NCBI GenBank assembly: GCA_947471985.1
Contig: CANIZL010000014.1
Location: forward strand, 1 to 64,000
From: Verrucomicrobiota bacterium
Lineage (GTDB): Bacteria > Verrucomicrobiota > Verrucomicrobiia > Limisphaerales > UBA9464
Reading direction: 5' to 3'
DNA: 64,000 bases
Shown piece after piece: positions 1 through 64,000 of this stretch (position 1 is its first letter; each line of letters opens with the position of its first letter). A program made the position numbers and the translations under genes. The notes under the pieces were generated by a model, which was not told the DNA's origin, made no database searches, and saw only the letters and a program-made list of their open reading frames with translations.

Positions 1-181
1 AGTGATTGGACATCATGCAGTAGGTCAGCACCTCCACCCCGCAGAAGGTGGCCAGGGGCCAGAGGAGCTGGACCAACTTCTCCTTCCCCAAGTCGTCCAA
101 CAGCTTCTCCCCACCCACAATTCGTGAAAGGCAGTGATACACTGCCGTCTCTCCCGCCGGTTTGATTCGCTTCAGTCTCAT
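1..181 (-). CDS. REP-associated (Y1/HUH) transposase, N-terminal part, cut by window edge
   Basis: Translating the minus strand from the ATG at 181 gives 60 residues beginning MRLKRIKPAGETAVYHCLS and ending GVEVLTYCMMSNH, open at the window edge. The YHC-x-SR start and the TYxxMSNH stretch are hallmarks of the Y1-transposase (IS200/RAYT) family, where the next residues complete the HUH metal-binding motif (NHFH). Such proteins nick single-stranded DNA with a C-terminal tyrosine and are associated with short palindromic REP elements. A palindrome lies 7 bp upstream (188-245) and a repeat cluster follows (312-426), as expected for a RAYT/REP unit. The catalytic tyrosine lies outside the window, so whether the gene is intact is unknown. 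The family call is by recognition of motifs, not by search. Confidence 0.8.
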   Translation of the reverse strand, partial: MRLKRIKPAGETAVYHCLSRIVGGEKLLDDLGKEKLVQLLWPLATFCGVEVLTYCMMSNH

Positions 182-187
182 GTTGTT

Positions 188-245
188 CTTCGTAGTGTTT
201 GTGGTCCCCGCCCAACGGGGCGGGGTTCCAACCCCTGCTACGAAG
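188..245. repeat. Imperfect palindrome upstream of the transposase (REP/MITE-like hairpin)
   Basis: CTTCGTAG (188-195) pairs exactly with CTACGAAG (238-245). Inside, CCCCGCCC (206-213) pairs exactly with GGGCGGGG (218-225) around a 4-nt loop. The segments between the two stems pair only partly. The 58-bp structure sits just outside the start codon of the transposase, the usual place for a REP-type recognition hairpin. No poly-T follows, so it is not a standard terminator. Confidence 0.7.
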
Positions 246-311
246 AATTCGGGACGGAGTTACAGACTTTTTTATGCCGAGCCTGCCACGATCTCCGGAG
301 GACGCCCGGGG

Positions 312-426
312 ATAGGGAGCCTGGTACGCTGTCGGACGCGCGGGGGAATAGGGAGCGTGGTACCACTTACACCCGATAGTGAACCTGGCACCTCAGCGGG
401 TGGCTCGGTGCTCTGAACTTGGTGCG
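312..426. repeat. Cluster of degenerate ~17-bp units (ATAGGGAGCCTGGTACC-like)
   Basis: Three 17-bp units can be aligned: 312-328 (ATAGGGAGCCTGGTACG), 348-364 (ATAGGGAGCGTGGTACC) and 376-392 (ATAGTGAACCTGGCACC). A weaker fourth unit is at 412-426 (TCTGAACTTGGTGCG). Close relatives of the TGAACCTGGCAC and TAGGGAGCCTG forms occur in the gap at 47774-47862, about 47 kb away. Association with the adjacent RAYT transposase is inference. Confidence 0.6.
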
Positions 427-516
427 CCGGGGTGGTGGCGTTGTTTCGCGGGCCACGGGCGATCGTTGGTCTCCGCCTCAGCGCCAAACGGTGGGGTCGG
501 TGGTCCTCCAGACTTG

Positions 517-538
517 GAACTCCAGTCGCCTGGAGTTC
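517..538. repeat. Perfect short inverted repeat
   Basis: GAACTCCAG (517-525) and CTGGAGTTC (530-538) form a 9-bp perfect stem with a 4-nt loop TCGC. It lies in non-coding DNA and is not followed by a T-run. It may be another mobile-repeat remnant; the function is unknown. Confidence 0.5.
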
Positions 539-775
539 GGCGACGACTTGGGGGCGACGCTGGTTTCCATCAAAACCGTTAGTTATGGGCTTGAGTGGGT
601 GAACCTGCGTCCGCATGAGCCGGCCTCGGCGCATGCGGCGCAATTTTCCCGGCTCAAATTGGGGTCTGAGCAAACTTCTCCGGAGCAGGGGTGTTGCTAC
701 CCGAGTCGAGGGCTCATGCTTGAGCCAGCTCGTTGTGCCTGGTTTCTTTTGCGGACTTCCACGCCTTTCCGGCAC

Positions 776-1654
776 TCAGTCGAAGATTGAGACGGGGAGG
801 CCCGTAGTCTCGCGGATCGTGCTCGCAATGGCTTCCAACTCGGCGGCCGAGAGTTTCGTGGCCCAGGGTTCCGGCGTCGGGCGTGCGACTGTGTAGGCGT
901 GGACCTCCTGAATTTGGCCGCCGGCGGCCACGATGTCGCGGAGTCGATCGCAATAGGCCCGCAGTTCGGTGGTGCCAATCGGGGAGCCGTGGGTGCGGAG
1001 GAAAAGGCTTTGAATGATAATCGGGCGAACGCGGGCCGTGTCGCGAAGGTTGGCAAGGATGCGCTCGAAGCGAACCGGACTGCGATTCACCAGGCGGTAG
1101 TACGTCTCCGTTCCGGCATCCAATTTGCCCCAGATCTCGCCCTGATTTTGATCCATCAAGGCGAGCCCGGCTTTCACGCTGGCTTTGTCGAGTCCGGCGG
1201 CATCGGTGATCAGGACGATTCGAGTGTCGGTCAGTCCGAGTTCGCGTTTCACGTCGACGACCGCCTGAACGCACTCCAAAAAATTCTGCACCATGGTTGG
1301 CTCGCCGTCACCGCTGAAGGCGATGTCGCGGACCACCCGGGTCAACTCCGGGGCCTCGCTGAATTTTGGTTCGCGGGCCAGCCCTCCCGACAAGGCATGC
1401 TGGATCAGCCAGCGGAGTTCGTCCTGGACCTGGGCGAGGTCGACGTCCCGGCGTTTGCCGGGGATGGTGCGATCCACCTCGCAGTAGACGCAGTCGAAAT
1501 TGCAGAGTTTGTCCGGATTGAGATTGACGCCGATGGAGAGCCCGCGGGAGCGCCGCGAGATCACCGGATAGACATAGGTAAAGTCCTGGTACCGGCGGGA
1601 GTGATCCCGTACGGCGGCCAGCGTATTGGCAATAAGAGTGGGCGAATTGGCCAC
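776..1654 (-). CDS. Radical SAM protein
   Basis: 292 residues starting at a GTG. The radical SAM cluster motif CxxxCxxC is present as CNFDCVYC (C51, C55, C58), which binds a 4Fe-4S cluster and S-adenosylmethionine. GDGEPTM follows, a glycine-rich SAM-binding segment. No extra C-terminal Fe-S cysteine cluster was noticed. The N-terminal segment (YVYPVISRRSRGLSIGVNLNP) resembles uncharacterised radical SAM proteins sometimes annotated as wyosine-type, but the substrate cannot be assigned. It is 63 bp downstream of the MFS gene on the same strand, so it may be the last gene of that unit. Confidence 0.88.
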   Translation of the reverse strand: MANSPTLIANTLAAVRDHSRRYQDFTYVYPVISRRSRGLSIGVNLNPDKLCNFDCVYCEVDRTIPGKRRDVDLAQVQDELRWLIQHALSGGLAREPKFSEAPELTRVVRDIAFSGDGEPTMVQNFLECVQAVVDVKRELGLTDTRIVLITDAAGLDKASVKAGLALMDQNQGEIWGKLDAGTETYYRLVNRSPVRFERILANLRDTARVRPIIIQSLFLRTHGSPIGTTELRAYCDRLRDIVAAGGQIQEVHAYTVARPTPEPWATKLSAAELEAIASTIRETTGLPVSIFD

Positions 1655-1717
1655 CCCTCACCCTACGTCGCCCGGCCCGGGCGGACAACGGAAACGCCGG
1701 ATTGATTCCGGCGTTGA

Positions 1718-3325
1718 TTACGGAGTATTGCCGCTTTCCGGGAGGGGTTGGCCGCGGGTCTCCGGGGCGAACGGCAGGGCCAGCAGACCGATAAAATAAA
1801 CTGCGCACATCGTGACGCCCGCATAGCGGAGCGGCAGGGACGGATCGGCGGTGGTGGCCGCGCCTTTGTAGACCACCCCGGTGAGCACGCCGAGCAGGGC
1901 AGGGCCGCAGGCCGCCACAAAACGCCCGACGTTGTAGCAGAAGCTGGTCCCGGTGCTGCGCAGGCGGGTGGGAAAAAGCTCCGGGAAGTAAATGGCGTAG
2001 CCGCCGAAAACCGACAGGGTGCCGAACCCCATCACGGGGACGAGCAGGAACACGTGTTTGAAATCGCGGAGGAACCAAAAGGTTGTGGCCACGCTGACCA
2101 TCGCCACCACGAACGAAATGGCGAAGGCCGGGCGCCGGCCGATCTTTTGGGCCAGCAGTCCGAAGCAATAAACCCCAAAGAAAGCGCCGAAATTCTGAAC
2201 CATCGACGTGATGCCCGTCCACCACGTCAATTGCCCCTCCAGAGCCATACCGGTGAAGCCCTCGGCCTTCAACTTGCCGACCAGGACGGATCGGACGAGG
2301 TCGAAGCTGAAGAAGGCAATACCCCAGACCCCGATCACACCGGAAAGCGCGAGGAGCAGCCCGACCATGGCCCGGCTCCGATAGGTGGTGTCACCCCCAC
2401 CCCCATACACGCACCAGAGGCCGGCGAGCAGGGCAGCCAGGGCAAAACCCACCACCGTCAGCTTCAACTGGGAAAACCCCGGAAATACATCGATCGCCGA
2501 CCAGCTCTTCGGTCCAAGAAAGGCAAGCAAGATGCCGGTGATCAACAGGACCGCGGCCACCGAGGCGGATCGACGCCAATCGGGATTACCGAAAAGTTCC
2601 CCGTAATCGCCCAACTTTTTTCGGGCCCCGGGTTGGGCTGCCAGTTTCACCCACGCTTCCGGCTCCTTCAGATGGCGTCGCACCCAGACGACCAGCAAGG
2701 CGGGCAGGGCGCCAATAATGAACATCCAGCGCCAGGCGGGCAGGTTCAGGAAGTTCCCCAGCACTCCGGTCGATTCCAAATGTCCGAGAGCCATGCTGGT
2801 GGCTGCGGCGGTAACGTTACCGACGGTGGAAAGCGCCTGCAGAAGGCTCAAGGCGTAGGGCCGGGCCCGTTCCGGCATGACTTCCGCGACGAGAGCGACG
2901 CCCACGGCAAATTCCCCGCCGACCCCCAGACCAGTGATGAAGCGATACAGGGCGAAGTCCCAGAACTGCGTGGCCAAAGCACTCAGACCCGTGCACCCGG
3001 AGTACATCAGGATGGTCACGAGCATCGTCTTGGCCCGTCCCCAACGATCACCCAGAACCCCGAAAAAGAGTCCCCCAGTCGCCCAGCCGATGAGGAAGAT
3101 CGCGGTGGCGTAGCCGCCATATTCGCCGACCTGCGCGGGCGTTGGGGCTTGTCCGAATTGGGCGGCCAAGAGCTGCCGCATGGCTGGGGCGCGTGCCAGG
3201 TTGAACAGCTGCTGATCCATGCAATCCAGCAGCCAACCCAGGGCGGCCACAATCAGGACAAACCACTGATAACGACTGAGCAGCTTCCACCATTGGAAGC
3301 CGGGGTCTGTGGACGAGGAGGACAT
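1718..3325 (-). CDS. Major facilitator superfamily transporter
   Basis: 535 residues, with an ATG start and a run of hydrophobic segments consistent with about 12 membrane helices. The helix 2-3 loop carries the MFS signature GDRWGRAKTM, and the C-terminus ends near PETRGQPLPE, a pattern of sugar and organic-anion porters. MFS proteins of this kind are proton-driven symporters in the inner membrane; the substrate is not readable from sequence. It shares its strand with a cupin (148 bp upstream) and a glycosidase-like gene, so import of a sugar or sugar acid is a reasonable inference. Confidence 0.88.
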   Translation of the reverse strand: MSSSSTDPGFQWWKLLSRYQWFVLIVAALGWLLDCMDQQLFNLARAPAMRQLLAAQFGQAPTPAQVGEYGGYATAIFLIGWATGGLFFGVLGDRWGRAKTMLVTILMYSGCTGLSALATQFWDFALYRFITGLGVGGEFAVGVALVAEVMPERARPYALSLLQALSTVGNVTAAATSMALGHLESTGVLGNFLNLPAWRWMFIIGALPALLVVWVRRHLKEPEAWVKLAAQPGARKKLGDYGELFGNPDWRRSASVAAVLLITGILLAFLGPKSWSAIDVFPGFSQLKLTVVGFALAALLAGLWCVYGGGGDTTYRSRAMVGLLLALSGVIGVWGIAFFSFDLVRSVLVGKLKAEGFTGMALEGQLTWWTGITSMVQNFGAFFGVYCFGLLAQKIGRRPAFAISFVVAMVSVATTFWFLRDFKHVFLLVPVMGFGTLSVFGGYAIYFPELFPTRLRSTGTSFCYNVGRFVAACGPALLGVLTGVVYKGAATTADPSLPLRYAGVTMCAVYFIGLLALPFAPETRGQPLPESGNTP

Positions 3326-3473
3326 CGGCGCAGTCTCAGCAACGATCCCACGCGTGGCCAGCGTGAAGGTAGGGAGAATTCGCGGAAATCCGCCCGCTGG
3401 ACCCGGTACTTGCTGGAATTAGGCCGCGTGGATTCACTTCGATGGGCATCCCGCTCGGGCGCGGGTGCGGCGT

Positions 3474-3851
3474 TCAATCGAACCACTCGTCCCGGGGATC
3501 GAACGCCGGGATGGCCACGTTGATGATTTGAAAAGTGCCCACCAAGCGGTGACGGCACCCCGGTCGAATGAGGATCGACATCATGGGTTTGGCCGCCAGA
3601 CGTTCGCCGTCCAGTTCGATGAAGCCCTCGCCGGAGAGGATCAGATAGACCTCGGTGATCTGTTTGTGGTAGTGGGTGCGCGCCGCCGTGGAAATGTCGA
3701 CGAGGTGCATGGTGGCCACGGAATTATCCGGGTCGATCAATCCCCGGCGTGTGGTGCCGCACGGGCAGGGTTGTGGGGCGAGGGCGTCGAGCTGACTGAC
3801 CAGGTAGCCTTTGGTCTTGGTGCCCGGGACTGGGTCGATGATCGGGATCAT
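3474..3851 (-). CDS. Cupin-domain protein
   Basis: 125 residues from the ATG at 3851 (MIPIIDPVPG). Both cupin motifs are visible: HYHKQITEVYLILSG (HxH then E, metal ligands) and IRPGCRHRLVG (PG...H). The fold is a single small beta-barrel, probably binding a divalent metal. An upstream in-frame extension to 4067 is open but would overlap the neighbouring gene by 175 bp, so the internal ATG is preferred. Enzyme versus sensor role is unknown. It lies 41 bp downstream of the DUF5722 gene, probably in the same transcript. Confidence 0.8.
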   Translation of the reverse strand: MIPIIDPVPGTKTKGYLVSQLDALAPQPCPCGTTRRGLIDPDNSVATMHLVDISTAARTHYHKQITEVYLILSGEGFIELDGERLAAKPMMSILIRPGCRHRLVGTFQIINVAIPAFDPRDEWFD

Positions 3852-3892
3852 GGAGGAGGAGTGGAATCGGCGTTCGCGGTGGACGAAGATCC

Positions 3893-5209
3893 TTACCGCG
3901 GTGATTTCGTCGGGGCAAATGCCTCCCAGTTGGTCCAGCCAATGAGGGGCAGAGCGAAAGCGTAAGCGGCGTCTTCTTCCGGCGTCTCCGTGGCGCGGAA
4001 GACCGCATAAATCGGCTTTTTCCGCAGGGGCTGGGCGGGATTGGCGCTGGTCAGGTCGCGACTCCACAAACCCAATCGCAGTCCGCCTTCCTGACCGTGA
4101 TCGACGTGCCGGTGCAGGATGAAGGAATCGATGGCCGGCAGGGAAGCCACTTTGCGCATGGCGTAGCAGTACGCCGCAGCTTGGATGGCCTCGCCGTCGG
4201 GCCCGTCGGGCGTGTGAAATCCCTGTTCGCTCAAAATGATCCGGCGCGGGTGACCGGCGAAGAGGAACTCAGGTTGGGCGAGGAATTGCGGTAGCAGTTC
4301 CAGATTCTTGAAGGTGATGCGCGGGGTCGTGTGGACGTTGGTGGTGGCGGAAGCGTCGCGCCAGGTGCGGGGTTCGAAGAGGTTCTCCGGGTAGGGATGA
4401 AACGCCACGTGCCAGGCGAAGTCCCCGCCCGCCCGGGCCCGTGCGGCGAAACGCTCCAGAAACGGTCGCCCCGGAAAGGTCTGCCGATCGTCGCCCCCGG
4501 GATAATGAATGTTCCAGTGATGCTCGAGGGAGAGATAAACCCGTGAATGGGCCGATTCCCGGTGCACCGCGTCGTGGGCGAGGCGCATCACGGCCTCGTA
4601 GTCGTCGGTGAACTGTTCCAGCGAAACCCGGCCGCAGTTCGCCCAGAACCAGTGGGAATTGACTTCGTTGCCGATGATCCAATTGGCGACCCGGCCGAAT
4701 TCCTGATCGGGACGTGACCATCGTTCGGCGAGAAACTCGAGAGCGGCCGTGAACCAGGCCCGCCCCTCGGGAGTGCGGGAATTGAAGGCGCCCAGATGAT
4801 TGGGACAGGCGGGATCGTAGCCCGGATGCAAAAGGACGGCGTCGAGGGCGGGCTGCCCGCTGGCGTACGCGAGGACGATGATCGAAACGACGGCACCCGC
4901 GTCCGACAACGGCTTCACTTGCCGGTCCATCGCCTGAACGTAGCCGGGATGGAAGTGAAAGGTCCGCCCGCCACCCGACCAAGTCAGACTGTTGGAATGA
5001 CCGGTGAGATCCACCAATTGGGCCAAATTGAGATTCAAGGCCGCGTGTCGGACACCCAGACTCACGGCATCATCCACCATTTGGACCTGCAAGCCCTTCT
5101 TCCGGGATGTCTCCGGAAACGGCCAGGAATAACGCGAACCCGCCGCGGCTGCGAGGGAGCTCGCAGCGACCACGAACAGCGACAAAAACGAAACCAAACG
5201 GTGGAACAT
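3893..5209 (-). CDS. Secreted glycosyl hydrolase-like protein (DUF5722 type)
   Basis: 438 residues from the ATG at 5209, which places a classical signal peptide at the N-terminus (MFHRLVSFLSLFVVAASS, cleavage near AAAA-GS). The body looks like a TIM-barrel glycosidase of the GH-A kind. WIIGNEVNSHW carries the likely acid/base Glu, and RIILSEQGFHTPDG the likely nucleophile Glu. The overall pattern resembles DUF5722. The frame stays open up to 5308, but an upstream start would bury the signal peptide. It is expected to act outside the cytoplasm on an unknown glycan; the cupin and MFS genes follow on the same strand. Confidence 0.8.
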   Translation of the reverse strand: MFHRLVSFLSLFVVAASSLAAAAGSRYSWPFPETSRKKGLQVQMVDDAVSLGVRHAALNLNLAQLVDLTGHSNSLTWSGGGRTFHFHPGYVQAMDRQVKPLSDAGAVVSIIVLAYASGQPALDAVLLHPGYDPACPNHLGAFNSRTPEGRAWFTAALEFLAERWSRPDQEFGRVANWIIGNEVNSHWFWANCGRVSLEQFTDDYEAVMRLAHDAVHRESAHSRVYLSLEHHWNIHYPGGDDRQTFPGRPFLERFAARARAGGDFAWHVAFHPYPENLFEPRTWRDASATTNVHTTPRITFKNLELLPQFLAQPEFLFAGHPRRIILSEQGFHTPDGPDGEAIQAAAYCYAMRKVASLPAIDSFILHRHVDHGQEGGLRLGLWSRDLTSANPAQPLRKKPIYAVFRATETPEEDAAYAFALPLIGWTNWEAFAPTKSPR

Positions 5210-5291
5210 CGGCCGAAGTGGACGCCGCCGCCGGGCGCAACTTCGATGTAGTTTTGTCCGGACCGGTAGGTGTTTGGCACCCGCAGAATCA

Positions 5292-5310
5292 AACCGGACA
5301 AAAATCATCC
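5292..5310 (-). promoter_or_regulatory. Candidate Rrf2-type operator, distal copy
   Basis: AACCGGACAAAAATCATCC on the plus strand is the reverse complement of the element at 5357-5375 in 16 of 19 positions. It lies 83 bp upstream of the minus-strand DUF5722 start and faces that gene. A further GTCCGGAC is found at 5256-5263. The proposed role is binding of the adjacent Rrf2 protein; this is inference from symmetry and location. Confidence 0.5.
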
Positions 5311-5356
5311 GAAATCCCGTTGCCTCCCAGAGGAACGCGGCTAGGGTGGGTCATCC

Positions 5357-5375
5357 GGATGAAATTAGTCCGGTT
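5357..5375 (+). promoter_or_regulatory. Candidate Rrf2-type operator, proximal copy
   Basis: GGATGAAATTAGTCCGGTT ends 5 bp before the ATG of the Rrf2 gene and is an inverted copy of 5292-5310, sharing GGATGA and GTCCGGTT exactly. Its left end overlaps the palindrome ATCCGGAT (5353-5360). Location over the start region suggests autorepression of the regulator and of the iscU/iscS-like genes behind it. Confidence 0.55.
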
Positions 5376-5380
5376 TAAAA

Positions 5381-5932
5381 ATGCAGATCACACGAGCCAG
5401 TGAGTATGGGGTTCTTGGGTTGCTGGCGCTGGCGCGCCGGCCGCTCGGAGACGTGGTCATGCTGGAGACCATTGCGGCGGAAGAGGACATTCCGGTGAGC
5501 TTTCTGGGGAAGATTTTTCAAGGTTTGGCGCGGGCCGGCCTGGTGAAATCGTCCCGGGGCTCGGGCGGAGGTTTTGCCTTGGTTCGCGAGCCGGCGACCA
5601 TTTCCGCCTTGGTGGTGATTGAGGCGGTGGAAGGGCCGATGGCGCTGACGCGGTGCCTGGATGAAGATTCCGGCTGCGAGCATGCCGGCGGCTGCGCTTT
5701 GTGCGGTCTGTTTGCCGAGGCACAGGATCGGGTGAAGGAAGTCTTCACCAACACCAGCATTGCCACACTCGCCGGCCGTCACATCCCCGGCGGTTTGGTC
5801 CGGGGCGCGCGCGACCGGCAAAACATCGTTTTCCGATCCCCGAAAACGCTTCCCGCGATCGATCTTCCCGCCGAGGTCCCCTTGGAAGCTGCCCCGCCGG
5901 TCCCGTGTGCCGGCCCACTTGTCGATGCCTGA
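5381..5932 (+). CDS. Rrf2-family (IscR-like) transcriptional regulator
   Basis: 183 residues. The N-terminal winged helix-turn-helix is typical of Rrf2 (MQITRASEYGVLGLLALAR, then a recognition-helix region and SSRGSGGGFAL wing). A cysteine cluster follows at CEHAGGCALC, about residues 93-102, where IscR and relatives bind an Fe-S cluster. The C-terminal ~45 residues extend beyond the usual IscR length and are proline-rich. It is the first gene of a unit with iscU (43 bp downstream) and an IscS-like gene, so sensing Fe-S status or oxidative stress is likely. The start lacks a Shine-Dalgarno and is overlapped by the candidate operator. Confidence 0.9.
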   Translation: MQITRASEYGVLGLLALARRPLGDVVMLETIAAEEDIPVSFLGKIFQGLARAGLVKSSRGSGGGFALVREPATISALVVIEAVEGPMALTRCLDEDSGCEHAGGCALCGLFAEAQDRVKEVFTNTSIATLAGRHIPGGLVRGARDRQNIVFRSPKTLPAIDLPAEVPLEAAPPVPCAGPLVDA

Positions 5933-5975
5933 TACCCACCGGAACACTGCCCAACACTAAAGAATTACTGATTTT

Positions 5976-6377
5976 ATGAGCGATACCTACACCCTCTACA
6001 ATTCCACAGTCATGGAGCACTTCATGAATCCCCGCAATATGGGTGACTTGAAGGATGCCGATGGCGTGGGCGAAGTTGGCGCCGCGGCCTGTGGCGACAT
6101 CATGAAGATCAGCCTCAAGATCAAGGACGGCCGGATCGCCGATGCCCGTTTCAAGACCTTCGGCTGTGGCTCGGCCATCGCCAGTTCCAGCATGGCAACG
6201 GAGCTCATCAAGGGCCGGACCATTGATGAAGCCATGAACTTCACCAATCAGGAAGTCGTGGACGCGCTCGGTGGACTGCCGCCGGTGAAGATTCACTGCT
6301 CGGTCCTCGCCGAGGAGGCGCTCAAGGCGGCCTTGGAGGATTACGTCAAGAAGCACCCGGAAAGCGCCGGCAAGTAG
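5976..6377 (+). CDS. iscU: Fe-S cluster assembly scaffold IscU
   Basis: 133 residues, normal for IscU. All three cluster-binding cysteines are present in their motifs (AACGDIMK, FGCGSAIASSS, KIHCSVLAEEA), with the conserved Asp after the first Cys and His before the third. The C-terminal PPVKIHCS loop is the usual HscA-binding region (LPPVK). It accepts sulfur from a cysteine desulfurase and assembles 2Fe-2S clusters in the cytoplasm. It sits between the Rrf2 regulator and an IscS-like protein with an altered active site. No hscA, hscB, fdx or iscA is seen nearby. Confidence 0.95.
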   Translation: MSDTYTLYNSTVMEHFMNPRNMGDLKDADGVGEVGAAACGDIMKISLKIKDGRIADARFKTFGCGSAIASSSMATELIKGRTIDEAMNFTNQEVVDALGGLPPVKIHCSVLAEEALKAALEDYVKKHPESAGK

Positions 6378-6578
6378 CCGCGGTTTTAGGTCGATTGGAC
6401 GCGGGAAACCCCGGCGGCATGACGTCTGCCGGGGGGCATACCGCGCATTCTGGTTCAGTTGGATAACCCCACCACCGAAGGCAGGGCGGTGCCCGGTGGA
6501 CGTCGGTTGCTTTCCCCTGCCGCTCTGACTTTACTTCAACCGGCCGGAGATCCTGCCGAGCCGCTGCGGATTTTTCAT

Positions 6579-7844
6579 ATGCGCCACGTATTTCTCGATC
6601 ACCAGTCTGCCACCCCGGTTGCCCCGGAAGTGTTTGAAGCGATGCGGCCGTATTACACCGAGTACTTCGGTAATGCGTCCTCGCTGCACCAGCACGGGCT
6701 GCGGGTGCGCGAAGCCTTGAAGGTCGCCCGCCAGCAAACGGCTGCGCTGATCAACGCCGACAGCGAAGAGGAGATTTTCTTCACCTCGGACGGCACGGAG
6801 TCCGCCAATCTGGCCATCAAGGGCGTGGCGTACGCGAACGAACGAAAGGGGAAGCACCTCGTCGTCTCCGCCACGGAACATCCGAGCATCATGAACTCGG
6901 TCGAGTTCCTGGAGAAACAGGGCTGGACCTGTACTCGCGTGCCGGTGAGTCCGGAAGGATTGCTGGACCTGGCCGCGCTGAAGGCGGCGATCACCCCGCA
7001 AACCGTGCTCGTCGCGGTGCATCACGTGAATCATGACATCGGTACGATTCAACGGATGACGGAGGTTGGAGCAATCTGCACGGCGGCCGGTGTGCCCCTC
7101 TACGTGGACTGCGAAGCCAGTGCGGGTTGGCTGCCGGTCGATGTGAAGGCGTTTGGGGCGGCGTTGGCCAGTTTTTCGCCGCACCGTTTTTACGGACCGA
7201 AAGGGGTCGGTGTCCTGTACCGACACAAGCGGGCGCGCCTGGTTTCGATTTTGCACGGCGGGGTGCAGGAGGGCGGGCGGCGGGCGGGGACGGAAAACAT
7301 TCCGGCTATCGTCGGCGGCGGCGCGGCGGCGGCGCTGGCGCAGCAACGATTGGCCTTCCGTCAGGAGCACACGGCCGCGCTCCAACGACGTCTGTGGGAC
7401 GGACTCAAGACCCACGTGCCCTATATCAAATTGAACGGACCGGAACCGGGCCCGGATCGGATCTCCACGAACCTGAATCTCTCCACCGAATTCATCGAGG
7501 GTGAGGGACAACTTTTGCTGTGCGATCTCAACGGCATCGCAGTCGCCAGCGGGTCCAGTTGCGTCAGTAAATCCTTGAAGATCTCCCACGTGCTCGGGGC
7601 GATCGGCCTCGACCACGCCCTGGCACAGGGCAACATCATCATGACCCTGGGTGAGGCCAATACGGTCGAGGACATGGATTACACCGTCGAAACGTTTGCG
7701 AAGATCGTGACGAAACTCCGCGGCATGTCGCCCATGTGGGATGAGTTCGAACGCGGCGTGATCGATTCGGTGATCAATCCGACGGGCCGGGGCAAATCCT
7801 TCTCGCAACACGCGGCCGACATTTCGGGTAAGGCCGCGCACTGA
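6579..7844 (+). CDS. iscS: IscS/NifS-like protein with Arg in place of the PLP lysine
   Basis: 421 residues from the ATG at 6579; an upstream in-frame GC-rich extension to 6459 is not IscS-like. The fold aligns along E. coli IscS. The mobile-loop Cys is kept (GSSCVSK, C328), as are H101 (TEH), T73, D177, S200, H202 and the GTEN segment. However, the Schiff-base lysine (K206 in E. coli, SGHKIYGPKG) is Arg203 here (SPHRFYGPKG, codon CGT). N155 is His152 (VNHDIG) and Q183 is Ala180. The C-terminal IscU-docking tail is retained and extended. Such a protein may not run normal PLP chemistry and may donate a cysteine ligand or act as a scaffold partner of IscU. Archaeoglobus IscS, which also lacks this lysine, is a known precedent. 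Confidence 0.88.
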   Translation: MRHVFLDHQSATPVAPEVFEAMRPYYTEYFGNASSLHQHGLRVREALKVARQQTAALINADSEEEIFFTSDGTESANLAIKGVAYANERKGKHLVVSATEHPSIMNSVEFLEKQGWTCTRVPVSPEGLLDLAALKAAITPQTVLVAVHHVNHDIGTIQRMTEVGAICTAAGVPLYVDCEASAGWLPVDVKAFGAALASFSPHRFYGPKGVGVLYRHKRARLVSILHGGVQEGGRRAGTENIPAIVGGGAAAALAQQRLAFRQEHTAALQRRLWDGLKTHVPYIKLNGPEPGPDRISTNLNLSTEFIEGEGQLLLCDLNGIAVASGSSCVSKSLKISHVLGAIGLDHALAQGNIIMTLGEANTVEDMDYTVETFAKIVTKLRGMSPMWDEFERGVIDSVINPTGRGKSFSQHAADISGKAAH

Positions 7845-7871
7845 CGGGCGCGTGCCGCGTCATCAGCGGAA

Positions 7872-7904
7872 GCCGGCGCACGGAGGGAGTTCGCGTGCGC
7901 CGGC
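7872..7904. terminator. Hairpin between convergent genes
   Basis: GCCGGCGCACG (7872-7882) and CGTGCGCCGGC (7894-7904) form a perfect 11-bp stem with an 11-nt loop between the stop codons of the IscS-like gene and asd. It could act as a bidirectional terminator, but there is no T-run on either side. Confidence 0.5.
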
Positions 7905-7920
7905 CGTCGGTCGGACTGAC

Positions 7921-8940
7921 TTACAGCAGGCCTTCCTGCACCATCAGTTCGGCGTTTTGGATCGCGTTCAACGCCGCGCCCTTCCAAAGGTTGTCCCCGG
8001 AAACCCACAGCGAGAGCCCGTTGTCCAGAGCTGTGTCGAGACGGATCCGCCCCACCCCGGCTTTGACCTTTTCGGCAAAATCCAAGGGGGTGGGATAACG
8101 CTTTTGGGCGGGATCATCCACGAGTTCGGCCCCGGCAAAGGCGGCGATGGCGGCGCGGGCACCTTCGACGGTCACCGGTCGTTCAAACTCGGCGTTCACG
8201 GCGATGGAATGAGCGCGAACCACAGGCACCCGGACGCAGGTGGCGGAGACCTTGAGGTCGGGCAGATTCATGATCTTCCGGCTCTCCAACATCATCTTGT
8301 TCTCTTCGCCGGTGTAGCCATCGGGGCCGAAGGAATCAATGTGCGGCAGGCAGTTGAACGCGATTTGGTACGGATAGACGCTGTGGGTGATCGGCTGCCC
8401 TTGCACATGGGCGGTCACCTGTTGCTGCAGTTCGCGCACTGCCTCGGCGCCCGTGCCGGACACGGATTGGTAGGTGGCGGCGAAATAGCGCTTGAGTCCA
8501 AACCGCACGTGCAGCGGCCACAGGGCCATCAGGGTCACCGCCGTGGAGCAATTCGGGTTGGCGATGATGCCCTTGTGCCGACGCAGTTCCTGGGGGTTGA
8601 TCTCCGGGATCACCAGCGGGACGTCGGGATCCATGCGGAGCGCCGAGCTCTTGTCGATGACCAAGCAGCCTGACTTGACCGCATCGGCAGCCAGCGCCCG
8701 GGTGACGGATCCGCCGGCGGCAAAGAACGCCACATGCACGCCTTCGAAGGCCCCGGGACGGGCTTCTTCGATGGTGTATTTTTTTCCGTAGTGCTCGACG
8801 GTCTTGCCCGCGGACCGGGCGGATGCGAAGAGGCGGAGCTGGTGGAGCGGGAACTTCCGCTCGTGCAGCAATCGCACGAGTTCCTGGCCGACGGCGCCCG
8901 TGGCGCCGACAACCCCGACGGTAAGTGAAGCGTTCTTCAC
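7921..8940 (-). CDS. asd: Aspartate-semialdehyde dehydrogenase
   Basis: 339 residues, GTG start. The N-terminal nucleotide-binding motif is VGVVGATGAVGQEL, the catalytic cysteine is in NPNCST (C131), and the YQSVSGTGAEAV segment is typical of the family. It reduces aspartyl phosphate to aspartate semialdehyde with NADPH, the branch point to lysine/diaminopimelate, threonine and methionine. It stands alone, convergent with the Fe-S genes and divergent from the zinc-ribbon gene. Confidence 0.95.
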   Translation of the reverse strand: MKNASLTVGVVGATGAVGQELVRLLHERKFPLHQLRLFASARSAGKTVEHYGKKYTIEEARPGAFEGVHVAFFAAGGSVTRALAADAVKSGCLVIDKSSALRMDPDVPLVIPEINPQELRRHKGIIANPNCSTAVTLMALWPLHVRFGLKRYFAATYQSVSGTGAEAVRELQQQVTAHVQGQPITHSVYPYQIAFNCLPHIDSFGPDGYTGEENKMMLESRKIMNLPDLKVSATCVRVPVVRAHSIAVNAEFERPVTVEGARAAIAAFAGAELVDDPAQKRYPTPLDFAEKVKAGVGRIRLDTALDNGLSLWVSGDNLWKGAALNAIQNAELMVQEGLL

Positions 8941-9208
8941 GATAGGATCAGTATTTTAGTGGTGCCTCGGGATCAGGACCCCGACGCAAAGGACTCGGTG
9001 TTTACCTCCATCCTTGCCTGCCCGCAATGGAAAGACGGGTGAGACCACGGAGGAGCCGGCGACCGAAAAGGACGAGGCGCCGACCGATTCCGCACTCAAA
9101 ATGTTCCGGATTCACGGGCCCAGCCTCACGAAGGGCCGGTCGACGGGCCGGTCGACGGGGCCGCGGATCGGCCTTCCCTTGCCGGGCGAAACCGGTTATT
9201 CGTTGGCC

Positions 9209-9691
9209 ATGGACATCATTTTCAAGTGCCCGCACTGCACCACCGATCTGGAAGTCGAGGCGGAGGCCGCCGGACAGCAGATCGAATGTCCCAATTGCAG
9301 CAAGGCGATCACCATCCCGCAGGCGTCGGAGCCGGCCTCCATTCGTCCGTCCGCGCCCCCTTTGGGCGCCGCCTCGGGTGATTTAAAGGCGGAGAAGCGG
9401 ATGTCGGTTCCGGTCAGCAGCAAGCCGGTTGAACCGTTGATCCAGAAGGCCAACAAGTCCCTGGATGTGGTCGCCAAGGAAACCCGGCCCGGCATGAAGG
9501 TGCGGACCATCCGTCATTCGGACTGCAAGGAGGTCGGGAAGGATCTTTTCGACGCCAAGGTCAGCGAGGCGCTCAATGAACTGGGCGACGGCAACATCAT
9601 CAGCATCACGCCGATCAATTACAGCTACGTGGACATGGGCACCCAGAAGCTGCTGACGGATTTTGGGGTGATGATTGTCTATCGTGGATGA
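9209..9691 (+). CDS. Small zinc-ribbon protein with Cse60-like C-terminal domain
   Basis: 160 residues from the ATG at 9209 (MDIIFKCPHC); the open frame extends back to 9014 but that part is low-complexity. The first 30 residues carry two CxxC pairs (CPHC and CPNC) forming a zinc ribbon of the MJ0042 kind. An Ala/Pro/Ser linker follows. The last ~65 residues (from KVRTIRHSD to VMIVYRG) form a compact alpha/beta unit whose pattern recalls the small sporulation protein Cse60. No function is known. It is followed by a 211-bp gap and then gap. Confidence 0.65.
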   Translation: MDIIFKCPHCTTDLEVEAEAAGQQIECPNCSKAITIPQASEPASIRPSAPPLGAASGDLKAEKRMSVPVSSKPVEPLIQKANKSLDVVAKETRPGMKVRTIRHSDCKEVGKDLFDAKVSEALNELGDGNIISITPINYSYVDMGTQKLLTDFGVMIVYRG

Positions 9692-9832
9692 GGGATGGCG
9701 GTGTGTTTCTGTGGCCATTCGTCCGAGTGTTCAGGGCAAGTCCAATGCATTCCGCTCATGGAGTGCTGGATTTTTGAGAGGGGCGGGATGAGGCCGTCCG
9801 GGGCCGCGGCCGGTCGCCCGTAAAATCCTCCG

Positions 9833-9860
9833 TTGACCCATCGGTGCGTCCCCGTAATGT
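9833..9860 (+). promoter_or_regulatory. Candidate sigma-70 promoter of gap
   Basis: TTGACC (9833-9838) and TAATGT (9855-9860) are separated by 16 bp, giving a predicted start near 9867 and a leader of about 35 nt before the gap ATG. The match is good but not perfect and rests on pattern alone. Confidence 0.4.
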
Positions 9861-9893
9861 GCCCCTTCTGTTAGATACGAAAATTGCAACTGA

Positions 9894-10952
<1,059 letters not shown>

Positions 10953-10972
10953 GGTCCTGCGAAAAAGAAAAG

Positions 10973-11002
10973 CGGCGGTCCACCAAGGGCCGCCGTTTTT
11001 TT
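10973..11002 (+). terminator. Intrinsic terminator of gap
   Basis: CGGCGGTCC (10973-10981) pairs with GGGCCGCCG (10987-10995) with one G-U pair and a 5-nt loop, followed by a run of seven T. Confidence 0.88.
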
Positions 11003-11112
11003 ATGTGTGTGCCCGGCAGGTGGGCGCAGGCAGCGAGGAAGCTGGGGCCGACACGCCGACAGGAAAGTCCGCGATACTGGTAACGCCGGGCTTCCCACCC
11101 GGCGAATACCGG

Positions 11113-11331
11113 TCAATTGCAGCCGCAGCCGCCGCCGCCCACGCCCTTGCCGCCCGTGGCGGCTTCCCGGCTGAACCAGACGTGCTCGGTGAAGGTCATT
11201 CCCAACGGATCCCGGTCCGGGCGCATGGTGATGTCTCCCAAGGTGCCCCGCTGCCACGGCTTCACGTTCTGGCAACCGGCCAGGGCGCCCGTCGCCGCCA
11301 CGAGCGCGCTCCAAAGCAGCACCCGGCGCAT
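11113..11331 (-). CDS. Small DUF4266 lipoprotein
   Basis: 72 residues from the ATG at 11331; an alternative ATG at 11373 would add 14 residues. It starts with a lipoprotein signal peptide (MRRVLLWSALVAATGALAGC, lipobox LAGC). The mature part CQNVKPWQRGTLGDITM and the ending GGGGCGCN match the DUF4266 family. The terminal Gly/Cys-rich tail is conserved in that family. In other bacteria DUF4266 genes accompany DUF3570 outer-membrane proteins, which are not seen here. Function is unknown. Confidence 0.8.
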   Translation of the reverse strand: MRRVLLWSALVAATGALAGCQNVKPWQRGTLGDITMRPDRDPLGMTFTEHVWFSREAATGGKGVGGGGCGCN

Positions 11332-11463
11332 CCGCGGATCGCGGGTCACGTTCCAAACGACGGGAAGTTTCATGGGGCTAAGATGCCCGCGGTCCCCCGG
11401 TTTCGTCCAGTGCCTAAATTGGGCGCCCGACCCGGAAAGGCTGTCCGCTGACGCCCGTGTGCG

Positions 11464-12108
11464 TCAGTAGAGCGCCGAGACGGCGGTGCGATACGCCGCG
11501 GCCGGTTCCGTGGGCCCGGCCACCGTCGTGTTCAGGTCGCGCAACAGGCCGTCCTGCAATCCATAAATCCAACCGTGAACGGTAAGTTCCTGACCCCGTT
11601 CCCAGGCGTCGCGGGCGATGGTGGTTTGACACACGTTGGCCACCTGCTCGATGACGTTTAATTCGCACAAGCGATCCGAGGTCTCGGCTTCGCTGCCCGC
11701 GCGGGCGAGGTGTGCCTGATGCTTTTCCCGGACGTCCTGGACGTGGCGCAGCCAGTTGTCGCTCAAACCAATCCGATCACGCCGCAGCGCCGCCCGGACG
11801 CCGCTGCATCCGTAGTGACCGCAGACGATGATGTGGCGAACCTTCAGAATATCCACGGCAAACTGCATCACGGAAAGGCAATTGAGGTCCGTGTGCACGA
11901 CCAGGTTCGCCACGTTGCGGTGGACAAACAGTTCGCCGGGCAACAGGCCGACGATCTGATTGGCGGGCACCCGGCTGTCCGAGCAGCCGATCCAAAGATA
12001 ACCGGGTGATTGTTGCTGGGAGAGGTTGAGGAAGAAATCCGGGTCCTGCTGCCGGATCCGTTCGGCCCACGCCCGGTTGTGATCGAAGAGGTGTTTAAGT
12101 GTTCGCAT
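11464..12108 (-). CDS. can: Beta-class carbonic anhydrase
   Basis: 214 residues from the ATG at 12108 (MRTLKHLFDHN). Zinc ligands and the catalytic dyad are visible: CSDSR (C42, D44, R46) and CGHYGC (H98, C101). It interconverts CO2 and bicarbonate in the cytoplasm, supplying bicarbonate to carboxylases. An in-frame open stretch upstream to 12282 has no family similarity and is left out. Confidence 0.95.
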   Translation of the reverse strand: MRTLKHLFDHNRAWAERIRQQDPDFFLNLSQQQSPGYLWIGCSDSRVPANQIVGLLPGELFVHRNVANLVVHTDLNCLSVMQFAVDILKVRHIIVCGHYGCSGVRAALRRDRIGLSDNWLRHVQDVREKHQAHLARAGSEAETSDRLCELNVIEQVANVCQTTIARDAWERGQELTVHGWIYGLQDGLLRDLNTTVAGPTEPAAAYRTAVSALY

Positions 12109-12324
12109 AGGCAACAAGGGTGGCCGCGTCAGCGGCGGGCCGGCGGGAGTCCATGGCCCGGGTTTTCCGACCGATGAGGCCGGAAGGGGTTCACCGGGGA
12201 TACGTTCCGACCGGCGGTGGGAGTTCTCTCGGGTGACGGTAGTGACATCGGTTGGGGAATACTCCGCTGCGCCCTCTCCCAAGCAAGGACCAATTGGGAA
12301 CGCCGGTTCGAGGCAGGAGCGGGT

Positions 12325-14034
12325 TTAGGGCAGGTCGAGTTGGACCAGCGAGACACCCTGTCGCGGTAGCATCAGGTTCAGTTGGGTGGAGGTTTTGCCG
12401 AGGGGCACAACGCGGGACTCGCCCATCGTGGCGAGTTGTCCGGCCTGTTCCAGGAGCCGGTGCTGCTCGGCAGAGGGTTGCGCCGGCCGCCCCATTTTTT
12501 GCCAGACCACGTAGGCATTGCTGTGCTCGGCGTCGATGCGGTATTCCGTCATCGTGCCGTTGCCCGTCTTTCCCGGCAGACCGGTGATCGCCAGCGAGAC
12601 CTGGGCCGCGGGACCGGCGAGGTCGTCGTCATGGTAATGCCAGACCAGGATCGTCAGGCGTTTGCCGTTGAGTGCCGCCAGAGCCTGAACGTCGGGGCGC
12701 TGGCGGACGCCTTCCCGAAGGATGGATTCGAGGCTGACGGCGCCATCGCTCTCGGTGGTCAGGCGTTGACCGCTCATGCGGCTCATCAGGCGGAAGGTGT
12801 TGAGCACGGGGTGATCGATCCCGTGGCTGGCGAGCACGCGGAAACCCGCGAAGTAGGGTTGATCCTCGAATTCAAATGCCCAGGTCAGGGCGCCCTCCAG
12901 GTTCACCTGGTGTTTCGCGGCGAGTTCGTGCTTCCGGGCAAAGCTGGCGGCGGTGTAGCTGGAATACATGGTGCCATTGCGGTAGCCGTTCTGCGGGCCC
13001 TGACAGGCGGCGCATCCTTCGGGATCGCTCTCGCCGATGACGATCGGTGTCTTCCGATACTCTGGGAATCCCGCCACCACGGCCATCGCCTTGTCGATGT
13101 CCTGCAACTGATGGGAGATGCCCATGCGGACGTGTCCGTCGACAAATTGCGGTTGCCCTTTGGCATGAAACGAGATGAGATCGAGCGCTGTACCGATCCG
13201 TCCGGTGGCAGCGTTGGTGCCCCGTGCGCAGTGCTCCAGGAATTGGCCCAGGAAACGGCCGCCGGGTCCGCCGGCGGTCTCGGGTCCACCGATCCGCGCC
13301 GTGGGCAGGGCGTGGCGGACCCCGGCCACAGTGTGGTCATAGAGACGATGGAACTCCTCCGGGGTGCCCTGCCAGTAGCCGATGTTGGGCTCGTTCCAGA
13401 GTTCCCACCACCACGTTTCGGTTTCGGCCCGGCCGTAGCGGGAGACGCAGTGCTCGGTCCAGCGGCGACAGAGCTCTTCCCATTTGGCATAGTCCTTGGG
13501 CGGATAAGCCCAGCCGAGATAGATGTCGCCATACTTCTGTCCGGGCTGCCAGTGATGCTCGTAGGGATCCGGGTGAACGGACATCGCCCGGGGCATGAAG
13601 CCGAATTGCACGTAGGGCCGGACGCCCCGCTCGAGATACGTGTCGAAGATGCGGTCCGTGATCGTCCAATCGTAAATCGCCCGCCCTTGGGCATCCTCGG
13701 TATAGGCATTGGAACTCCCCCACTTCAGGTGGGGCGTGCCGTCGCCCGTGCACAGCATATTGTGCGCGCGGAAAAAGACGTCCTTGGGCGCCATGGCGCC
13801 GAGTTCGCTCAACAATTTTCGGCCATCTTTCAGGTAGGCGTAGTTGGGTTCGTCGGCGCCGAAGTAGCGCCAGATCGGCCGCAGCACTCCGAGGGGCCGG
13901 CCGGCGTCCACCGTGATGGCGACGGGGAAAGTTTCCTCCGCAGCCGCCGCGACCGATCCCCCGGCGAGGACACACGTGACGACAGCGATCGCGGCGGGAA
14001 AGCGGAAGCGCGAACGGGTGGCGGTGTTGATCAT
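12325..14034 (-). CDS. Exported GH39-like glycoside hydrolase
   Basis: 569 residues from the ATG at 14034, which gives a signal peptide (FPAAIAVVTCVLAGGSVAAAA). A TIM barrel follows with the clan GH-A motif WELWNEPNIGYW, whose Glu is the acid/base. TPIVIGESDPEG carries the probable nucleophile. The last ~130 residues look like the beta-sandwich that closes GH39 enzymes. GH39 includes beta-xylosidases and iduronidases; specificity cannot be read. The gene is 104 bp downstream of the bactofilin/RDD gene, possibly the same transcript. The long open frame upstream of 14034 is not family-like. Confidence 0.85.
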   Translation of the reverse strand: MINTATRSRFRFPAAIAVVTCVLAGGSVAAAAEETFPVAITVDAGRPLGVLRPIWRYFGADEPNYAYLKDGRKLLSELGAMAPKDVFFRAHNMLCTGDGTPHLKWGSSNAYTEDAQGRAIYDWTITDRIFDTYLERGVRPYVQFGFMPRAMSVHPDPYEHHWQPGQKYGDIYLGWAYPPKDYAKWEELCRRWTEHCVSRYGRAETETWWWELWNEPNIGYWQGTPEEFHRLYDHTVAGVRHALPTARIGGPETAGGPGGRFLGQFLEHCARGTNAATGRIGTALDLISFHAKGQPQFVDGHVRMGISHQLQDIDKAMAVVAGFPEYRKTPIVIGESDPEGCAACQGPQNGYRNGTMYSSYTAASFARKHELAAKHQVNLEGALTWAFEFEDQPYFAGFRVLASHGIDHPVLNTFRLMSRMSGQRLTTESDGAVSLESILREGVRQRPDVQALAALNGKRLTILVWHYHDDDLAGPAAQVSLAITGLPGKTGNGTMTEYRIDAEHSNAYVVWQKMGRPAQPSAEQHRLLEQAGQLATMGESRVVPLGKTSTQLNLMLPRQGVSLVQLDLP

Positions 14035-14138
14035 CCGCCCAGCGTTGGGCACGGGACGGCGCGTGTCCACGGCACCCGGGGATCGAACCTCGCGTCGCCT
14101 CCGAAGCGCCGGGGGCCTGAACTCCCGCGCAGGTCCAC

Positions 14139-16145
14139 CTACACGAGCGAGCGCGTCCGATCTTCCTTCACCACCACTGTGCCGGCGAGTTTGTCCTGCC
14201 AGGTCTGCTGATCGAGGTCCCAAGCGCACCAGAATTCACCCAGCCCGCCGCTGAAGAGGCTGAGAAAGGAAGCCAGCGAACGCACGACGGCGACCTGCCA
14301 GTCAATGCGCCGGCCGTCGAGTCGGATCACTCGGATGCCGGTCAGCAGGCCGCCAACGGTGGCGCCCTTCCAGACCCAGAATCCGGCGAAATAGAGAATG
14401 GCCACCAGTACCATTCCAAAGGGAATTCGCTCGAACCAACGGGGCAGGATCATTTCGAGCATGCCATAGACGAGCACGTCGACGAGCAGCGCCAGCAACC
14501 GCAGGCGAAGTCCCACGCGCGGCAGGGCCCAAAGATCTCGCTCCAATGGGGACGCTCCTGAAGGCAGAGGAGTCGGGCCGGTGGCGCCGGTGGGCGGGAT
14601 CACGGGCGGTGGCGGGGCGCCGGGGCCGGTGGACACATCCGGAATCCGGGCATCCATGCGCGTTGGAAAGGCGGGTGGAATCAGCGCGTCACGGGTGGCG
14701 GGTGCCGTGGTCGCGCCGGCGGCGTTCGTGACATCCAGCAGATGGGTGGCCGGCAAGGTCGGCGGGTTTTCCGGCGTAAATTCGATGCGCGGGGCCGCCG
14801 GCACAAGAACCTCCAAAGGAGCTTCGGCCAGGGTTGTTGGTTGGGGCGGCGCCGGGGACTCGGTGGCCACGGGGACCGGAACGCTGGCGGGAGTGGCGAG
14901 GGAAGTCACCGTGGGGGAAATCACCCCGGGGCTGGCCGCCGCGGTGGCCAGCCCCGGGCTCACGGCATTGGACCGATTGAACAAGAGCATCAGGGCGGCC
15001 CCCAAACCCCAAAGTGTGACCACGGTCCAGATACCCACGCCCACATACGGCACCAGATATACGCCGACCAGTAACGCGGTTCCAAGCAGGTAGGCGGGCC
15101 ATACGGATTCACCCTCGCGCGCCGCCGAGTCGGCCGGGCTTGTCGAACCACTTCCGGACAGTCCGCCGAGCGCGAGCAGTCGCCCGCCCAATTGCAACTC
15201 CATGGCGACCTTCCCAACGATGACCCCGAGCATTACGGCGAGAATGAAGAAGGGGGCTCCCAGGCAGCCGGTGACCAGCGAGACCGCCAATCCGACGATC
15301 AGCAGCAGGGGCAGCGAAACCATGCCGAGCAACAAGGTGGTCAGGGGACGCTCGCCGACCAGACGCGCTGTCCGGGTAATGGATTGTGGAAAGAGTTGCA
15401 GCGCGGCCACGTGGGCGATAATCAGGCCCAATAGGACGGCCCACGGCCAAGCCAGCGTGAGCGACAATGGTCGGCCCTTGAAGACTTGTTCGGTCAGGAA
15501 AATCCGCGCTTCGGGCGCGAGATTGTTCAGCCACTCGTTGGGCGTTTGATTGATGACGTCCCGCCAGGGCACGCCTTTGCGCCAGGCCTGCTTGCCTTGG
15601 ATCAAGGCTCCCGAGCGCTTCTCCAATTTCCCAAATCCCGTCACGTCGCCCCGAACCACCGCGTTGGACCCTAACACCAAACGGCAGCCGGCGCCGACCA
15701 CGGAGCCATCGATGGTTCCGTTCACGGTGACCTTGCCGCCCATGACCAACAGATCGCCGAGTACGCGGCCGTCGATCGTGGCTTTCCCCATGGCGACCGT
15801 CAGGTCCTCGATGGATTCCCCCGCCGCCACATGGCGACTCTCGCCCGGACCGACGACGTCGGGGTTTTTGTCGCCCTCTCCGGAGGGTTTTCCGCGTGAG
15901 CGTTTGGGGGCCGGGCGCGGGGCGATTTCGTCGGCCTCAGGCGACTCGGGTTTCTCCGCGTTGCTGTCCGGGGCGGCCTCTGGGGCGGCCCCGGCCCCGG
16001 CCGTGGTGGCCGGGATCGCTTTTGCCGCCGAATTCGGTTCGAGTGCGGCCCCGGTGCCGGACGTCTGCAGGACCAGGGTTAGCAGGACGAGAAAAAACGA
16101 ACGGATCAACCGGAATCGCCGCAGACGGAAGGGAAGGGGAATCAT
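14139..16145 (-). CDS. Bactofilin-like / multi-TM / RDD fusion membrane protein
   Basis: 668 residues from the ATG at 16145. Domain order: a hydrophobic leader (residues ~11-33), an acidic Pro/Glu-rich linker, and a polymer-forming right-handed beta-helix stretch (about 105-180). The helix stretch has repeats such as GKATIDGRVLGDLLVMGG and GTIDGSVVGAGCRL. Next come four or so membrane helices (about 235-390), a 150-residue Pro/Ala/Thr linker and a C-terminal RDD domain (about 560-668). The C-terminal RDD region has VGLRLRLLALLVDVLV and the closing TWQDKLAGTVVV. Sigma factor and anti-sigma-like genes lie directly upstream (17 bp gap to the latter). It may be an envelope stress or cytoskeletal-anchoring protein; the function is unknown. 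Confidence 0.75.
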   Translation of the reverse strand: MIPLPFRLRRFRLIRSFFLVLLTLVLQTSGTGAALEPNSAAKAIPATTAGAGAAPEAAPDSNAEKPESPEADEIAPRPAPKRSRGKPSGEGDKNPDVVGPGESRHVAAGESIEDLTVAMGKATIDGRVLGDLLVMGGKVTVNGTIDGSVVGAGCRLVLGSNAVVRGDVTGFGKLEKRSGALIQGKQAWRKGVPWRDVINQTPNEWLNNLAPEARIFLTEQVFKGRPLSLTLAWPWAVLLGLIIAHVAALQLFPQSITRTARLVGERPLTTLLLGMVSLPLLLIVGLAVSLVTGCLGAPFFILAVMLGVIVGKVAMELQLGGRLLALGGLSGSGSTSPADSAAREGESVWPAYLLGTALLVGVYLVPYVGVGIWTVVTLWGLGAALMLLFNRSNAVSPGLATAAASPGVISPTVTSLATPASVPVPVATESPAPPQPTTLAEAPLEVLVPAAPRIEFTPENPPTLPATHLLDVTNAAGATTAPATRDALIPPAFPTRMDARIPDVSTGPGAPPPPVIPPTGATGPTPLPSGASPLERDLWALPRVGLRLRLLALLVDVLVYGMLEMILPRWFERIPFGMVLVAILYFAGFWVWKGATVGGLLTGIRVIRLDGRRIDWQVAVVRSLASFLSLFSGGLGEFWCAWDLDQQTWQDKLAGTVVVKEDRTRSLV

Positions 16146-16162
16146 GGCGGGGCGGGTGAATT

Positions 16163-16678
16163 TTACTGAGCTGAGGATCGAACCAACCGCCAGGCGGCGG
16201 TACCGAGTCCGAGGGTGCCGAGAGCGATGATGCCGAACGCGCTGCCGCCGACCAGCCACCACGTTGAGGGGAGCGATTGGGCGACGGTGAGCAGGGAGCG
16301 GGTGCAGGTTTCGGCGGCGCTCAGAAAGGCGGGGACGTCCTCCACTCCGGCGAGGGAGGGTGAGGCTTTGGTGGCGCTCCAGCCGCCTTCGATCAAGCGG
16401 AGGGTTCCGGCGACGATGCCGGCGAGCAGGAAGGTGGAGAGCCAGCGCATCAATTCGGGCCAGTCGGTCCATGGGCGGCGGTACCAAATTAGTTTCGCCC
16501 GGCGCGCCAACTCCGCCATCACGCGCGGCGCGAGGGTGGCCGGTGCGCGCCGGGCGGGCAATTGGCGCAGCACTCGGTGAGCCCGCTCCGCCAACAAGTC
16601 GGTCTCCGTCTGACGGAGAGCCGGGGCCGTCCCCGGGCGGCCGGGGAGTCCTCGACCCTGATCTCGTTCGTCGTTCAT
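16163..16678 (-). CDS. Putative anti-sigma factor / membrane protein
   Basis: 171 residues from the ATG at 16678; a TTG 15 bp upstream is an alternative. The N-terminal ~65 residues are charged and soluble, with repeated Arg/Ala. Two membrane helices follow (WLSTFLLAGIVAGTL and the C-terminal WLVGGSAFGIIALGTLGLG). No zinc-type HxxxCxxC anti-sigma motif is present. The anti-sigma idea rests on position: it starts 33 bp after the ECF sigma gene on the same strand. Confidence 0.6.
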   Translation of the reverse strand: MNDERDQGRGLPGRPGTAPALRQTETDLLAERAHRVLRQLPARRAPATLAPRVMAELARRAKLIWYRRPWTDWPELMRWLSTFLLAGIVAGTLRLIEGGWSATKASPSLAGVEDVPAFLSAAETCTRSLLTVAQSLPSTWWLVGGSAFGIIALGTLGLGTAAWRLVRSSAQ

Positions 16679-16711
16679 AAAATCAATTTCCAAGGTGTGC
16701 GCCGCTCTGGT

Positions 16712-17266
16712 TCAAACACCCAGTTCCTGGCGCCTAAGTTGCAGTTTTTTCAAAAGGGCAGCCCGGGCGCGGTGAATGTCCGTCTTCACCTTGCCCAGAC
16801 TCACTTTCAGGCGGCTGGCGATCTCGGCGTAGTCGAGGTCTTCGTAATGGTACAGGACGAGAGCCAGACGTTGATTGGCCGGAAGTTTGAGGAGTGCTTC
16901 TTCCAGCAATTGCCGCTGATCCCCCGTCAATACCTCCGCGTCGAGGGTTTCGGGCGCGGCAAACGTTGCCTCGAGGCCCTCGTCGTCATCAGAAGCGTCA
17001 CTGGATTTGAGATCGCTGAAGAATCGCCAGCGATTGCGATAACGTTCCAAATGGTTGAGACAGAGGTTGCGGGTGACGGTTTTCAACCAGCCACCGGCCG
17101 TGGCACTCCCCGCGAGCTCGTCCCAATGGTTCCAAGCTCGGAGAAAGGCTTCCTGGGAAACATCCTCCGCCTCCGCCTCCCGGCCGAGAAGCCGAAAGGC
17201 GGTCGCATAGACCATATCCTGATACTGCTGCAGGAATGTCTCAAACTGGGCGGGATCCGCGGTCAT
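16712..17266 (-). CDS. ECF-type RNA polymerase sigma factor
   Basis: 184 residues from the ATG at 17266. Region 2 spans about residues 5-70 (FLQQYQDMVYATAFRLLG, then AEDVSQEAFLRAW), and region 4 about 115-175 (LPANQRLALVLYHYEDLDYAEIASRL, then VKTDIHRARAALLKKL). An acidic linker (SSDASDDDEGLEA) separates them. It directs polymerase to a specific regulon, probably including its own operon with the anti-sigma-like and bactofilin/RDD genes. An extension to 17329 is possible. Confidence 0.92.
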   Translation of the reverse strand: MTADPAQFETFLQQYQDMVYATAFRLLGREAEAEDVSQEAFLRAWNHWDELAGSATAGGWLKTVTRNLCLNHLERYRNRWRFFSDLKSSDASDDDEGLEATFAAPETLDAEVLTGDQRQLLEEALLKLPANQRLALVLYHYEDLDYAEIASRLKVSLGKVKTDIHRARAALLKKLQLRRQELGV

Positions 17267-17574
17267 CCTGACCCGTCTGAAACGGGCATGTGCCCGCATC
17301 ATACCCGGGAACATCGCGAATGGTTGCAAAAATCGCCGGGCCCGAGTCCGAGATTTGATTGAGGGCGTCGAAGTCGCTCATTTTCGTCGTCCGTCGGAAC
17401 GTCCGCCCTGGCAATTTACCCCGGAAACTCCCCAAAATGAATAAAGTTGGGTCTCGCCGGCGTCTCAACCGAAGCCCGCTTGTGAAAACTTTCACAAATA
17501 GGCTTGCGGGTTGCCAAGGTGCCCATAGCATCTGCCCGTAGGTTGGACTAAGTCGGAATTTTCGAATTAAAGAC
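17267..17574. other. Divergent intergenic region
   Basis: This 308-bp region separates the minus-strand sigma factor from the plus-strand cupredoxin-like gene. It contains a CRP-type palindrome at 17472-17505. No convincing gene or sigma-70 promoter pair was found, although the sigma-factor start may lie a little upstream, at 17329. Confidence 0.6.
17472..17505. promoter_or_regulatory. Perfect CRP/FNR-type palindrome
   Basis: TGTGA (17481-17485) and TCACA (17492-17496) are separated by exactly 6 bp, the CRP consensus arrangement. The symmetry extends to an 18-bp perfect palindrome (17480-17497) and to outer arms AAGCC (17472-17476) and GGCTT (17501-17505). It lies about 70 bp upstream of the gene at 17575. 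The likely ligand is a CRP/FNR-superfamily regulator acting on the respiratory genes; this is inference. Confidence 0.6.
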
Positions 17575-18276
17575 ATGAAAACGTTTCTCGCTTTCGGCGT
17601 TGCGGTGGGTGCCGCGGCCGCGTTGCACGCTGACGTCACGGGTAAGGTCTCCCTCAAGGGTACCCCGCCCCCGGAGAAGGAAATCGCCCCGCTCAAGGCC
17701 GACGCCAACTGCGGCAAGTTGGTCAGCGGAGCGCCGATGACCCGCCACTACGTGGTCGGCGCCGATGCCGGCTTGGGTAACGTGTTCGTTTACGTCAAGA
17801 ATCCGCCCGCTGATGCCAAGGGCAAGGCGCCCGCGGTGCCGGCTGTGATGGATCAAAAGGGCTGTCTCTATGAGCCGTATGTCATCGGAGCGGCGGTGGG
17901 GAATCCCGTGGAGATCCGTTCGAGCGATCCGGTACTGCACAACGTAAACTTCCAGAAGTCGATTGCGGCGACGCCGAATCCGACGTTCAACCAGGCGATG
18001 GGTCCCGGGGCCAAGCCCATCGTCAAGACCTTCGCCAATCAAGAGGTGTTCGTGAAGCTCATGTGCAACGTCCATCCTTGGATGTTTGGCTACATCGGCG
18101 TGGTGGACAGCCCGTTCTACGCGGTGACCGACAAGGACGGCAAGTTCTCCATCGCGGGGCTTCCCGACGGCAAGTACACCCTGGTTTTCAAGCACTTGAA
18201 GGCGGGTGAGGTAACGGCGGATGTCGAGGTCAAGGGTGGCAGTGCCACGGCCGCGGCGACGTTGGAAGCCAAGTAA
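17575..18276 (+). CDS. Exported cupredoxin-like protein
   Basis: 233 residues with a signal peptide (MKTFLAFGVAVGAAAALHA). The mature part has a beta-rich fold with ADANCGKLV, DQKGCLYEPYV, DPVLHNVNF and LMCNVHPWMFGYIGVVDSPF. The last resembles a type I copper-site ligand loop (C-x-x-H-P-x-M) and the His in VLHN could be another copper ligand. The C-terminal ~60 residues look like a carboxypeptidase-regulatory-type beta sandwich (FSIAGLPDGKYTLVFKH). A small periplasmic electron carrier or methylamine-utilisation-like protein is likely. A strong terminator follows, separating it from the oxidase locus. Confidence 0.75.
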   Translation: MKTFLAFGVAVGAAAALHADVTGKVSLKGTPPPEKEIAPLKADANCGKLVSGAPMTRHYVVGADAGLGNVFVYVKNPPADAKGKAPAVPAVMDQKGCLYEPYVIGAAVGNPVEIRSSDPVLHNVNFQKSIAATPNPTFNQAMGPGAKPIVKTFANQEVFVKLMCNVHPWMFGYIGVVDSPFYAVTDKDGKFSIAGLPDGKYTLVFKHLKAGEVTADVEVKGGSATAAATLEAK

Positions 18277-18287
18277 GCTTTACGCAG

Positions 18288-18321
18288 CGCACGGGCGGAA
18301 ATCTTCCGCCCGTGCGTTTTT
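18288..18321 (+). terminator. Intrinsic terminator
   Basis: CGCACGGGCGGAA (18288-18300) and TTCCGCCCGTGCG (18304-18316) form a perfect 13-bp stem with a 3-nt loop followed by five T. It ends the cupredoxin-like gene before ctaA. Confidence 0.92.
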
Positions 18322-18414
18322 GTTGTTCATGCAGACGCAGCTTCAGTCCTTTGGGGCTGACTGCAGGCGCTGGGAGCCCGAAACGATGGATCGGTCCCGG
18401 CGCGGAGCCAGTAC

Positions 18415-19518
18415 ATGTCAGCGCCCACTACGGTAATCCAGTTCCCGGAACGCTGGCTGCATCGCTATGCAGTCTTGGTGGTTTTTTGTACCTTGGGCCT
18501 GATTGGTTTGGGCGGCTTGGTGACCAGTAAGGGGGTCGGTATGGCCGTCCCCGATTGGCCCACCACCTACGGTTACAACATGTTCTTCTTCCCGGTCCAC
18601 TTATGGCAGGGCGGGGTTTTTCATGAGCATGTGCATCGGTTGGTGGCCAGTGGCATCGGTTTCTTGAGTATCGGCCTGGCCGTCTGGACCCAATTGGTGG
18701 AGCGACGAACGTGGCTCAAAAAGCTCGCCTGGGCGGCCCTGCTGCTCGTGGTCGTTCAGGGAGTTCTGGGCGGCAAACGCGTAGTGCTCAACGATGTCCC
18801 CGTCCTCGGAATCCCGGGCTCGGTGTTTTTCGGCGTTTTGCATGCGGCGACGGCCCAGGTCTTTTTTTGCCTGATCGGTACGATTGCCCTCGTCACCTCC
18901 CCGTGGTGGCGCCGTGGGGCGTCGATGCCGGTGATTCGGGGCGCCGCGGCAATTCCGGGTTTGACGGCGCTGATTCTCGTGCAGTTGCTGGTTGCCGCTT
19001 CGATGCGGCATCAGCACGCCGGCTTGGCAATTCCTGACTTTCCGCTCGCGCACGGACACCTGTATCCGCCGACGAATCCCGAATTCATTGCCGCCTTGAA
19101 TCAGCGGCGGGTGGAGGTTCTGGCATTTGCCCCCATCACGGCGTTTCAAATCCATCTCCAGATGCTGCATCGGCTGCTGGCTTTGATCATTGTCGTCGGC
19201 GTCTGGATTCACGGATACAAATCTTTGGGGTGGGGCACCGTCGCCGCCCGATGGGGGATGGCCTGGAGCGGCCTGTTGTTGCTGCAATTTACCCTGGGTG
19301 CCGCCACCATCTGGACCGACAAGGCGGCGGATCTCGCGACCGCGCACGTGGTCGGCGGAGCGCTCTCCTTGCTGACCGGTGTCCTTTTCTCCCTGGTGCT
19401 CCAGCGGGCCAAAGTGAAGGGAATTGAAGACAATTCTTGCCCGCAGCCCCGGCGGTTCTTAAATCCCCTGCCCGTTGCCACTGGCGCTGATGTGGCCTCG
19501 TGGCGTCCCTCCCGGTGA
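18415..19518 (+). CDS. ctaA: Heme A synthase (COX15/CtaA)
   Basis: 367 residues with about eight membrane helices in two four-helix halves. Heme-ligand histidine segments are visible: HEHVHRLVASGIG in the first half, HLQMLHRLLAL and ATAHVVGGAL in the second. It oxidises heme O to heme A for the aa3-type oxidase encoded downstream. The end overlaps ctaB by 19 bp, indicating translational coupling. Confidence 0.92.
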   Translation: MSAPTTVIQFPERWLHRYAVLVVFCTLGLIGLGGLVTSKGVGMAVPDWPTTYGYNMFFFPVHLWQGGVFHEHVHRLVASGIGFLSIGLAVWTQLVERRTWLKKLAWAALLLVVVQGVLGGKRVVLNDVPVLGIPGSVFFGVLHAATAQVFFCLIGTIALVTSPWWRRGASMPVIRGAAAIPGLTALILVQLLVAASMRHQHAGLAIPDFPLAHGHLYPPTNPEFIAALNQRRVEVLAFAPITAFQIHLQMLHRLLALIIVVGVWIHGYKSLGWGTVAARWGMAWSGLLLLQFTLGAATIWTDKAADLATAHVVGGALSLLTGVLFSLVLQRAKVKGIEDNSCPQPRRFLNPLPVATGADVASWRPSR

Positions 19519-20489
19519 AAGTCTCCGCCGAATCCTTGGTTCCTGTTGCAGCCGTCCCGGCCGGACGGAGTCGTTTTGCTGTACTATCCGAACTCTTCAA
19601 GGCGCGGCTGACCACCTTGGTGATTCTGACGACGGCGATGGGATTCCACTTGGGCAACTCGGGTCCGGTGGATTGGATGTTGTTTTTCCACGCTGTCCTG
19701 GGCACGGCCTTGTTGGCGGCGGGTGCCGCGGCATTGAACGAATACATCGAGCGGGATCACGACGCCCGGATGCCGCGAACCGCGCATCGCCCCATTCCCG
19801 CCGGTGAGATTCGGGCGGATACTGCTTTGATGCTCGGGGTCGTGACGGCGGTGCTGGGCCTCGTCCAGTTGGCGGTGTGGGTCAACCCTTTGACCGCATT
19901 TTTGGGCATGGTGACCCTAGCCAGTTACGTCTTTGTCTACACGCCGCTCAAGCGGCGAACCACCCTCAACACTCTGGTGGGGGCCATACCCGGGGCAGTG
20001 CCCCCGTTGATGGGCTGGACAGCGGCCACAAACTCCTTGGACGCCGGCGGATGGGTCCTGTTTGCCATCCTCTTTTTTTGGCAGCTCCCGCACTTCATGG
20101 CGATTGCCTGGCTCTATCGGGAAGATTATGCCAAGGGCGGCTACAAGATGCTGCCGGTTTTGGATGTCACTGGCCAGCGCACGGCCGCTACCGCCATCCG
20201 TCACACCTTGGTCCTGCTCATCTTCAGTTTGATGCCCTTCACTTTCGGGCTGGCCGGCCGCTGGTATCTCGCGGCGGCGGTTTGTATGGGGGCCGGTTTT
20301 CTCTATTGCGGCATTCAATTCGCCCGCGAGCGGTCGTCGGGTAACGCCCGCCGCCTCTTTTTTGCCAGCATCATCTATCTCCCGCTGCTGCTGGGCGTCC
20401 TCGTGGGCGACAAACGAAAGCCTGCCGTCTGGGCCGAGCCGATCGCCGCCATTCCGGGAGCATCGATCCAACCTTCGAATTTAGAATAG
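19500..20489 (+). CDS. ctaB: Protoheme IX farnesyltransferase (heme O synthase)
   Basis: 329 residues from a GTG that overlaps ctaA by 19 bp. The UbiA-family aspartate-rich motif reads NEYIERDHDARMPRT, and YTPLKRRTTLNTLVGAIPGAVPPLMGW is the heme O synthase signature. About eight to nine membrane helices are predicted by eye. It farnesylates protoheme to heme O, the substrate of CtaA. Confidence 0.95.
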   Translation: MASLPVKVSAESLVPVAAVPAGRSRFAVLSELFKARLTTLVILTTAMGFHLGNSGPVDWMLFFHAVLGTALLAAGAAALNEYIERDHDARMPRTAHRPIPAGEIRADTALMLGVVTAVLGLVQLAVWVNPLTAFLGMVTLASYVFVYTPLKRRTTLNTLVGAIPGAVPPLMGWTAATNSLDAGGWVLFAILFFWQLPHFMAIAWLYREDYAKGGYKMLPVLDVTGQRTAATAIRHTLVLLIFSLMPFTFGLAGRWYLAAAVCMGAGFLYCGIQFARERSSGNARRLFFASIIYLPLLLGVLVGDKRKPAVWAEPIAAIPGASIQPSNLE

Positions 20490-20508
20490 TTCTGACTTTT
20501 TAATACCT

Positions 20509-22347
20509 ATGAGCGCCACCCATACGAGCACGCTGCCCCAGCACGGGCAGGGGCACTCGCATTCCCACGATGCGCATGACCATCACGAGCCGAACTTCTG
20601 GCACAAATACGTTTTCAGCACGGATCACAAGGTCATTGGCGTGCAGTATGCCATGAGCGCGCTGTCGTTCCTGTTCTTCGGTTTCCTGTTGATGCTTTGC
20701 ATGCGGTATCAAATCTCCCATCCGGGAGAGGCCATTCCGATCGTCGGATCCCTGATGGAACGGGTGCTGGGCGAGGCCGCCTCGGGTGGAAAGATGAGTG
20801 CCGACCTCTACAATTCCTTCGGCGCCATGCACGGTAACATCATGGTCTTCCTGGCCATTGTACCGCTCGTCTTCGCCGCGTTCGGTAATTATGTGGTACC
20901 GCTGCAGATCGGCGCGATCGACATGGCGTTCCCGCGGGTGAACATGGCCAGTTATCACTGCTACTGGATGGGCGGCGTCACGTGGTTCACCGGATTTTTC
21001 CTGCCGGGTGGTGCCGCGAAATCGGGATGGACCTCCTATTCGCCGCTCGCCACCGTGGCCGAGTTTGGTCACTCCTTCAACGGCCAGACGGCGCTCCTGG
21101 TTGGATTGGTGTTGCTGATCACCTCCTCGCTGCTGGGCTCCGCGAACTTTATTGCCACGGTGGTGCAATTGCGGGCGCACGGCATGAGCTGGATGCGGTT
21201 GCCCTTCTTTGTCTGGGCGCAGTTTGTGACGGCGTTCCTGCTGCTCCTCGCGTTTCCCCCGCTCGAGGCCGCCGGCATTCTGCAACTCATGGACAATGTC
21301 TTCCATACGAGTTTCTTCCTCCCCACGGGTCTCGTCGTCGGCGGCTCCCAATTACCCGTCTCGGGCGGTGGCAGTCCGCTGCTCTGGCAGCATCTGTTCT
21401 GGTTCCTCGGACATCCTGAGGTCTACGTTCTGGTCCTGCCTGCTTTCGGCATCGTGGCCGAGGTTATTGCCAACAACACGCGGAAGCCGTTGTGGGGCTA
21501 TAAGTCGATGGTCTACTCCGTGATCGCGATCGGGTTCCTCAGCTTTATCGTCTGGGCCCATCATATGTACCTCACCGGCATGGGGACCAAGATTTCGACG
21601 TTCTTCCAAACCACCACGATGATGATTTCCATTCCGTCGGTGATCATTTTGACGGCGCTGTTTATCTCCCTTTGGGGTGGGTCCATTCGCTTTACGGTGC
21701 CGATGCTCTTTGCGGTGGCCTTCCTGCCGATGTTCGGTATTGGTGGTCTCACCGGTCTGCCCCTCGGCTTCAACGCGTCAGACATTTACCTGCACGATTC
21801 GTACTACGTAATCGGGCACTTCCATTACGTGGTGGCCCCAGGCACCATGTTCGCATTGTTCGCGGGGGTCTATTTCTGGTTCCCGAAGGCAACCGGCCGC
21901 ATGATGAACGAATTCCTCGGAAAGGTTCATTTCTGGGGCTCGCTGGTTTGCATGAACATGGTGTTTGCTCCCATGTTTGTGCAGGGTTTCAAGGGTATGA
22001 GTCGCCGCATGTCGGATGGTGGCGCGATCTATTTCGGCAAGGATGTGGCCTACGGCGCCGATCCTGGTGTGCTCAAGCTCAACAACATGATCTTGGCTTC
22101 CGCGCTCCTTCTCTTCGTCTTCCAACTGCCCTTCATCTTCAACTTCTTTTGGAGCATCTGGAATGGCCGGAAGGTGACCAGTGACAATCCCTGGGATGCC
22201 ACGACCCTGGATTGGGCGACTCCGACCCCGCCTCCGCACGGCAATTTTTTGAAGGAACCGATCGTCTATCGCGGTCCGTACGAGTACAGCGTCCCCGGAG
22301 CCAGTCGGGACTTCACTCCCCAGGATCAGAAGGATCCGAAGGGTTGA
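20509..22347 (+). CDS. ctaD: Cytochrome c oxidase subunit I
   Basis: 612 residues with a His-rich N-terminus (GHSHSHDAHDHHE). Heme and copper ligands are in place: H108 (MHGN), H302 and Tyr306 (GHPEVYV), H351/H352 (WAHHMY), H437/H439 (IGHFHYV). The D-channel entrance (GAIDMAFPR) and E304 are kept. The segment that normally holds the K-channel lysine (PTGIKVFSW) reads PSVIILTAL, so the lysine position is Ile380 and the threonine is Ser377. This is the catalytic subunit of an aa3-type oxidase reducing oxygen at the inner membrane. It starts 20 bp after ctaB. Confidence 0.95.
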   Translation: MSATHTSTLPQHGQGHSHSHDAHDHHEPNFWHKYVFSTDHKVIGVQYAMSALSFLFFGFLLMLCMRYQISHPGEAIPIVGSLMERVLGEAASGGKMSADLYNSFGAMHGNIMVFLAIVPLVFAAFGNYVVPLQIGAIDMAFPRVNMASYHCYWMGGVTWFTGFFLPGGAAKSGWTSYSPLATVAEFGHSFNGQTALLVGLVLLITSSLLGSANFIATVVQLRAHGMSWMRLPFFVWAQFVTAFLLLLAFPPLEAAGILQLMDNVFHTSFFLPTGLVVGGSQLPVSGGGSPLLWQHLFWFLGHPEVYVLVLPAFGIVAEVIANNTRKPLWGYKSMVYSVIAIGFLSFIVWAHHMYLTGMGTKISTFFQTTTMMISIPSVIILTALFISLWGGSIRFTVPMLFAVAFLPMFGIGGLTGLPLGFNASDIYLHDSYYVIGHFHYVVAPGTMFALFAGVYFWFPKATGRMMNEFLGKVHFWGSLVCMNMVFAPMFVQGFKGMSRRMSDGGAIYFGKDVAYGADPGVLKLNNMILASALLLFVFQLPFIFNFFWSIWNGRKVTSDNPWDATTLDWATPTPPPHGNFLKEPIVYRGPYEYSVPGASRDFTPQDQKDPKG

Positions 22348-22407
22348 TCCTGAGATCAGCGTTTACGTCATCTCTGAATTTTGATCAAATAGTCAAGCTT
22401 TGTTGTC

Positions 22408-23262
22408 ATGGAAATTCCCTACACTGACAAACCCCGGCCGGATACGGGGCTTTACAATGCCAAACTCGGCATCTGGCTCTTCCTGGCCTCGGAAATCATG
22501 CTCTTCGGTGGGTTGTTTTCCGCGTACATCCTGCTGCGGGTTAATGCCGCGGAAGGTGTCTGGCCGGCGGTCAAGCTGGCCTGGCCGCACGGGCTTCTGA
22601 ACATTCCGATCGGAACGTTCAACACGGCCGTGCTCATCACCTCATCCGTGACGGTCGTACTCGCCTGGGCGTCGCTGAAAATGAACAATTTCGCCCGCTT
22701 TCGCATGTTCATGGTGATTACCGTGTTCTGCGCGCTGAGCTTCCTCGGGATCAAATCCTACGAATACAACGAAAAGTTCACGCATTACGAGCTCCGGTTG
22801 AATGACGGCAAGGCCTATACGGGCCACCTTATCGTGAACGGAGAGCACCCTGGATTCTGGGACTTTTCCAAGGTTTACAATCTCGAGCAGCTCAAGGCCA
22901 AGACCAACGTCACGTCGATTAAGTTCACCGCCGATCCGGAAAAAGCCGAAGGCCACGGTCACGGCGAGGCAGGCGCTCATGAACACAAGGAATTGGACCT
23001 GAAGACGGACCAAATTGCGCATCTGGACGCCTTCCTGCCGCGGAATCACACGTTTTTCGCCATCTATTTCACCATCACCGCACTGCACGGTCTGCACGTG
23101 CTGGGTGGTGCCTTGGTACTGGCCTATTTCGCCTTCCCGGGAGCCAAGCTCTGGAAGACGCATCCCGAGCAGTTCACCAACCGCATCGAAGTCGGCGGAT
23201 TGTTCTGGCACTTCGTCGATCTGGTTTGGATTTTCCTTTTCCCGGTGGTTTATCTCCTTTGA
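22408..23262 (+). CDS. ctaE: Cytochrome c oxidase subunit III
   Basis: 284 residues. The first half has the usual helices (LGIWLFLASEIMLFGGLFSAYI). A hydrophilic insert of about 85 residues (roughly 120-205) follows and contains a His-rich run (GHGHGEAGAHEHKE). Two final helices end GGLFWHFVDLVWIFLFPVVYL, the subunit III signature. Subunit III stabilises the oxygen-reducing core. The stop codon lies 4 bp before subunit IV. Confidence 0.93.
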   Translation: MEIPYTDKPRPDTGLYNAKLGIWLFLASEIMLFGGLFSAYILLRVNAAEGVWPAVKLAWPHGLLNIPIGTFNTAVLITSSVTVVLAWASLKMNNFARFRMFMVITVFCALSFLGIKSYEYNEKFTHYELRLNDGKAYTGHLIVNGEHPGFWDFSKVYNLEQLKAKTNVTSIKFTADPEKAEGHGHGEAGAHEHKELDLKTDQIAHLDAFLPRNHTFFAIYFTITALHGLHVLGGALVLAYFAFPGAKLWKTHPEQFTNRIEVGGLFWHFVDLVWIFLFPVVYLL

Positions 23263-23266
23263 TCAA

Positions 23267-23650
23267 ATGAGCGACAATCATTCCCACGGTCCGACCGGCG
23301 GTTCTGCCACCGCCGGCCATGATGATCATGATCATCATGACATCGCGTCCCATATCAAGACCTACATCGGCGTCTTCATCGCCCTGCTGGTGGGGACCGT
23401 CATCACGGTGTCGATGTACTATGTGCATTTCGACAGCATGGCGTTGACCATCGCGATTGCGTTGTTCATTGCGTCGATCAAGTCGTTCCTGGTTGCCGCG
23501 TACTTCATGCATTTGATTTCGGAGAAGAAGGCCATCTACGGGATCTTGATCATCTCCGCGATATTCTTTGTCGCCTTGGGTGGACTGACGCTCTGGGGCA
23601 TGCATGACTGGCCCACCGGAGCTGAAGGCAAGGCGATGTATGTCCCTTAA
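23267..23650 (+). CDS. ctaF: Cytochrome c oxidase subunit IV (prokaryotic)
   Basis: 127 residues. The N-terminus is His/Asp-rich (AGHDDHDHHD); three membrane helices follow, with the family pattern IKSFLVAAYFMHL. The small subunit is accessory to oxidase assembly. It begins 4 bp after subunit III and overlaps the next gene by 11 bp. Confidence 0.85.
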   Translation: MSDNHSHGPTGGSATAGHDDHDHHDIASHIKTYIGVFIALLVGTVITVSMYYVHFDSMALTIAIALFIASIKSFLVAAYFMHLISEKKAIYGILIISAIFFVALGGLTLWGMHDWPTGAEGKAMYVP

Positions 23651-23846
23651 AGCCTTCCATATTGTATTTGTTGGCGCGTCCGTCCTCCTGATGCTGGGGT
23701 TGGCCGGATTCAGTTTTGGCGAGTACCGTGAAACCGGTTCGCCACTCTCCCTGCTCTGGTCCGGTCTGGCGCTTGTTGCCGCGTCGGGCCTGCTGGTGTA
23801 TGGACGCTATTTTCTGCGCAAATTGAAGCACATCAGTTTTCTGTAA
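23640..23846 (+). CDS. Small two-helix membrane protein of the oxidase locus
   Basis: 68 residues from the ATG at 23640, which overlaps the end of subunit IV in another frame. It has two hydrophobic helices (IVFVGASVLLMLGLAGF and GLALVAASGLLVYG) and a basic tail. Not recognised; location suggests an assembly factor or extra subunit of the oxidase. Confidence 0.7.
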   Translation: MSLKAFHIVFVGASVLLMLGLAGFSFGEYRETGSPLSLLWSGLALVAASGLLVYGRYFLRKLKHISFL

Positions 23847-23853
23847 GCCGCAT

Positions 23854-24114
23854 ATGAAACGCCTGCTGCCGGTTCTGAGTTTTCTTGCCGCCCTAGTGTG
23901 CGCCAGTGCCATTCAGGCTCGCGCCTGCGCGGCGTGCTTTGGGCAGAGCGACTCCGCTCAGGCACAGGGCATGAACGCAGGCATCCTGGTCCTGCTGGGC
24001 TTCGTGGTCCTTTTCTGGGTGGCCATGGGCTCGTTCTTTGTCTTTATCGTCCGTCGTGGCCGCCTTCACGGAGAACCGCTGCCCGGCGACCAGAATGATC
24101 CGCAACATAACTAA
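23854..24114 (+). CDS. Small exported/membrane protein with CAAC motif
   Basis: 86 residues: an N-terminal signal-like helix, then ARACAACFGQSD with a C-x-x-C pair, then a membrane helix (ILVLLGFVVLFWVAMGSFFVFIV) and a basic cytoplasmic tail. It lies 7 bp after the previous small gene and 23 bp before subunit II. The C-x-x-C on the outer face could bind copper or take part in thiol exchange during Cu-A assembly, which is inference. Confidence 0.75.
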   Translation: MKRLLPVLSFLAALVCASAIQARACAACFGQSDSAQAQGMNAGILVLLGFVVLFWVAMGSFFVFIVRRGRLHGEPLPGDQNDPQHN

Positions 24115-24137
24115 TCTTTTACCAATTTCGTTTTCCC

Positions 24138-24914
24138 ATGATTGAATTCTTGCTTTCCAAAGTCGGCATGCGGCCGGGAGCATCGGCGCATGCCGCCGAA
24201 GTGGACGGACTTATTTTCTATGTCCATCTGCTGATGTTCGTGCTGTTTGTCGGTTGGCTTGGGTTTTACCTGCTCGCCCTCTTGAAGTTTCGGCGGGCCG
24301 CCAATCCGAAGGCGGATTATGTCGGCGTGAAAGGCCACCTCTCCACCTATCTCGAGGTCGGTGTCGCTGTGGTGGAAGCCGTGCTTTTGGTTGGACTCGC
24401 CATTCCCATTTGGGCCCGCGCGGTGGATCGGATGCCCACCGCCGCCGACAAGCCGGTCGAAGTGCAGATTATGGGGATGCAATTCAAGTGGAATGCCCAT
24501 CTCGCGGGTGCTGACGGGAAATGGGGCAAGCAGGACATCAAGCTGGCCAGCGCCACGAATCCCTACGGCTTGGATGGCGCCGACGCCGCGGCAAAGGACG
24601 ACGTCACCTGTCTGCTGGGCGAACCGTTCAAGCTGCCGGTCAATCGTCCGGTGGTTTGCCGAATTTCGAGCATGGATGTCATCCATTCCTTCAAGCTGCC
24701 CGACATGCGGATCACCCAGGATGCGATTCCTGGCATGGTGGTTCCGGCGCATTTCATTCCCACGAAGACCGGAAAATTTGTCATCATTTGTGCCCAGCTT
24801 TGCGGTTCCGGCCACGCCAATATGCGGGGTGATTTCGAAGTTGTAAGCCAGGAGGAGTTTGACAAGTGGTTCGCTGAGAAGTCCAAGGCAGGTGGTGGCG
24901 GTGGATTCGAATGA
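24138..24914 (+). CDS. ctaC: Cytochrome c oxidase subunit II
   Basis: 258 residues with two N-terminal helices (about 28-50 and 75-94) and a C-terminal cupredoxin domain. The Cu-A ligands are H183 (VIHSF), C218, C222, H226 and M229 (CAQLCGSGHANM). The usual Glu between the cysteines is Gln, as seen in ba3-type oxidases. MQFKWNA is the aromatic entry patch. No fused cytochrome c domain is present, so a separate donor (cytochrome or cupredoxin) is needed. It is encoded last of the structural subunits, not first. Confidence 0.95.
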   Translation: MIEFLLSKVGMRPGASAHAAEVDGLIFYVHLLMFVLFVGWLGFYLLALLKFRRAANPKADYVGVKGHLSTYLEVGVAVVEAVLLVGLAIPIWARAVDRMPTAADKPVEVQIMGMQFKWNAHLAGADGKWGKQDIKLASATNPYGLDGADAAAKDDVTCLLGEPFKLPVNRPVVCRISSMDVIHSFKLPDMRITQDAIPGMVVPAHFIPTKTGKFVIICAQLCGSGHANMRGDFEVVSQEEFDKWFAEKSKAGGGGGFE

Positions 24915-24940
24915 TCCGGCCCGGCCCAGGTTGAGCTAAC

Positions 24941-24972
24941 GCCGCTGGTGTCCTCCAGCGGCTCTTTTTTTT
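24941..24972 (+). terminator. Intrinsic terminator after subunit II
   Basis: GCCGCTGG (24941-24948) and CCAGCGGC (24955-24962) form a perfect 8-bp stem with a 6-nt loop, followed by a T-rich run. It partly insulates the SCO gene from the oxidase operon. Confidence 0.88.
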
Positions 24973-24980
24973 CAAGCAAC

Positions 24981-25631
24981 ATGCCCAAAACCCTCATCGA
25001 GCGCCTTTCCTGGTTGGTGTTGCTGTCGGCCATGCTGATGACAGCGGTGGTGTTTGTGCATTCGGAACGGCGAGGACGACCCGGATCTAATGCGGGGGGC
25101 GGCCATTCCGTTTTCCTCTTGGACCGCCCCGTGGGGGATTTTCGGCTGACCAATCAGTTTGATATTCCCGTGACGCGGCCGGCTTTGGAGGGGTTTGTCT
25201 GGGTGGTGGACGTGATCTTTTCCCGGTGTCCGGGACAGTGCCATCAGTTGTCCCAACAGATGCGCGAGGTTCAGAAGCGGCTGCCGGTCGGCGCCCCCGT
25301 GCGGCTGGTTTCCCTGACCGCCGATCCCGAATACGACACTCCGGCGGTCCTGGCCAAATACGGCCGACGCTACGGATACGACACCAATAATTGGTTGTTC
25401 CTGACGGGCCCGAAAGCCGACGTCTACGGATTGGCCGTCAAAGAGCTGCTGTTTTCCGTGGTCGAACAGCCCGAGGGCACCCGCGTTTCGCTCAATGATC
25501 TTTTCATTCATTCGACCGCCTTTGCCCTGGTGGATCGCCGGGGTCACCTGCGGGGTGTGGTGCAGGGTGAATTAACCAATGCCGTGGATCAGATCGTCCA
25601 TCAGGTGGAACAATTGCTGCGCGACCGTTGA
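24981..25631 (+). CDS. SCO1/SenC-family copper chaperone
   Basis: 216 residues from the ATG at 24981. One N-terminal membrane helix anchors a thioredoxin-like domain. The copper ligands are the C-x-x-x-C pair (FSRCPGQC, C83 and C87) and H177 (DLFIHSTAF). It delivers copper to the Cu-A site of subunit II on the periplasmic side. The gene starts 8 bp after the terminator and lies 4 bp before the DUF420 gene. Confidence 0.93.
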   Translation: MPKTLIERLSWLVLLSAMLMTAVVFVHSERRGRPGSNAGGGHSVFLLDRPVGDFRLTNQFDIPVTRPALEGFVWVVDVIFSRCPGQCHQLSQQMREVQKRLPVGAPVRLVSLTADPEYDTPAVLAKYGRRYGYDTNNWLFLTGPKADVYGLAVKELLFSVVEQPEGTRVSLNDLFIHSTAFALVDRRGHLRGVVQGELTNAVDQIVHQVEQLLRDR

Positions 25632-25635
25632 ATTC

Positions 25636-26058
25636 ATGAATTTTCCCCTTCTCAACGCGTGCCTGAATGGCAGCGCTGCTGTATTGCTCCTGGCGGGCCT
25701 GGTGTTCATCCTTCGGGGGAACCGGCGGGCTCACCAGATGTGCATGGTGTCCGCGTTTCTGGTTTCGTGCGTTTTTCTCGCCAGCTATCTGTATCACAAG
25801 CTGGTGATCGTCCGGGGCGTCAATACGCCATTTCCCGGACCGGCGAATTGGAAACCCTACTATCTGGCGATGCTGGTCAGTCATATCCTGTTGGCAATAG
25901 CCATAGTCCCATTGGCTCTAAGGACGTTGTGGCTGGCCCGGAAGGGTGACTTTGTCCGGCACCGTTCCCTGGCGAGATGGACGTGGCCGCTCTGGATGTA
26001 TGTTAGTGTTACCGGCGTGCTGGTTTATTTGTGCCTTTACGTGATCTGGCACCCGTAA
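25636..26058 (+). CDS. DUF420 membrane protein (CtaM/YozB-like)
   Basis: 140 residues with four hydrophobic helices. The pattern LNGSAAVLLLAGLVFILRGNRRAHQMCM, SYLYHK and HILLAIAIVPLALRT matches DUF420, whose members (CtaM) are needed for maturation of aa3-type oxidases. Its place directly after the SCO gene supports that role. Confidence 0.88.
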   Translation: MNFPLLNACLNGSAAVLLLAGLVFILRGNRRAHQMCMVSAFLVSCVFLASYLYHKLVIVRGVNTPFPGPANWKPYYLAMLVSHILLAIAIVPLALRTLWLARKGDFVRHRSLARWTWPLWMYVSVTGVLVYLCLYVIWHP

Positions 26059-26094
26059 GTCGGACTTGGGGCAGGGCGGTTTGGGGCCGGCCCA

Positions 26095-27240
26095 TCAAAT
26101 TCGAGCGCCGCGGGTCTGCCCCCGCTGCGACCACCACTGGTTGAGCTTGTCGAGGACCACCGCCAGGATGACTACTGCGCCGATGATTATTTGGGACCAA
26201 CTCTGGGGGATTCCCAGGATGACAATCCCGGTGGCGATCATTTTGATGATCAGAGCTCCCAGCAACGCTCCCAGAGCGCTTCCCCGCCCGCCGCTCAGGC
26301 TCGCCCCGCCGACGACGGCCGCGGCAATGACTTCGAGTTCATAGCCTTGCCCATCCCCGCTGTTGGCCGCTCCGTAGTAGCCCAGTTGCAGGAGTGCGGC
26401 GAGACCCGCCGTGGCCCCGGCCAACAGGAAGACGCCCACTTTGACCCGTTCCACCTGGATGCCGGAAAAGCGGCTCGCCAGTTCACTGCCACCGACGGCA
26501 TACACCCGACGACCTGCGGCCAGTTGCCGAAGGAAGATCGTTCCCGCGGCCACCACCAGGAGCGTTACCAGCAGGGGCCGGAGTTGCATGCCCGAGTCAC
26601 CTCCCGCAGTGACAATCTGCCGGAACGCTGCCGGAAATCCCCCCACGCTTTGGCCATCGGTGCCGACGAAGGCGATCCCGCGATAGATGGCCATGGTCCC
26701 CAAGGTGATGATGAACGGGTGGACCCCGAGTCGGGTAACCATGACGCCATTTAACAGCCCACAAACGAGACCGGTGCACAGGCCGGTCAAAATCCCCAGG
26801 ACAGCGCCGAGAACCGGTTGGCCGGCCATCGCCCCCTCGGGGCCGAACCGGTGCAAGAGCAGGGCCGCCAGGACGCTGGCGAGGGCGTAGATGGAGCCGA
26901 TGGAGAGATCGATTTGCCCGGCGATGATCACGCAGGTCATCCCCACTGCCATGATGGCGATGAACGAGGTTTCCTTGGCAAGTTGAACGAGGGTGTCGGC
27001 GTTGAGGAACTTGTTCACCCGCAGGGTGGCGGGCACCTCGTCCCCGTTGGGCAGGCGGGTCATGCTCCGTTCCCGGGTGCCATCCTCACGCTGGCGAAAC
27101 ACCGGGCGATCAACGGAACCGCCAAACCAAGTCAGGAGCAGACCGAAGATCAAAATAACCGCGAACAGGCCACCTTCCGCCAAGCGAAACCCCGCCCGTG
27201 ACCGGGCGGAACTGGGGGCGGACGGACGGGGAGAATTCAT
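26095..27240 (-). CDS. ABC transporter permease, ribose/xylose (RbsC) type
   Basis: 381 residues, with 8-10 hydrophobic helices. The family segments are GMTCVIIAGQIDLSIGS and GGASLSGGRGSALGALLGA. A hydrophilic insertion of about 30 residues (FRQREDGTRERSMTRLPN) lies between the first and second helices. The protein would form the membrane channel of a monosaccharide importer. No ATPase or solute-binding protein is encoded within several genes, so it is an orphan here. It converges with the DUF420 gene. Confidence 0.9.
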   Translation of the reverse strand: MNSPRPSAPSSARSRAGFRLAEGGLFAVILIFGLLLTWFGGSVDRPVFRQREDGTRERSMTRLPNGDEVPATLRVNKFLNADTLVQLAKETSFIAIMAVGMTCVIIAGQIDLSIGSIYALASVLAALLLHRFGPEGAMAGQPVLGAVLGILTGLCTGLVCGLLNGVMVTRLGVHPFIITLGTMAIYRGIAFVGTDGQSVGGFPAAFRQIVTAGGDSGMQLRPLLVTLLVVAAGTIFLRQLAAGRRVYAVGGSELASRFSGIQVERVKVGVFLLAGATAGLAALLQLGYYGAANSGDGQGYELEVIAAAVVGGASLSGGRGSALGALLGALIIKMIATGIVILGIPQSWSQIIIGAVVILAVVLDKLNQWWSQRGQTRGARI

Positions 27241-27385
27241 TCGACCGAATTACCGTAACGACCCCCGGACCGTTCTGTCCAACCCCTGCTTGATCCCTGA
27301 TTCCTTCAATGTCGACTGCCGTGTCCTGCCGTTCTGGCAGACGGCTCTGGCATATTGGAGGCGGGGTGCCACGTTCTTCGGGCCA

Positions 27386-28063
27386 ATGGTTCGCCTGGTC
27401 CTGTTTGATATCGATGGCACGCTGATTCGCACGGGTGGTGCGGGGGTGAAGGCGTTTGCCCGCGTGGCGGAACACGTGTACGGGCAGGCGACCGGGACCG
27501 CACACCTGAGATTTCACGGCGCCACGGATACCGGCTTGGTTCGGGATTTTCTGAGTGCCCATGGGGTCATGGATACTCCCCGGGAACGGCTCCGGTTCCT
27601 CGATGCCTACCTTTTCTGGCTGGACCATCACCTTTCCACCAACAAGGGAGAGATTTGTCCGGGTGTGCCGGGCTGTCTCGCCGCTCTCCGTTCCCTGCCG
27701 CAGCCACCGTTGATCGGATTGCTGACTGGCAATATTCGCCTGGGTGCTGAATTGAAGCTTCGCGCTCACGACCTTTGGAAGGAATTCTCCCTCGGTGGCT
27801 TTGGCGATGATCACGAGGATCGGGCGGAAATTGCCCGCAGTGCCCGTCGCCGGGGAGCGGCTGCCGTGAGTGGTCCGTTGGCCGATGACGAGGTCTTGGT
27901 GGTGGGGGATACGCCGGCAGATATTGCCTGCGCCCGGGCCATTGGCGCCCGATGCGCGGCGGTTGCGACCGGTGGCATCGATGCCGAAACCTTGCGGCGG
28001 GCCGGTCCCGATTGGTGTCTGCCCGATCTGCAAGACCACCGTCTCTTGGAGTGCTGTGTTTAA
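27386..28063 (+). CDS. HAD-superfamily hydrolase (phosphoglycolate phosphatase-like)
   Basis: 225 residues from the ATG at 27386. The HAD motifs are DIDGTLI (nucleophile Asp), LLTGN (Thr of motif II) and GDTPADIACARAIGA (motif IV). It probably dephosphorylates a small phosphate ester such as phosphoglycolate. It is on the same strand as the following operon, 22 bp before the 53-residue gene, so co-transcription is possible. An extended open frame from 26993 was rejected. Confidence 0.9.
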   Translation: MVRLVLFDIDGTLIRTGGAGVKAFARVAEHVYGQATGTAHLRFHGATDTGLVRDFLSAHGVMDTPRERLRFLDAYLFWLDHHLSTNKGEICPGVPGCLAALRSLPQPPLIGLLTGNIRLGAELKLRAHDLWKEFSLGGFGDDHEDRAEIARSARRRGAAAVSGPLADDEVLVVGDTPADIACARAIGARCAAVATGGIDAETLRRAGPDWCLPDLQDHRLLECCV

Positions 28064-28085
28064 AGCCCCGATAAATTCCCTCGAT

Positions 28086-28247
28086 ATGAGCAAAAAACGG
28101 CGGTTTTTTTTAGTGGAATTGCCGACGCGGGAAGTTTTACGTTTGACCATCAACGACTGGTCCATTAGCTACGCGGCCGACTTTCCGCGAGACAATGATT
28201 TCGGGTTTCCCCCGGATCGGAGTTTTTGCGGGCAGTTGACCGCGTAG
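28086..28247 (+). CDS. Small uncharacterised protein at the head of the secretin operon
   Basis: 53 residues starting MSKKRRFFLVELPTREVL, basic at the N-terminus, with an aromatic/acidic C-terminal half (FPRDNDFGFPPDR) ending QLTA. It has no signal peptide or membrane helix. The gene lies 22 bp after HAD and 10 bp before the PilM-like gene. Not recognised. Confidence 0.55.
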   Translation: MSKKRRFFLVELPTREVLRLTINDWSISYAADFPRDNDFGFPPDRSFCGQLTA

Positions 28248-28257
28248 ACCTCGCATT

Positions 28258-30132
28258 ATGCTGAAGTCAAAAACATTTCTGGGTGTGGATTTTGGGGCGG
28301 GTAGCCTCAAGGCCGCTGAATTTGAAACCGCCGAGGACGGCGGTTTACGGCTGCGTGCGTTCGGGGTAAAGTCCCTGGGCTTGGCGGGCTCACAGGATGC
28401 CCAACGGGAGGCCGTCCTTAAAAAATCGCTCGGTGACTTGCTGGGCGAAGCGGGACTTTCGGCCCGGGACGCCAGCATTTCGATCCCTGGGTACCAGGTT
28501 TTCAGCAAATTCGTCAAGCTCCCGCCAGTTGACACCTCCAAGGTCTCTCAAATCATTGAGTACGAGGCCAAGCAGAATGTTCCCTTCCCGTTGACCGAGG
28601 CGGCTTGGGACCGTCAGATTCTCGGCAACACGGCCAGCGGCGAGGTCGAGGTGGTGCTTTTGGCGGTGAAATCCGCCGAGGTGGAAAAATACTTCGGCAT
28701 CTGCGAGGGCGGCGGACTCAAACTTTCGGTGGTGGACGCTTCGCTGGCGGCACTCGCCAATGCGTTCCGGTACAATTATCCCGATCTCGAAGGATGCAGC
28801 CTCCTGATCGATATCGGCGCCAAGACCAGCAATGTGTTGGTCTTTGAGAAGAACAAGTTTTACGCCCGCAGCATTCCCGTTGGTTCGAATGCGATCACCC
28901 AGGAATTCGGCGCGGAAGTTAAACTGCCGTTTCCTGAGGCGGAAAAGATCAAGACCAACGGCGGGTTTGTCAGTTTGGGTGGTGCCTACGAGGAGCCTGA
29001 TGATCCGAAGTTGGCGGCCGTCTCCAAGGTGGCTCGCAACGTATTGACCCGCCTGCACTTGCAGGTGAATCAGACGATTCAATTCTATCGTACCCAACAG
29101 GGAGGTGCGGCGCCGGTACGGGTGTTCCTTTGTGGCGGTGGCTCGGTACTGCCCTATTCAACGGAGTTCTTCCAGGAAAAGCTCAACCTCCCAGTGGAGT
29201 ATTTTAACCCCTTCCGCAATGTGCAGATCGCGGCGGGTGTTGATGTCGAGGCCTTGGAGAAGGTGGCTCCGTCCTTGGGCGAGGTCGTGGGGTTGGGTCT
29301 GCGGAGCATCGTTCAGTGCCCGATGGAGCTGAACTTGATGCCCAAGGCGTCCCTTTCGCGGCAACAGTTCAATGCCAAGAAACCGTTGCTCCTGGCAGCG
29401 GCCTTTGCGGCCGCCGCTGGGGTATTTGGCTTTGGTGCCTATTTTAGCAAAAAGGCGGACGCCACCGCCGAGGTGATCAACAAGGTTCAGGAAAATCTGA
29501 CCCCGCTGGAGACTGCGTTGACCACTCTGCAGTCCGAACAATCCAAGGTGACCGCCCTGACCAACAAGACCGCCCAACTGGCCGGCTGGCTGCAGGGTCG
29601 GGTTGCTTGGCCTGAACTCGCATTGGAGCTCAAACGTGTGGTCGTCCAAGCCGAGGCGAATTCCGAGAGCAAACTCGCCCGGCCCGTTTCGCTTTGGATC
29701 GAAACGCTGTCCGATCCGATTTTCGGGCCCACTGTTACGGCAGCCACCACGGAGACGTCTTCGTCGGAGGAACCGACGGAGAAGCCCTTGCTGGCGCGCA
29801 TCGACCCGGCCTTGGCCGCACGCTATGGTCTCAAAGTAACCCCAACGCCCGCGGCAACCGAGGATGGCGATGGCGGCGGCGCCCCGAAGGCCAAGGGTTC
29901 TGTTTCGACCAATCAGATCGTCACCTTGAATTTGGTGATCAAGGGAATCATGGCTTCGCCCAACGACGAATCCCAGACGGCCACCATGTACGACTTCCAG
30001 AGCGTGGCCAAGGCAAGTGAGTTCTTTGACAAGGAAGGTACGGAATTGACCGGGAAGGTGGAGAAAGCCGAGGACTCCTTTGTGTTCTCGTTCCCCATCA
30101 AGATCAAATTGAAGCGACCGATCCAACTTTAA
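28258..30132 (+). CDS. pilM: PilM-PilN fusion protein (Amuc_1101-like)
   Basis: 624 residues. The first ~350 form a PilM actin-like (ASKHA) domain: GVDFGAGSLKAAEF at 9-22, KFVKLPP, EYEAKQNVPFPL and LLIDIGAKTSNVLVF, with FLCGGGS at 290. Residues ~357-362 read ELNLMP, the usual start of PilN, followed by a membrane helix (376-396) and a PilN-like periplasmic part with an acidic/Thr-rich insert. Normally PilM and PilN are separate proteins joined by a PilN peptide in PilM's groove; here they are one chain. It forms the inner-membrane platform beneath the secretin. The gene ends 1 bp before the next. Confidence 0.85.
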   Translation: MLKSKTFLGVDFGAGSLKAAEFETAEDGGLRLRAFGVKSLGLAGSQDAQREAVLKKSLGDLLGEAGLSARDASISIPGYQVFSKFVKLPPVDTSKVSQIIEYEAKQNVPFPLTEAAWDRQILGNTASGEVEVVLLAVKSAEVEKYFGICEGGGLKLSVVDASLAALANAFRYNYPDLEGCSLLIDIGAKTSNVLVFEKNKFYARSIPVGSNAITQEFGAEVKLPFPEAEKIKTNGGFVSLGGAYEEPDDPKLAAVSKVARNVLTRLHLQVNQTIQFYRTQQGGAAPVRVFLCGGGSVLPYSTEFFQEKLNLPVEYFNPFRNVQIAAGVDVEALEKVAPSLGEVVGLGLRSIVQCPMELNLMPKASLSRQQFNAKKPLLLAAAFAAAAGVFGFGAYFSKKADATAEVINKVQENLTPLETALTTLQSEQSKVTALTNKTAQLAGWLQGRVAWPELALELKRVVVQAEANSESKLARPVSLWIETLSDPIFGPTVTAATTETSSSEEPTEKPLLARIDPALAARYGLKVTPTPAATEDGDGGGAPKAKGSVSTNQIVTLNLVIKGIMASPNDESQTATMYDFQSVAKASEFFDKEGTELTGKVEKAEDSFVFSFPIKIKLKRPIQL

Positions 30133-30133
30133 T

Positions 30134-31156
30134 ATGGCCTGGATTAAGCGGAACCTCCTGTTCGTAGTGGGGCTGGTAGTGGCGGTGGCGCTCATTGGCG
30201 CCGGCGTCTTCTATCTGCTTCAACAAATGGATCGCTCGACGACAGCTACGGCCGATCTTGAGGGTAAGAATCAAAAGCTGGACCAATTGGTCCAGAATGA
30301 ACCTTATCCGGAGAAGAAGAACATTGATCTTGCCAAAGCGGAGCAACTCAAGCTGCAAAAGTTTCTCAACGAGGCCTTATCCCGCTTCCAGACCAACTTG
30401 GTGGCCAAGGATTTGGATTCTCAGCGTTACCAAAGTCTCTTGCTGGGAACGATTGCTGAATTGGATCGGGCCGCCGAGCAGGCGGGTACAAAACTGCCGG
30501 CCAGCGATTACGCATTTACCTTCGGGCCCCAAAAAGCCAACACCCAAATCCCGGTTTCCCGCCTCGGCGAACTGGCCGCCGAGTTGGCCGACGTTCGGGC
30601 CATCTCGCACGTCCTGTTCCGGGCCAAGGTCCATTCACTCTCCAGCTTGAAGCGAACCGGCGCCTCGACGAACGACTACGGAAATCCCGACATTATCACG
30701 GGTAAGAAACCCGTCACCGAACCGATAACCGGTGCCATCCTCCGCCCGTACGAGGTTCAATTCCAATGCTTTAGTGGAGAAATGGGCGCGGTGCTGGCCG
30801 GATTTGCCAACACGCCCGAGACGATTCTCGTGCGGGCCGTGAATATCCAACGGGGCACTTTGCACACCGAAACCGCCGCCGCTGCTCCCGCCGCCCTCCC
30901 GCCCTCCATGGCTCAAGGCGGCCTTCGGGGAATGGATCCGGCCTTGGCAGCCCGGTATGGATTGGGTCGTCCCCAAGTCGCGCAACCCGCGGCAGTCGCC
31001 GCCGCCCCCGCGGTCAAGGTCGGTGAGGTTGTGGTCGACGAAAAACCCATTCAAGTCTCCATGTTGCTGGATGTGATTAAATTGGCCGCCCCAGGCTCTG
31101 CCCCGGCGGCGGAAAAACCCACCCGCAAAGCAGCGGCCACATCAGAGAGTAACTGA
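30134..31156 (+). CDS. PilO-like protein (Amuc_1100-like)
   Basis: 340 residues. One N-terminal membrane helix (FVVGLVVAVALIGAGVFYLL) is followed by a coiled-coil stretch (about 35-90) and two ferredoxin-like half domains (about 100-250). A Pro/Ala tail follows, ending in a short strand (IQVSMLLDVIKL). This architecture is that of PilO and of Akkermansia Amuc_1100. The protein would align the inner-membrane platform with the secretin. It is 1 bp after the PilM-PilN gene and 9 bp before the next. Confidence 0.8.
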   Translation: MAWIKRNLLFVVGLVVAVALIGAGVFYLLQQMDRSTTATADLEGKNQKLDQLVQNEPYPEKKNIDLAKAEQLKLQKFLNEALSRFQTNLVAKDLDSQRYQSLLLGTIAELDRAAEQAGTKLPASDYAFTFGPQKANTQIPVSRLGELAAELADVRAISHVLFRAKVHSLSSLKRTGASTNDYGNPDIITGKKPVTEPITGAILRPYEVQFQCFSGEMGAVLAGFANTPETILVRAVNIQRGTLHTETAAAAPAALPPSMAQGGLRGMDPALAARYGLGRPQVAQPAAVAAAPAVKVGEVVVDEKPIQVSMLLDVIKLAAPGSAPAAEKPTRKAAATSESN

Positions 31157-31165
31157 TTTCAAGCC

Positions 31166-31981
31166 ATGGACTTTTTAAAGAAGCACTACGAAAAGGCGAT
31201 CCTCTCGCTGGTTCTCCTGGCGCTGGCGGTGGTAGCCGTCTTGCTTTTCGTCGAGGTCGGTACCTTCAAAACGAATCTGGACGACCAACTCAAGAACCGC
31301 ACCGGAGTAAAAAAGAAGGAGTTGCACGCTACGGATTTGACGAGCAACCAGGCCGTCTTAAAGCGCTTGGCGACTGCCATTGAGGTGCCGCTGGGCGGGG
31401 ATCACCCGGCCTTCAATGCCACGCGTTGGAAAAAAACGGCCAACGGCGACGCAGCCCCGGACAACTCCCGTGCCAACCAAGGGCCGGCCGGCATCTCTGG
31501 AGCCACCACGGCACCGTTGTATTTGTCCGTGGAATTTGGCAAGGCGGCTGGCACTGCCGAGGCTCCCCGGTATGAATTCATCATCGGGCGCGAATTTGAA
31601 AAGCAAGCCGCCAAACGTGGCAATATGACCCTCTCCGCCAAGGTCACCGAGGGTATCCGGTTGCCGGGACAGAAATCGGATCTCTTTCGCCTTCTGGAGG
31701 TCAAGGGTGCCGCGATGGAACCTGGGGAATTGAGCATTCAGCTCACCGCCGGCAACGAACGAGCCACCGTAGCCCCCAAGCGCCCCTATCGTCAGGTCAT
31801 GGGCTACTCTGCGCAGTTCACCTATGGCGTTGAAAAACGCCTCTTTCGCAACGTTCGCGTCGACGACTCCTTGCCTCTCTCCGGCGTCACCTACAAAGTG
31901 GTGGCCATCACTGAGGGCGAAATTGTAATTTCCGCACCTAATCAAGTTCGTTCAACCATCAAAGCAGGTTTGACCCCCTAA
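31166..31981 (+). CDS. PilP-like protein (Amuc_1099-like)
   Basis: 271 residues with one N-terminal membrane helix (AILSLVLLALAVVAVLLFV). The periplasmic part holds two beta-rich segments. The last (VTYKVVAITEGEIVISAPN) resembles the C-terminal PilP/GspC-type domain that contacts the secretin. Position between the PilO-like and secretin genes supports this. Confidence 0.7.
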   Translation: MDFLKKHYEKAILSLVLLALAVVAVLLFVEVGTFKTNLDDQLKNRTGVKKKELHATDLTSNQAVLKRLATAIEVPLGGDHPAFNATRWKKTANGDAAPDNSRANQGPAGISGATTAPLYLSVEFGKAAGTAEAPRYEFIIGREFEKQAAKRGNMTLSAKVTEGIRLPGQKSDLFRLLEVKGAAMEPGELSIQLTAGNERATVAPKRPYRQVMGYSAQFTYGVEKRLFRNVRVDDSLPLSGVTYKVVAITEGEIVISAPNQVRSTIKAGLTP

Positions 31982-32032
31982 GGTCATCGCCCACCGGAAA
32001 CCTCATTTTTCAATTCCAACGTGAAGGAAACC

Positions 32033-34801
32033 ATGACCAACGTGTCCCGCATCCTCGGCACGCTCCTCGTGTGTGCCGTTTTACAGACCGCACTGGCGCA
32101 ATCCCCGCAACAACAGGCTGAAGACGAAGCCATCCGGCGGGCTGAGAAGTCCATCCTCTTACGGAAGACTCTTGAGTCCGCCGAAAGCCTCCAAAAGGAG
32201 CGGGATCTCAACGCTGCCGCGAAGGTTTACGACGAAGCTTGGGCGCTCTCTGAATCCGTTGGGCCGAGCTCAGAAGCCGAGCGCGCCATTGCCGCTCACG
32301 GCGTGTCGAGCGTTCGCTTTGCGCTGGCCAATGCCGCCGCCAAAGCGGGCGACTTTAAGGCCGCCGATGCCCACATCGGTCGGGCTTTGAAAGTCGATCC
32401 CACCAACGCCCAGCTGAAGAATTTCAAGCACGAGAATGATCGTCGCTTGGCGGATATGGTCGGCAAGACCCCGAGCGACGTCTCGTTGTCGCTCCTGCCG
32501 GAGTACCATACGAACCAAATCAAGTTCTCCACGATGGTGCAGGACTCCCGGGTCTTGATGGAAATGGGTAAGTTGGAGGACGCCGAAAAGAGTCTTCGCG
32601 AAATCCTCAAGCAGGATCCGGAGAATCAGGGGGCGTACTACTACCTCAACCTCATCGAGGAGCGGAAGTACGATCGCCTGGTAAAGAAGCGCACCCTGAC
32701 CTCCAAGGAGAAGCTCATCGAGCTCGAACGCGCGTGGGATCGGCCGGTCTCCAAGTTGCCGGACAGCAACCCCTATGCCCGCACCAACACCATTCACACG
32801 GGTTACGGCCGCCAGTCGATCCAGAACAAGCTCGACAAGATCATTCTTGATGAAGTTAAGTTCGATGGCTTGCCGCTCGGCGAAGTTGTGAAGTGGCTGG
32901 ACGAACAGACCCGGCTCCGCGACCCGGAACGCAAGGGTTTGAACTTCCTCGTCAGCTCGTCCATCGACGCCCCCCAAAGCACTGGTGCGACGACGATTGA
33001 TCCCGCCACGGGCGCCCCGGTCGCTGCCGCGCAGGCGGAGCAGCTGGACCTGAATTCGATCACGATCAAATTGACCCCTGGCCTCAAGAAGGTCCGGTTG
33101 GCCGACGCCTTGGATGCCATCGCCACGGTGGCGGACCGGCCGATCAAGGTCTCCCTCTTGGAGTACGCCATTGTCTTTACTCAACGGTTGCCGGAAGCCG
33201 AACAGCTCCACACCCGTCAGTTTAAGGTGGATCCGAACACCTTCATGCAAGGTCTCGAGAGCGTCACGGGCTACCCGGTTGGAGCTTCCTTCGGCAATAG
33301 CCAAGGCGGCGGCGGTGGTGGTGGTGGTGGCGGCGGCGGCGGCGGTTCGGGTGGTGGCTCCAGCGGCTCTTCGGGCGGTGTTTTTGCCATCCCGCGGGTC
33401 GATCTCTCGGGTGCCGGTGGCATCACGGGTGGTGCCGGTGGCGGCGGCGGTGGTGCCGGCGGCGGTGGCGGCGGCGGTCAAACGGGCATTGGCATCAATG
33501 GCGTGACCCGTACGAACCTGATGGCGAGCGTTCAAGTCCTCGTCCGTGACTTCTTCCGTGCGGCCGGGGTTAACTTCCCGCAAACCGCTCTGGCCGGTGC
33601 AGGTGGTGCGGCGGGTGGTATTCCGCAGGCCCCTCCGGGATTCCCGGGCGCGGCTGGTCAGCAGCAGCAGGGTGAACAGAAGGCGATCTTCTTCAATGAT
33701 CGTGCTGGTGTACTGTTCGTTCGTGCGACTCTCGCCGATCTCGATATCATCGAGCAGGCCATCCAAGTGTTGAACGTTGCGCCGCCGCAGGTTCAGATCG
33801 AAGCCAAGTTTGCCGAGATCAACCAGAACGACTCCAAGGCCTTGGGCTTTGACTGGTACTTGGGTAATTTCCTAATGGACAAAGGTCGTCTCGGTGCTCA
33901 AGCCGGTTCGGCTCCGGCCTACGAAGGTACCCCCAGCGCGGCGAACCCGGCGGGCAACTTCCCGTACGCCAGCTCCCAGCTCAACAGCTCAACCACGGAT
34001 TCGCTCCTCACGGGCGGGCTCCGCAATCAAGCGGGCATTGGTGGCGATCAATCGGTGCCTGCTCTGGCGACCGTCACGGGTATCTTGACCGATCCCCAAT
34101 TCCGGGCGGTGATCCGGGCCTTGGAACAGCGCGATGGAGCGGAGCTTCTTTCCGCCCCGAAGGTGACGACCCTCAGCGGTCGGCAGGCGCAGATCACGGT
34201 GGCCGACGTGCGCACCATTGTTACGGGTACCGCCCAGAACAGCGGCCAAGGAGCCGGTGGCAGCCAGGCGACGCCGGGTGGCTTGGGTGGCGTGGTACAA
34301 AATACCGGAATTACGCAACAGTATAACACGTCTGCTCTTCCGTTCGGTCCTACCTTGGATGTCATCCCGTACGTCTCTGCGGATGACGTCTCGATTCAAA
34401 TGACGATCATGCCGAGCTACGTTGAGTTCATCGGATATGAAGAGTCCCAGTTCATCAACCGGGCGGTCACGGCCTCGGGTCTGAATCCCTTGCTCCAACA
34501 ACTCCCCTTGCCCCGCCTCCGCGTTCGGCAAGTTACGACTTCTGCGGTCGTTTGGGATGGCCAGACGGTTGTGCTCGGTGGCCTGATCGCCGAAGACGTC
34601 CGTAAACTCAAGGATAAGGTTCCGATTCTGGGTGACATTCCCTTCTTGGGACGCCTGTTCCGGAACGAAAGCTCCGCGACGAGCAAGAAGAACCTCTTGA
34701 TCTTCGTGACGCCTACGATCATCGACCCGGCCGGCAAGCGGATCCATGATATGAATAATCTTCCGTTCGACCCCAACGCGGTCCACGGCGGCAAGAACTG
34801 A
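32033..34801 (+). CDS. pilQ: Secretin (PilQ/GspD family, Amuc_1098-like)
   Basis: 922 residues from the ATG at 32033, with an AAGGAA Shine-Dalgarno just upstream (a GTG at 32021 is the alternative). A signal peptide leads into a TPR-containing N-terminal half (about 30-230) and two N-domains. A glycine-rich insert (about 425-490) contains runs of up to nine glycines. The C-terminal secretin domain is clear: ALATVTGILTDPQFRAVIRALEQ, LLSAPKVTTLSGRQA and a closing VPILGDIPFLGRLFR. It forms the outer-membrane ring of the secretion complex. It is the fourth platform gene of the operon, after the PilP-like gene. Confidence 0.93.
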   Translation: MTNVSRILGTLLVCAVLQTALAQSPQQQAEDEAIRRAEKSILLRKTLESAESLQKERDLNAAAKVYDEAWALSESVGPSSEAERAIAAHGVSSVRFALANAAAKAGDFKAADAHIGRALKVDPTNAQLKNFKHENDRRLADMVGKTPSDVSLSLLPEYHTNQIKFSTMVQDSRVLMEMGKLEDAEKSLREILKQDPENQGAYYYLNLIEERKYDRLVKKRTLTSKEKLIELERAWDRPVSKLPDSNPYARTNTIHTGYGRQSIQNKLDKIILDEVKFDGLPLGEVVKWLDEQTRLRDPERKGLNFLVSSSIDAPQSTGATTIDPATGAPVAAAQAEQLDLNSITIKLTPGLKKVRLADALDAIATVADRPIKVSLLEYAIVFTQRLPEAEQLHTRQFKVDPNTFMQGLESVTGYPVGASFGNSQGGGGGGGGGGGGGGSGGGSSGSSGGVFAIPRVDLSGAGGITGGAGGGGGGAGGGGGGGQTGIGINGVTRTNLMASVQVLVRDFFRAAGVNFPQTALAGAGGAAGGIPQAPPGFPGAAGQQQQGEQKAIFFNDRAGVLFVRATLADLDIIEQAIQVLNVAPPQVQIEAKFAEINQNDSKALGFDWYLGNFLMDKGRLGAQAGSAPAYEGTPSAANPAGNFPYASSQLNSSTTDSLLTGGLRNQAGIGGDQSVPALATVTGILTDPQFRAVIRALEQRDGAELLSAPKVTTLSGRQAQITVADVRTIVTGTAQNSGQGAGGSQATPGGLGGVVQNTGITQQYNTSALPFGPTLDVIPYVSADDVSIQMTIMPSYVEFIGYEESQFINRAVTASGLNPLLQQLPLPRLRVRQVTTSAVVWDGQTVVLGGLIAEDVRKLKDKVPILGDIPFLGRLFRNESSATSKKNLLIFVTPTIIDPAGKRIHDMNNLPFDPNAVHGGKN

Positions 34802-34846
34802 TCCACCGGTATTGTTTGTTAACTGACTTCGCACCCACAAGTGCCT

Positions 34847-36826
34847 ATGACCATAACTCAAGCAACAATTCCAAAAGCGCATTGGTGGCGCTGGGGATTT
34901 AGTCCCGGGTCAGGAAATGCCCGGGCCCGGGTGGCCGTAGCCTTGCTCGGGGCGCCGCTCCTTCTGGCGGCAGCCCCTTACCAACCCGTCGGCGGTGATT
35001 TTCCTCTGGTGACCGCGCAGGCGGGTGACCAGATCACGCCGGCCCTAGGTATCGGCAAGGACGGACGCGGCTACGTGGTTTGGTCTGACAATACCGATGG
35101 CTCCGGCTCCGGTATTGGGGGTCAGGCGTATTCACGTAATGGCATTCGAACGGGCCAGAGTTTCCGTATCAATGCGACGACGCAGGGTGACCAGAGCCAG
35201 CCCGCACTCGCGGTTCTGGCCGACGGTTCCACTTTTGTCGCCTGGCAAAGCGGAAGCCAGGGATCAGCCGCGATCTACGGACGATTGATTGGTGCCGATG
35301 GCATTCTCCGGGACGAGGTCCGTATTTCGGACGCCGATAAGGATGTCCGAACTGTCACCGTGGCGGCCTCGCCCAGCGGCGGCGCCATCGTGGTGTGGTC
35401 ACAACTGGGAGCGGATGCAGCGGATTTCGGCATCGTTTCCCGCCTAATCGGCGCGAATGGCGTGCCGACTGAACCGGCACGGTTGGTTAACAGCTATTCA
35501 TCCGGCAATCAACGCGGTTCCGCGGTAGCGGCTCTGACCGGCGGTGGATACGTCGCGGTTTGGACCTCAGAGGGTCAAACCGGAGGCGAGAATGTAGATA
35601 TCATCGCCCGCAAAATTGGCGCCAACGGAGCTGCCACGGGCGTCGAAGTCGTCGTCAGCCGGGCCAAATCCCTCAATCAATCACCGACCATCCAAGGCTT
35701 GGCCAATGGCGGCTTTGCAGTTGCTTGGTGTTCCTTGGGCGGTTTGGCGGCGCCGACGGCCGGTGGTGCGGCGGCGGCCAGCGCCACAGTTACGCTGAAT
35801 CAGGTGGTGGACGACGTGAGCAAAGTGGTCTGGGGTGTTTATGCCCGCGCCTACGATGCCAGTGCCAGTCCGACTACGGCTGAAGTAGCGGTGTCCAATC
35901 AGCCGGACAATTCCCAATTGAAGCCGTCGTTGTCGGCCAATGAGGACGCCATTGCGGTGAGCTGGAGTGGCAGCGGTTTGGATGGCTCCGGCACCGGCAT
36001 CGGCGGTCGGGTGCTTAGCCTGGGCTTGGTTCCGCTCAGCGATGTGGTCATTGTCAACGAACGCCGCCGTGGCGATCAGGAAACGCCGACGATCATCTCG
36101 GACGGCCCCGGAAGTTTTCTGGCTGTTTGGTCGAATTGGCAGGGGCTCGACTCCGGCATGGACTTGGTAGCTCACCGGTTCCAGCGGATCGAGAATCTCC
36201 TCGCCGCTCCGCCGGCGCCCATCGTTGAGGCCAAGTCGGCCTGGCAGGTGCGCGCGGTCTGGGCCCCCGTTTTGGGTCTTCCGTTGAGTCATTACGAAGT
36301 TTCCTTCGATGGCGGCGCACCGGTAGCCGTAACGGAACCGATCGCCGATTCCGGAGACTATTTTCCGTCGACCTCCCATACGATCAAGTATCGGTACGTC
36401 TTGAGTGACGGTCGGACCTCACCCTACAGCGACAGTGTTACTGTAGTGACTTGGGGTAAGGATCAGAACCTCGATGGATTGCCGGATGACTGGCAGGTCC
36501 AGTATTTCGGGGCCACGCCCAAACTTTGGCCGGCGCCGACCGTTGATAGCGATGGCGATGGTGTTTCAAATCGGGATGAGTTCCTCGCGGGAACCGACCC
36601 GCTGAATCCAGGCGACGCCCTGCGAGTGACGCTCAGTCAGGGTTTTGGCGGTCGCCAAGTCTCTTGGAATGCTAAACTGGGGGCCACCTACCGCGTGCAA
36701 TCCAGCAGTGATCTTGCCCAGTGGCTGGATCTCACCGGGCCGGTCTTTGCTGCCGAAGCCAGCCCATTCATCACTGTTTCGGAAACGAACGGTGCCCTCT
36801 ATTTCCGAGTCCTCCGACTCCGCTGA
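34847..36826 (+). CDS. Large exported protein with propeller-like repeats and C-terminal TSP3/beta module
   Basis: 659 residues from the ATG at 34847 (a GTG at 34841 is possible). The N-terminus has a positively charged region and a hydrophobic signal (VAVALLGAPLLLAAA). The body has repeats such as GYVVWSDNTDGSGSGIGG, TFVAWQSGS, AIVVWSQLGA and VSWSGSGLDGSGTGIGG, suggesting a beta-propeller. A fibronectin III-like stretch follows (about 455-540). Near the C-terminus are a thrombospondin type 3 calcium loop (DSDGDGVSNRDEF) and a module with TYRVQSSSDLAQW. It follows the secretin gene by 45 bp, so it is a plausible substrate or surface component. Confidence 0.75.
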   Translation: MTITQATIPKAHWWRWGFSPGSGNARARVAVALLGAPLLLAAAPYQPVGGDFPLVTAQAGDQITPALGIGKDGRGYVVWSDNTDGSGSGIGGQAYSRNGIRTGQSFRINATTQGDQSQPALAVLADGSTFVAWQSGSQGSAAIYGRLIGADGILRDEVRISDADKDVRTVTVAASPSGGAIVVWSQLGADAADFGIVSRLIGANGVPTEPARLVNSYSSGNQRGSAVAALTGGGYVAVWTSEGQTGGENVDIIARKIGANGAATGVEVVVSRAKSLNQSPTIQGLANGGFAVAWCSLGGLAAPTAGGAAAASATVTLNQVVDDVSKVVWGVYARAYDASASPTTAEVAVSNQPDNSQLKPSLSANEDAIAVSWSGSGLDGSGTGIGGRVLSLGLVPLSDVVIVNERRRGDQETPTIISDGPGSFLAVWSNWQGLDSGMDLVAHRFQRIENLLAAPPAPIVEAKSAWQVRAVWAPVLGLPLSHYEVSFDGGAPVAVTEPIADSGDYFPSTSHTIKYRYVLSDGRTSPYSDSVTVVTWGKDQNLDGLPDDWQVQYFGATPKLWPAPTVDSDGDGVSNRDEFLAGTDPLNPGDALRVTLSQGFGGRQVSWNAKLGATYRVQSSSDLAQWLDLTGPVFAAEASPFITVSETNGALYFRVLRLR

Positions 36827-36828
36827 AC

Positions 36829-38388
36829 ATGAAGATTTCTCCATACTCTCTGGCCGCACTGGCGGCCGTAAGCTTGGTTCCGCAGGCCAATGCCTTCAGT
36901 CTCTTGGGCAGTGCGGACGCCAGTCAGATCTCTGATATCGGCTATTTTGCCAACGGGGAGGGCGTGCGCACGTACTCCCAGCAGGGTGACGTCGGCGGCC
37001 CCAGGAGCATCGGCGGCGAATTTCGCTGCTCCACTCCGGTACTCACCTTCGGTTTCGACGCCACGTTCCTCGACTTCTTCGGCACCAACGGCGTCATTGC
37101 CGTTCAGAACGCGATTCAAATCCTGAATGATTTGAGGCCGGCATCGCAGATGTCAGCGGGCTTGACCGAATATCCCCTCCGAACGTCCGGCGTAAACTTT
37201 GCGGCCCAACGGTTGCATCTTCTGGACCTCAAGTCCTTCACCCTCTCAATTCTGCTGGAACAGCTGGGATTGGCCGCGCCTGAGCGGTGGATTTGGTCCA
37301 TCAAGCAACGGTTCACGATCAATAACGTGAATAACTTTCTGGTGTTCAATCGGAACTTCGATCCGGTTTCCCAGAACTTCTCACCATTTGTCAACGGGAC
37401 CCGTTATAGCTTTGTAATTGGTTCGTACACCTTGCCTAGCGGCACCGTGTATTACAATACCCGCAAAGTGGCGATCGATGCAGCGGAGCCCAACATCACT
37501 GTCTCTGCGTTGAATGGCGTCGCGGCCGGTGAGGATGGCTTGGATGACCGGCTTCTCCGTGTCATGCGGTATAATCCAGGCAACCTCGAGGGTAGTGCGG
37601 GTGGTGGTGCCTGGGGGTTGTATTTCTCCGGTCTGACCCGCGATGATGCCGGGGCCGTTCGCTATTTGCTCGATCCGAGAAACAAGAACTACGAATCTGC
37701 CCCAACCGGATCGGCCGCGCCCTCCGGTGCTGGTGTGATTTCCGTCAAAGCATCGGGTAACTCCGGTGGCAGTTCCGGTTCCACGAGTGGTGCTTGGACT
37801 GTGGTCGACAACTCGCTCACCGCAGGCGGTGGTACCGGTGGTACCGGTGGTACTACCAATGTAACCACGGCGGTTTTCCAGAACGAGTCGCTTCGCGCAG
37901 GGGTCGACAAAATCACCTTTGTTCGGGTCGATCTGGACCCGCTGACCCGCCGCCTCGCCCGACCCTTGGCGGTGCAGTATAGCGAGAAGGTTTCGACCAA
38001 TGGTGTCAGCTTCACCCAGCGGGTTGAACGGATCATCATCCAGCCGGATATCGTGTTCTCGGCGGCGGACCTTGGCGCCACGCAAGCGGTGCCGTTTGTC
38101 TACAATCGGTCGGTTAATTTCACCCAGCCAGCCCGCACGGCGGCCGATGTTATCAATAATCCGAATAATGCCTTGGCTTATCCCGGCAATATTTCCGGCA
38201 ACGTGGACGTTACCTTCAGTTCGATCGGACCACACTATTTGACTGGTGATGTCGGTTCTCACCAGGGTGATAGCGACTTTGGTTTCTTGTGGGGAAGTTT
38301 TGATGGTACCACCAACCGTCCGGTGGCGTTTCCGGAGGGCCGGGTCGACCTGATCCAATTGGAGCAGGCGGCATTGAAGGAGAAATGA
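36829..38388 (+). CDS. Exported protein of the secretin operon (unknown)
   Basis: 519 residues from the ATG at 36829, 2 bp after the preceding stop. A signal peptide (MKISPYSLAALAAVSLVPQANA) is followed by a soluble beta-rich protein with no recognised domain. A Gly/Ser/Thr-rich stretch (about 300-345) contains the repeat GGTGGTGGT, encoded by a near-perfect DNA repeat at 37829-37858. It could be a periplasmic or surface protein handled by the secretin. Confidence 0.75.
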   Translation: MKISPYSLAALAAVSLVPQANAFSLLGSADASQISDIGYFANGEGVRTYSQQGDVGGPRSIGGEFRCSTPVLTFGFDATFLDFFGTNGVIAVQNAIQILNDLRPASQMSAGLTEYPLRTSGVNFAAQRLHLLDLKSFTLSILLEQLGLAAPERWIWSIKQRFTINNVNNFLVFNRNFDPVSQNFSPFVNGTRYSFVIGSYTLPSGTVYYNTRKVAIDAAEPNITVSALNGVAAGEDGLDDRLLRVMRYNPGNLEGSAGGGAWGLYFSGLTRDDAGAVRYLLDPRNKNYESAPTGSAAPSGAGVISVKASGNSGGSSGSTSGAWTVVDNSLTAGGGTGGTGGTTNVTTAVFQNESLRAGVDKITFVRVDLDPLTRRLARPLAVQYSEKVSTNGVSFTQRVERIIIQPDIVFSAADLGATQAVPFVYNRSVNFTQPARTAADVINNPNNALAYPGNISGNVDVTFSSIGPHYLTGDVGSHQGDSDFGFLWGSFDGTTNRPVAFPEGRVDLIQLEQAALKEK

Positions 38389-38401
38389 ACTGCGAAGTCT
38401 C

Positions 38402-41400
38402 ATGAAAAATTCGATTTCTAGAAACATTATCCGGTCGGGTTTGGGCTTGCTGGCAAGCTTGATTCCGGTGCTGGGGACGGATGCCGTCTATCAGAACGAT
38501 GGAACCATCACCGCGGCCGACACTCCGCCGCAGGTGGATGCGCTGCAGTTCATCAACAACGGGAGCATGACGATGTCCATCATCAGCTCCCCGTTCGAGA
38601 CGCGGAATACAACCTCGTTCATCAACCGCGGAATCATCCGGGCTTCACCCGGTGTGCGCTTCGAGAAGATTACCCATCAGTCCGTTCGGACGCCAGCGGA
38701 GAGCTTCATTGCCACGGCCGGCTCCCGGCTCGAAGTCAGCAGTTCGCAGGCGCTGGCTGGCTTCAATTTCACACCGGCCCAGCTCCTGGCGTTGGACCAG
38801 CTGGGGATTGACCTTACCACTCTGCTGATCCCCACCGATCAAAATCCTTTTCAGGATTATCAATCGGCGACGATGACGATTTCGGCCAAGACCATCGATA
38901 TACGTGGCCGGTTGCAAACGGACGTTGGCAGCTCGATTGAGTTGACCGGTACCGATGTCCGGTTGATCAACGCCAGTGTTTACGGGTCGCCGCCGCCGGG
39001 ATCTTCCAGTCGTCAGGTTGATACCCAACCCGACGGAACCATCGACTACGTCATAGCTCCCATTGGTTTGACGCCGAGTTATGGTTTGGGGCTCGATGTT
39101 GGAGTGACGTATGAGGGCCTGGCCTCGGCGACCAAGGATATTCAAGTTCTCCAGACGCTTTCCGGACCGGTTATCAACTTGGTCGATACTGCGACCGCAC
39201 TGACACCGGCGTTCCGATACCGCGACCGAGGCACCCAGCTTCGTGCCGCCCCGGATGACCGACTGCCCCGTCAGTCGATCGATCTCTCCACCTCGCGCGC
39301 GCATTCCTATTATATCGTTACGAATGCCCCAACACCCACGAATCAAACCGTGCGGGCGAGCTTTGTGGGGGCTAGCGATCCGGACGTGCTGGTGGATCTT
39401 ATTTATGGCGCGGGTGGCTCCATTCGACTTCTACTCGGAACGACCATCACCAACGTGGCGGATGGTGGTGTGGATCTTATTGCCTTGTCGGTGGACTCGT
39501 CGTTCCCGACCGATCCGCGCTTGGGTTTTGTTCCCACGGATAAGAGCGCCTTGGATGTCTGGCCTTTGGAAATGTCCGTACGCCGGTATGCGGCACAGAG
39601 CATTGCCATCAGCCGCAAGGACGCGGTCACCGGAAACGTTACGAACATCCTCTCCCGCGCGAATCTGCTTTCGGTAATGCGGACGCTGACCCGTTCGGGC
39701 CGCCCGTCGACCAACGCTCCGTTCCGGCCGGATCTCTTCACCAAGGTGTATCTGCCAACGAACCTGTCGCTGACTCCGGTGGCCTTTACTAATCTCGCGG
39801 CGACGAATCCATTCGTAGCGTTCGGATTTGAATTTAAATCAACTCCGTCAGATACGGAATTGATCGATACTCCCTCCAAGAGCTTTTTGACCAACAATAC
39901 GGGCCGGGTTTCCATTAGTTCCAAGACACTGGATTTGACCCGCACCCGCATCAAATCGCAGGGCCCGGTCGTAATCGAGACGGATGATCTAGTGGCGACG
40001 ACGGGGTCGGCCATTGAGGCGCCGTATGTCTCCTTGAATCTGGGTAATACCAGTACCAACGGACTCGTGATTGAAGGCTTGATTCGGCCGCTCTTTGAGA
40101 CTCTCTCGGGCAGTGTCGATTTCTTCTCCAGCACCTGGACGAATAACGCCACTTTCCCTGATCCCACTTCGACAAACACGCCGCCCACGGATCTAACCGC
40201 GGAGGTTGGCTTCCAATACACGGTCGCGAATGTGAACGTCACCCGCACTCAGTTGACTCGGATCAATGATCTGGTGGTCCGGAGTTCCAAGGTGACCGTC
40301 AATGATTCCGGGACCATCGAGAATCTGGCGGCTTCCGATACTGCGGAGTTGAATATCAACGGACAGATTGCCTTCCAGAATACTCTGGTCGCGAGTGGCG
40401 CGAATTTGGCCAGCTTGAAGCGATTGAATATCGGGTCCGGCGGTTCGCTGCAGGTTCCGAGTCTGGTATCTCTGGGCACTGCCGGTAATCGCCTCGATTC
40501 TGTTTCCGTCCTGGGAACACTTCAGGCCGCGGGAATTCGTTTGGATAGCAAGACGATCACCGTTGGTTCGGCGGCCTCGCTGCGGACGGTCCGCGGAACT
40601 TTGGATCTCACGGCGGATACTCTCACGGTGTCGGATTCGGGCACGGCGACGGCCGGTATCCGGGGCAGCGGTCCCTCGGCGATCACCGTTGGAAATCTGA
40701 ATCTCATTCGGGGTTCGATTGGTGGAACCAACTCTGCCTTGCGGTTGAGTGTGACCGGTGCCTTCAACGCACCGGCCGCTTCAGGCGGTATTATCTCGGT
40801 CCCCAATGGATTGGAATTCAACACGCGTCCGGCGAGTGCTGATTTGAGCGGGTTGACTATTCGATCGGAAGTGGCGCCTTATGCGGATGCTGCGTTTGTC
40901 TGGCCCGGTACGGATCTGGGCGCAGTGGTGGCCGGCTTTATTGGCCCGAGTAACTTGGCCATCAAGGCGCTTGCCTTGGGGGGTGATAACTACTCCACGA
41001 TTAGCTTCAGTGGCCCTGACGCGAAGAATGCTCTGTACGTGCAGCAGATTCAATTCCTGCCTGGGGCGATTCCGGTGGTCACGAATATCACTATTTCGAC
41101 CAACCTCAGCGGGGTGAAGCTCACCAACACCGTCATTACGCCCAATTTGGGCTTTGTGAAGGAACTGATGCAGATTCCCTCCTCGTTCACCGTTTACTTC
41201 GGCTCGGCCATTACCGATGGCGGTGTCGATATCTCGGACGCTTTGGATCGGGTGATTCCGGAACGTTTGCGCTTGGTCAAACTGCCCAAGGCTCCTGCGA
41301 CGGTGGTCAATGTCACTTTGGACAATGGGGACATTCTGTCGGTGCCGATCAGTGTGGTGGAATCGCTGAGCTTGGACTCCGACGGTGACGGTGTGGCCAA

Positions 41401-41659
41401 CGGTTGGGATGCGAAGCCGTTCGAAGGCATCCGTCTGGCGGTTGAATCGACCGAAGCGGGTGGCGAACAATTGGTGAAGCTATCCTTTATGGCGGGTGCC
41501 GGTGGTAGCTACCGCGTGGAAGCCAGCAGCGGTTTGGGTTCGTGGGGCGTCGTCCAGACCGTCCAGAATCCGTCCTCCGATCGGAAGCTCATCGAGCTGT
41601 ATGATCGTAGCGGCACGGCGGGTGCAGCGCGCAACTATCGCGTGCGCTACTCGTACTAA
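38402..41659 (+). CDS. Giant exported beta-helix-like protein
   Basis: 1085 residues, 13 bp after the previous stop. A signal peptide (GLGLLASLIPVLG) leads into long Asn/Thr/Ser/Gly-rich repeats typical of a right-handed beta-helix (DALQFINNGSMTMS, FINRGIIRASPG). The C-terminus has a calcium loop (LDSDGDGVANGWD) and a module with GSYRVEASSGLGSW, as in the 34847 gene. No autotransporter barrel is present. It would form a fibre or adhesin outside the cell, exported by the secretin encoded upstream. A strong terminator follows. Confidence 0.75.
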   Translation: MKNSISRNIIRSGLGLLASLIPVLGTDAVYQNDGTITAADTPPQVDALQFINNGSMTMSIISSPFETRNTTSFINRGIIRASPGVRFEKITHQSVRTPAESFIATAGSRLEVSSSQALAGFNFTPAQLLALDQLGIDLTTLLIPTDQNPFQDYQSATMTISAKTIDIRGRLQTDVGSSIELTGTDVRLINASVYGSPPPGSSSRQVDTQPDGTIDYVIAPIGLTPSYGLGLDVGVTYEGLASATKDIQVLQTLSGPVINLVDTATALTPAFRYRDRGTQLRAAPDDRLPRQSIDLSTSRAHSYYIVTNAPTPTNQTVRASFVGASDPDVLVDLIYGAGGSIRLLLGTTITNVADGGVDLIALSVDSSFPTDPRLGFVPTDKSALDVWPLEMSVRRYAAQSIAISRKDAVTGNVTNILSRANLLSVMRTLTRSGRPSTNAPFRPDLFTKVYLPTNLSLTPVAFTNLAATNPFVAFGFEFKSTPSDTELIDTPSKSFLTNNTGRVSISSKTLDLTRTRIKSQGPVVIETDDLVATTGSAIEAPYVSLNLGNTSTNGLVIEGLIRPLFETLSGSVDFFSSTWTNNATFPDPTSTNTPPTDLTAEVGFQYTVANVNVTRTQLTRINDLVVRSSKVTVNDSGTIENLAASDTAELNINGQIAFQNTLVASGANLASLKRLNIGSGGSLQVPSLVSLGTAGNRLDSVSVLGTLQAAGIRLDSKTITVGSAASLRTVRGTLDLTADTLTVSDSGTATAGIRGSGPSAITVGNLNLIRGSIGGTNSALRLSVTGAFNAPAASGGIISVPNGLEFNTRPASADLSGLTIRSEVAPYADAAFVWPGTDLGAVVAGFIGPSNLAIKALALGGDNYSTISFSGPDAKNALYVQQIQFLPGAIPVVTNITISTNLSGVKLTNTVITPNLGFVKELMQIPSSFTVYFGSAITDGGVDISDALDRVIPERLRLVKLPKAPATVVNVTLDNGDILSVPISVVESLSLDSDGDGVANGWDAKPFEGIRLAVESTEAGGEQLVKLSFMAGAGGSYRVEASSGLGSWGVVQTVQNPSSDRKLIELYDRSGTAGAARNYRVRYSY

Positions 41660-41680
41660 GCCGGTACGCCGATAACACAA

Positions 41681-41713
41681 AGCGGGCGTGGATTAGTTTC
41701 CACGCCCGCTTTT
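41681..41713. terminator. Intrinsic terminator between the secretin operon and pyrE
   Basis: AGCGGGCGTGGA (41681-41692) and TCCACGCCCGCT (41699-41710) form a perfect 12-bp stem with a 6-nt loop, followed on the plus strand by TTTGCTTTTG. On the minus strand the T-tract is weaker, but the same hairpin could serve pyrE. Confidence 0.88.
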
Positions 41714-41750
41714 GCTTTTGCCCGAAGGAGCTTGGAGTAGCTGTTCCGAG

Positions 41751-42317
41751 TTATTTGCTGCCTGGCTTGGTGGCGGGCAGTGCAGCGAGATCGGCGGGTA
41801 GGGCCGCGGGATCAAAGGTCTCCACGTTCAGTCGGATCAGGCTCGCTACGGGTACTCCGAAATCGAGGGTTCCATCGGAGCGGTCCACCAACATCGCCAC
41901 GCCAACGAGCCGTCCACCATGTTGCCGGACGATGTCGATAGTCTCTTGCACCCGTCCGCCCTTGGTGACGACATCCTCCACGACGAGGACGGTTTCACTC
42001 GGCGAAAAGGTGAAGCCACGTCGGAGCACCAAGCGGCCGTCCTCCTTCTCGGCAAAGATGAAGCGCAGGCCCAGTTGCCGGGCGACTTCCTGACCGATGA
42101 CCAGTCCGCCCATGGCCGGGGAAATAACCGTGGTGGGTTTCAGGGTCCGGGTACGTTCGGCCAGAGCCGCCCCGAACCGCTCCACCACGGGCATTTGTTG
42201 CAGGGCTTGGGCGCACTGGAAGAACTGCCGGCTGTGGCGTCCACTCCGTAGGATGAAGTGTCCCTCCAACAGGGCACCGGTCTGTCGAAAGAGTTCCAAG
42301 GCTTCACTATTCGTCAT
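41751..42317 (-). CDS. pyrE: Orotate phosphoribosyltransferase
   Basis: 188 residues. The PRPP-binding loop reads VLVVEDVVTKGGRVQET and the flexible loop EKEDGRLVLRRGF. The start is MTNSEALELFRQTGALLEGHF, normal for PyrE. It makes orotidine 5'-phosphate from orotate and PRPP. It is divergent from the DUF2723 gene and convergent with the secretin operon. Confidence 0.95.
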   Translation of the reverse strand: MTNSEALELFRQTGALLEGHFILRSGRHSRQFFQCAQALQQMPVVERFGAALAERTRTLKPTTVISPAMGGLVIGQEVARQLGLRFIFAEKEDGRLVLRRGFTFSPSETVLVVEDVVTKGGRVQETIDIVRQHGGRLVGVAMLVDRSDGTLDFGVPVASLIRLNVETFDPAALPADLAALPATKPGSK

Positions 42318-42470
42318 GTCGGTGGACGGTAGTCGCAGGCGATCCGCTTGCCCAGCAAAGTCCGATCGGGACGATGGGATGGAATGATTAACCGGATTTG
42401 TGGGCTCATTGAGGCAAAACTTTTACTTCCTGACGCCCGGCCTTTAAGGCGACGTTCCGTTCCGTTGCCT

Positions 42471-45326
42471 ATGTCAGAAATCAACACGGATCAACCGCGT
42501 CGATTCGCCACGCGGGTTCTCCCCTGGCTGATCGCGGTGGTTTTCTTTGCCGCTTACCTGGCCACGCTGAACCACTGGGTGTCAGCGAACAGCCTGGGCT
42601 TGGTCTCGCAGATTGCGGGATGGGACGGGCAGGTGCCATTTCAGGCGCCCTTGATGTGGGTAATCACCCGGCCGTTGATGTGGGTGGGTGAGGCGAATCT
42701 GCCGCTGGCCGCCAACGTATTGACCGCATTCCTGGCTGCGAGCAGCGTGGGTTTGCTGGCCCGATGTGTGGCCATTTTTCCGGCGGATCGAACCCACGCC
42801 CAGCGGATTCGTGGACAGTTGGATGGCCTGCCGCTGGACGCGCCACTGAATTGGGTGCCCCCGCTGCTGGCTGCCGGTCTTTTGGGATTCCAGCTGACCT
42901 TTTGGGAGCATGCGACAGTGGTCACCGGGGAGATGTTAAACCTCTTCCTCTTTGCGCTGGCGGTTCGTTTTCTCGCCCAGTACCGGCTGGATGAACGGGA
43001 CCTGCGATTGCAGCAATTTGCGTTCGTGGTGGCGCTGGGCTGCGCCAATGACTGGTCCATGGTGGCGTATCTGCCGCTCTTTCTGGCCGCGCTGATTTGG
43101 ACGGTTGGTTGGGAATTAATGAACGCCCGTCGATTGGTGACCCTGATGGTCAGCTTTGCCTTCGGCCTGCTTTTGTATCTTCTGATGCCCATTGTGGCCT
43201 CCGGGGCTCCCGGCATGCCCGGCTCGTTTGGCGGGCGTTTCGTCGAATTGCTCAAGTATCAGAGAACACTGTTGGCAAGCACTCCGCGCTCGAAGCCGTT
43301 GCTGCTGGCGCTGATCCTTCTCCTGCCGGTGGTCTTCGTTTCGATCCGCTGGCGCAGTGGTGGCACCTCCGGCACCGATCAGAAGCTGCGGAATTTCTTT
43401 TTGATCCTGCTGCGCGTCCTGTGGATGGGGGCCGGCATCTATACCGCTTTCGATCAGGTCATCAGTACGCGGATGCTGGTGACGACCAGTGCCCAGTCGG
43501 GGATGCTGCCGTTGCTGACTTTTTCGTGGTTGGGTGCGCTGGCGGTGGGGGTTTCGGCGGGATGGTTCATTCTGATTGGAACGGCGGCGCCGGAGAAGCG
43601 GTGGGAGCGTACTTCCAGTGGGGCTAATGTCCTGGCGAAGCTGGGGGCAGCACTTTGTGTGTGTGCCGCAGTGGCCGTACCGGCGGCCTTGGTGTGGCGC
43701 AATTTGTCGAAAGTTGGGCTGCAGAATGGGCCGGTTCTGGCCCAGTTGGCGGACGATCTCAAGCGCTCTTTGCCGGATAAGCCGTCGTTGGTGCTCACTG
43801 AGGATGCTGCGCTTTCCGTGATTCTCCAGGCGGGGCTGCGACGGGATCCGTCGGCTCCCCGACATGTCCTGCTCCAAACGCGCTCGGCTGCGCTTTCGGA
43901 ATACCGGCAGCAGCTGGCCGCCCGGCATGGGCAGGATTTTCCGGCGCTGACAACGTTTGCCAAAGCTGAGACCAATGTGGCCGGGGTATTCCTCGAACTC
44001 CTCTACGCCGCCACGCGGGACGGCCGGGCCTTTTATCTCAATCCCCCGCTCTATGATTCCCGAACCACGTTCATTTTGGAATCGTTGCGAGTTCGGCCCC
44101 AGGGTTTGATCTACGCCATTGAATCTTACGCGCCCGGGGAGATTAGTCCCCCGCCGTTGACCGCGGCCCAGTCGGATCGCGTGGTGGCGGAGTGGAACGA
44201 GCGGTCGTCGCGGGTTTCGGCGATGGTGAGTGGTGTCGCGGCCAAGCTGCTGACTGCGGAGATTGCCGCCCGGATTTACAGTCGCGCGGCCAACGCCAAT
44301 GGCGTGGAATTGCAGCGGGCGGGCCGGCTACCGGAGGCGGGAAAGTTGTTTGCACTGGCAAGGGATCTGGTGCCGGAGAACGTGGCGGCGGTGGTCAATG
44401 CTGGTGTTAACGGTGCCCTGCAGAGCCGGGTGCCGCTCACGGCGGCCAAGAGCGCTGAATTGGCGAAGCCCCTGGCGCAGTCCGGTCAGACGCCGTTGGC
44501 CGTGGTCGAGCAGTTTGGACCCGTGGATGAGCCCCTGTTTCTCAGCACGCTGGCTTTGGCTTTGACCGAGGGGCCCAATCCACTGGCTCGCGCCGCGGCC
44601 GTGGCCTCCAGCCGCGCCTTGGAACTGGCTCCCGATAGTGTGACGGCGGCCGATGCTTTTGCCCGGGCCGCACTGGCGGCCGGTGAGCCGAAGCTGGCCT
44701 TTGATGCCATCGCCAAGGTCCGACGCCTTGCCAGCGCGGGGCAGGTCAAGAACGAGGTGCTGGCGGGAATTGAACTTTTGCAGGCGCGGCTTTCCGTGGG
44801 GGCCCGTGACATGGTGGCCGCCGAGAAGACCTTGGTGGAAGCGTGGAAGCGATTTCCCGACGATGCGCCCCTGATTGAGGGAATCTGTGATTTTTACACC
44901 TCGCTGGGGATGTCGACCAATGCGCTGCCGTACGTGGATCACTATCTGGGGCGGCATAAGGATAATGACACCATCCAGGCCCGACGCGGATCGCTGCTGG
45001 TGGAATCCGGGCGGGCGGCGGACGCAGTGGAGGTTCTGGACGCCGTTCTGGCCCGCCGGCCGAACGATTACGAGGCCCGTCTGGGTCGCGGAGCAGCGCT
45101 GCTGATCCTGCAGAAGCCGGCGGCGGCCCGGGCTGATTTTGAATTCGTCCGGCAGGTAAATCCGAATTTCGCCCGGGCCCTCCTGGGGCTGGGGCGCGCC
45201 TGTCAGGCGGAGCAAAATTCCGCCGACGCGCAACGCCACTTTCAAAAGGTGATCGAGGTGACCCCCACGAATTCCGTGTATCATCTCGCCGCCAAGGAGC
45301 TGCTGGCCCGGCTCGGCAACAAATAG
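42471..45326 (+). CDS. DUF2723 membrane protein with C-terminal TPR repeats
   Basis: 951 residues from the ATG at 42471. The N-terminal ~420 residues hold 10 or more membrane helices with the DUF2723 pattern (AAYLATLNHWVSANS, LTFWEHATVVTGEMLNL). The C-terminal ~350 residues form TPR-like helices (EAGKLFALARDLVPENVAAVVNAG, ADAVEVLDAVLARRPNDYEARLGRG). DUF2723 proteins resemble lipid-linked glycosyltransferases; the enzymatic role here is unknown. It is followed by a GT4 and a WecA-type gene, so cell-surface glycan synthesis is plausible. Confidence 0.85.
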   Translation: MSEINTDQPRRFATRVLPWLIAVVFFAAYLATLNHWVSANSLGLVSQIAGWDGQVPFQAPLMWVITRPLMWVGEANLPLAANVLTAFLAASSVGLLARCVAIFPADRTHAQRIRGQLDGLPLDAPLNWVPPLLAAGLLGFQLTFWEHATVVTGEMLNLFLFALAVRFLAQYRLDERDLRLQQFAFVVALGCANDWSMVAYLPLFLAALIWTVGWELMNARRLVTLMVSFAFGLLLYLLMPIVASGAPGMPGSFGGRFVELLKYQRTLLASTPRSKPLLLALILLLPVVFVSIRWRSGGTSGTDQKLRNFFLILLRVLWMGAGIYTAFDQVISTRMLVTTSAQSGMLPLLTFSWLGALAVGVSAGWFILIGTAAPEKRWERTSSGANVLAKLGAALCVCAAVAVPAALVWRNLSKVGLQNGPVLAQLADDLKRSLPDKPSLVLTEDAALSVILQAGLRRDPSAPRHVLLQTRSAALSEYRQQLAARHGQDFPALTTFAKAETNVAGVFLELLYAATRDGRAFYLNPPLYDSRTTFILESLRVRPQGLIYAIESYAPGEISPPPLTAAQSDRVVAEWNERSSRVSAMVSGVAAKLLTAEIAARIYSRAANANGVELQRAGRLPEAGKLFALARDLVPENVAAVVNAGVNGALQSRVPLTAAKSAELAKPLAQSGQTPLAVVEQFGPVDEPLFLSTLALALTEGPNPLARAAAVASSRALELAPDSVTAADAFARAALAAGEPKLAFDAIAKVRRLASAGQVKNEVLAGIELLQARLSVGARDMVAAEKTLVEAWKRFPDDAPLIEGICDFYTSLGMSTNALPYVDHYLGRHKDNDTIQARRGSLLVESGRAADAVEVLDAVLARRPNDYEARLGRGAALLILQKPAAARADFEFVRQVNPNFARALLGLGRACQAEQNSADAQRHFQKVIEVTPTNSVYHLAAKELLARLGNK

Positions 45327-45380
45327 CCAATCGAGGTCGCCGGTTTCAGTTCGCTGACCGTGCCGGAGACCTTGTGTGCC

Positions 45381-46547
45381 ATGCGTGTCAGTCATGTCAT
45401 CACCCGGCTGATTGTCGGAGGCGCGCAGGAGAACACCATTGCCTCGGTTCTCGGCTTGCGACAGAAACCGGATCTTCAGGTGGACCTTTTGTCAGGTCCC
45501 ACCGCCGGCAGTGAAGGTTCGCTGGAATCGATGGTGTCGGGAGTTCCGGGATTGTTGACGCTGGTGCCGGCGTTGGTTCGGCCGGTCGATCCGTGGCGTG
45601 ATTGGCAGGCGGTTCGTCAGCTGACCCGTTGGTTCCGGGAGCATCGCCCGGATATCGTCCACACCCACAGTGGCAAGGCGGGCGTGCTGGGACGTCTGGC
45701 GGCGTATCGCGCGGGCGTTCCGGTGGTGGTGCATTCCATTCATGGGCCGAGCTTTGGAGCCTTCCAGGGGCCGGTGCAGAATGCGATTTTCCGAACCGCT
45801 GAACGCCGGGCCGGCCGGTTGACGGATCACTTTGTGGTCGTGGCAGAAGCCATGCGGGATCAGTACCTCCGGGCGGGTATCGGTACCGCCGGGCAATACA
45901 CGCGAATCTTCAGCGGATTTGATCTGGAGCCATTTCTTCAGGCGCGACGCGATCCAGAACTGGCCACTCGACTGGGATTGAACGACGGCGATTTTGTCAT
46001 CGGCAAAATCGCGCGGCTGTTTGAACTCAAGGGGCACGATGACCTTTTTGAAGCGGCGCCGGAGTTGTGCCGGCGGATTCCCAATTTGAAGATCCTGCTG
46101 GTGGGCGATGGACCGGCGCGGGAACGATTGACGCAAATCGCCAACTCCGGGCCCCTGCGCGGACGCGTTGTATTTGCCGGGCTGGTGCCGCCCTCGGAGG
46201 TGGGTCGGTACGTCGCGCAGATGGATGCCTTGGTGCATTTGTCCCGCCGGGAAGGTCTGCCGCGAGCCATTCCGCAGGCGCTCGCCGCGGGCAAACCAGT
46301 GGTGGCCTACGATTGCGATGGCGCCGGCGAGGTGTGCCTTCCCGGGCAAACCGGATTTCTGGTTGCGCCGGGAGATCTGGAATCGCTCGTCACCCGCTTG
46401 GGAATGCTGGCGGACGCGCCGGAATTGCGGGAGCAACTGGGGGAAGCCGGCCGAGCTTTGGTTCGGGAACGGTTCACCGTTCGGGCTTTGGTGGACCAGC
46501 AATATGAGTTGTACCAACGGCTCTGGGCACAACGGAAAGCCCGTTGA
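45381..46547 (+). CDS. Glycosyltransferase family 4 protein
   Basis: 388 residues from the ATG at 45381 (MRVSHVITRLIVGGAQENT), the usual GT-B start. Further motifs are HTHSGKAGVLGRLAA, IGKIARLFELKGHDDL and the donor-site region EGLPRAIPQALAAGKPVVAYDCDGAGE. It transfers a sugar from a nucleotide donor to a lipid- or polymer-linked acceptor in the cytoplasm. Confidence 0.93.
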   Translation: MRVSHVITRLIVGGAQENTIASVLGLRQKPDLQVDLLSGPTAGSEGSLESMVSGVPGLLTLVPALVRPVDPWRDWQAVRQLTRWFREHRPDIVHTHSGKAGVLGRLAAYRAGVPVVVHSIHGPSFGAFQGPVQNAIFRTAERRAGRLTDHFVVVAEAMRDQYLRAGIGTAGQYTRIFSGFDLEPFLQARRDPELATRLGLNDGDFVIGKIARLFELKGHDDLFEAAPELCRRIPNLKILLVGDGPARERLTQIANSGPLRGRVVFAGLVPPSEVGRYVAQMDALVHLSRREGLPRAIPQALAAGKPVVAYDCDGAGEVCLPGQTGFLVAPGDLESLVTRLGMLADAPELREQLGEAGRALVRERFTVRALVDQQYELYQRLWAQRKAR

Positions 46548-46649
46548 ATGGACTCGCAGCCGAGTCTTCACGCCCGCGTTCCGCCGTTGCCTCAGGGAGT
46601 CGGTGCGGCAAGGTAGCGGTCACTGAAATCAACCTCCCTGCTTTACGGA

Positions 46650-47624
46650 ATGGCGATCCTCGGCCCGGCCCTGGCGACGGCTGTGTCGGTCCCCATGTGG
46701 CGCCGTTGGTGTGTGCGCCAGGGCTTGGTGGATGATCCCGGGCACCGGAAAATCCACGCCACGCCGGTTCCCTTGGCGGGCGGCTTCGCCGTGTTCACCG
46801 GACTGGCGGTGGCTTTGCTGTTGGGCTGGCTGGCGGTCGAACTCGGCTGGTTGCCCGGCGATTCTCTGCCGCCCATGGAATATGGGGTGGGTCGTCGATG
46901 GGGTTCGCTGCTAGGCATTCTGGCCGGCGCGCTGGGCATGTTGCTGCTGGGGGCGTGGGACGACTGGCGCGAGTTGCCGGCCGGGATGAAGTTTGCCGGC
47001 CAGGCGGGGATTGCGTGGCTGGTTGCCGCCTCGGGCGTGCGGGTGACCCTGTTCGTCGACAACGCGGCCTTTAGCTACGCGGTGACGGTGTTGTGGATGC
47101 TCACCGTGACGAATGCGCTGAATTTCAATGACAATATGAACGGGCTCTGCGCGGGACTCGGCGTCCTGGCGGCGGCGTGGTTGGGTGTGTCGGCAGCGGC
47201 CCTGGGACAGTATCTGGTGGCCATCCTTGCCTTTGCGATGGTCGGCGCGCTGCTGGGTTATCTGCCCTTCAATTACCCGCGGGCCTCCGTATTTTTGGGG
47301 GACGCCGGTTCGCACCTCATCGGCTTTCTCCTCGCGGTGATGGCCATTCTGCCACACTTCTATTCGGTGCGGCTGGGAGCGGTGAAGCCCCTCGCGGTGT
47401 TGACGCCCCTGCTCGTTTTGGCCGTACCCTTGCTGGATCTCGCCAGCGTGGTGATTATCCGGACGTGGCACGGTCGCCCCTTTTGGATCGGGGATACCAA
47501 TCATTTCTCCCATCGACTGGTCCGGGCCGGTTTGTCCAAACCCCAGGCGGTTCTGGTGTTGTGGTTGGGCGCGGCGTTGGGCGGCGCGATCGCCTTTGTG
47601 TACGCTCATCCGCCGCGGTTTTGA
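46650..47624 (+). CDS. MraY/WecA-type undecaprenyl-phosphate sugar-1-phosphate transferase
   Basis: 324 residues with about ten membrane helices. The signatures are GAWDDW (cytoplasmic Asp pair), NALNFNDNMNGLCAG, FLGDAGSHLIGF and DTNHFSHRLV (HxxHR). It initiates a lipid-linked glycan at the inner face of the membrane. The usual DG(L/I)DG or DNMDG motif reads DNMNG, with Asn in place of the second Asp. Partner genes are the GT4 and DUF2723 genes upstream. Confidence 0.9.
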   Translation: MAILGPALATAVSVPMWRRWCVRQGLVDDPGHRKIHATPVPLAGGFAVFTGLAVALLLGWLAVELGWLPGDSLPPMEYGVGRRWGSLLGILAGALGMLLLGAWDDWRELPAGMKFAGQAGIAWLVAASGVRVTLFVDNAAFSYAVTVLWMLTVTNALNFNDNMNGLCAGLGVLAAAWLGVSAAALGQYLVAILAFAMVGALLGYLPFNYPRASVFLGDAGSHLIGFLLAVMAILPHFYSVRLGAVKPLAVLTPLLVLAVPLLDLASVVIIRTWHGRPFWIGDTNHFSHRLVRAGLSKPQAVLVLWLGAALGGAIAFVYAHPPRF

Positions 47625-47668
47625 AACCCCCCGCGTGAATGCCGCCCGGCGTTGCGGCGGCTGAACCC

Positions 47669-47693
47669 AACTTTCGGCACCGGACCGAAAGTT
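47669..47693. repeat. Inverted repeat between convergent genes
   Basis: AACTTTCGG (47669-47677) and CCGAAAGTT (47685-47693) form a perfect 9-bp stem with a 7-nt loop. It may act as a terminator for the WecA-type gene, 45 bp upstream, though only a short T-run (ATTTTC) follows 7 bp after. Confidence 0.5.
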
Positions 47694-47773
47694 CGATCAT
47701 TTTCGGACCGACCGGAAACGCCGCCTTCGATCCTCGATCAAGTCATCCAACGCTCCCGCTGCCAAGGCACAAC

Positions 47774-47862
47774 TTTGAACCTGGCACGCCATTCGGGGTT
47801 GGGCGCACGGGGCAAATTCTGAACCTGGCACGGAGTTCTACCGCCCGTTTAGGGAGCCTGCC
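47774..47862. repeat. Second cluster of TGAACCTGGCAC / TAGGGAGCCTG units
   Basis: TTTGAACCTGGCACG (47774-47788), TCTGAACCTGGCACG (47818-47832 approximately) and TTTAGGGAGCCTG (47848-47860 approximately) match the units at 312-328 and 376-392. No transposase is present here, as expected for dispersed non-autonomous elements mobilised in trans. Confidence 0.55.
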
Positions 47863-47948
47863 CCCCAAGTTCGGCCGCACCGGAGGGCGCAGATTGTTCA
47901 TGAAAGCGCAGGTTCCTGGTAAAATAGGCGGCAGTATCGAAAGTCGGC

Positions 47949-48806
47949 TTAACGTTTTCGTGCCGTGGCCTGCTCGTATTCGGTGAGTGCCCGGGGCATG
48001 ATCTCCTTCAAGCGGGCGATGCGCGAGCCGTGGCTCGGATGGGTGCTCATAAACTCCGGCGGCTGCCCGCCACCCGCCGCCGCCATGCGTTCCCAGAACG
48101 TCACGGCGTCCTGGGGATTGTATCCCGCGCGGGCGGCATACAGGAGTCCGCGTTCGTCGGCTTGGGTTTCGTGTTCGCGACTGAAGGGCATGAGCACGCC
48201 GTATTTGGTGGTGAGTCCCAAGGCACCCATGACCGCACGTTGGTGTTCCGGGGTCATATCACCCATCGACACTGCCGTTGAGGCGCCCTGGAGGACGGTG
48301 TTGAAGACCTCGGTTTGCAACATGCGTTGGGAACCATGCCGCAGGATGGCGTGGGCAATTTCATGGCCCAGCACCACCGCGAGGCCGTCGTCGGTCTGGG
48401 TGATCGGGAGAATGCCGGTATAGACCACAATTTTGCCACCGGGCAGGCAGAACGCGTTCGCCTGCGAACTTTCGACCACACTGACCTGCCACTCGAAGCT
48501 GGGTTCCAAGGTTCGGACGACCGTGATCAGGTTGCGAACCACGCGGCTGACCTGATCCACTGCGGGTCCGCTCGATACCACACGTTCGGTCTGGAGCACC
48601 TTTTGAAAACTCTGGAGTCCGAGGGCGGCTCCCTGTTGATCGGTGAGGGATCCGCGAATCTTCCGTCCGGTTTCAGCATCCCGGACCGTGGGGGCGCTGA
48701 AGTATTTGAACGCCGCCAGAGCCACGGCGAGCAGGAGTGGCAGGAGCAGCATCGGGCCGCGGCCGCGCCGTCCCGAACCGGTCGATGATTCCATGTCGTA
48801 TGCCAT
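47949..48806 (-). CDS. M48-family metalloprotease, membrane-anchored
   Basis: 285 residues. One N-terminal membrane helix (residues ~18-36) anchors the catalytic domain. The zinc motif is HEIAH (148-152), the third ligand lies in HETQADERG, and the closing PSHGSRIARL is a family signature. It is a Zn-protease, probably active in the periplasm on misfolded or membrane proteins. An alternative start at 48794 is possible. Confidence 0.92.
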   Translation of the reverse strand: MAYDMESSTGSGRRGRGPMLLLPLLLAVALAAFKYFSAPTVRDAETGRKIRGSLTDQQGAALGLQSFQKVLQTERVVSSGPAVDQVSRVVRNLITVVRTLEPSFEWQVSVVESSQANAFCLPGGKIVVYTGILPITQTDDGLAVVLGHEIAHAILRHGSQRMLQTEVFNTVLQGASTAVSMGDMTPEHQRAVMGALGLTTKYGVLMPFSREHETQADERGLLYAARAGYNPQDAVTFWERMAAAGGGQPPEFMSTHPSHGSRIARLKEIMPRALTEYEQATARKR

Positions 48807-48987
48807 ATGTATGAGCGTAGCTGGGGGCTAGCCAAGTCCGTGAGTGGGCTCTTGACAAGGGGTGGGAATTTCGGAGGCGAAGCGCCCGGCTCGAATTCTC
48901 CGGATTGGCCCGCCGCTTCCGCATTTTATTGAAGCCCGGCGAATGATTTGATTGCCGTCCGACGCGATATGCGGAGATAGTTGCCAC

Positions 48988-51747
48988 ATGTCTCGGGAAA
49001 CTTGGTCAGGCGCAGCGTGTCGATGGGGAATTTGGCTGCTGGGGTGGATGTTGGGCGCCAGCGCGGTGACCTGGGCGGATGGTTTTGTCCATGTCGCACC
49101 GCGTCCCGCGGGTTTCACCGAAGGCGAATTATTGCTCGGCGAGCTGAACTGCGTGGTTTGCCACACCGCTCCGCCGGCGATCCGGCAGCGGCTCAACTCC
49201 CGCGGAGCACCGGTACTGGGAGCCGGTGGATTGCAGGTGACGCCGCAGTGGTTGCGCCGTTGGCTGGCCAATCCCGCTGGGGCGAAGGCTGGTTCGGGAA
49301 TGCCCGACGTGCTGCACGGCGTGCCCGAGGCGCAGCGGGGCGAGGTGGCGGATTCGCTCACGCAGTTTCTGATTTCCCTGGCGCCCACCACTGCTCCGGC
49401 GGCGGTGCGGGCGGATCCGTCGCGGGTTGAGAGCGGACGCGTTTTGTTTCACTCCATCGGTTGCGTCAGCTGCCACGCTCCGCAGGACCGCGAGGCTGGG
49501 GTGACACCGGAGATTTTTGAACGTGCCCGGTCCGTGGCGGTGCCGTTGGTGGATCTGGCCACCAAGTATCCCGCCGGGGAACTCGTGCGCTTTCTCCTCG
49601 ATCCGGTGAAGCATCGTCCCGGCGGTCGGATGCCCTCCCTGAGCCTCACGGAAACCGAGGCGACCAGTCTGGCGACCTATTTGCTGCGGGAGCAACTCGC
49701 GGACATTGAGCGTCGCTCGCCGGCGGCGGTGGCCGGCCTGCAATTTGAGTATTTCGCCGGCCGCTTTGACGGCTGCGCTGATTTTGAAAAACGGCAACCG
49801 ACCTCGTCCGGTATCGCGGCAACCGTGGATCCCAAGGTGACGTCCCGTCCGGGCGATTTTGGCCTCCGTTTTCAGGGCATCCTCATGGTGCCGGCGGACG
49901 GCGAGTACGCGTTTTCACTAAACTCCGATGATGGATCGCAGTTGTACCTGGATGGACAGCGGCTGATTGACATTGATGGCGAGCATCCGCCGACGGAACG
50001 TTCGGCCCCGGCCAAACTCAAGGCGGGACCGCACGGATTTTCGCTATTGTTTTATCAGAACGGCGGCGGTTATGAACTCAACCTGCGATGGTCGGGCCCG
50101 GGCTTTTCGCGGCAGGAGATTCCTGCGTCGGCCTTCCGGCATTTTGCCCGCCCGATGCTGCCGGTGGGTGAGGTGGCTGAAACGAAGGATCCGGTGAAGG
50201 CGGCGCAGGGTCGCGATTGGTTTACGAAGTTGAATTGTGCGTCCTGTCACGAGGGCACGGGTGTGACTCCGACTACGGGCCGGCCGCTGCTGGAATTGTC
50301 GGCGCGGGTGCAGGCGGGATGTCTGGCCGATTCCGTGCCGGCGGGAGCGCCCCGTTTTGATCTGACGACGGCTCAGCGCCAGGCCCTCCGGGAAGCCGTG
50401 AGTGGAGCGGCGCGCTTGGCCGAGCCGTTGTCCGCCGCGGGGCAGGTGGCGCAAACCATGACCCGGTTGAACTGCTACGCCTGCCATGCGCGGGACGGAG
50501 TGGGTGGTCCTTTGGAAAGCGGCCGCGCGGATTGGTTCCGCGTGGTGGGTGAGGCGGATCTGGGAGACGAAGGTCGCCTGCCCCCGCATTTGACTGCGGT
50601 GGGGGCCAAGCTCAAGCCCGCCTGGTTGCAACAGTTGCTGAGCGAAGGCACCAAGGTGCGGCCGTATATGGCCACCCGGATGCCTCGTTTCGGCGCCACC
50701 CACGCCACGGCCCTGCAGGCGGCCTTGCTCCAGGCGGATCAGCGGGCGGACGCCGCGGCCGAACCGGTGGCCACGGCTCGTGAGGGGAAGCTCGGTTGGA
50801 AACTGGTGGGACGCGATGGCTTGAGCTGCATCGCCTGCCACACGTTTACGACGTTTGGCTCGACGGGCATTCCAGCGCTCGGTCTGGACGCCATGGCGCG
50901 TCGGCTGCAATGGGACTGGTTCCGTCGTTATCTCCCCGATCCGGCGGCGTTGCGACCGGGGACGCGCATGCCGACTTTCTGGCCCGAGGGTCATGCCGTG
51001 AACACGGCGATTCTGGGCGGTCGCACGGACGCGCAAATACAGGCCATCTGGGCCTGGCTGCAGGACGGCCCCAAAGCGGAGGTGCCGACGGGCCTGACCC
51101 GCGGGCGGCATGAGCTGGTGGTGGATGCGGAGACCGTGATCTATCGCAATTTCATTGAGGGCGCCGGTTCCCGCGCCATCGGGGTGGGTTATCCCGAACA
51201 CGCCAACCTGGCCTTCGACGCCAACGAACTCCGTCTCGCGTTGCTCTGGCAGGGCAGCTTCATCGACATTTCCCGGCACAGCACGGATCGCGGGGTCGGT
51301 TATGAACCGCCCTTGGGCGATCATCGCATCGTTCTGCCGGCCGGTCCGGCGTTTGCCGCCCTGACCGATGCCCAGGCCGCTTGGCCGGCGGCACCGGATC
51401 GGCTGAGCGGGGTCAATCGCTTCCTCGGCTATACCCTCGATGCGCAACAGCGCCCCACGTTCCGCTATCGCATCGGCGGCGTCACGGTTGAGGAGACGCC
51501 GCGGCCGCGGGCGGGCGAGGTGGATTTGACCCTGGTGCGGCACTTCCGGTTTACGGGGACGGCGGATCGGCCGTTGTATCTCCGAGTCGCCAAGGGGGCG
51601 ATTGTTGCCGGCGCCCCGGGTGAATTCAATGTGGAGCAAAAGCTGAAGGTGAAATTCGACGGTCCCGGGACGGCGAAGATTGTCGGCTCCGAGCTGCGCG
51701 TGCCGGTGCCGGTGCCCGGCGAGTTCAATTTGGAAATGACCTGGTAA
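48988..51747 (+). CDS. Multiheme c-type cytochrome with PA14 domain
   Basis: 919 residues from the ATG at 48988 (TTG at 48952 possible). A signal peptide (WGIWLLGWMLGASAVTWA) is followed by five CxxCH heme motifs: CVVCH (~55), CVSCH (~159), CASCH (~415), CYACH (~495) and CIACH (~613). Between the second and third is a PA14 carbohydrate-binding beta domain (~255-385, YAFSLNSDDGSQLYLDG). The C-terminal ~230 residues are a beta-rich region without heme. It is predicted to be a periplasmic electron-transfer protein acting with the propeller protein 12 bp downstream. Confidence 0.88.
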   Translation: MSRETWSGAACRWGIWLLGWMLGASAVTWADGFVHVAPRPAGFTEGELLLGELNCVVCHTAPPAIRQRLNSRGAPVLGAGGLQVTPQWLRRWLANPAGAKAGSGMPDVLHGVPEAQRGEVADSLTQFLISLAPTTAPAAVRADPSRVESGRVLFHSIGCVSCHAPQDREAGVTPEIFERARSVAVPLVDLATKYPAGELVRFLLDPVKHRPGGRMPSLSLTETEATSLATYLLREQLADIERRSPAAVAGLQFEYFAGRFDGCADFEKRQPTSSGIAATVDPKVTSRPGDFGLRFQGILMVPADGEYAFSLNSDDGSQLYLDGQRLIDIDGEHPPTERSAPAKLKAGPHGFSLLFYQNGGGYELNLRWSGPGFSRQEIPASAFRHFARPMLPVGEVAETKDPVKAAQGRDWFTKLNCASCHEGTGVTPTTGRPLLELSARVQAGCLADSVPAGAPRFDLTTAQRQALREAVSGAARLAEPLSAAGQVAQTMTRLNCYACHARDGVGGPLESGRADWFRVVGEADLGDEGRLPPHLTAVGAKLKPAWLQQLLSEGTKVRPYMATRMPRFGATHATALQAALLQADQRADAAAEPVATAREGKLGWKLVGRDGLSCIACHTFTTFGSTGIPALGLDAMARRLQWDWFRRYLPDPAALRPGTRMPTFWPEGHAVNTAILGGRTDAQIQAIWAWLQDGPKAEVPTGLTRGRHELVVDAETVIYRNFIEGAGSRAIGVGYPEHANLAFDANELRLALLWQGSFIDISRHSTDRGVGYEPPLGDHRIVLPAGPAFAALTDAQAAWPAAPDRLSGVNRFLGYTLDAQQRPTFRYRIGGVTVEETPRPRAGEVDLTLVRHFRFTGTADRPLYLRVAKGAIVAGAPGEFNVEQKLKVKFDGPGTAKIVGSELRVPVPVPGEFNLEMTW

Positions 51748-51759
51748 CCCGACCACCCC

Positions 51760-53298
51760 ATGAAGCATTCCACCAATTCCAACCTTCACGCGGCTTCTCC
51801 ATTTATGTTTCGGATGACTGTACTGTTCCGGGTGATGACCTTGGCCCTGACGGCGCTGACGGCGGCTGTCTCCGTCTCCGCCGCGACGCTGGCGGAGCGT
51901 GAGGCCGAATACTATCCGTTGACCACCCTTCCGATTCCGGAAGGCGTCGTCCTGGAAGCGGGCAGCATCGCGGTGCTGCCGTCACAGCGCCTGGCGGTTT
52001 CCACGCGGCTGGGGGACATCTACTTCGTCGATGGCGCCTTCGCGCCGAAACCGGAGCACCCGAAATTCACGCGCTTTGCCGCGGGATTGCATGAGGTGCT
52101 GGGAGTTTTCCAAGGTCGCGACGGTTGGTTTTACGCCACCCAGCGGGGCGAAATCACCCGGATCAAGGACACCAATGGCGATGATCGGGCGGATGTCTTT
52201 GAGACGTTTGCCGACGGTTGGGGCATCGGCGGCGATTACCACGAATACGCCTTCGGTTCCAAGCCGGATCGGGACGGGAATATTTGGGTGGTGCTGTGTC
52301 TGACCGGATCCTTCACCAGTGAAAACGAATTTCGCGGTTGGGGCCTTCGGGTGACGCCCGAAGGCCGGGTCATTCCTTCCACCAGCGGCGTGCGCTCCCC
52401 GGGTGGGATCGCGACCAATCACCTGGGCGACATGTTTTACACGGACAACCAGGGACCGTGGAATGGCACCTGCTGGCTGAAGCCCTTGGTGCCGGGAGGT
52501 TTTGTGGGCAATCCGTCCGGTTTCAAATGGTATTCCCATGCGACCAACCTCGGAGCGGCACCCCGGGAGCCGGCGAGCAACAGTCGGATCGCCACGGAAC
52601 GGGCGAAGATGAAGGAGTTCGTTCCGCCGGCGATCGGTTTTCCGTACAACAAGATGGGGCAAAGCGCCTCGGGTATTGCGAACGATTTCACCGGCGGGAA
52701 ATTCGGGCCGTTCACCAACCAGCTTTTCGTGGGCGACCAGACCTGGAGCACGGTGATGCGGGTGTTTCTGGAAAAGGTGAACGGGGTTTATCAGGGGGCC
52801 TGTTTCCCGTTCCGGGAAGGCCTGGCTTCGGGCACGCTGAGTCTGGAATTCGCGTCCGAAGGGGTGCTGTTCGCGGGCGGGACGGACCGGGGCTGGGGCG
52901 CCCGGGGCGGACAACCCTTCGCCCTGCAACGGCTGGGCTGGAGTGGTCGGACTCCGTTTGAAATCCACGAAATGCGGGCCCGCTCCGATGGCTTTGAACT
53001 CACCTTCACCCAGCCGGTGGATGCGACGGCGGCCGCGGACCTGAAATCGTACACGTTCGAGAACTATACCTACATCTATCAATCCAATTACGGCTCGCCG
53101 GAAGTGGATCGGGCCAAGCCGCCGATTGAAGCGGTGACCGTGGCGCTGGATGGGTTGAGCGTCCGACTGCGGGTCCAGTTGACCCCGGGGCACATTCACG
53201 AACTCAAGCTTCCCGGAGTGCGTTCCCGCACCGGAGACAGCCTGTTGCATCCCGTGGGCTACTACTGGTTGAACGAGATTCCCTCCGCCACGCCGTAA
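51760..53298 (+). CDS. Exported six-bladed-propeller protein (sorbosone-dehydrogenase-like)
   Basis: 512 residues with a signal peptide (VMTLALTALTAAVSVSAA). The mature part has blades such as RLAVSTRLGDIYFVDG, GWFYATQRGEITRIKDTNGDDRADVFE and GDMFYTDNQGPWNGTCWLKP. These resemble PQQ-dependent glucose/sorbosone dehydrogenase folds and the propeller domains common in PVC bacteria. No heme motif is present. The gene lies 12 bp after the pentaheme cytochrome, suggesting a dehydrogenase-cytochrome pair. Enzyme activity is unproven. Confidence 0.8.
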   Translation: MKHSTNSNLHAASPFMFRMTVLFRVMTLALTALTAAVSVSAATLAEREAEYYPLTTLPIPEGVVLEAGSIAVLPSQRLAVSTRLGDIYFVDGAFAPKPEHPKFTRFAAGLHEVLGVFQGRDGWFYATQRGEITRIKDTNGDDRADVFETFADGWGIGGDYHEYAFGSKPDRDGNIWVVLCLTGSFTSENEFRGWGLRVTPEGRVIPSTSGVRSPGGIATNHLGDMFYTDNQGPWNGTCWLKPLVPGGFVGNPSGFKWYSHATNLGAAPREPASNSRIATERAKMKEFVPPAIGFPYNKMGQSASGIANDFTGGKFGPFTNQLFVGDQTWSTVMRVFLEKVNGVYQGACFPFREGLASGTLSLEFASEGVLFAGGTDRGWGARGGQPFALQRLGWSGRTPFEIHEMRARSDGFELTFTQPVDATAAADLKSYTFENYTYIYQSNYGSPEVDRAKPPIEAVTVALDGLSVRLRVQLTPGHIHELKLPGVRSRTGDSLLHPVGYYWLNEIPSATP

Positions 53299-53326
53299 GC
53301 GGCGGCGGCGTCCGCGCGGATCGCGC

Positions 53327-55123
53327 CTACTGGCGGATCAGCTTCAGGGAGGTTTCGTCGAACGTGGCCTGTCCGACGGGGCCGCCGAGTTCGCAAATCA
53401 GTTCGACCGTCGTCAGCAGGTCCTCGACGTTGAAGTGAAATTGGAGGGGAATCCGGGCCCCGGCCGGGGCTGGGATCCACTCGGTTTGGGTGCCGGATAT
53501 GCGCAATCGCACTCCCTCGGGCGCGCCGGCATCACCAATTTCCGCGATGCCCTCGAAGAGGTATTCCCCGGGGTTCAGGGCGACCTGGGTGCGCCACGAT
53601 GCACTGGTACCGCCATTTGCCGTGATGCGCAGTCGGGACTGCCCGCCCTGCTGAAAGCGATCATAACGGGCAGCCGGCTGGGTGTTTCGCGGCTTCCAAC
53701 CGCTGAGCGGTGCGGGGCCCGAAGGGTCGAAAGGCGTGGGCTCAGTGTGGGAAATCAATTGCTCCGCGATGCTGTGACACCGTTCCGAAATGCGCCGACA
53801 GAGGTGGTCGGCCTCCGCGGCGTGTTGCGCGGCGATATCGCTCCCGTAGGCCGCCAGGGTCGGTTGGAGGTGGCCGGCCAGTTCTCTCACCCGCCCGATC
53901 AACTTCTCCTCCACGAACAAGTTTGTGCTCAGCGCGGCGACACGGTTCCGGTACAACTGCCGGCCTTCGCGGGTGGACATAAAGGCGCGTGCCACCGCGC
54001 CCCGCACCGACGGCTGGATGGAGCTGGAGGTGGGCATGCGGTCCATCCAGCCAAACATCTGATCCATGCCGTGCGGTAGAAAAATCAACCGCTCCGAGCT
54101 GCGATCATGAAAAACCCGATAATTGTTTCGATTGAGAGAGTAGCTGTCCCAGTGACAGGTCATCACCTCCAGCGCGAGCAGGGAGGCGTACCGGTCCACA
54201 TCCACCACCTCGCCCAGGCGTTTCCACAGATCAGTCCGATCCCGGTTTTCGACGACGGCCAGCAGGCGATCAATATCGGAGTGGTCATCCGGCTGATCGC
54301 CGGAATTGACTTCCATCTCCGGGTTCACTTCGGAAGCAAAGGGACCTTCATAAAGATTGCCACCCACGTCCGAAAAATGCTTTCGCAGAAACGGCTTGCC
54401 CCAGCCTTCCACCACCACAAACAGCCCGAGGTCCCGTCCGTTGACCACTGCGGTGGCGTGGGTGGCAGCGGGTGCGGGAACACCGGCGGCGGTGAAGAGC
54501 TCACGGCAGAGTGCCTCTGAAATGTAGGTGGGGTCCTGAACCGAGTTGTTCAGCGAAATCTTGGAGAAGCCGTGAAAGCTTTGCCCCTTGGCGTGCTTGC
54601 TGAAATTGAGGGTCATCGCCGGCTTATCATCAAACTGGCGGGCGCTGCCCGCTGATCCCTTGAGGTGGAGGGCCACATTCGTGTACGTCTGATTCCCCTC
54701 GCGGATGGTGGCCAGCACCTCCGGTCGTTCCGCGCGTTTGCTTCCGCCGCCCGATGGGCGGCTCAAGGGCCGATTCCGCAAGGTGTTCACGGCCTCGGGA
54801 GCGAGTTGGATCTCCAGTCGCCACAGGTCGGCGGGTACGGGCTGTTGGGCGGCCCGAACCTGGGTAGGTGGACGGGAGAAGCGCCGGTCTTCCCGCCGCG
54901 GCGGTTCCGGATTTACCAGCTGATGCCACGTGTATCCCGGCTCAGGGGGATGAAACCAGCGAACCACCAGGATGATCCCCAGAGTCAGCCACACCAATCG
55001 TCGGGCCCAACGCCGGCCGGGTGAGAGGGAACGCGCCCGGCGGTTCGACGGGGGCAGAGGCGGCGGCAAAGGCGGGGGCGTGGGCAGCCGCGGGGGAATC
55101 GGAATCGGGGGAGGTGTGCTCAT
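53327..55123 (-). CDS. CotH kinase family protein
   Basis: 598 residues. A proline-rich N-terminus precedes a membrane helix (LVWLTLGIILVVRWF). The CotH core is recognisable (SKISLNNSVQDPTYISEALC, CHWDSYSLNRNNYRVFHD, FLPHGMDQMFGW), with Asp residues that in CotH bind Mg-ATP. The C-terminal ~120 residues look like a carbohydrate-binding-type beta sandwich. CotH kinases phosphorylate secreted proteins; the target here is unknown. It shares an operon with the VanY-type gene upstream (31 bp gap). Confidence 0.88.
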   Translation of the reverse strand: MSTPPPIPIPPRLPTPPPLPPPLPPSNRRARSLSPGRRWARRLVWLTLGIILVVRWFHPPEPGYTWHQLVNPEPPRREDRRFSRPPTQVRAAQQPVPADLWRLEIQLAPEAVNTLRNRPLSRPSGGGSKRAERPEVLATIREGNQTYTNVALHLKGSAGSARQFDDKPAMTLNFSKHAKGQSFHGFSKISLNNSVQDPTYISEALCRELFTAAGVPAPAATHATAVVNGRDLGLFVVVEGWGKPFLRKHFSDVGGNLYEGPFASEVNPEMEVNSGDQPDDHSDIDRLLAVVENRDRTDLWKRLGEVVDVDRYASLLALEVMTCHWDSYSLNRNNYRVFHDRSSERLIFLPHGMDQMFGWMDRMPTSSSIQPSVRGAVARAFMSTREGRQLYRNRVAALSTNLFVEEKLIGRVRELAGHLQPTLAAYGSDIAAQHAAEADHLCRRISERCHSIAEQLISHTEPTPFDPSGPAPLSGWKPRNTQPAARYDRFQQGGQSRLRITANGGTSASWRTQVALNPGEYLFEGIAEIGDAGAPEGVRLRISGTQTEWIPAPAGARIPLQFHFNVEDLLTTVELICELGGPVGQATFDETSLKLIRQ

Positions 55124-55154
55124 GCTCGGGACGGGAGCGGGCGAATCTCAGGCC

Positions 55155-55718
55155 TCAGCTGTGGCCCACAAACAGCCAGTGCCAGGGTTCATACGCGATG
55201 CCGTGGGGATTGTCGGGCGGAAAACTCAGGCGCCAGCCGCGGGATGGAGCATTCTGTTGCAGCCAGGCGAAGGCGGGCGTGGTTGCAAAATCCTCTTCCA
55301 GGGCACGGCAGCCCGCCGCATTGATATCCACGGCCCGGCCGGAATGATGTTCGGAGTATCCGGGCGCCGCGCTGAAACGAAGGATCTCCTCCCACGAAAG
55401 CCCACGGGCCCGCTTTCGCTCCACGATCCCGCGCTGGTAATCGACCGAGCGAAAGCCGGAGACGAGTTCCAATGTCACTCCGTTCGCTTCCGCAGCGGCC
55501 TTCAGCTCCCGCCACGCCCTCGCGGCGGCCGGGATCAAACTCCGGGGGCGCCCCGCTGAATCGATGTCGGCCTCGATCAACTGCGTCGCCTCCGGAACCA
55601 AGGCCAGGCGCCGGGTGGCTGCATAATCCAATGGTAAACCCAGCGCCTCGTGAATGCGGGCCACGCTCTCGGCGTAGCTCAGCATCGGAAGGTCAAGGGC
55701 GGGGGCTGTGGGAGTCAT
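55155..55718 (-). CDS. D-alanyl-D-alanine carboxypeptidase, VanY/M15B type
   Basis: 187 residues. The M15 zinc motif is GYSEHHSGRAVDI (His and Asp ligands) and YEPWHWLFVGHS carries the third His. FRSVDYQRGIVERKR matches the family. No obvious signal peptide is seen, which is unusual for a peptidoglycan-active enzyme. It trims D-Ala from peptidoglycan stems. Divergent from the DUF1592 gene. Confidence 0.88.
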   Translation of the reverse strand: MTPTAPALDLPMLSYAESVARIHEALGLPLDYAATRRLALVPEATQLIEADIDSAGRPRSLIPAAARAWRELKAAAEANGVTLELVSGFRSVDYQRGIVERKRARGLSWEEILRFSAAPGYSEHHSGRAVDINAAGCRALEEDFATTPAFAWLQQNAPSRGWRLSFPPDNPHGIAYEPWHWLFVGHS

Positions 55719-55872
55719 CGGAGGTTGCTTCCGTCATTAAATCAGAAACAGGGACCCAAAGGCCACGGATTTGTTTGGAGTTTCGCCCGTGAACCGGGGC
55801 AATGCGGTGACGGGTGGTCCCGTTCCGTTTGAATTGTGAATGGCCGCCCCGGGCCGCTACGTCGGACGCTGA

Positions 55873-57792
55873 GTGAGTCGCATACTGGGGAAATGCCTGA
55901 CATGGCTGTGCTGGTGGATCGGAATGATCTCGGGCGCGGCTGCGCCGTCGTTTGAGTCGGACGTACGGCCCTTGCTGCAGAAGTATTGTTTCGAGTGTCA
56001 CGACGAGGACACCCAGAAGGGCGGAGTGAACCTCGCCGGATTCACCAACGCCGCCAGTCTGCTGCGCAATCCGAAGCTCTGGGAGACCACGGAGCGGCAG
56101 ATCCGGGATCGGGCGATGCCTCCCGCGAAGAAGACGCAGCCGGAGCCCGGTGAACTTTTGGTTCTGTTGGATGGACTTGGGGAGGTGTTGGATCATCCCG
56201 ATCCTCAGTGGTTGCCGTGGAATCCCGGCGCCACCCGGCCGCGGCGCCTGTCGCGCACGGAATACAACCTCACGGTCCGGGATCTGCTGGGTGTGACCCA
56301 TCAGCCCGCCAATGCCTTTCCGCCCGACGGCGGTGGCGGCGGTGGTTTCGACAACAATGCCGATACACTGTTCCTGCCCCCGGTGCTGTTGGAGCGGTAT
56401 CTCGCGGCCGCAGAAGAAGTATTGGCGGGGGCGGATGCCGCGCATTTGCAGAAGTTTCCGCCGGCCTGGTACCGGACGGACCGTTCCGCGGCGGCGCTCA
56501 ATCTCCGGTGGTTCCTCCGGCGCGCGTGGCGTCGACCGGCGACCGATGACGAGGTGGAACGTTTTCTGCGTCCGTACGCCCGGGCGCGGTCAGCGGGAAC
56601 AGCGTTTTTGCCCGCGTTGAAATCGAGCTATCAGGCGGCCCTGGTATCCCCGAATTTTCTGTACCGCACGGAACCCGTTCCGCCGCCCAACGCGCCCGGG
56701 AGTCACGGATTCCCCCACGTCGGGGATTTCGAATGGGCCAGCCGATTGAGTTACTTCCTGTGGTCCTCCTGTCCGGACGACGTGCTCCTGGATGCTGCGG
56801 CTGCGGGGCGGTTGCACGACCCGGTGGTGGCCGCTGCCCAGGTGCGACGGATGCTGGCGGATCCGCGGGCGCGGGCGTTCAGTGAACAATTCGCCGGCCA
56901 ATGGCTGGGCACGCGGAACCTCACCCTCAAGTCCACGCCCGATGGTCACAAATTCCCGACGTACAGTCCGGCCCTGGCGGCCGCGATGATGCAGGAACCA
57001 GTGGAGTATTTTGCGGCCTTGATCCGCGAGAACGCCAGTCTGCTGCGCCTGTTGGATTCGGATTTCACCTACGCGAATCGTCTGCTCGCGAAACACTACG
57101 GTCTCACCAACGCGCTGTCGGCCACGCCGTCGCCGGCGGGCACGGCGGTGGATCCGTTTGTGCGGATCTCCCTGCCGGACCGCACCCGGGGAGGAGTTGT
57201 GACCATGGCGGCGGTGCTGACGCAGACGAGTTATCCGCGACGCACCAGTCCAGTGCTCCGCGGCAAATGGCTGCTGGAAGAAGTTCTCGGTACGCCTGCA
57301 CCGCCGCCGCCTCCGCTGGTGGCCACGCTGCCGCCGGATGATCAGGTGAAGGACGATCTGACGTTCCGTCAACGGCTGGAGAAACATCGGGAAAAAGCCG
57401 CGTGCTCGGGTTGTCATAATCGACTCGATCCGCCGGGATTTGCTCTGGAACAGTTTGACGGCATCGGCGCGTGGCGACGGGAGATCGATGGCCGCCCGGT
57501 GGATGCCCGCGGTGTTTTGGTTTCCGGCGAAGTGGTGGATGGGGTCGTCGCCCTCAAGGACGCGCTGCTGGCCCGCAAGGAGCTCTTTGTCCGCCATCTC
57601 ACCGAGAAGCTGCTGGCCTATGCCCTCGGTCGTGGCTTGGAGTATTACGATCAGCCGGCGGTGCGTGAGATTCAGCAGCAAACCGTCGCGGCGGGTTATC
57701 AGATGGAGGCGTGGGTGTTGGCGGTGACGGCGAGTTTCCCCTTCAACCATCAGCGACTGGCGGAGCCGGAAGCCAAGGGCGCCGCGAAGTAA
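55873..57792 (+). CDS. PSCyt1-DUF1592/DUF1588 type c-cytochrome
   Basis: 639 residues, GTG start. A signal-like N-terminus leads to CFECH (residues 39-43), the single PSCyt1 heme motif, in the context LLQKYCFECHDEDTQKGGVNL. Then follow the DUF1587 (RLSRTEYNLTVRDLLGV), DUF1595, DUF1592 and DUF1588 parts (SGCHNRLDPPGFALEQFDGIG, with a second CxxCH) and a DUF1585-like end. These are PVC-typical secreted proteins of unknown catalysis. The usual downstream DUF1552 partner is absent. Confidence 0.9.
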   Translation: MSRILGKCLTWLCWWIGMISGAAAPSFESDVRPLLQKYCFECHDEDTQKGGVNLAGFTNAASLLRNPKLWETTERQIRDRAMPPAKKTQPEPGELLVLLDGLGEVLDHPDPQWLPWNPGATRPRRLSRTEYNLTVRDLLGVTHQPANAFPPDGGGGGGFDNNADTLFLPPVLLERYLAAAEEVLAGADAAHLQKFPPAWYRTDRSAAALNLRWFLRRAWRRPATDDEVERFLRPYARARSAGTAFLPALKSSYQAALVSPNFLYRTEPVPPPNAPGSHGFPHVGDFEWASRLSYFLWSSCPDDVLLDAAAAGRLHDPVVAAAQVRRMLADPRARAFSEQFAGQWLGTRNLTLKSTPDGHKFPTYSPALAAAMMQEPVEYFAALIRENASLLRLLDSDFTYANRLLAKHYGLTNALSATPSPAGTAVDPFVRISLPDRTRGGVVTMAAVLTQTSYPRRTSPVLRGKWLLEEVLGTPAPPPPPLVATLPPDDQVKDDLTFRQRLEKHREKAACSGCHNRLDPPGFALEQFDGIGAWRREIDGRPVDARGVLVSGEVVDGVVALKDALLARKELFVRHLTEKLLAYALGRGLEYYDQPAVREIQQQTVAAGYQMEAWVLAVTASFPFNHQRLAEPEAKGAAK

Positions 57793-58361
57793 ACGGGGCG
57801 CGGAGGATCGATCCGCCGTCTTCCCAGCGCTCACGGGCGCAGGGCCGTCCCCGGACCAACAACCGGGTTCCGATTCGCCGTCGGCGAAATCGCAACCGAT
57901 TAGAGGCGTCAGCGGCTCGATTCATTCCCGAATCCGTGGAATTATTCCCCCGCCGCACTCGGCGGAACCGCGATCTGGGTGCATACCCCCAGCAATTGCG
58001 CGTGAGTGAAAATAATTGGGGTAATTCAACCAATAAACTCGTTGATCGGTCAGCCATTTGTGGAACCTGCGGAGCAAGGTGTGGTGAGGAAAAATTGGCG
58101 GTTTTCCCCACATTTAGCAGGATTCTTTTTTGAAACCGAGAGCAGACCTTCATCGTCTTCAAGTTGAGTAACGACGGCGGCCGTCGCTGATCGATGGCAC
58201 ACACGAGGGTGATCAAGTTGAGAATCTGCGCAGCGAACAGTTTGAGGGATCTGATGGCAGGATATCGGATGACGACTGCGTCCAGGGGGCGCGGTTTCGC
58301 GACTGATTTGCCGTGCCGGTCGGCCCGCGGTGGTGTGTGGTTTTCGCTGCTAGCCGCCGGG
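57793..58361. other. Intergenic region upstream of the giant dehydrogenase
   Basis: No supported gene. It has an AT-rich patch around 58000-58060 and a 10-bp stem with a 3-nt bulge at 58081-58111 (GTGG...GGAAAA / TTTTCC...CCAC), followed at 58124-58131 by a short T-rich run that could end upstream transcription. In-frame alternative starts for the next gene occur at 58194, 58254 and 58269. Confidence 0.5.
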
Positions 58362-61300
58362 ATGAAGGCGGGCGTGGCCTTCCTTGGGTGTTTGACGCTG
58401 TGGCTGTGTGGCGGGTCCTTGCGTGCGGAGGTGGCTGTCGCGGTGCAGGTGACCAATGGTGTGGAGACCTTGAAAAGTTTCCTGAGCTGGAAGGATTTTC
58501 AGGCCGGCACGGTCGCCACCACCCGGACGGCCACGAATCAGGAAGGTAGTCTGGTGGCCTGGTGCTCCCATAACGGTCAGGTGACCGCATTGCGCAATAT
58601 ACGGGGCACTTACTATCTCTACGATTACAGCTCTTTCTCTAATTATATCAAAGGTGAGGTCACCACTCGCAGCACGGCGGGACGTCGGCACATTCCGGCC
58701 ATCCGCGGTCTGGCCACGGATGGCGTCCGGTACTGGGCGCAGACGTATGCCGGTGCCTCGGCGCACCTGATCACCTATTCCAGCCGGTCCAATTTGCTGA
58801 CCGGAGTGTCCGCCGAGGATTTGGATCTGGGTTGGCCGGCGGATCTGGCGGGGGATGTGGCCTACTCTGGTGGCGAGGTTCACCTCGTCTACGACGGGCA
58901 GGTGATCACCTATGACGGGTTGGAGAATTACCGCGGCAATCATCAATCGGCGGTTTTCAAACTCCCTTCCGCCCTGGCCTCCTTGGTGGCGCTGACGGCG
59001 GAGGCGGGTGACTTGGATCCTCTGGCGGCGCCGGTTCCTGGACTTACCGGGGAGGAATCCGGACTTTCGCAATTGGTTCCGGTGGCCGGATATTTGAATG
59101 GAGCCTTCCCGACCAACATTCCCGGCGTCGGCGGATGGCAGGTGGTGAATGCGTTTACCAACGTGGGCTTCGTGGAGCCCATGCAGGTTCTGGCGGATCC
59201 CAGCCGCCCGGGCAATCTGCTGGTCGTGGGCCTGAACGGCCAGATCTGGCGGATTCCCAATGATCCGGCGGCCTCCGCCAACAGCAAGCAGCTGGTACTC
59301 GACATCAGTGGCGAGGTCGAACGGCTCGACAACGATCACGGTCTCTACCGGATCGAACTGCATCCGCAATTTGCCAATACCAATTCCCGCAAGGCGGGAT
59401 TGTTCTATGCGATCTACATGCATCCGCGGCCCGATCTGCCGGGGTATCTGAGTGGTTTTACAAAGTATTGGCGGCTTTCCCGGTTCACCATGAATCTCAC
59501 CACCGGCATCGTGGATCCCGGCAGCGAAGTGATCCTGATCAATCAGTATTGTCCGGGCATCTGGCACAACGGCGGCGGCATGACCTTTGGTCCGGACGGA
59601 ATGTTGTACGTGACCGTGGGGGACAATGAACGGGCCGCGGTGAATACCCAGATCCTGAACCATGGTTTGCGCAGCGGCGTGTTGCGGATTGACGTGGACA
59701 TGAATCCCGCCCGCAGCCATCCGATTCGCCGCCAGCCGACCAGCGCCGAGGTGCCGGCGGGATGGCCGGCGTCCTTTTCCGCCAACTATTATATCCCGAA
59801 CGACAATCCCTGGTTGTCGCCGGACGGCAGTCGGCTCGAGGAGTTCTATGCCGTGGGATTGCGAAATCCCTATACGATGTCGCTGGATGCGTCGACCGGA
59901 CAGTTTTGGATCGGGGATGTCGGGGAAGTCACCAGCGAGGAGATCAATCTGCTGGACCAGCCCGGGCTGAATTTCCAATGGCCGTATCGGGAGGGCAACA
60001 CGCAGATGGGGGTTGCCCGACCGGCGGAAGTGATCGGCACCGAACGCGGGCCGGAGATGATTTACGGTCACTCGGACGGCGGCGCGATTCTCTGCGGTTT
60101 TGTGTATCGCGGGGATGCCTATGCGGCGGAACTGGGCGGGGAGCTGCTGATCAGTGACAACTCCTCGGGGACCATCTGGGCTTATGATCCCGTCGCTCGC
60201 CGGGGCAAGCGGGAGCTGGCCAACGCCGGGGCGGGGGGCGGGGTGAATATGGGCGTGGTGAATTTGTGTGCCGGTCCCACGGGTGAAATTTTTGTTCCGT
60301 TTCAGGCGGGGCGGGGCGGGCCGGACGGACGGATCCTGAAACTGGTTCCCGCGACGGTCTCCGCCCAACTGCCCACGCGGCTGTCCGAAACCCACGCGTT
60401 CAAGGATCTGGTCCAGCTCACCCCGCATCCCGCATTTATTCCGTACACCCCCGCCGCACCGCTCTGGTCGGATGCGGCGGACAAATTCCGCTGGATTGCG
60501 GTGCCGAATGATGGTTCAGCGGCCGAGAAGATTTCCGTGGCCGAGGAGAACTGGCGTTTTCCCGCGGGTACGGTGCTGATGAAGCATTTTGAAATTCCGC
60601 TCGATGAAAACAATCCGGCGATCCGCAAGCGTCTGGAGACCCGCTTTATTGTGTGCCTGCCCGACGGGGGCAAGTACGGCGTCACCTATCAATGGCTGGA
60701 GGACGGCTCGGACGCGGTGCTCGCCACGGGCCGGAGCACGATGGACTACGCCTTTAAGCAAAAGTCGGGCGGAACGGTGTCCCGGCAGTGGACGGTGCCC
60801 AGCCGGGCGGATTGTTTGTATTGCCACAATGCCGTTTCCGGGCAGGCCCTGGGTTTGAAATTTCATCAGCTGAATCATCCGCTGACCTATCCCGCGACAG
60901 GAAAGACCCGGAATCAGTTGGCCACGCTGGGGTATCTCGGCTTGCTCTCACCGGCTCCCGATCAAGCGCGGCTTTCGTCCGCGCTCAAGGCCCATTCCCT
61001 CGGGGATGAGACGGCGCCGCTGGAGCACCGCGTGCGCTCCTATCTGGATTCAAATTGTTCCCACTGCCACCAGCCCGGGGCCGGAGGGCCTGGTTTTGAT
61101 GCGCGACTATATCGGCCGTTGGTGCATCAATCGCTGATCAACGAGAGCATCCACGGGCATTTCGCATTTGTTCCGGGTGGAAAACTGGTGGCTCCCGGGG
61201 ACGTGGCGCGGTCAGCGGTTCACTTCCGCACGGCCAGCGATACCGAGGGTGCGGAGATGCCGCCGGTCGGACGCAGCTTGGAGGATGCGGCGGCGGTCGA

Positions 61301-62798
61301 TGGATTCGCGCATTGGATTCGCAGCCTGCATCCGGAGGAATTCACCAACGCCCAGGCGCCTGCCGCGCGCTACTTCCGCCTGCGCACACTGTCGGAGGTT
61401 AATGGCCAACCGTGGGCGGCGATCGCGGAACTGAGGATTCTCGGGGCCGAAGGCGCGCCATATCCGCAATCCGAGTTGGTCGTTGCCAGCGTTAGCAGCG
61501 AGAATTTTGCCCAGATCGGCGCGCTGGCGATCGATGGGGATGATCAATCGATGTGGATTTCCCAATGGGCCCCCGATCTGGAGGAGCAGCCGCATCTGAT
61601 CACCCTCGATCTGGGCTCCGTGAAACCGATCGCCGGTTTCGAATATCAGCCGCGCAGGGACGGCATTGAGAATGGCCGCGTCGCCCGTTGGGAGACGGAG
61701 ATATCCGTGGATGGGACCGTCTGGAAACCTTTCCTCAGCGGCACCTTTGCCAATACCGATGTGGTCCAACGTCGGGTGCTGGGCGGCGGCGAACTCTTGT
61801 GGCCCGTACGTCCGCAAATCGGGGTGCCGGGCAGTGTGGCAGCCGGGGATTTCAACGTCGTGATCACCACCGACACGGATGTGACGGATTTTGTGCTGGC
61901 GGATCTGGCGGCCGCGGTGACCAATGGCCGCGCCACGGCCCTGCGGGGCTCCGGCCACTATTACGTCGCCACCATTCATCCCACGGGCGGACCGGTCAGC
62001 ATTCGTCTGGCGGAGAATGTGATGGGGAATGGTTTTTCGGCCGCGTCCAACACGGTGACAGTGGGCTATCTGGAGGAGCCCCCCTTGCTTTCCGCCGATA
62101 TCCTTTCCGCCCCGGGTTCCGGTGGCCAGGTGCGGTTGCTGCTGAACTTGGACCAACCGCTGCCATCGGCCGGTTCGGTTCGGTTGTATGCCCGCTCCGG
62201 GACGGCGTTGGAAGGGCACGATTTTGTCGCCTTCGATCAGACGGTTACGCTGCCCGCCGGGGTATCCTCGGTGGATGTGTCGCTGCCGCTGATCCAGCAA
62301 GAGGATTCGGTCGTCGGTCGCACGCTCTTTCTGGAGCTGGAACCAGGCGTGGGTTTCACGGTTGCCCAGTCGGAGGTCCGCATCCAGCTAACCGGGACGG
62401 CCAGCGGCGTCTTGACCGATTCCGATCAGGACGGTCTGCCGGATGCGTGGGAAATTGCGCATTTCGGCGATCTCTCGCCGACGGCGGAGGGGGATCCGGA
62501 TGGGGATCTGGTCAGCAACCTGCTGGAGTATTTGTTGGGAACGGCGCCCGAAGTGGCCGGGGATTTTATGGCGATTACCTCGCTCGAACTGACCCCGGGT
62601 GGCGTCACGGTCTCCTGGTTGTCGGTTCCCGGAATGACCTACGATGTTTATATCAGCCCGGATTTGACGACCTGGACGCGACCGATGAATGCGGCGGTTC
62701 CTTCGATGGGCGAGTACACGAGTGCGATCCTCGGTTTGCCGGCGGGACTCTACGACAAACAATTTTTCGTCAAGGTGGTCGGGAGGGACTCAAATTGA
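58362..62798 (+). CDS. Giant secreted PQQ-type sugar dehydrogenase / diheme cytochrome / discoidin-like / Calx-beta protein
   Basis: 1478 residues from the ATG at 58362, which puts a signal peptide first (GVAFLGCLTLWLCGGSLRA); the frame opens at 58194. Domain order by eye starts with an N-terminal propeller-like part (~30-250) and a glucose/sorbosone-dehydrogenase propeller (~260-640). The propeller has GMTFGPDGMLYVTVGDNE, VGLRNPYTMSLDASTGQFWIGDVGE and GELLISDNSSGTIW. Next is a cytochrome region with CLYCH (~817) and CSHCH (~898), then a discoidin-like module (~1000-1130), a Calx-beta-like region and a C-terminal calcium loop (DSDQDGLPDAWE) with a TYDVYISPDLTTW module. Fusion of dehydrogenase and heme acceptor suggests direct electron transfer. 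The 6-bp gap to the next gene indicates co-expression. Confidence 0.85.
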   Translation: MKAGVAFLGCLTLWLCGGSLRAEVAVAVQVTNGVETLKSFLSWKDFQAGTVATTRTATNQEGSLVAWCSHNGQVTALRNIRGTYYLYDYSSFSNYIKGEVTTRSTAGRRHIPAIRGLATDGVRYWAQTYAGASAHLITYSSRSNLLTGVSAEDLDLGWPADLAGDVAYSGGEVHLVYDGQVITYDGLENYRGNHQSAVFKLPSALASLVALTAEAGDLDPLAAPVPGLTGEESGLSQLVPVAGYLNGAFPTNIPGVGGWQVVNAFTNVGFVEPMQVLADPSRPGNLLVVGLNGQIWRIPNDPAASANSKQLVLDISGEVERLDNDHGLYRIELHPQFANTNSRKAGLFYAIYMHPRPDLPGYLSGFTKYWRLSRFTMNLTTGIVDPGSEVILINQYCPGIWHNGGGMTFGPDGMLYVTVGDNERAAVNTQILNHGLRSGVLRIDVDMNPARSHPIRRQPTSAEVPAGWPASFSANYYIPNDNPWLSPDGSRLEEFYAVGLRNPYTMSLDASTGQFWIGDVGEVTSEEINLLDQPGLNFQWPYREGNTQMGVARPAEVIGTERGPEMIYGHSDGGAILCGFVYRGDAYAAELGGELLISDNSSGTIWAYDPVARRGKRELANAGAGGGVNMGVVNLCAGPTGEIFVPFQAGRGGPDGRILKLVPATVSAQLPTRLSETHAFKDLVQLTPHPAFIPYTPAAPLWSDAADKFRWIAVPNDGSAAEKISVAEENWRFPAGTVLMKHFEIPLDENNPAIRKRLETRFIVCLPDGGKYGVTYQWLEDGSDAVLATGRSTMDYAFKQKSGGTVSRQWTVPSRADCLYCHNAVSGQALGLKFHQLNHPLTYPATGKTRNQLATLGYLGLLSPAPDQARLSSALKAHSLGDETAPLEHRVRSYLDSNCSHCHQPGAGGPGFDARLYRPLVHQSLINESIHGHFAFVPGGKLVAPGDVARSAVHFRTASDTEGAEMPPVGRSLEDAAAVDGFAHWIRSLHPEEFTNAQAPAARYFRLRTLSEVNGQPWAAIAELRILGAEGAPYPQSELVVASVSSENFAQIGALAIDGDDQSMWISQWAPDLEEQPHLITLDLGSVKPIAGFEYQPRRDGIENGRVARWETEISVDGTVWKPFLSGTFANTDVVQRRVLGGGELLWPVRPQIGVPGSVAAGDFNVVITTDTDVTDFVLADLAAAVTNGRATALRGSGHYYVATIHPTGGPVSIRLAENVMGNGFSAASNTVTVGYLEEPPLLSADILSAPGSGGQVRLLLNLDQPLPSAGSVRLYARSGTALEGHDFVAFDQTVTLPAGVSSVDVSLPLIQQEDSVVGRTLFLELEPGVGFTVAQSEVRIQLTGTASGVLTDSDQDGLPDAWEIAHFGDLSPTAEGDPDGDLVSNLLEYLLGTAPEVAGDFMAITSLELTPGGVTVSWLSVPGMTYDVYISPDLTTWTRPMNAAVPSMGEYTSAILGLPAGLYDKQFFVKVVGRDSN

Positions 62799-62804
62799 GT
62801 CGTT

Positions 62805-64000
62805 GTGACCATTGTTCCTCGAATCCTGGCGGGCCTCTGTCTGGGCGGCGCGCTGTTTGACCTCCCGATTGCCTGGGCGGCGGTTCCGGCGGACCACGCC
62901 GAACGTCTGACCCGCGGGGCGGAACTCTTTCGCCAGGAGATCGCGCCGGTGCTGCGGGAGCACTGTCTGCCGTGTCACGGGGGCGAAAAGACCAAGGCGG
63001 ACTTCGATCTCGCCACCCGGGAGGGCCTCCTGCGGGGAGGCAAGGATGGCGAGGTGGTCCGACCCTTCGATGCCGCCGGGAGTCGACTCCTGCGTTTGGT
63101 GCGGCACGAGGAGGCGCCGGAAATGCCGGACAAGAAGCCGAAGCTGCCGGCCTCGGTGACGGCCAGTCTGGCCACCTGGATCGAACTCGGCGCGCCTTAC
63201 AGTGAACCTCTGGTGGCGGGTCGCGTCCCCCCGCGGGACAAATCGCGGGTGACGGCGGCGGATCGCGATTGGTGGGCGTTTCGCCCCTTGTCCAAAGTAA
63301 CTCCGCCCACTGCCGCGGCGCATCCGGTGGATGCCTTCCTGCTGGCGGCGGTGGCCGACCGGCAGCTTACGTTCAATCCGCCGGCGGACGCTTCGACATT
63401 GCTGCGGCGTCTGCACCTCGAACTCACCGGACTGCCACCGACACCCGACGAGGTTTCGGCGTTTGCCGCGGCGAGGCAATCGGACCCGGCGATGGCGGTC
63501 CGCACGGTGGTGCGCCGGCTGCTGGCGGCGCCGGAATACGGGGAGCGCTGGGCGCGGCATTGGCTCGACGTCGCCCGCTTCGCCGAGAGCAGCGGCTTCG
63601 AACACGACTATGACCGGCCGTACGCCTTTCACTATCGCGACTTCGTGATCCGGGCGTTCAATGCGGATCTGCCCTTCGATCAATTTGCCCGCTGGCAGCT
63701 GGCCGGTGACGAATTTGAGCCGGAGAACCCCGAGGCCTTGATGGCCACGGGGTTTCTGGGTGCCGGAGTTTTTCCCACGCAGATCACCGCGAACGAAGTG
63801 GAACGTACGCGCTACGACGCATTGGACGACATGCTATCGACCACCGGCAGCGCGTTTCTGGGCCTCACGATTGGTTGTGCGCGCTGCCACGATCATAAGT
63901 TCGATCCCATTCCGGCCAGTGACTATTACCGATTGCTCAGCTCCTTCACGACCACGGTGCGGAGTGTGGTGGAACTTCCGGAGGACCCGGCGGTGCTCGC
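62805..64000 (+). CDS. PSCyt1-DUF1549 (DUF1553) protein, truncated by window edge
   Basis: The frame from the GTG at 62805 stays open to 64000 (398 codons). The N-terminal ~28 residues are a signal-like segment. CLPCH (C54, C57, H58) is the PSCyt1 heme motif in [18 protein letters not shown]. The DUF1549 core follows ([34 protein letters not shown]), including a second CxxCH in [11 protein letters not shown] (358-362). The usual DUF1553 half would follow outside the window. It is 6 bp after the giant dehydrogenase, so probably in the same operon. Confidence 0.85.

Follow-up and report, generated by a model that had tools for sequence, protein, structure and literature searches.

A secretin operon of the Amuc_1098-1101 type linked to three exported proteins in Limisphaerales

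Organization of the operon

The window, that is, the whole stretch of 64,000 nucleotides analyzed here, carries a compact operon in which a secretin and its platform genes are followed by three large exported proteins, designated E1, E2, and E3. The features are as follows (CTD, C-terminal domain shared by E1 and E3).

28086..28247, + strand: ORF of 53 aa, probably not a gene
28258..30132, + strand: PilM-PilN fusion (PilMN; Amuc_1101/MUL2B type), 624 aa; Pfam PilM_2, 7.5e-35; TIGR01175 pilM, 153 bits (cut-off 133); NF045709 Amuc_1101_fam, 482 bits (cut-off 650)
30134..31156, + strand: PilO-like inner-membrane protein (Amuc_1100 type), 340 aa; NF038287 Amuc_1100_fam, 2.2e-19, 70 bits over residues 1-319 (cut-off 180); position kept in relatives
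31166..31981, + strand: TM-anchored periplasmic protein at the PilP position (Amuc_1099 type, weak), 271 aa; NF042425, E = 0.0023, 17.5 bits (cut-off 50); homologous and syntenic in 20 loci
32021/32033..34801, + strand: secretin (Amuc_1098/PilQ type) with N-terminal TPRs, 926 aa from GTG or 922 aa from ATG at 32033; Pfam Secretin, 7.7e-34; NF042912 Amuc_1098_fam, 343 bits (cut-off 750)
34841/34847..36826, + strand: E1, exported repeat protein, 659-661 aa (659 from ATG); signal-like N-terminus; TSP3_bac, 1.9e-6; C-terminal FN3-like domain (alignment A3); secretin-linked
36590..36823, + strand: FN3-like CTD of E1 (alignment A3), best of the 85 CTD matches in the genome
36829..38388, + strand: E2, exported, 519 aa; N-terminal half matrixin-like without the zinc-binding motif (AlphaFold2 model); order-specific
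38402..41659, + strand: E3, exported, 1085 aa; predicted beta-solenoid with a calcium-loop stretch and a C-terminal FN3-like domain
41405..41656, + strand: FN3-like CTD of E3 (alignment A3 and structure model)
41679..41712, + strand: intrinsic terminator, perfect 14-bp stem with a T-rich tail

Within the platform, the genes from PilMN to the secretin are separated by 1, 9, and 39-51 bp. An earlier note on this DNA had described a compact secretin operon composed of a 53-residue gene, a PilM-PilN fusion, PilO-like and PilP-like genes, and a secretin. The fusion, the PilO-like protein, and the secretin were recovered by Pfam and NCBIfam, while the 53-residue gene had to be dropped, since no relative locus compared contained a convincing homologue (best tblastn E = 0.3). 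The label "PilP-like" is a weak one, being based on gene position and a weak match to the Amuc_1099 family, with no Pfam match. In NCBIfam, the platform falls into the Amuc_1098-1101 families; the matches of PilMN and the secretin are strong and that of the PilP position is weak, and all four proteins scored below the cut-offs of these families. This homology bears out the comparison with the Akkermansia platform made in the earlier note. The three exported proteins (659, 519, and 1085 residues) ending at a strong terminator were also confirmed. In addition, the operon was found to be free of a pilin, PilB/PilT, PilC, and prepilin peptidase, as had been claimed: the ten proteins scanned across and beside it gave no match to PilB, PilT, PilC, or prepilin peptidase, and a class III prepilin motif was absent from every operon protein.

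Relation to known systems and location of the motor genes

The platform has the same gene order as the MUL2 locus of Akkermansia muciniphila (Amuc_1098-1102), with homologous PilMN, PilO-like, PilP-position, and secretin proteins. However, Amuc_1102 (MUL2A) lies upstream of PilMN in MUL2 and was not found in the order studied here, whereas the operon has the three added exported proteins and an unconserved 53-aa ORF upstream. Work on MUL2 in Akkermansia has followed the locus across Akkermansiaceae and proposed a role in attachment for it; CoaE and Rho have been described beside it, and A. muciniphila requires the mul genes to accumulate glycans (PMC13174399). The Akkermansia secretin is its most abundant outer-membrane protein (PMC4960237). 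The operon also resembles the PilMNOP-PilQ set of type IVa pili in its PilM match above the cut-off, its secretin, and its bitopic PilO and PilP-position proteins, but PilM and PilN are fused and the PilP-position protein is TM-anchored and lacks a Pfam match. As for the type II secretion system, none of GspE, GspF, and the pseudopilins is in the operon.

The genome does contain motor genes. PilB, PilT, a second PilB, and PilC, together with prepilin-type proteins, are located outside the operon on contig C37, so the hint in the earlier note that a motor is lacking is true of the operon alone. Six secretin-domain matches were found in the genome, none of them on C37, and contig C9 has another, T2SS-like set, which includes a secretin of its own. 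The other secretins are not close to that of the operon (next best match in the genome, 2e-18). Among the PilM matches in the genome, only that of the operon fusion is strong; a weaker one lies on contig C27. A motor contig without a secretin makes a split type IV pilus-like machine the simpler reading, and by exclusion the C37 motor would be the partner of the operon secretin.

These genes could alternatively form an ordinary type IVa pilus, with the operon as PilMNOPQ, the motor and pilins elsewhere, and E1-E3 as tip or surface adhesins decorating the pilus. Besides the motor and prepilin-type genes on a contig without a secretin, the PilM match beyond its curated cut-off and the predicted beta-solenoid of E3, a fold of the kind seen in adhesins, are in favor of this explanation. 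However, E1-E3 have no match to a known pilus tip protein, no major pilin was assigned to the operon secretin, and the Akkermansia relative has been tied to attachment and mucin transport (PMC13174399). We regard the ordinary pilus as a possible but tentative explanation.

Linkage of the exported proteins to the secretin

The earlier note had proposed a test, across relatives, of the linkage between the three exported genes and the secretin, and this linkage held with very few exceptions. The order PilMN-PilO-PilP-secretin-E1-E2-E3 was kept in all 20 loci read whole, with the provisos that PilMN of L070 is cut by the contig start, that the PilO gene of L069 is absent from the gene string and present in the coordinate list, and that E3 of L086 was missed by the pairwise search and recognized by position, length, and alignment. 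Further families showed the same gene order, and one genome (G036) has two complete copies of the whole unit from PilMN to E3. Among 80 named loci from GTDB genomes, the 58 with at least 4 kb upstream were used for a linkage count, and the secretin, E1, E2, and E3 occurred together in 54 of them. Two of the others are cut by a contig end and lack E3 alone, and the remaining two are orphan copies of E2: the genome of one (L249) also has an operon copy (L272), and the other (L276) comes from the same isolate as an operon copy (L220). At the genome level, E2 was present in 49 of 58 relatives, most of them MAGs, and all 49 have the cognate secretin; 7 have neither, and in the remaining 2 (G017 and G020) the secretin match is truncated or breaks off close to the end of a contig. 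Such strict one-to-one linkage favors machine parts over mere substrates, although E2 paralogues also occur outside the operon, which counts against E1-E3 being parts of the machine. Within the family, identity was 33-40% for E1-E3 versus 63-66% for PilMN and the secretin. This much lower conservation would fit surface parts, as surface proteins often diverge in this way.

Distribution in the phylum and gene neighborhood

PilMN of the operon type was detected in 347 of 388 sampled Verrucomicrobiota genomes. E2 was found only in the genome studied here and one other of the same order; on this sampling E2 is confined to a single order of the Limisphaerales/Pedosphaera type. In other orders, a small exported protein encoded upstream of PilMN belongs to the Amuc_1102 family (MUL2A), and its Akkermansia-type copy matched PDB 7DSZ (Amuc_1102) with E = 4e-138. 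A MUL2A profile, whose alignment includes the protein solved as 7DSZ, matched 255 of the 388 phylum genomes, and it had no match at E<=0.1 in the 58 genomes of the order. This absence is one of profile matches, and extreme divergence could be an alternative explanation for it. The presence of E1-E3 thus coincides with the absence of MUL2A in the sample, suggesting that MUL2A may have been replaced by E1-E3.

Loci of other orders often have a 5'-3' exonuclease-like gene, a GT-C/TPR gene, CoaE, and Rho after the secretin; the names exonuclease, CoaE, and Rho come from inspection of the sequences by eye. In the order of the window, the exonuclease gene is often still found 3' of the secretin, and CoaE lies after E3 or after the neighbor of E3. 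The retention of this exonuclease and CoaE flank indicates that E1-E3 occupy a site inside an old gene neighborhood, and E genes between the secretin or exonuclease and CoaE were found solely in the order without detected MUL2A. In the window, the operon is followed on its 3' side by a gene for a TPR protein of 992 aa that weakly matches a TMEM260-like O-mannosyltransferase (42348-45326) and then by a glycosyltransferase gene (45360-46547). Homology of these two genes to the GT-C/TPR gene of other orders was not established by the locus comparison.

The persistence of exonuclease, CoaE, and Rho genes with no obvious functional tie to the platform raises the question of whether E1-E3, too, are exported proteins with no relation to it beyond a common transcription unit. 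This is unlikely, since E2 is missing from relatives without the cognate secretin, the entire unit is present twice in G036, and this position of the E genes in the neighborhood is specific to the order without MUL2A.

Other loci showed variations of their own. Two tandem secretin genes follow the PilP position in L157, L158, and L159, which belong to other families of the class. Several MAG records titled "Akkermansia muciniphila", e.g., L203 (CAMDGV010000026.1), contain a Limisphaerales-type operon and are probably mislabelled; the E2 loci under this title were left out as evidence for Akkermansia.

E2, a probable pseudo-matrixin

The AlphaFold2 model of E2 had a mean pLDDT of 62.7, with blocks near 90 at residues 71-110. 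Foldseek gave no significant match to the model, and Pfam and PDB sequence searches of E2 yielded nothing usable. After re-alignment, the best 50 matches were all MMPs, including the bacterial karilysin, with Z of 3.6-4.3. The part of the model that aligns to the catalytic domains of MMPs is about residues 55-283; most alignments cover about 95-100 residues, and Z reaches 4.3. E2 may therefore have a fold like that of the matrixins (MMPs and karilysin; peptidase M10). However, it differs from them in the active site: HExxH was absent from all 41 E2-family frames, so that the matrixin motif HExxHxxGxxH does not occur, and histidines are missing from the helix expected at the zinc site (LKS..LS.LLEQLGLA.PER). 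A conserved segment, LTRDD.GGLRYLY, resembles the final matrixin helix. For a profile comparison, true matrixins were sought among the loci of relatives, where four other metalloproteases were found instead. Taken together, the model suggests that E2 is probably a pseudo-matrixin. An active protease was considered and rejected, since no family frame has HExxH.

Two further observations concern this family. Long E2 paralogues of about 990-1300 aa are encoded outside the operon, several per genome, in the G057 and G040 loci L174, L175, and L178-L180. In some relatives (L070:11062-14718 and L084:157-3966), a subtilase (S8) with a CTD of the E1/E3 type is encoded after E3, near a protease-like E2.

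E1, E3, and their C-terminal domain

E1 is a repeat protein with a TSP3 calcium stretch, and it shares its CTD with E3. The E3 model (mean pLDDT 74.5) is all-beta, and its structural matches at Z of about 9-11 are beta-helix proteins, including autotransporter passengers, tailspikes, the S-layer protein RsaA, and tapirin, with the caution that many unrelated proteins align to beta-solenoids with comparable Z. Residues 994-1085 are predicted to form a C-terminal FN3/Ig-like sandwich (Z of about 7-8). Foldseek gave no significant match to the E3 model, and the PDB sequence search of E3 nothing usable. In the model, E3 forms a beta-solenoid with an FN3-like domain at its C-terminal end. The TSP3, alignment, and model data place a calcium-loop stretch and a beta-sandwich C-terminus in E1 and E3 and a beta-solenoid in E3, in agreement with the earlier note, which had guessed at one beta-helix-like protein and two with calcium-loop/beta C-terminal modules. 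The tapirins of Caldicellulosiruptor, beta-helix adhesins whose genes lie close to those of type IV pili, offer a comparison for E3: a tapirin domain aligned to its residues 649-882 with Z of 10.1 and an rmsd of 2.8 over 182 residues, and the PDB sequence search gave no usable match in support of this likeness. Our literature search found no papers tying tapirins to type IV pili, and the paper retrieved with "Limisphaerales" and "pili" concerned xylan degradation.

The CTD is an FN3-like domain of about 80 aa with the pattern YxVQxSxDLxxWxxL...FYRV and no Pfam match in E1 or E3. It has 85 matches in the genome, those in the window being the two in E1 and E3 and one at 62571-62681, and it occurs in 159 of the 388 phylum genomes. 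Two genomes with no detectable PilMN also carry it, namely G145 (one contig, 100% complete) with three matches and G315 with seven. Judged from this distribution, the CTD is a general module of exported proteins and not a tag of the operon machine. A domain shared by so many exported proteins does not mark a special role for E1 and E3. A platform-specific sorting signal, similar to that of the T9SS, was rejected because the CTD occurs in complete genomes without the platform.

The CTD would be central to another explanation, in which the platform is a dedicated secretion system that exports E1-E3 and other CTD proteins with the CTD as the sorting signal. Its presence in E1, in E3, in the adjacent subtilase of some relatives, and at about 80 other places in the genome is consistent with this. 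However, G145 and G315 have the CTD without detectable PilMN, most CTD proteins are unlinked to the platform, and E2 of the window has no such domain. A dedicated secretion system is thus improbable.

Proposed role of the operon

Our preferred reading, to which we give a probability of about 0.6, is that the operon encodes the envelope half of a MUL2-like machine together with three dedicated, lineage-specific exported proteins for holding or capturing glycans, with the motor encoded elsewhere. PilMN, the PilO-like protein, the PilP-position protein, and the secretin would span the envelope as one half of a machine like the type IV pilus, for which the PilB/PilT/PilC genes found elsewhere in the genome would supply the motor. 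E1-E3 would be dedicated parts of this machine and not casual cargo. They may cross the outer membrane and sit at or outside the secretin, where, in place of the pilin-like MUL2A, they might hold or capture large glycans and so serve attachment or uptake. In this arrangement, E2 might be a pseudo-enzyme with a binding or structural function, and E3 might form a beta-solenoid stalk or adhesin. The glycan role of E1-E3 is borrowed from Akkermansia, where a role in attachment has been proposed and glycan accumulation and the abundance of the secretin have been reported, and on this basis E1-E3 are proposed as perhaps an order-specific surface module for adhesion or glycan capture. Secretion, pilus, and uptake functions are not discriminated by the sequence.

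In Pedosphaeraceae, laminarin accumulates in the periplasm (PMC13174399), and "selfish" polysaccharide uptake has been reported. A MUL2-like machine of Limisphaerales that lost its pilin-like surface protein and gained an outer module of three proteins, a pseudo-matrixin and a beta-solenoid among them, might capture long polysaccharides at the secretin, pass them on to the periplasm, and thereby explain this selfish uptake, an extension that we consider rather doubtful. The locus shows a phylum-wide platform for which at least one order has a different putative surface protein. A pseudo-protease within a pilus-like machine, if true, would be unusual. The import of large polysaccharides by Verrucomicrobiota outside the gut is the wider question addressed here, and E1-E3 are named candidates for tests of polysaccharide grip and import in an order that includes the selfish-uptake Pedosphaeraceae.

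Giant secretins

Ordinary secretins have a few Secretin_N stretches. Two members of the family encode giant secretins as single ORFs of 4214 aa (L278:2070-14714, - strand) and 4305 aa (L279:2094-15011, - strand), with 25 and 27 Secretin_N stretches, respectively, and one secretin domain each. In the genome studied here, contig C32 (L110:1-11441) contains two overlapping ORFs, one of 2080 aa that runs off the contig start and has 19 Secretin_N stretches and one of 1742 aa that has 16, and the frame break between them may be genuine or a sequencing error.
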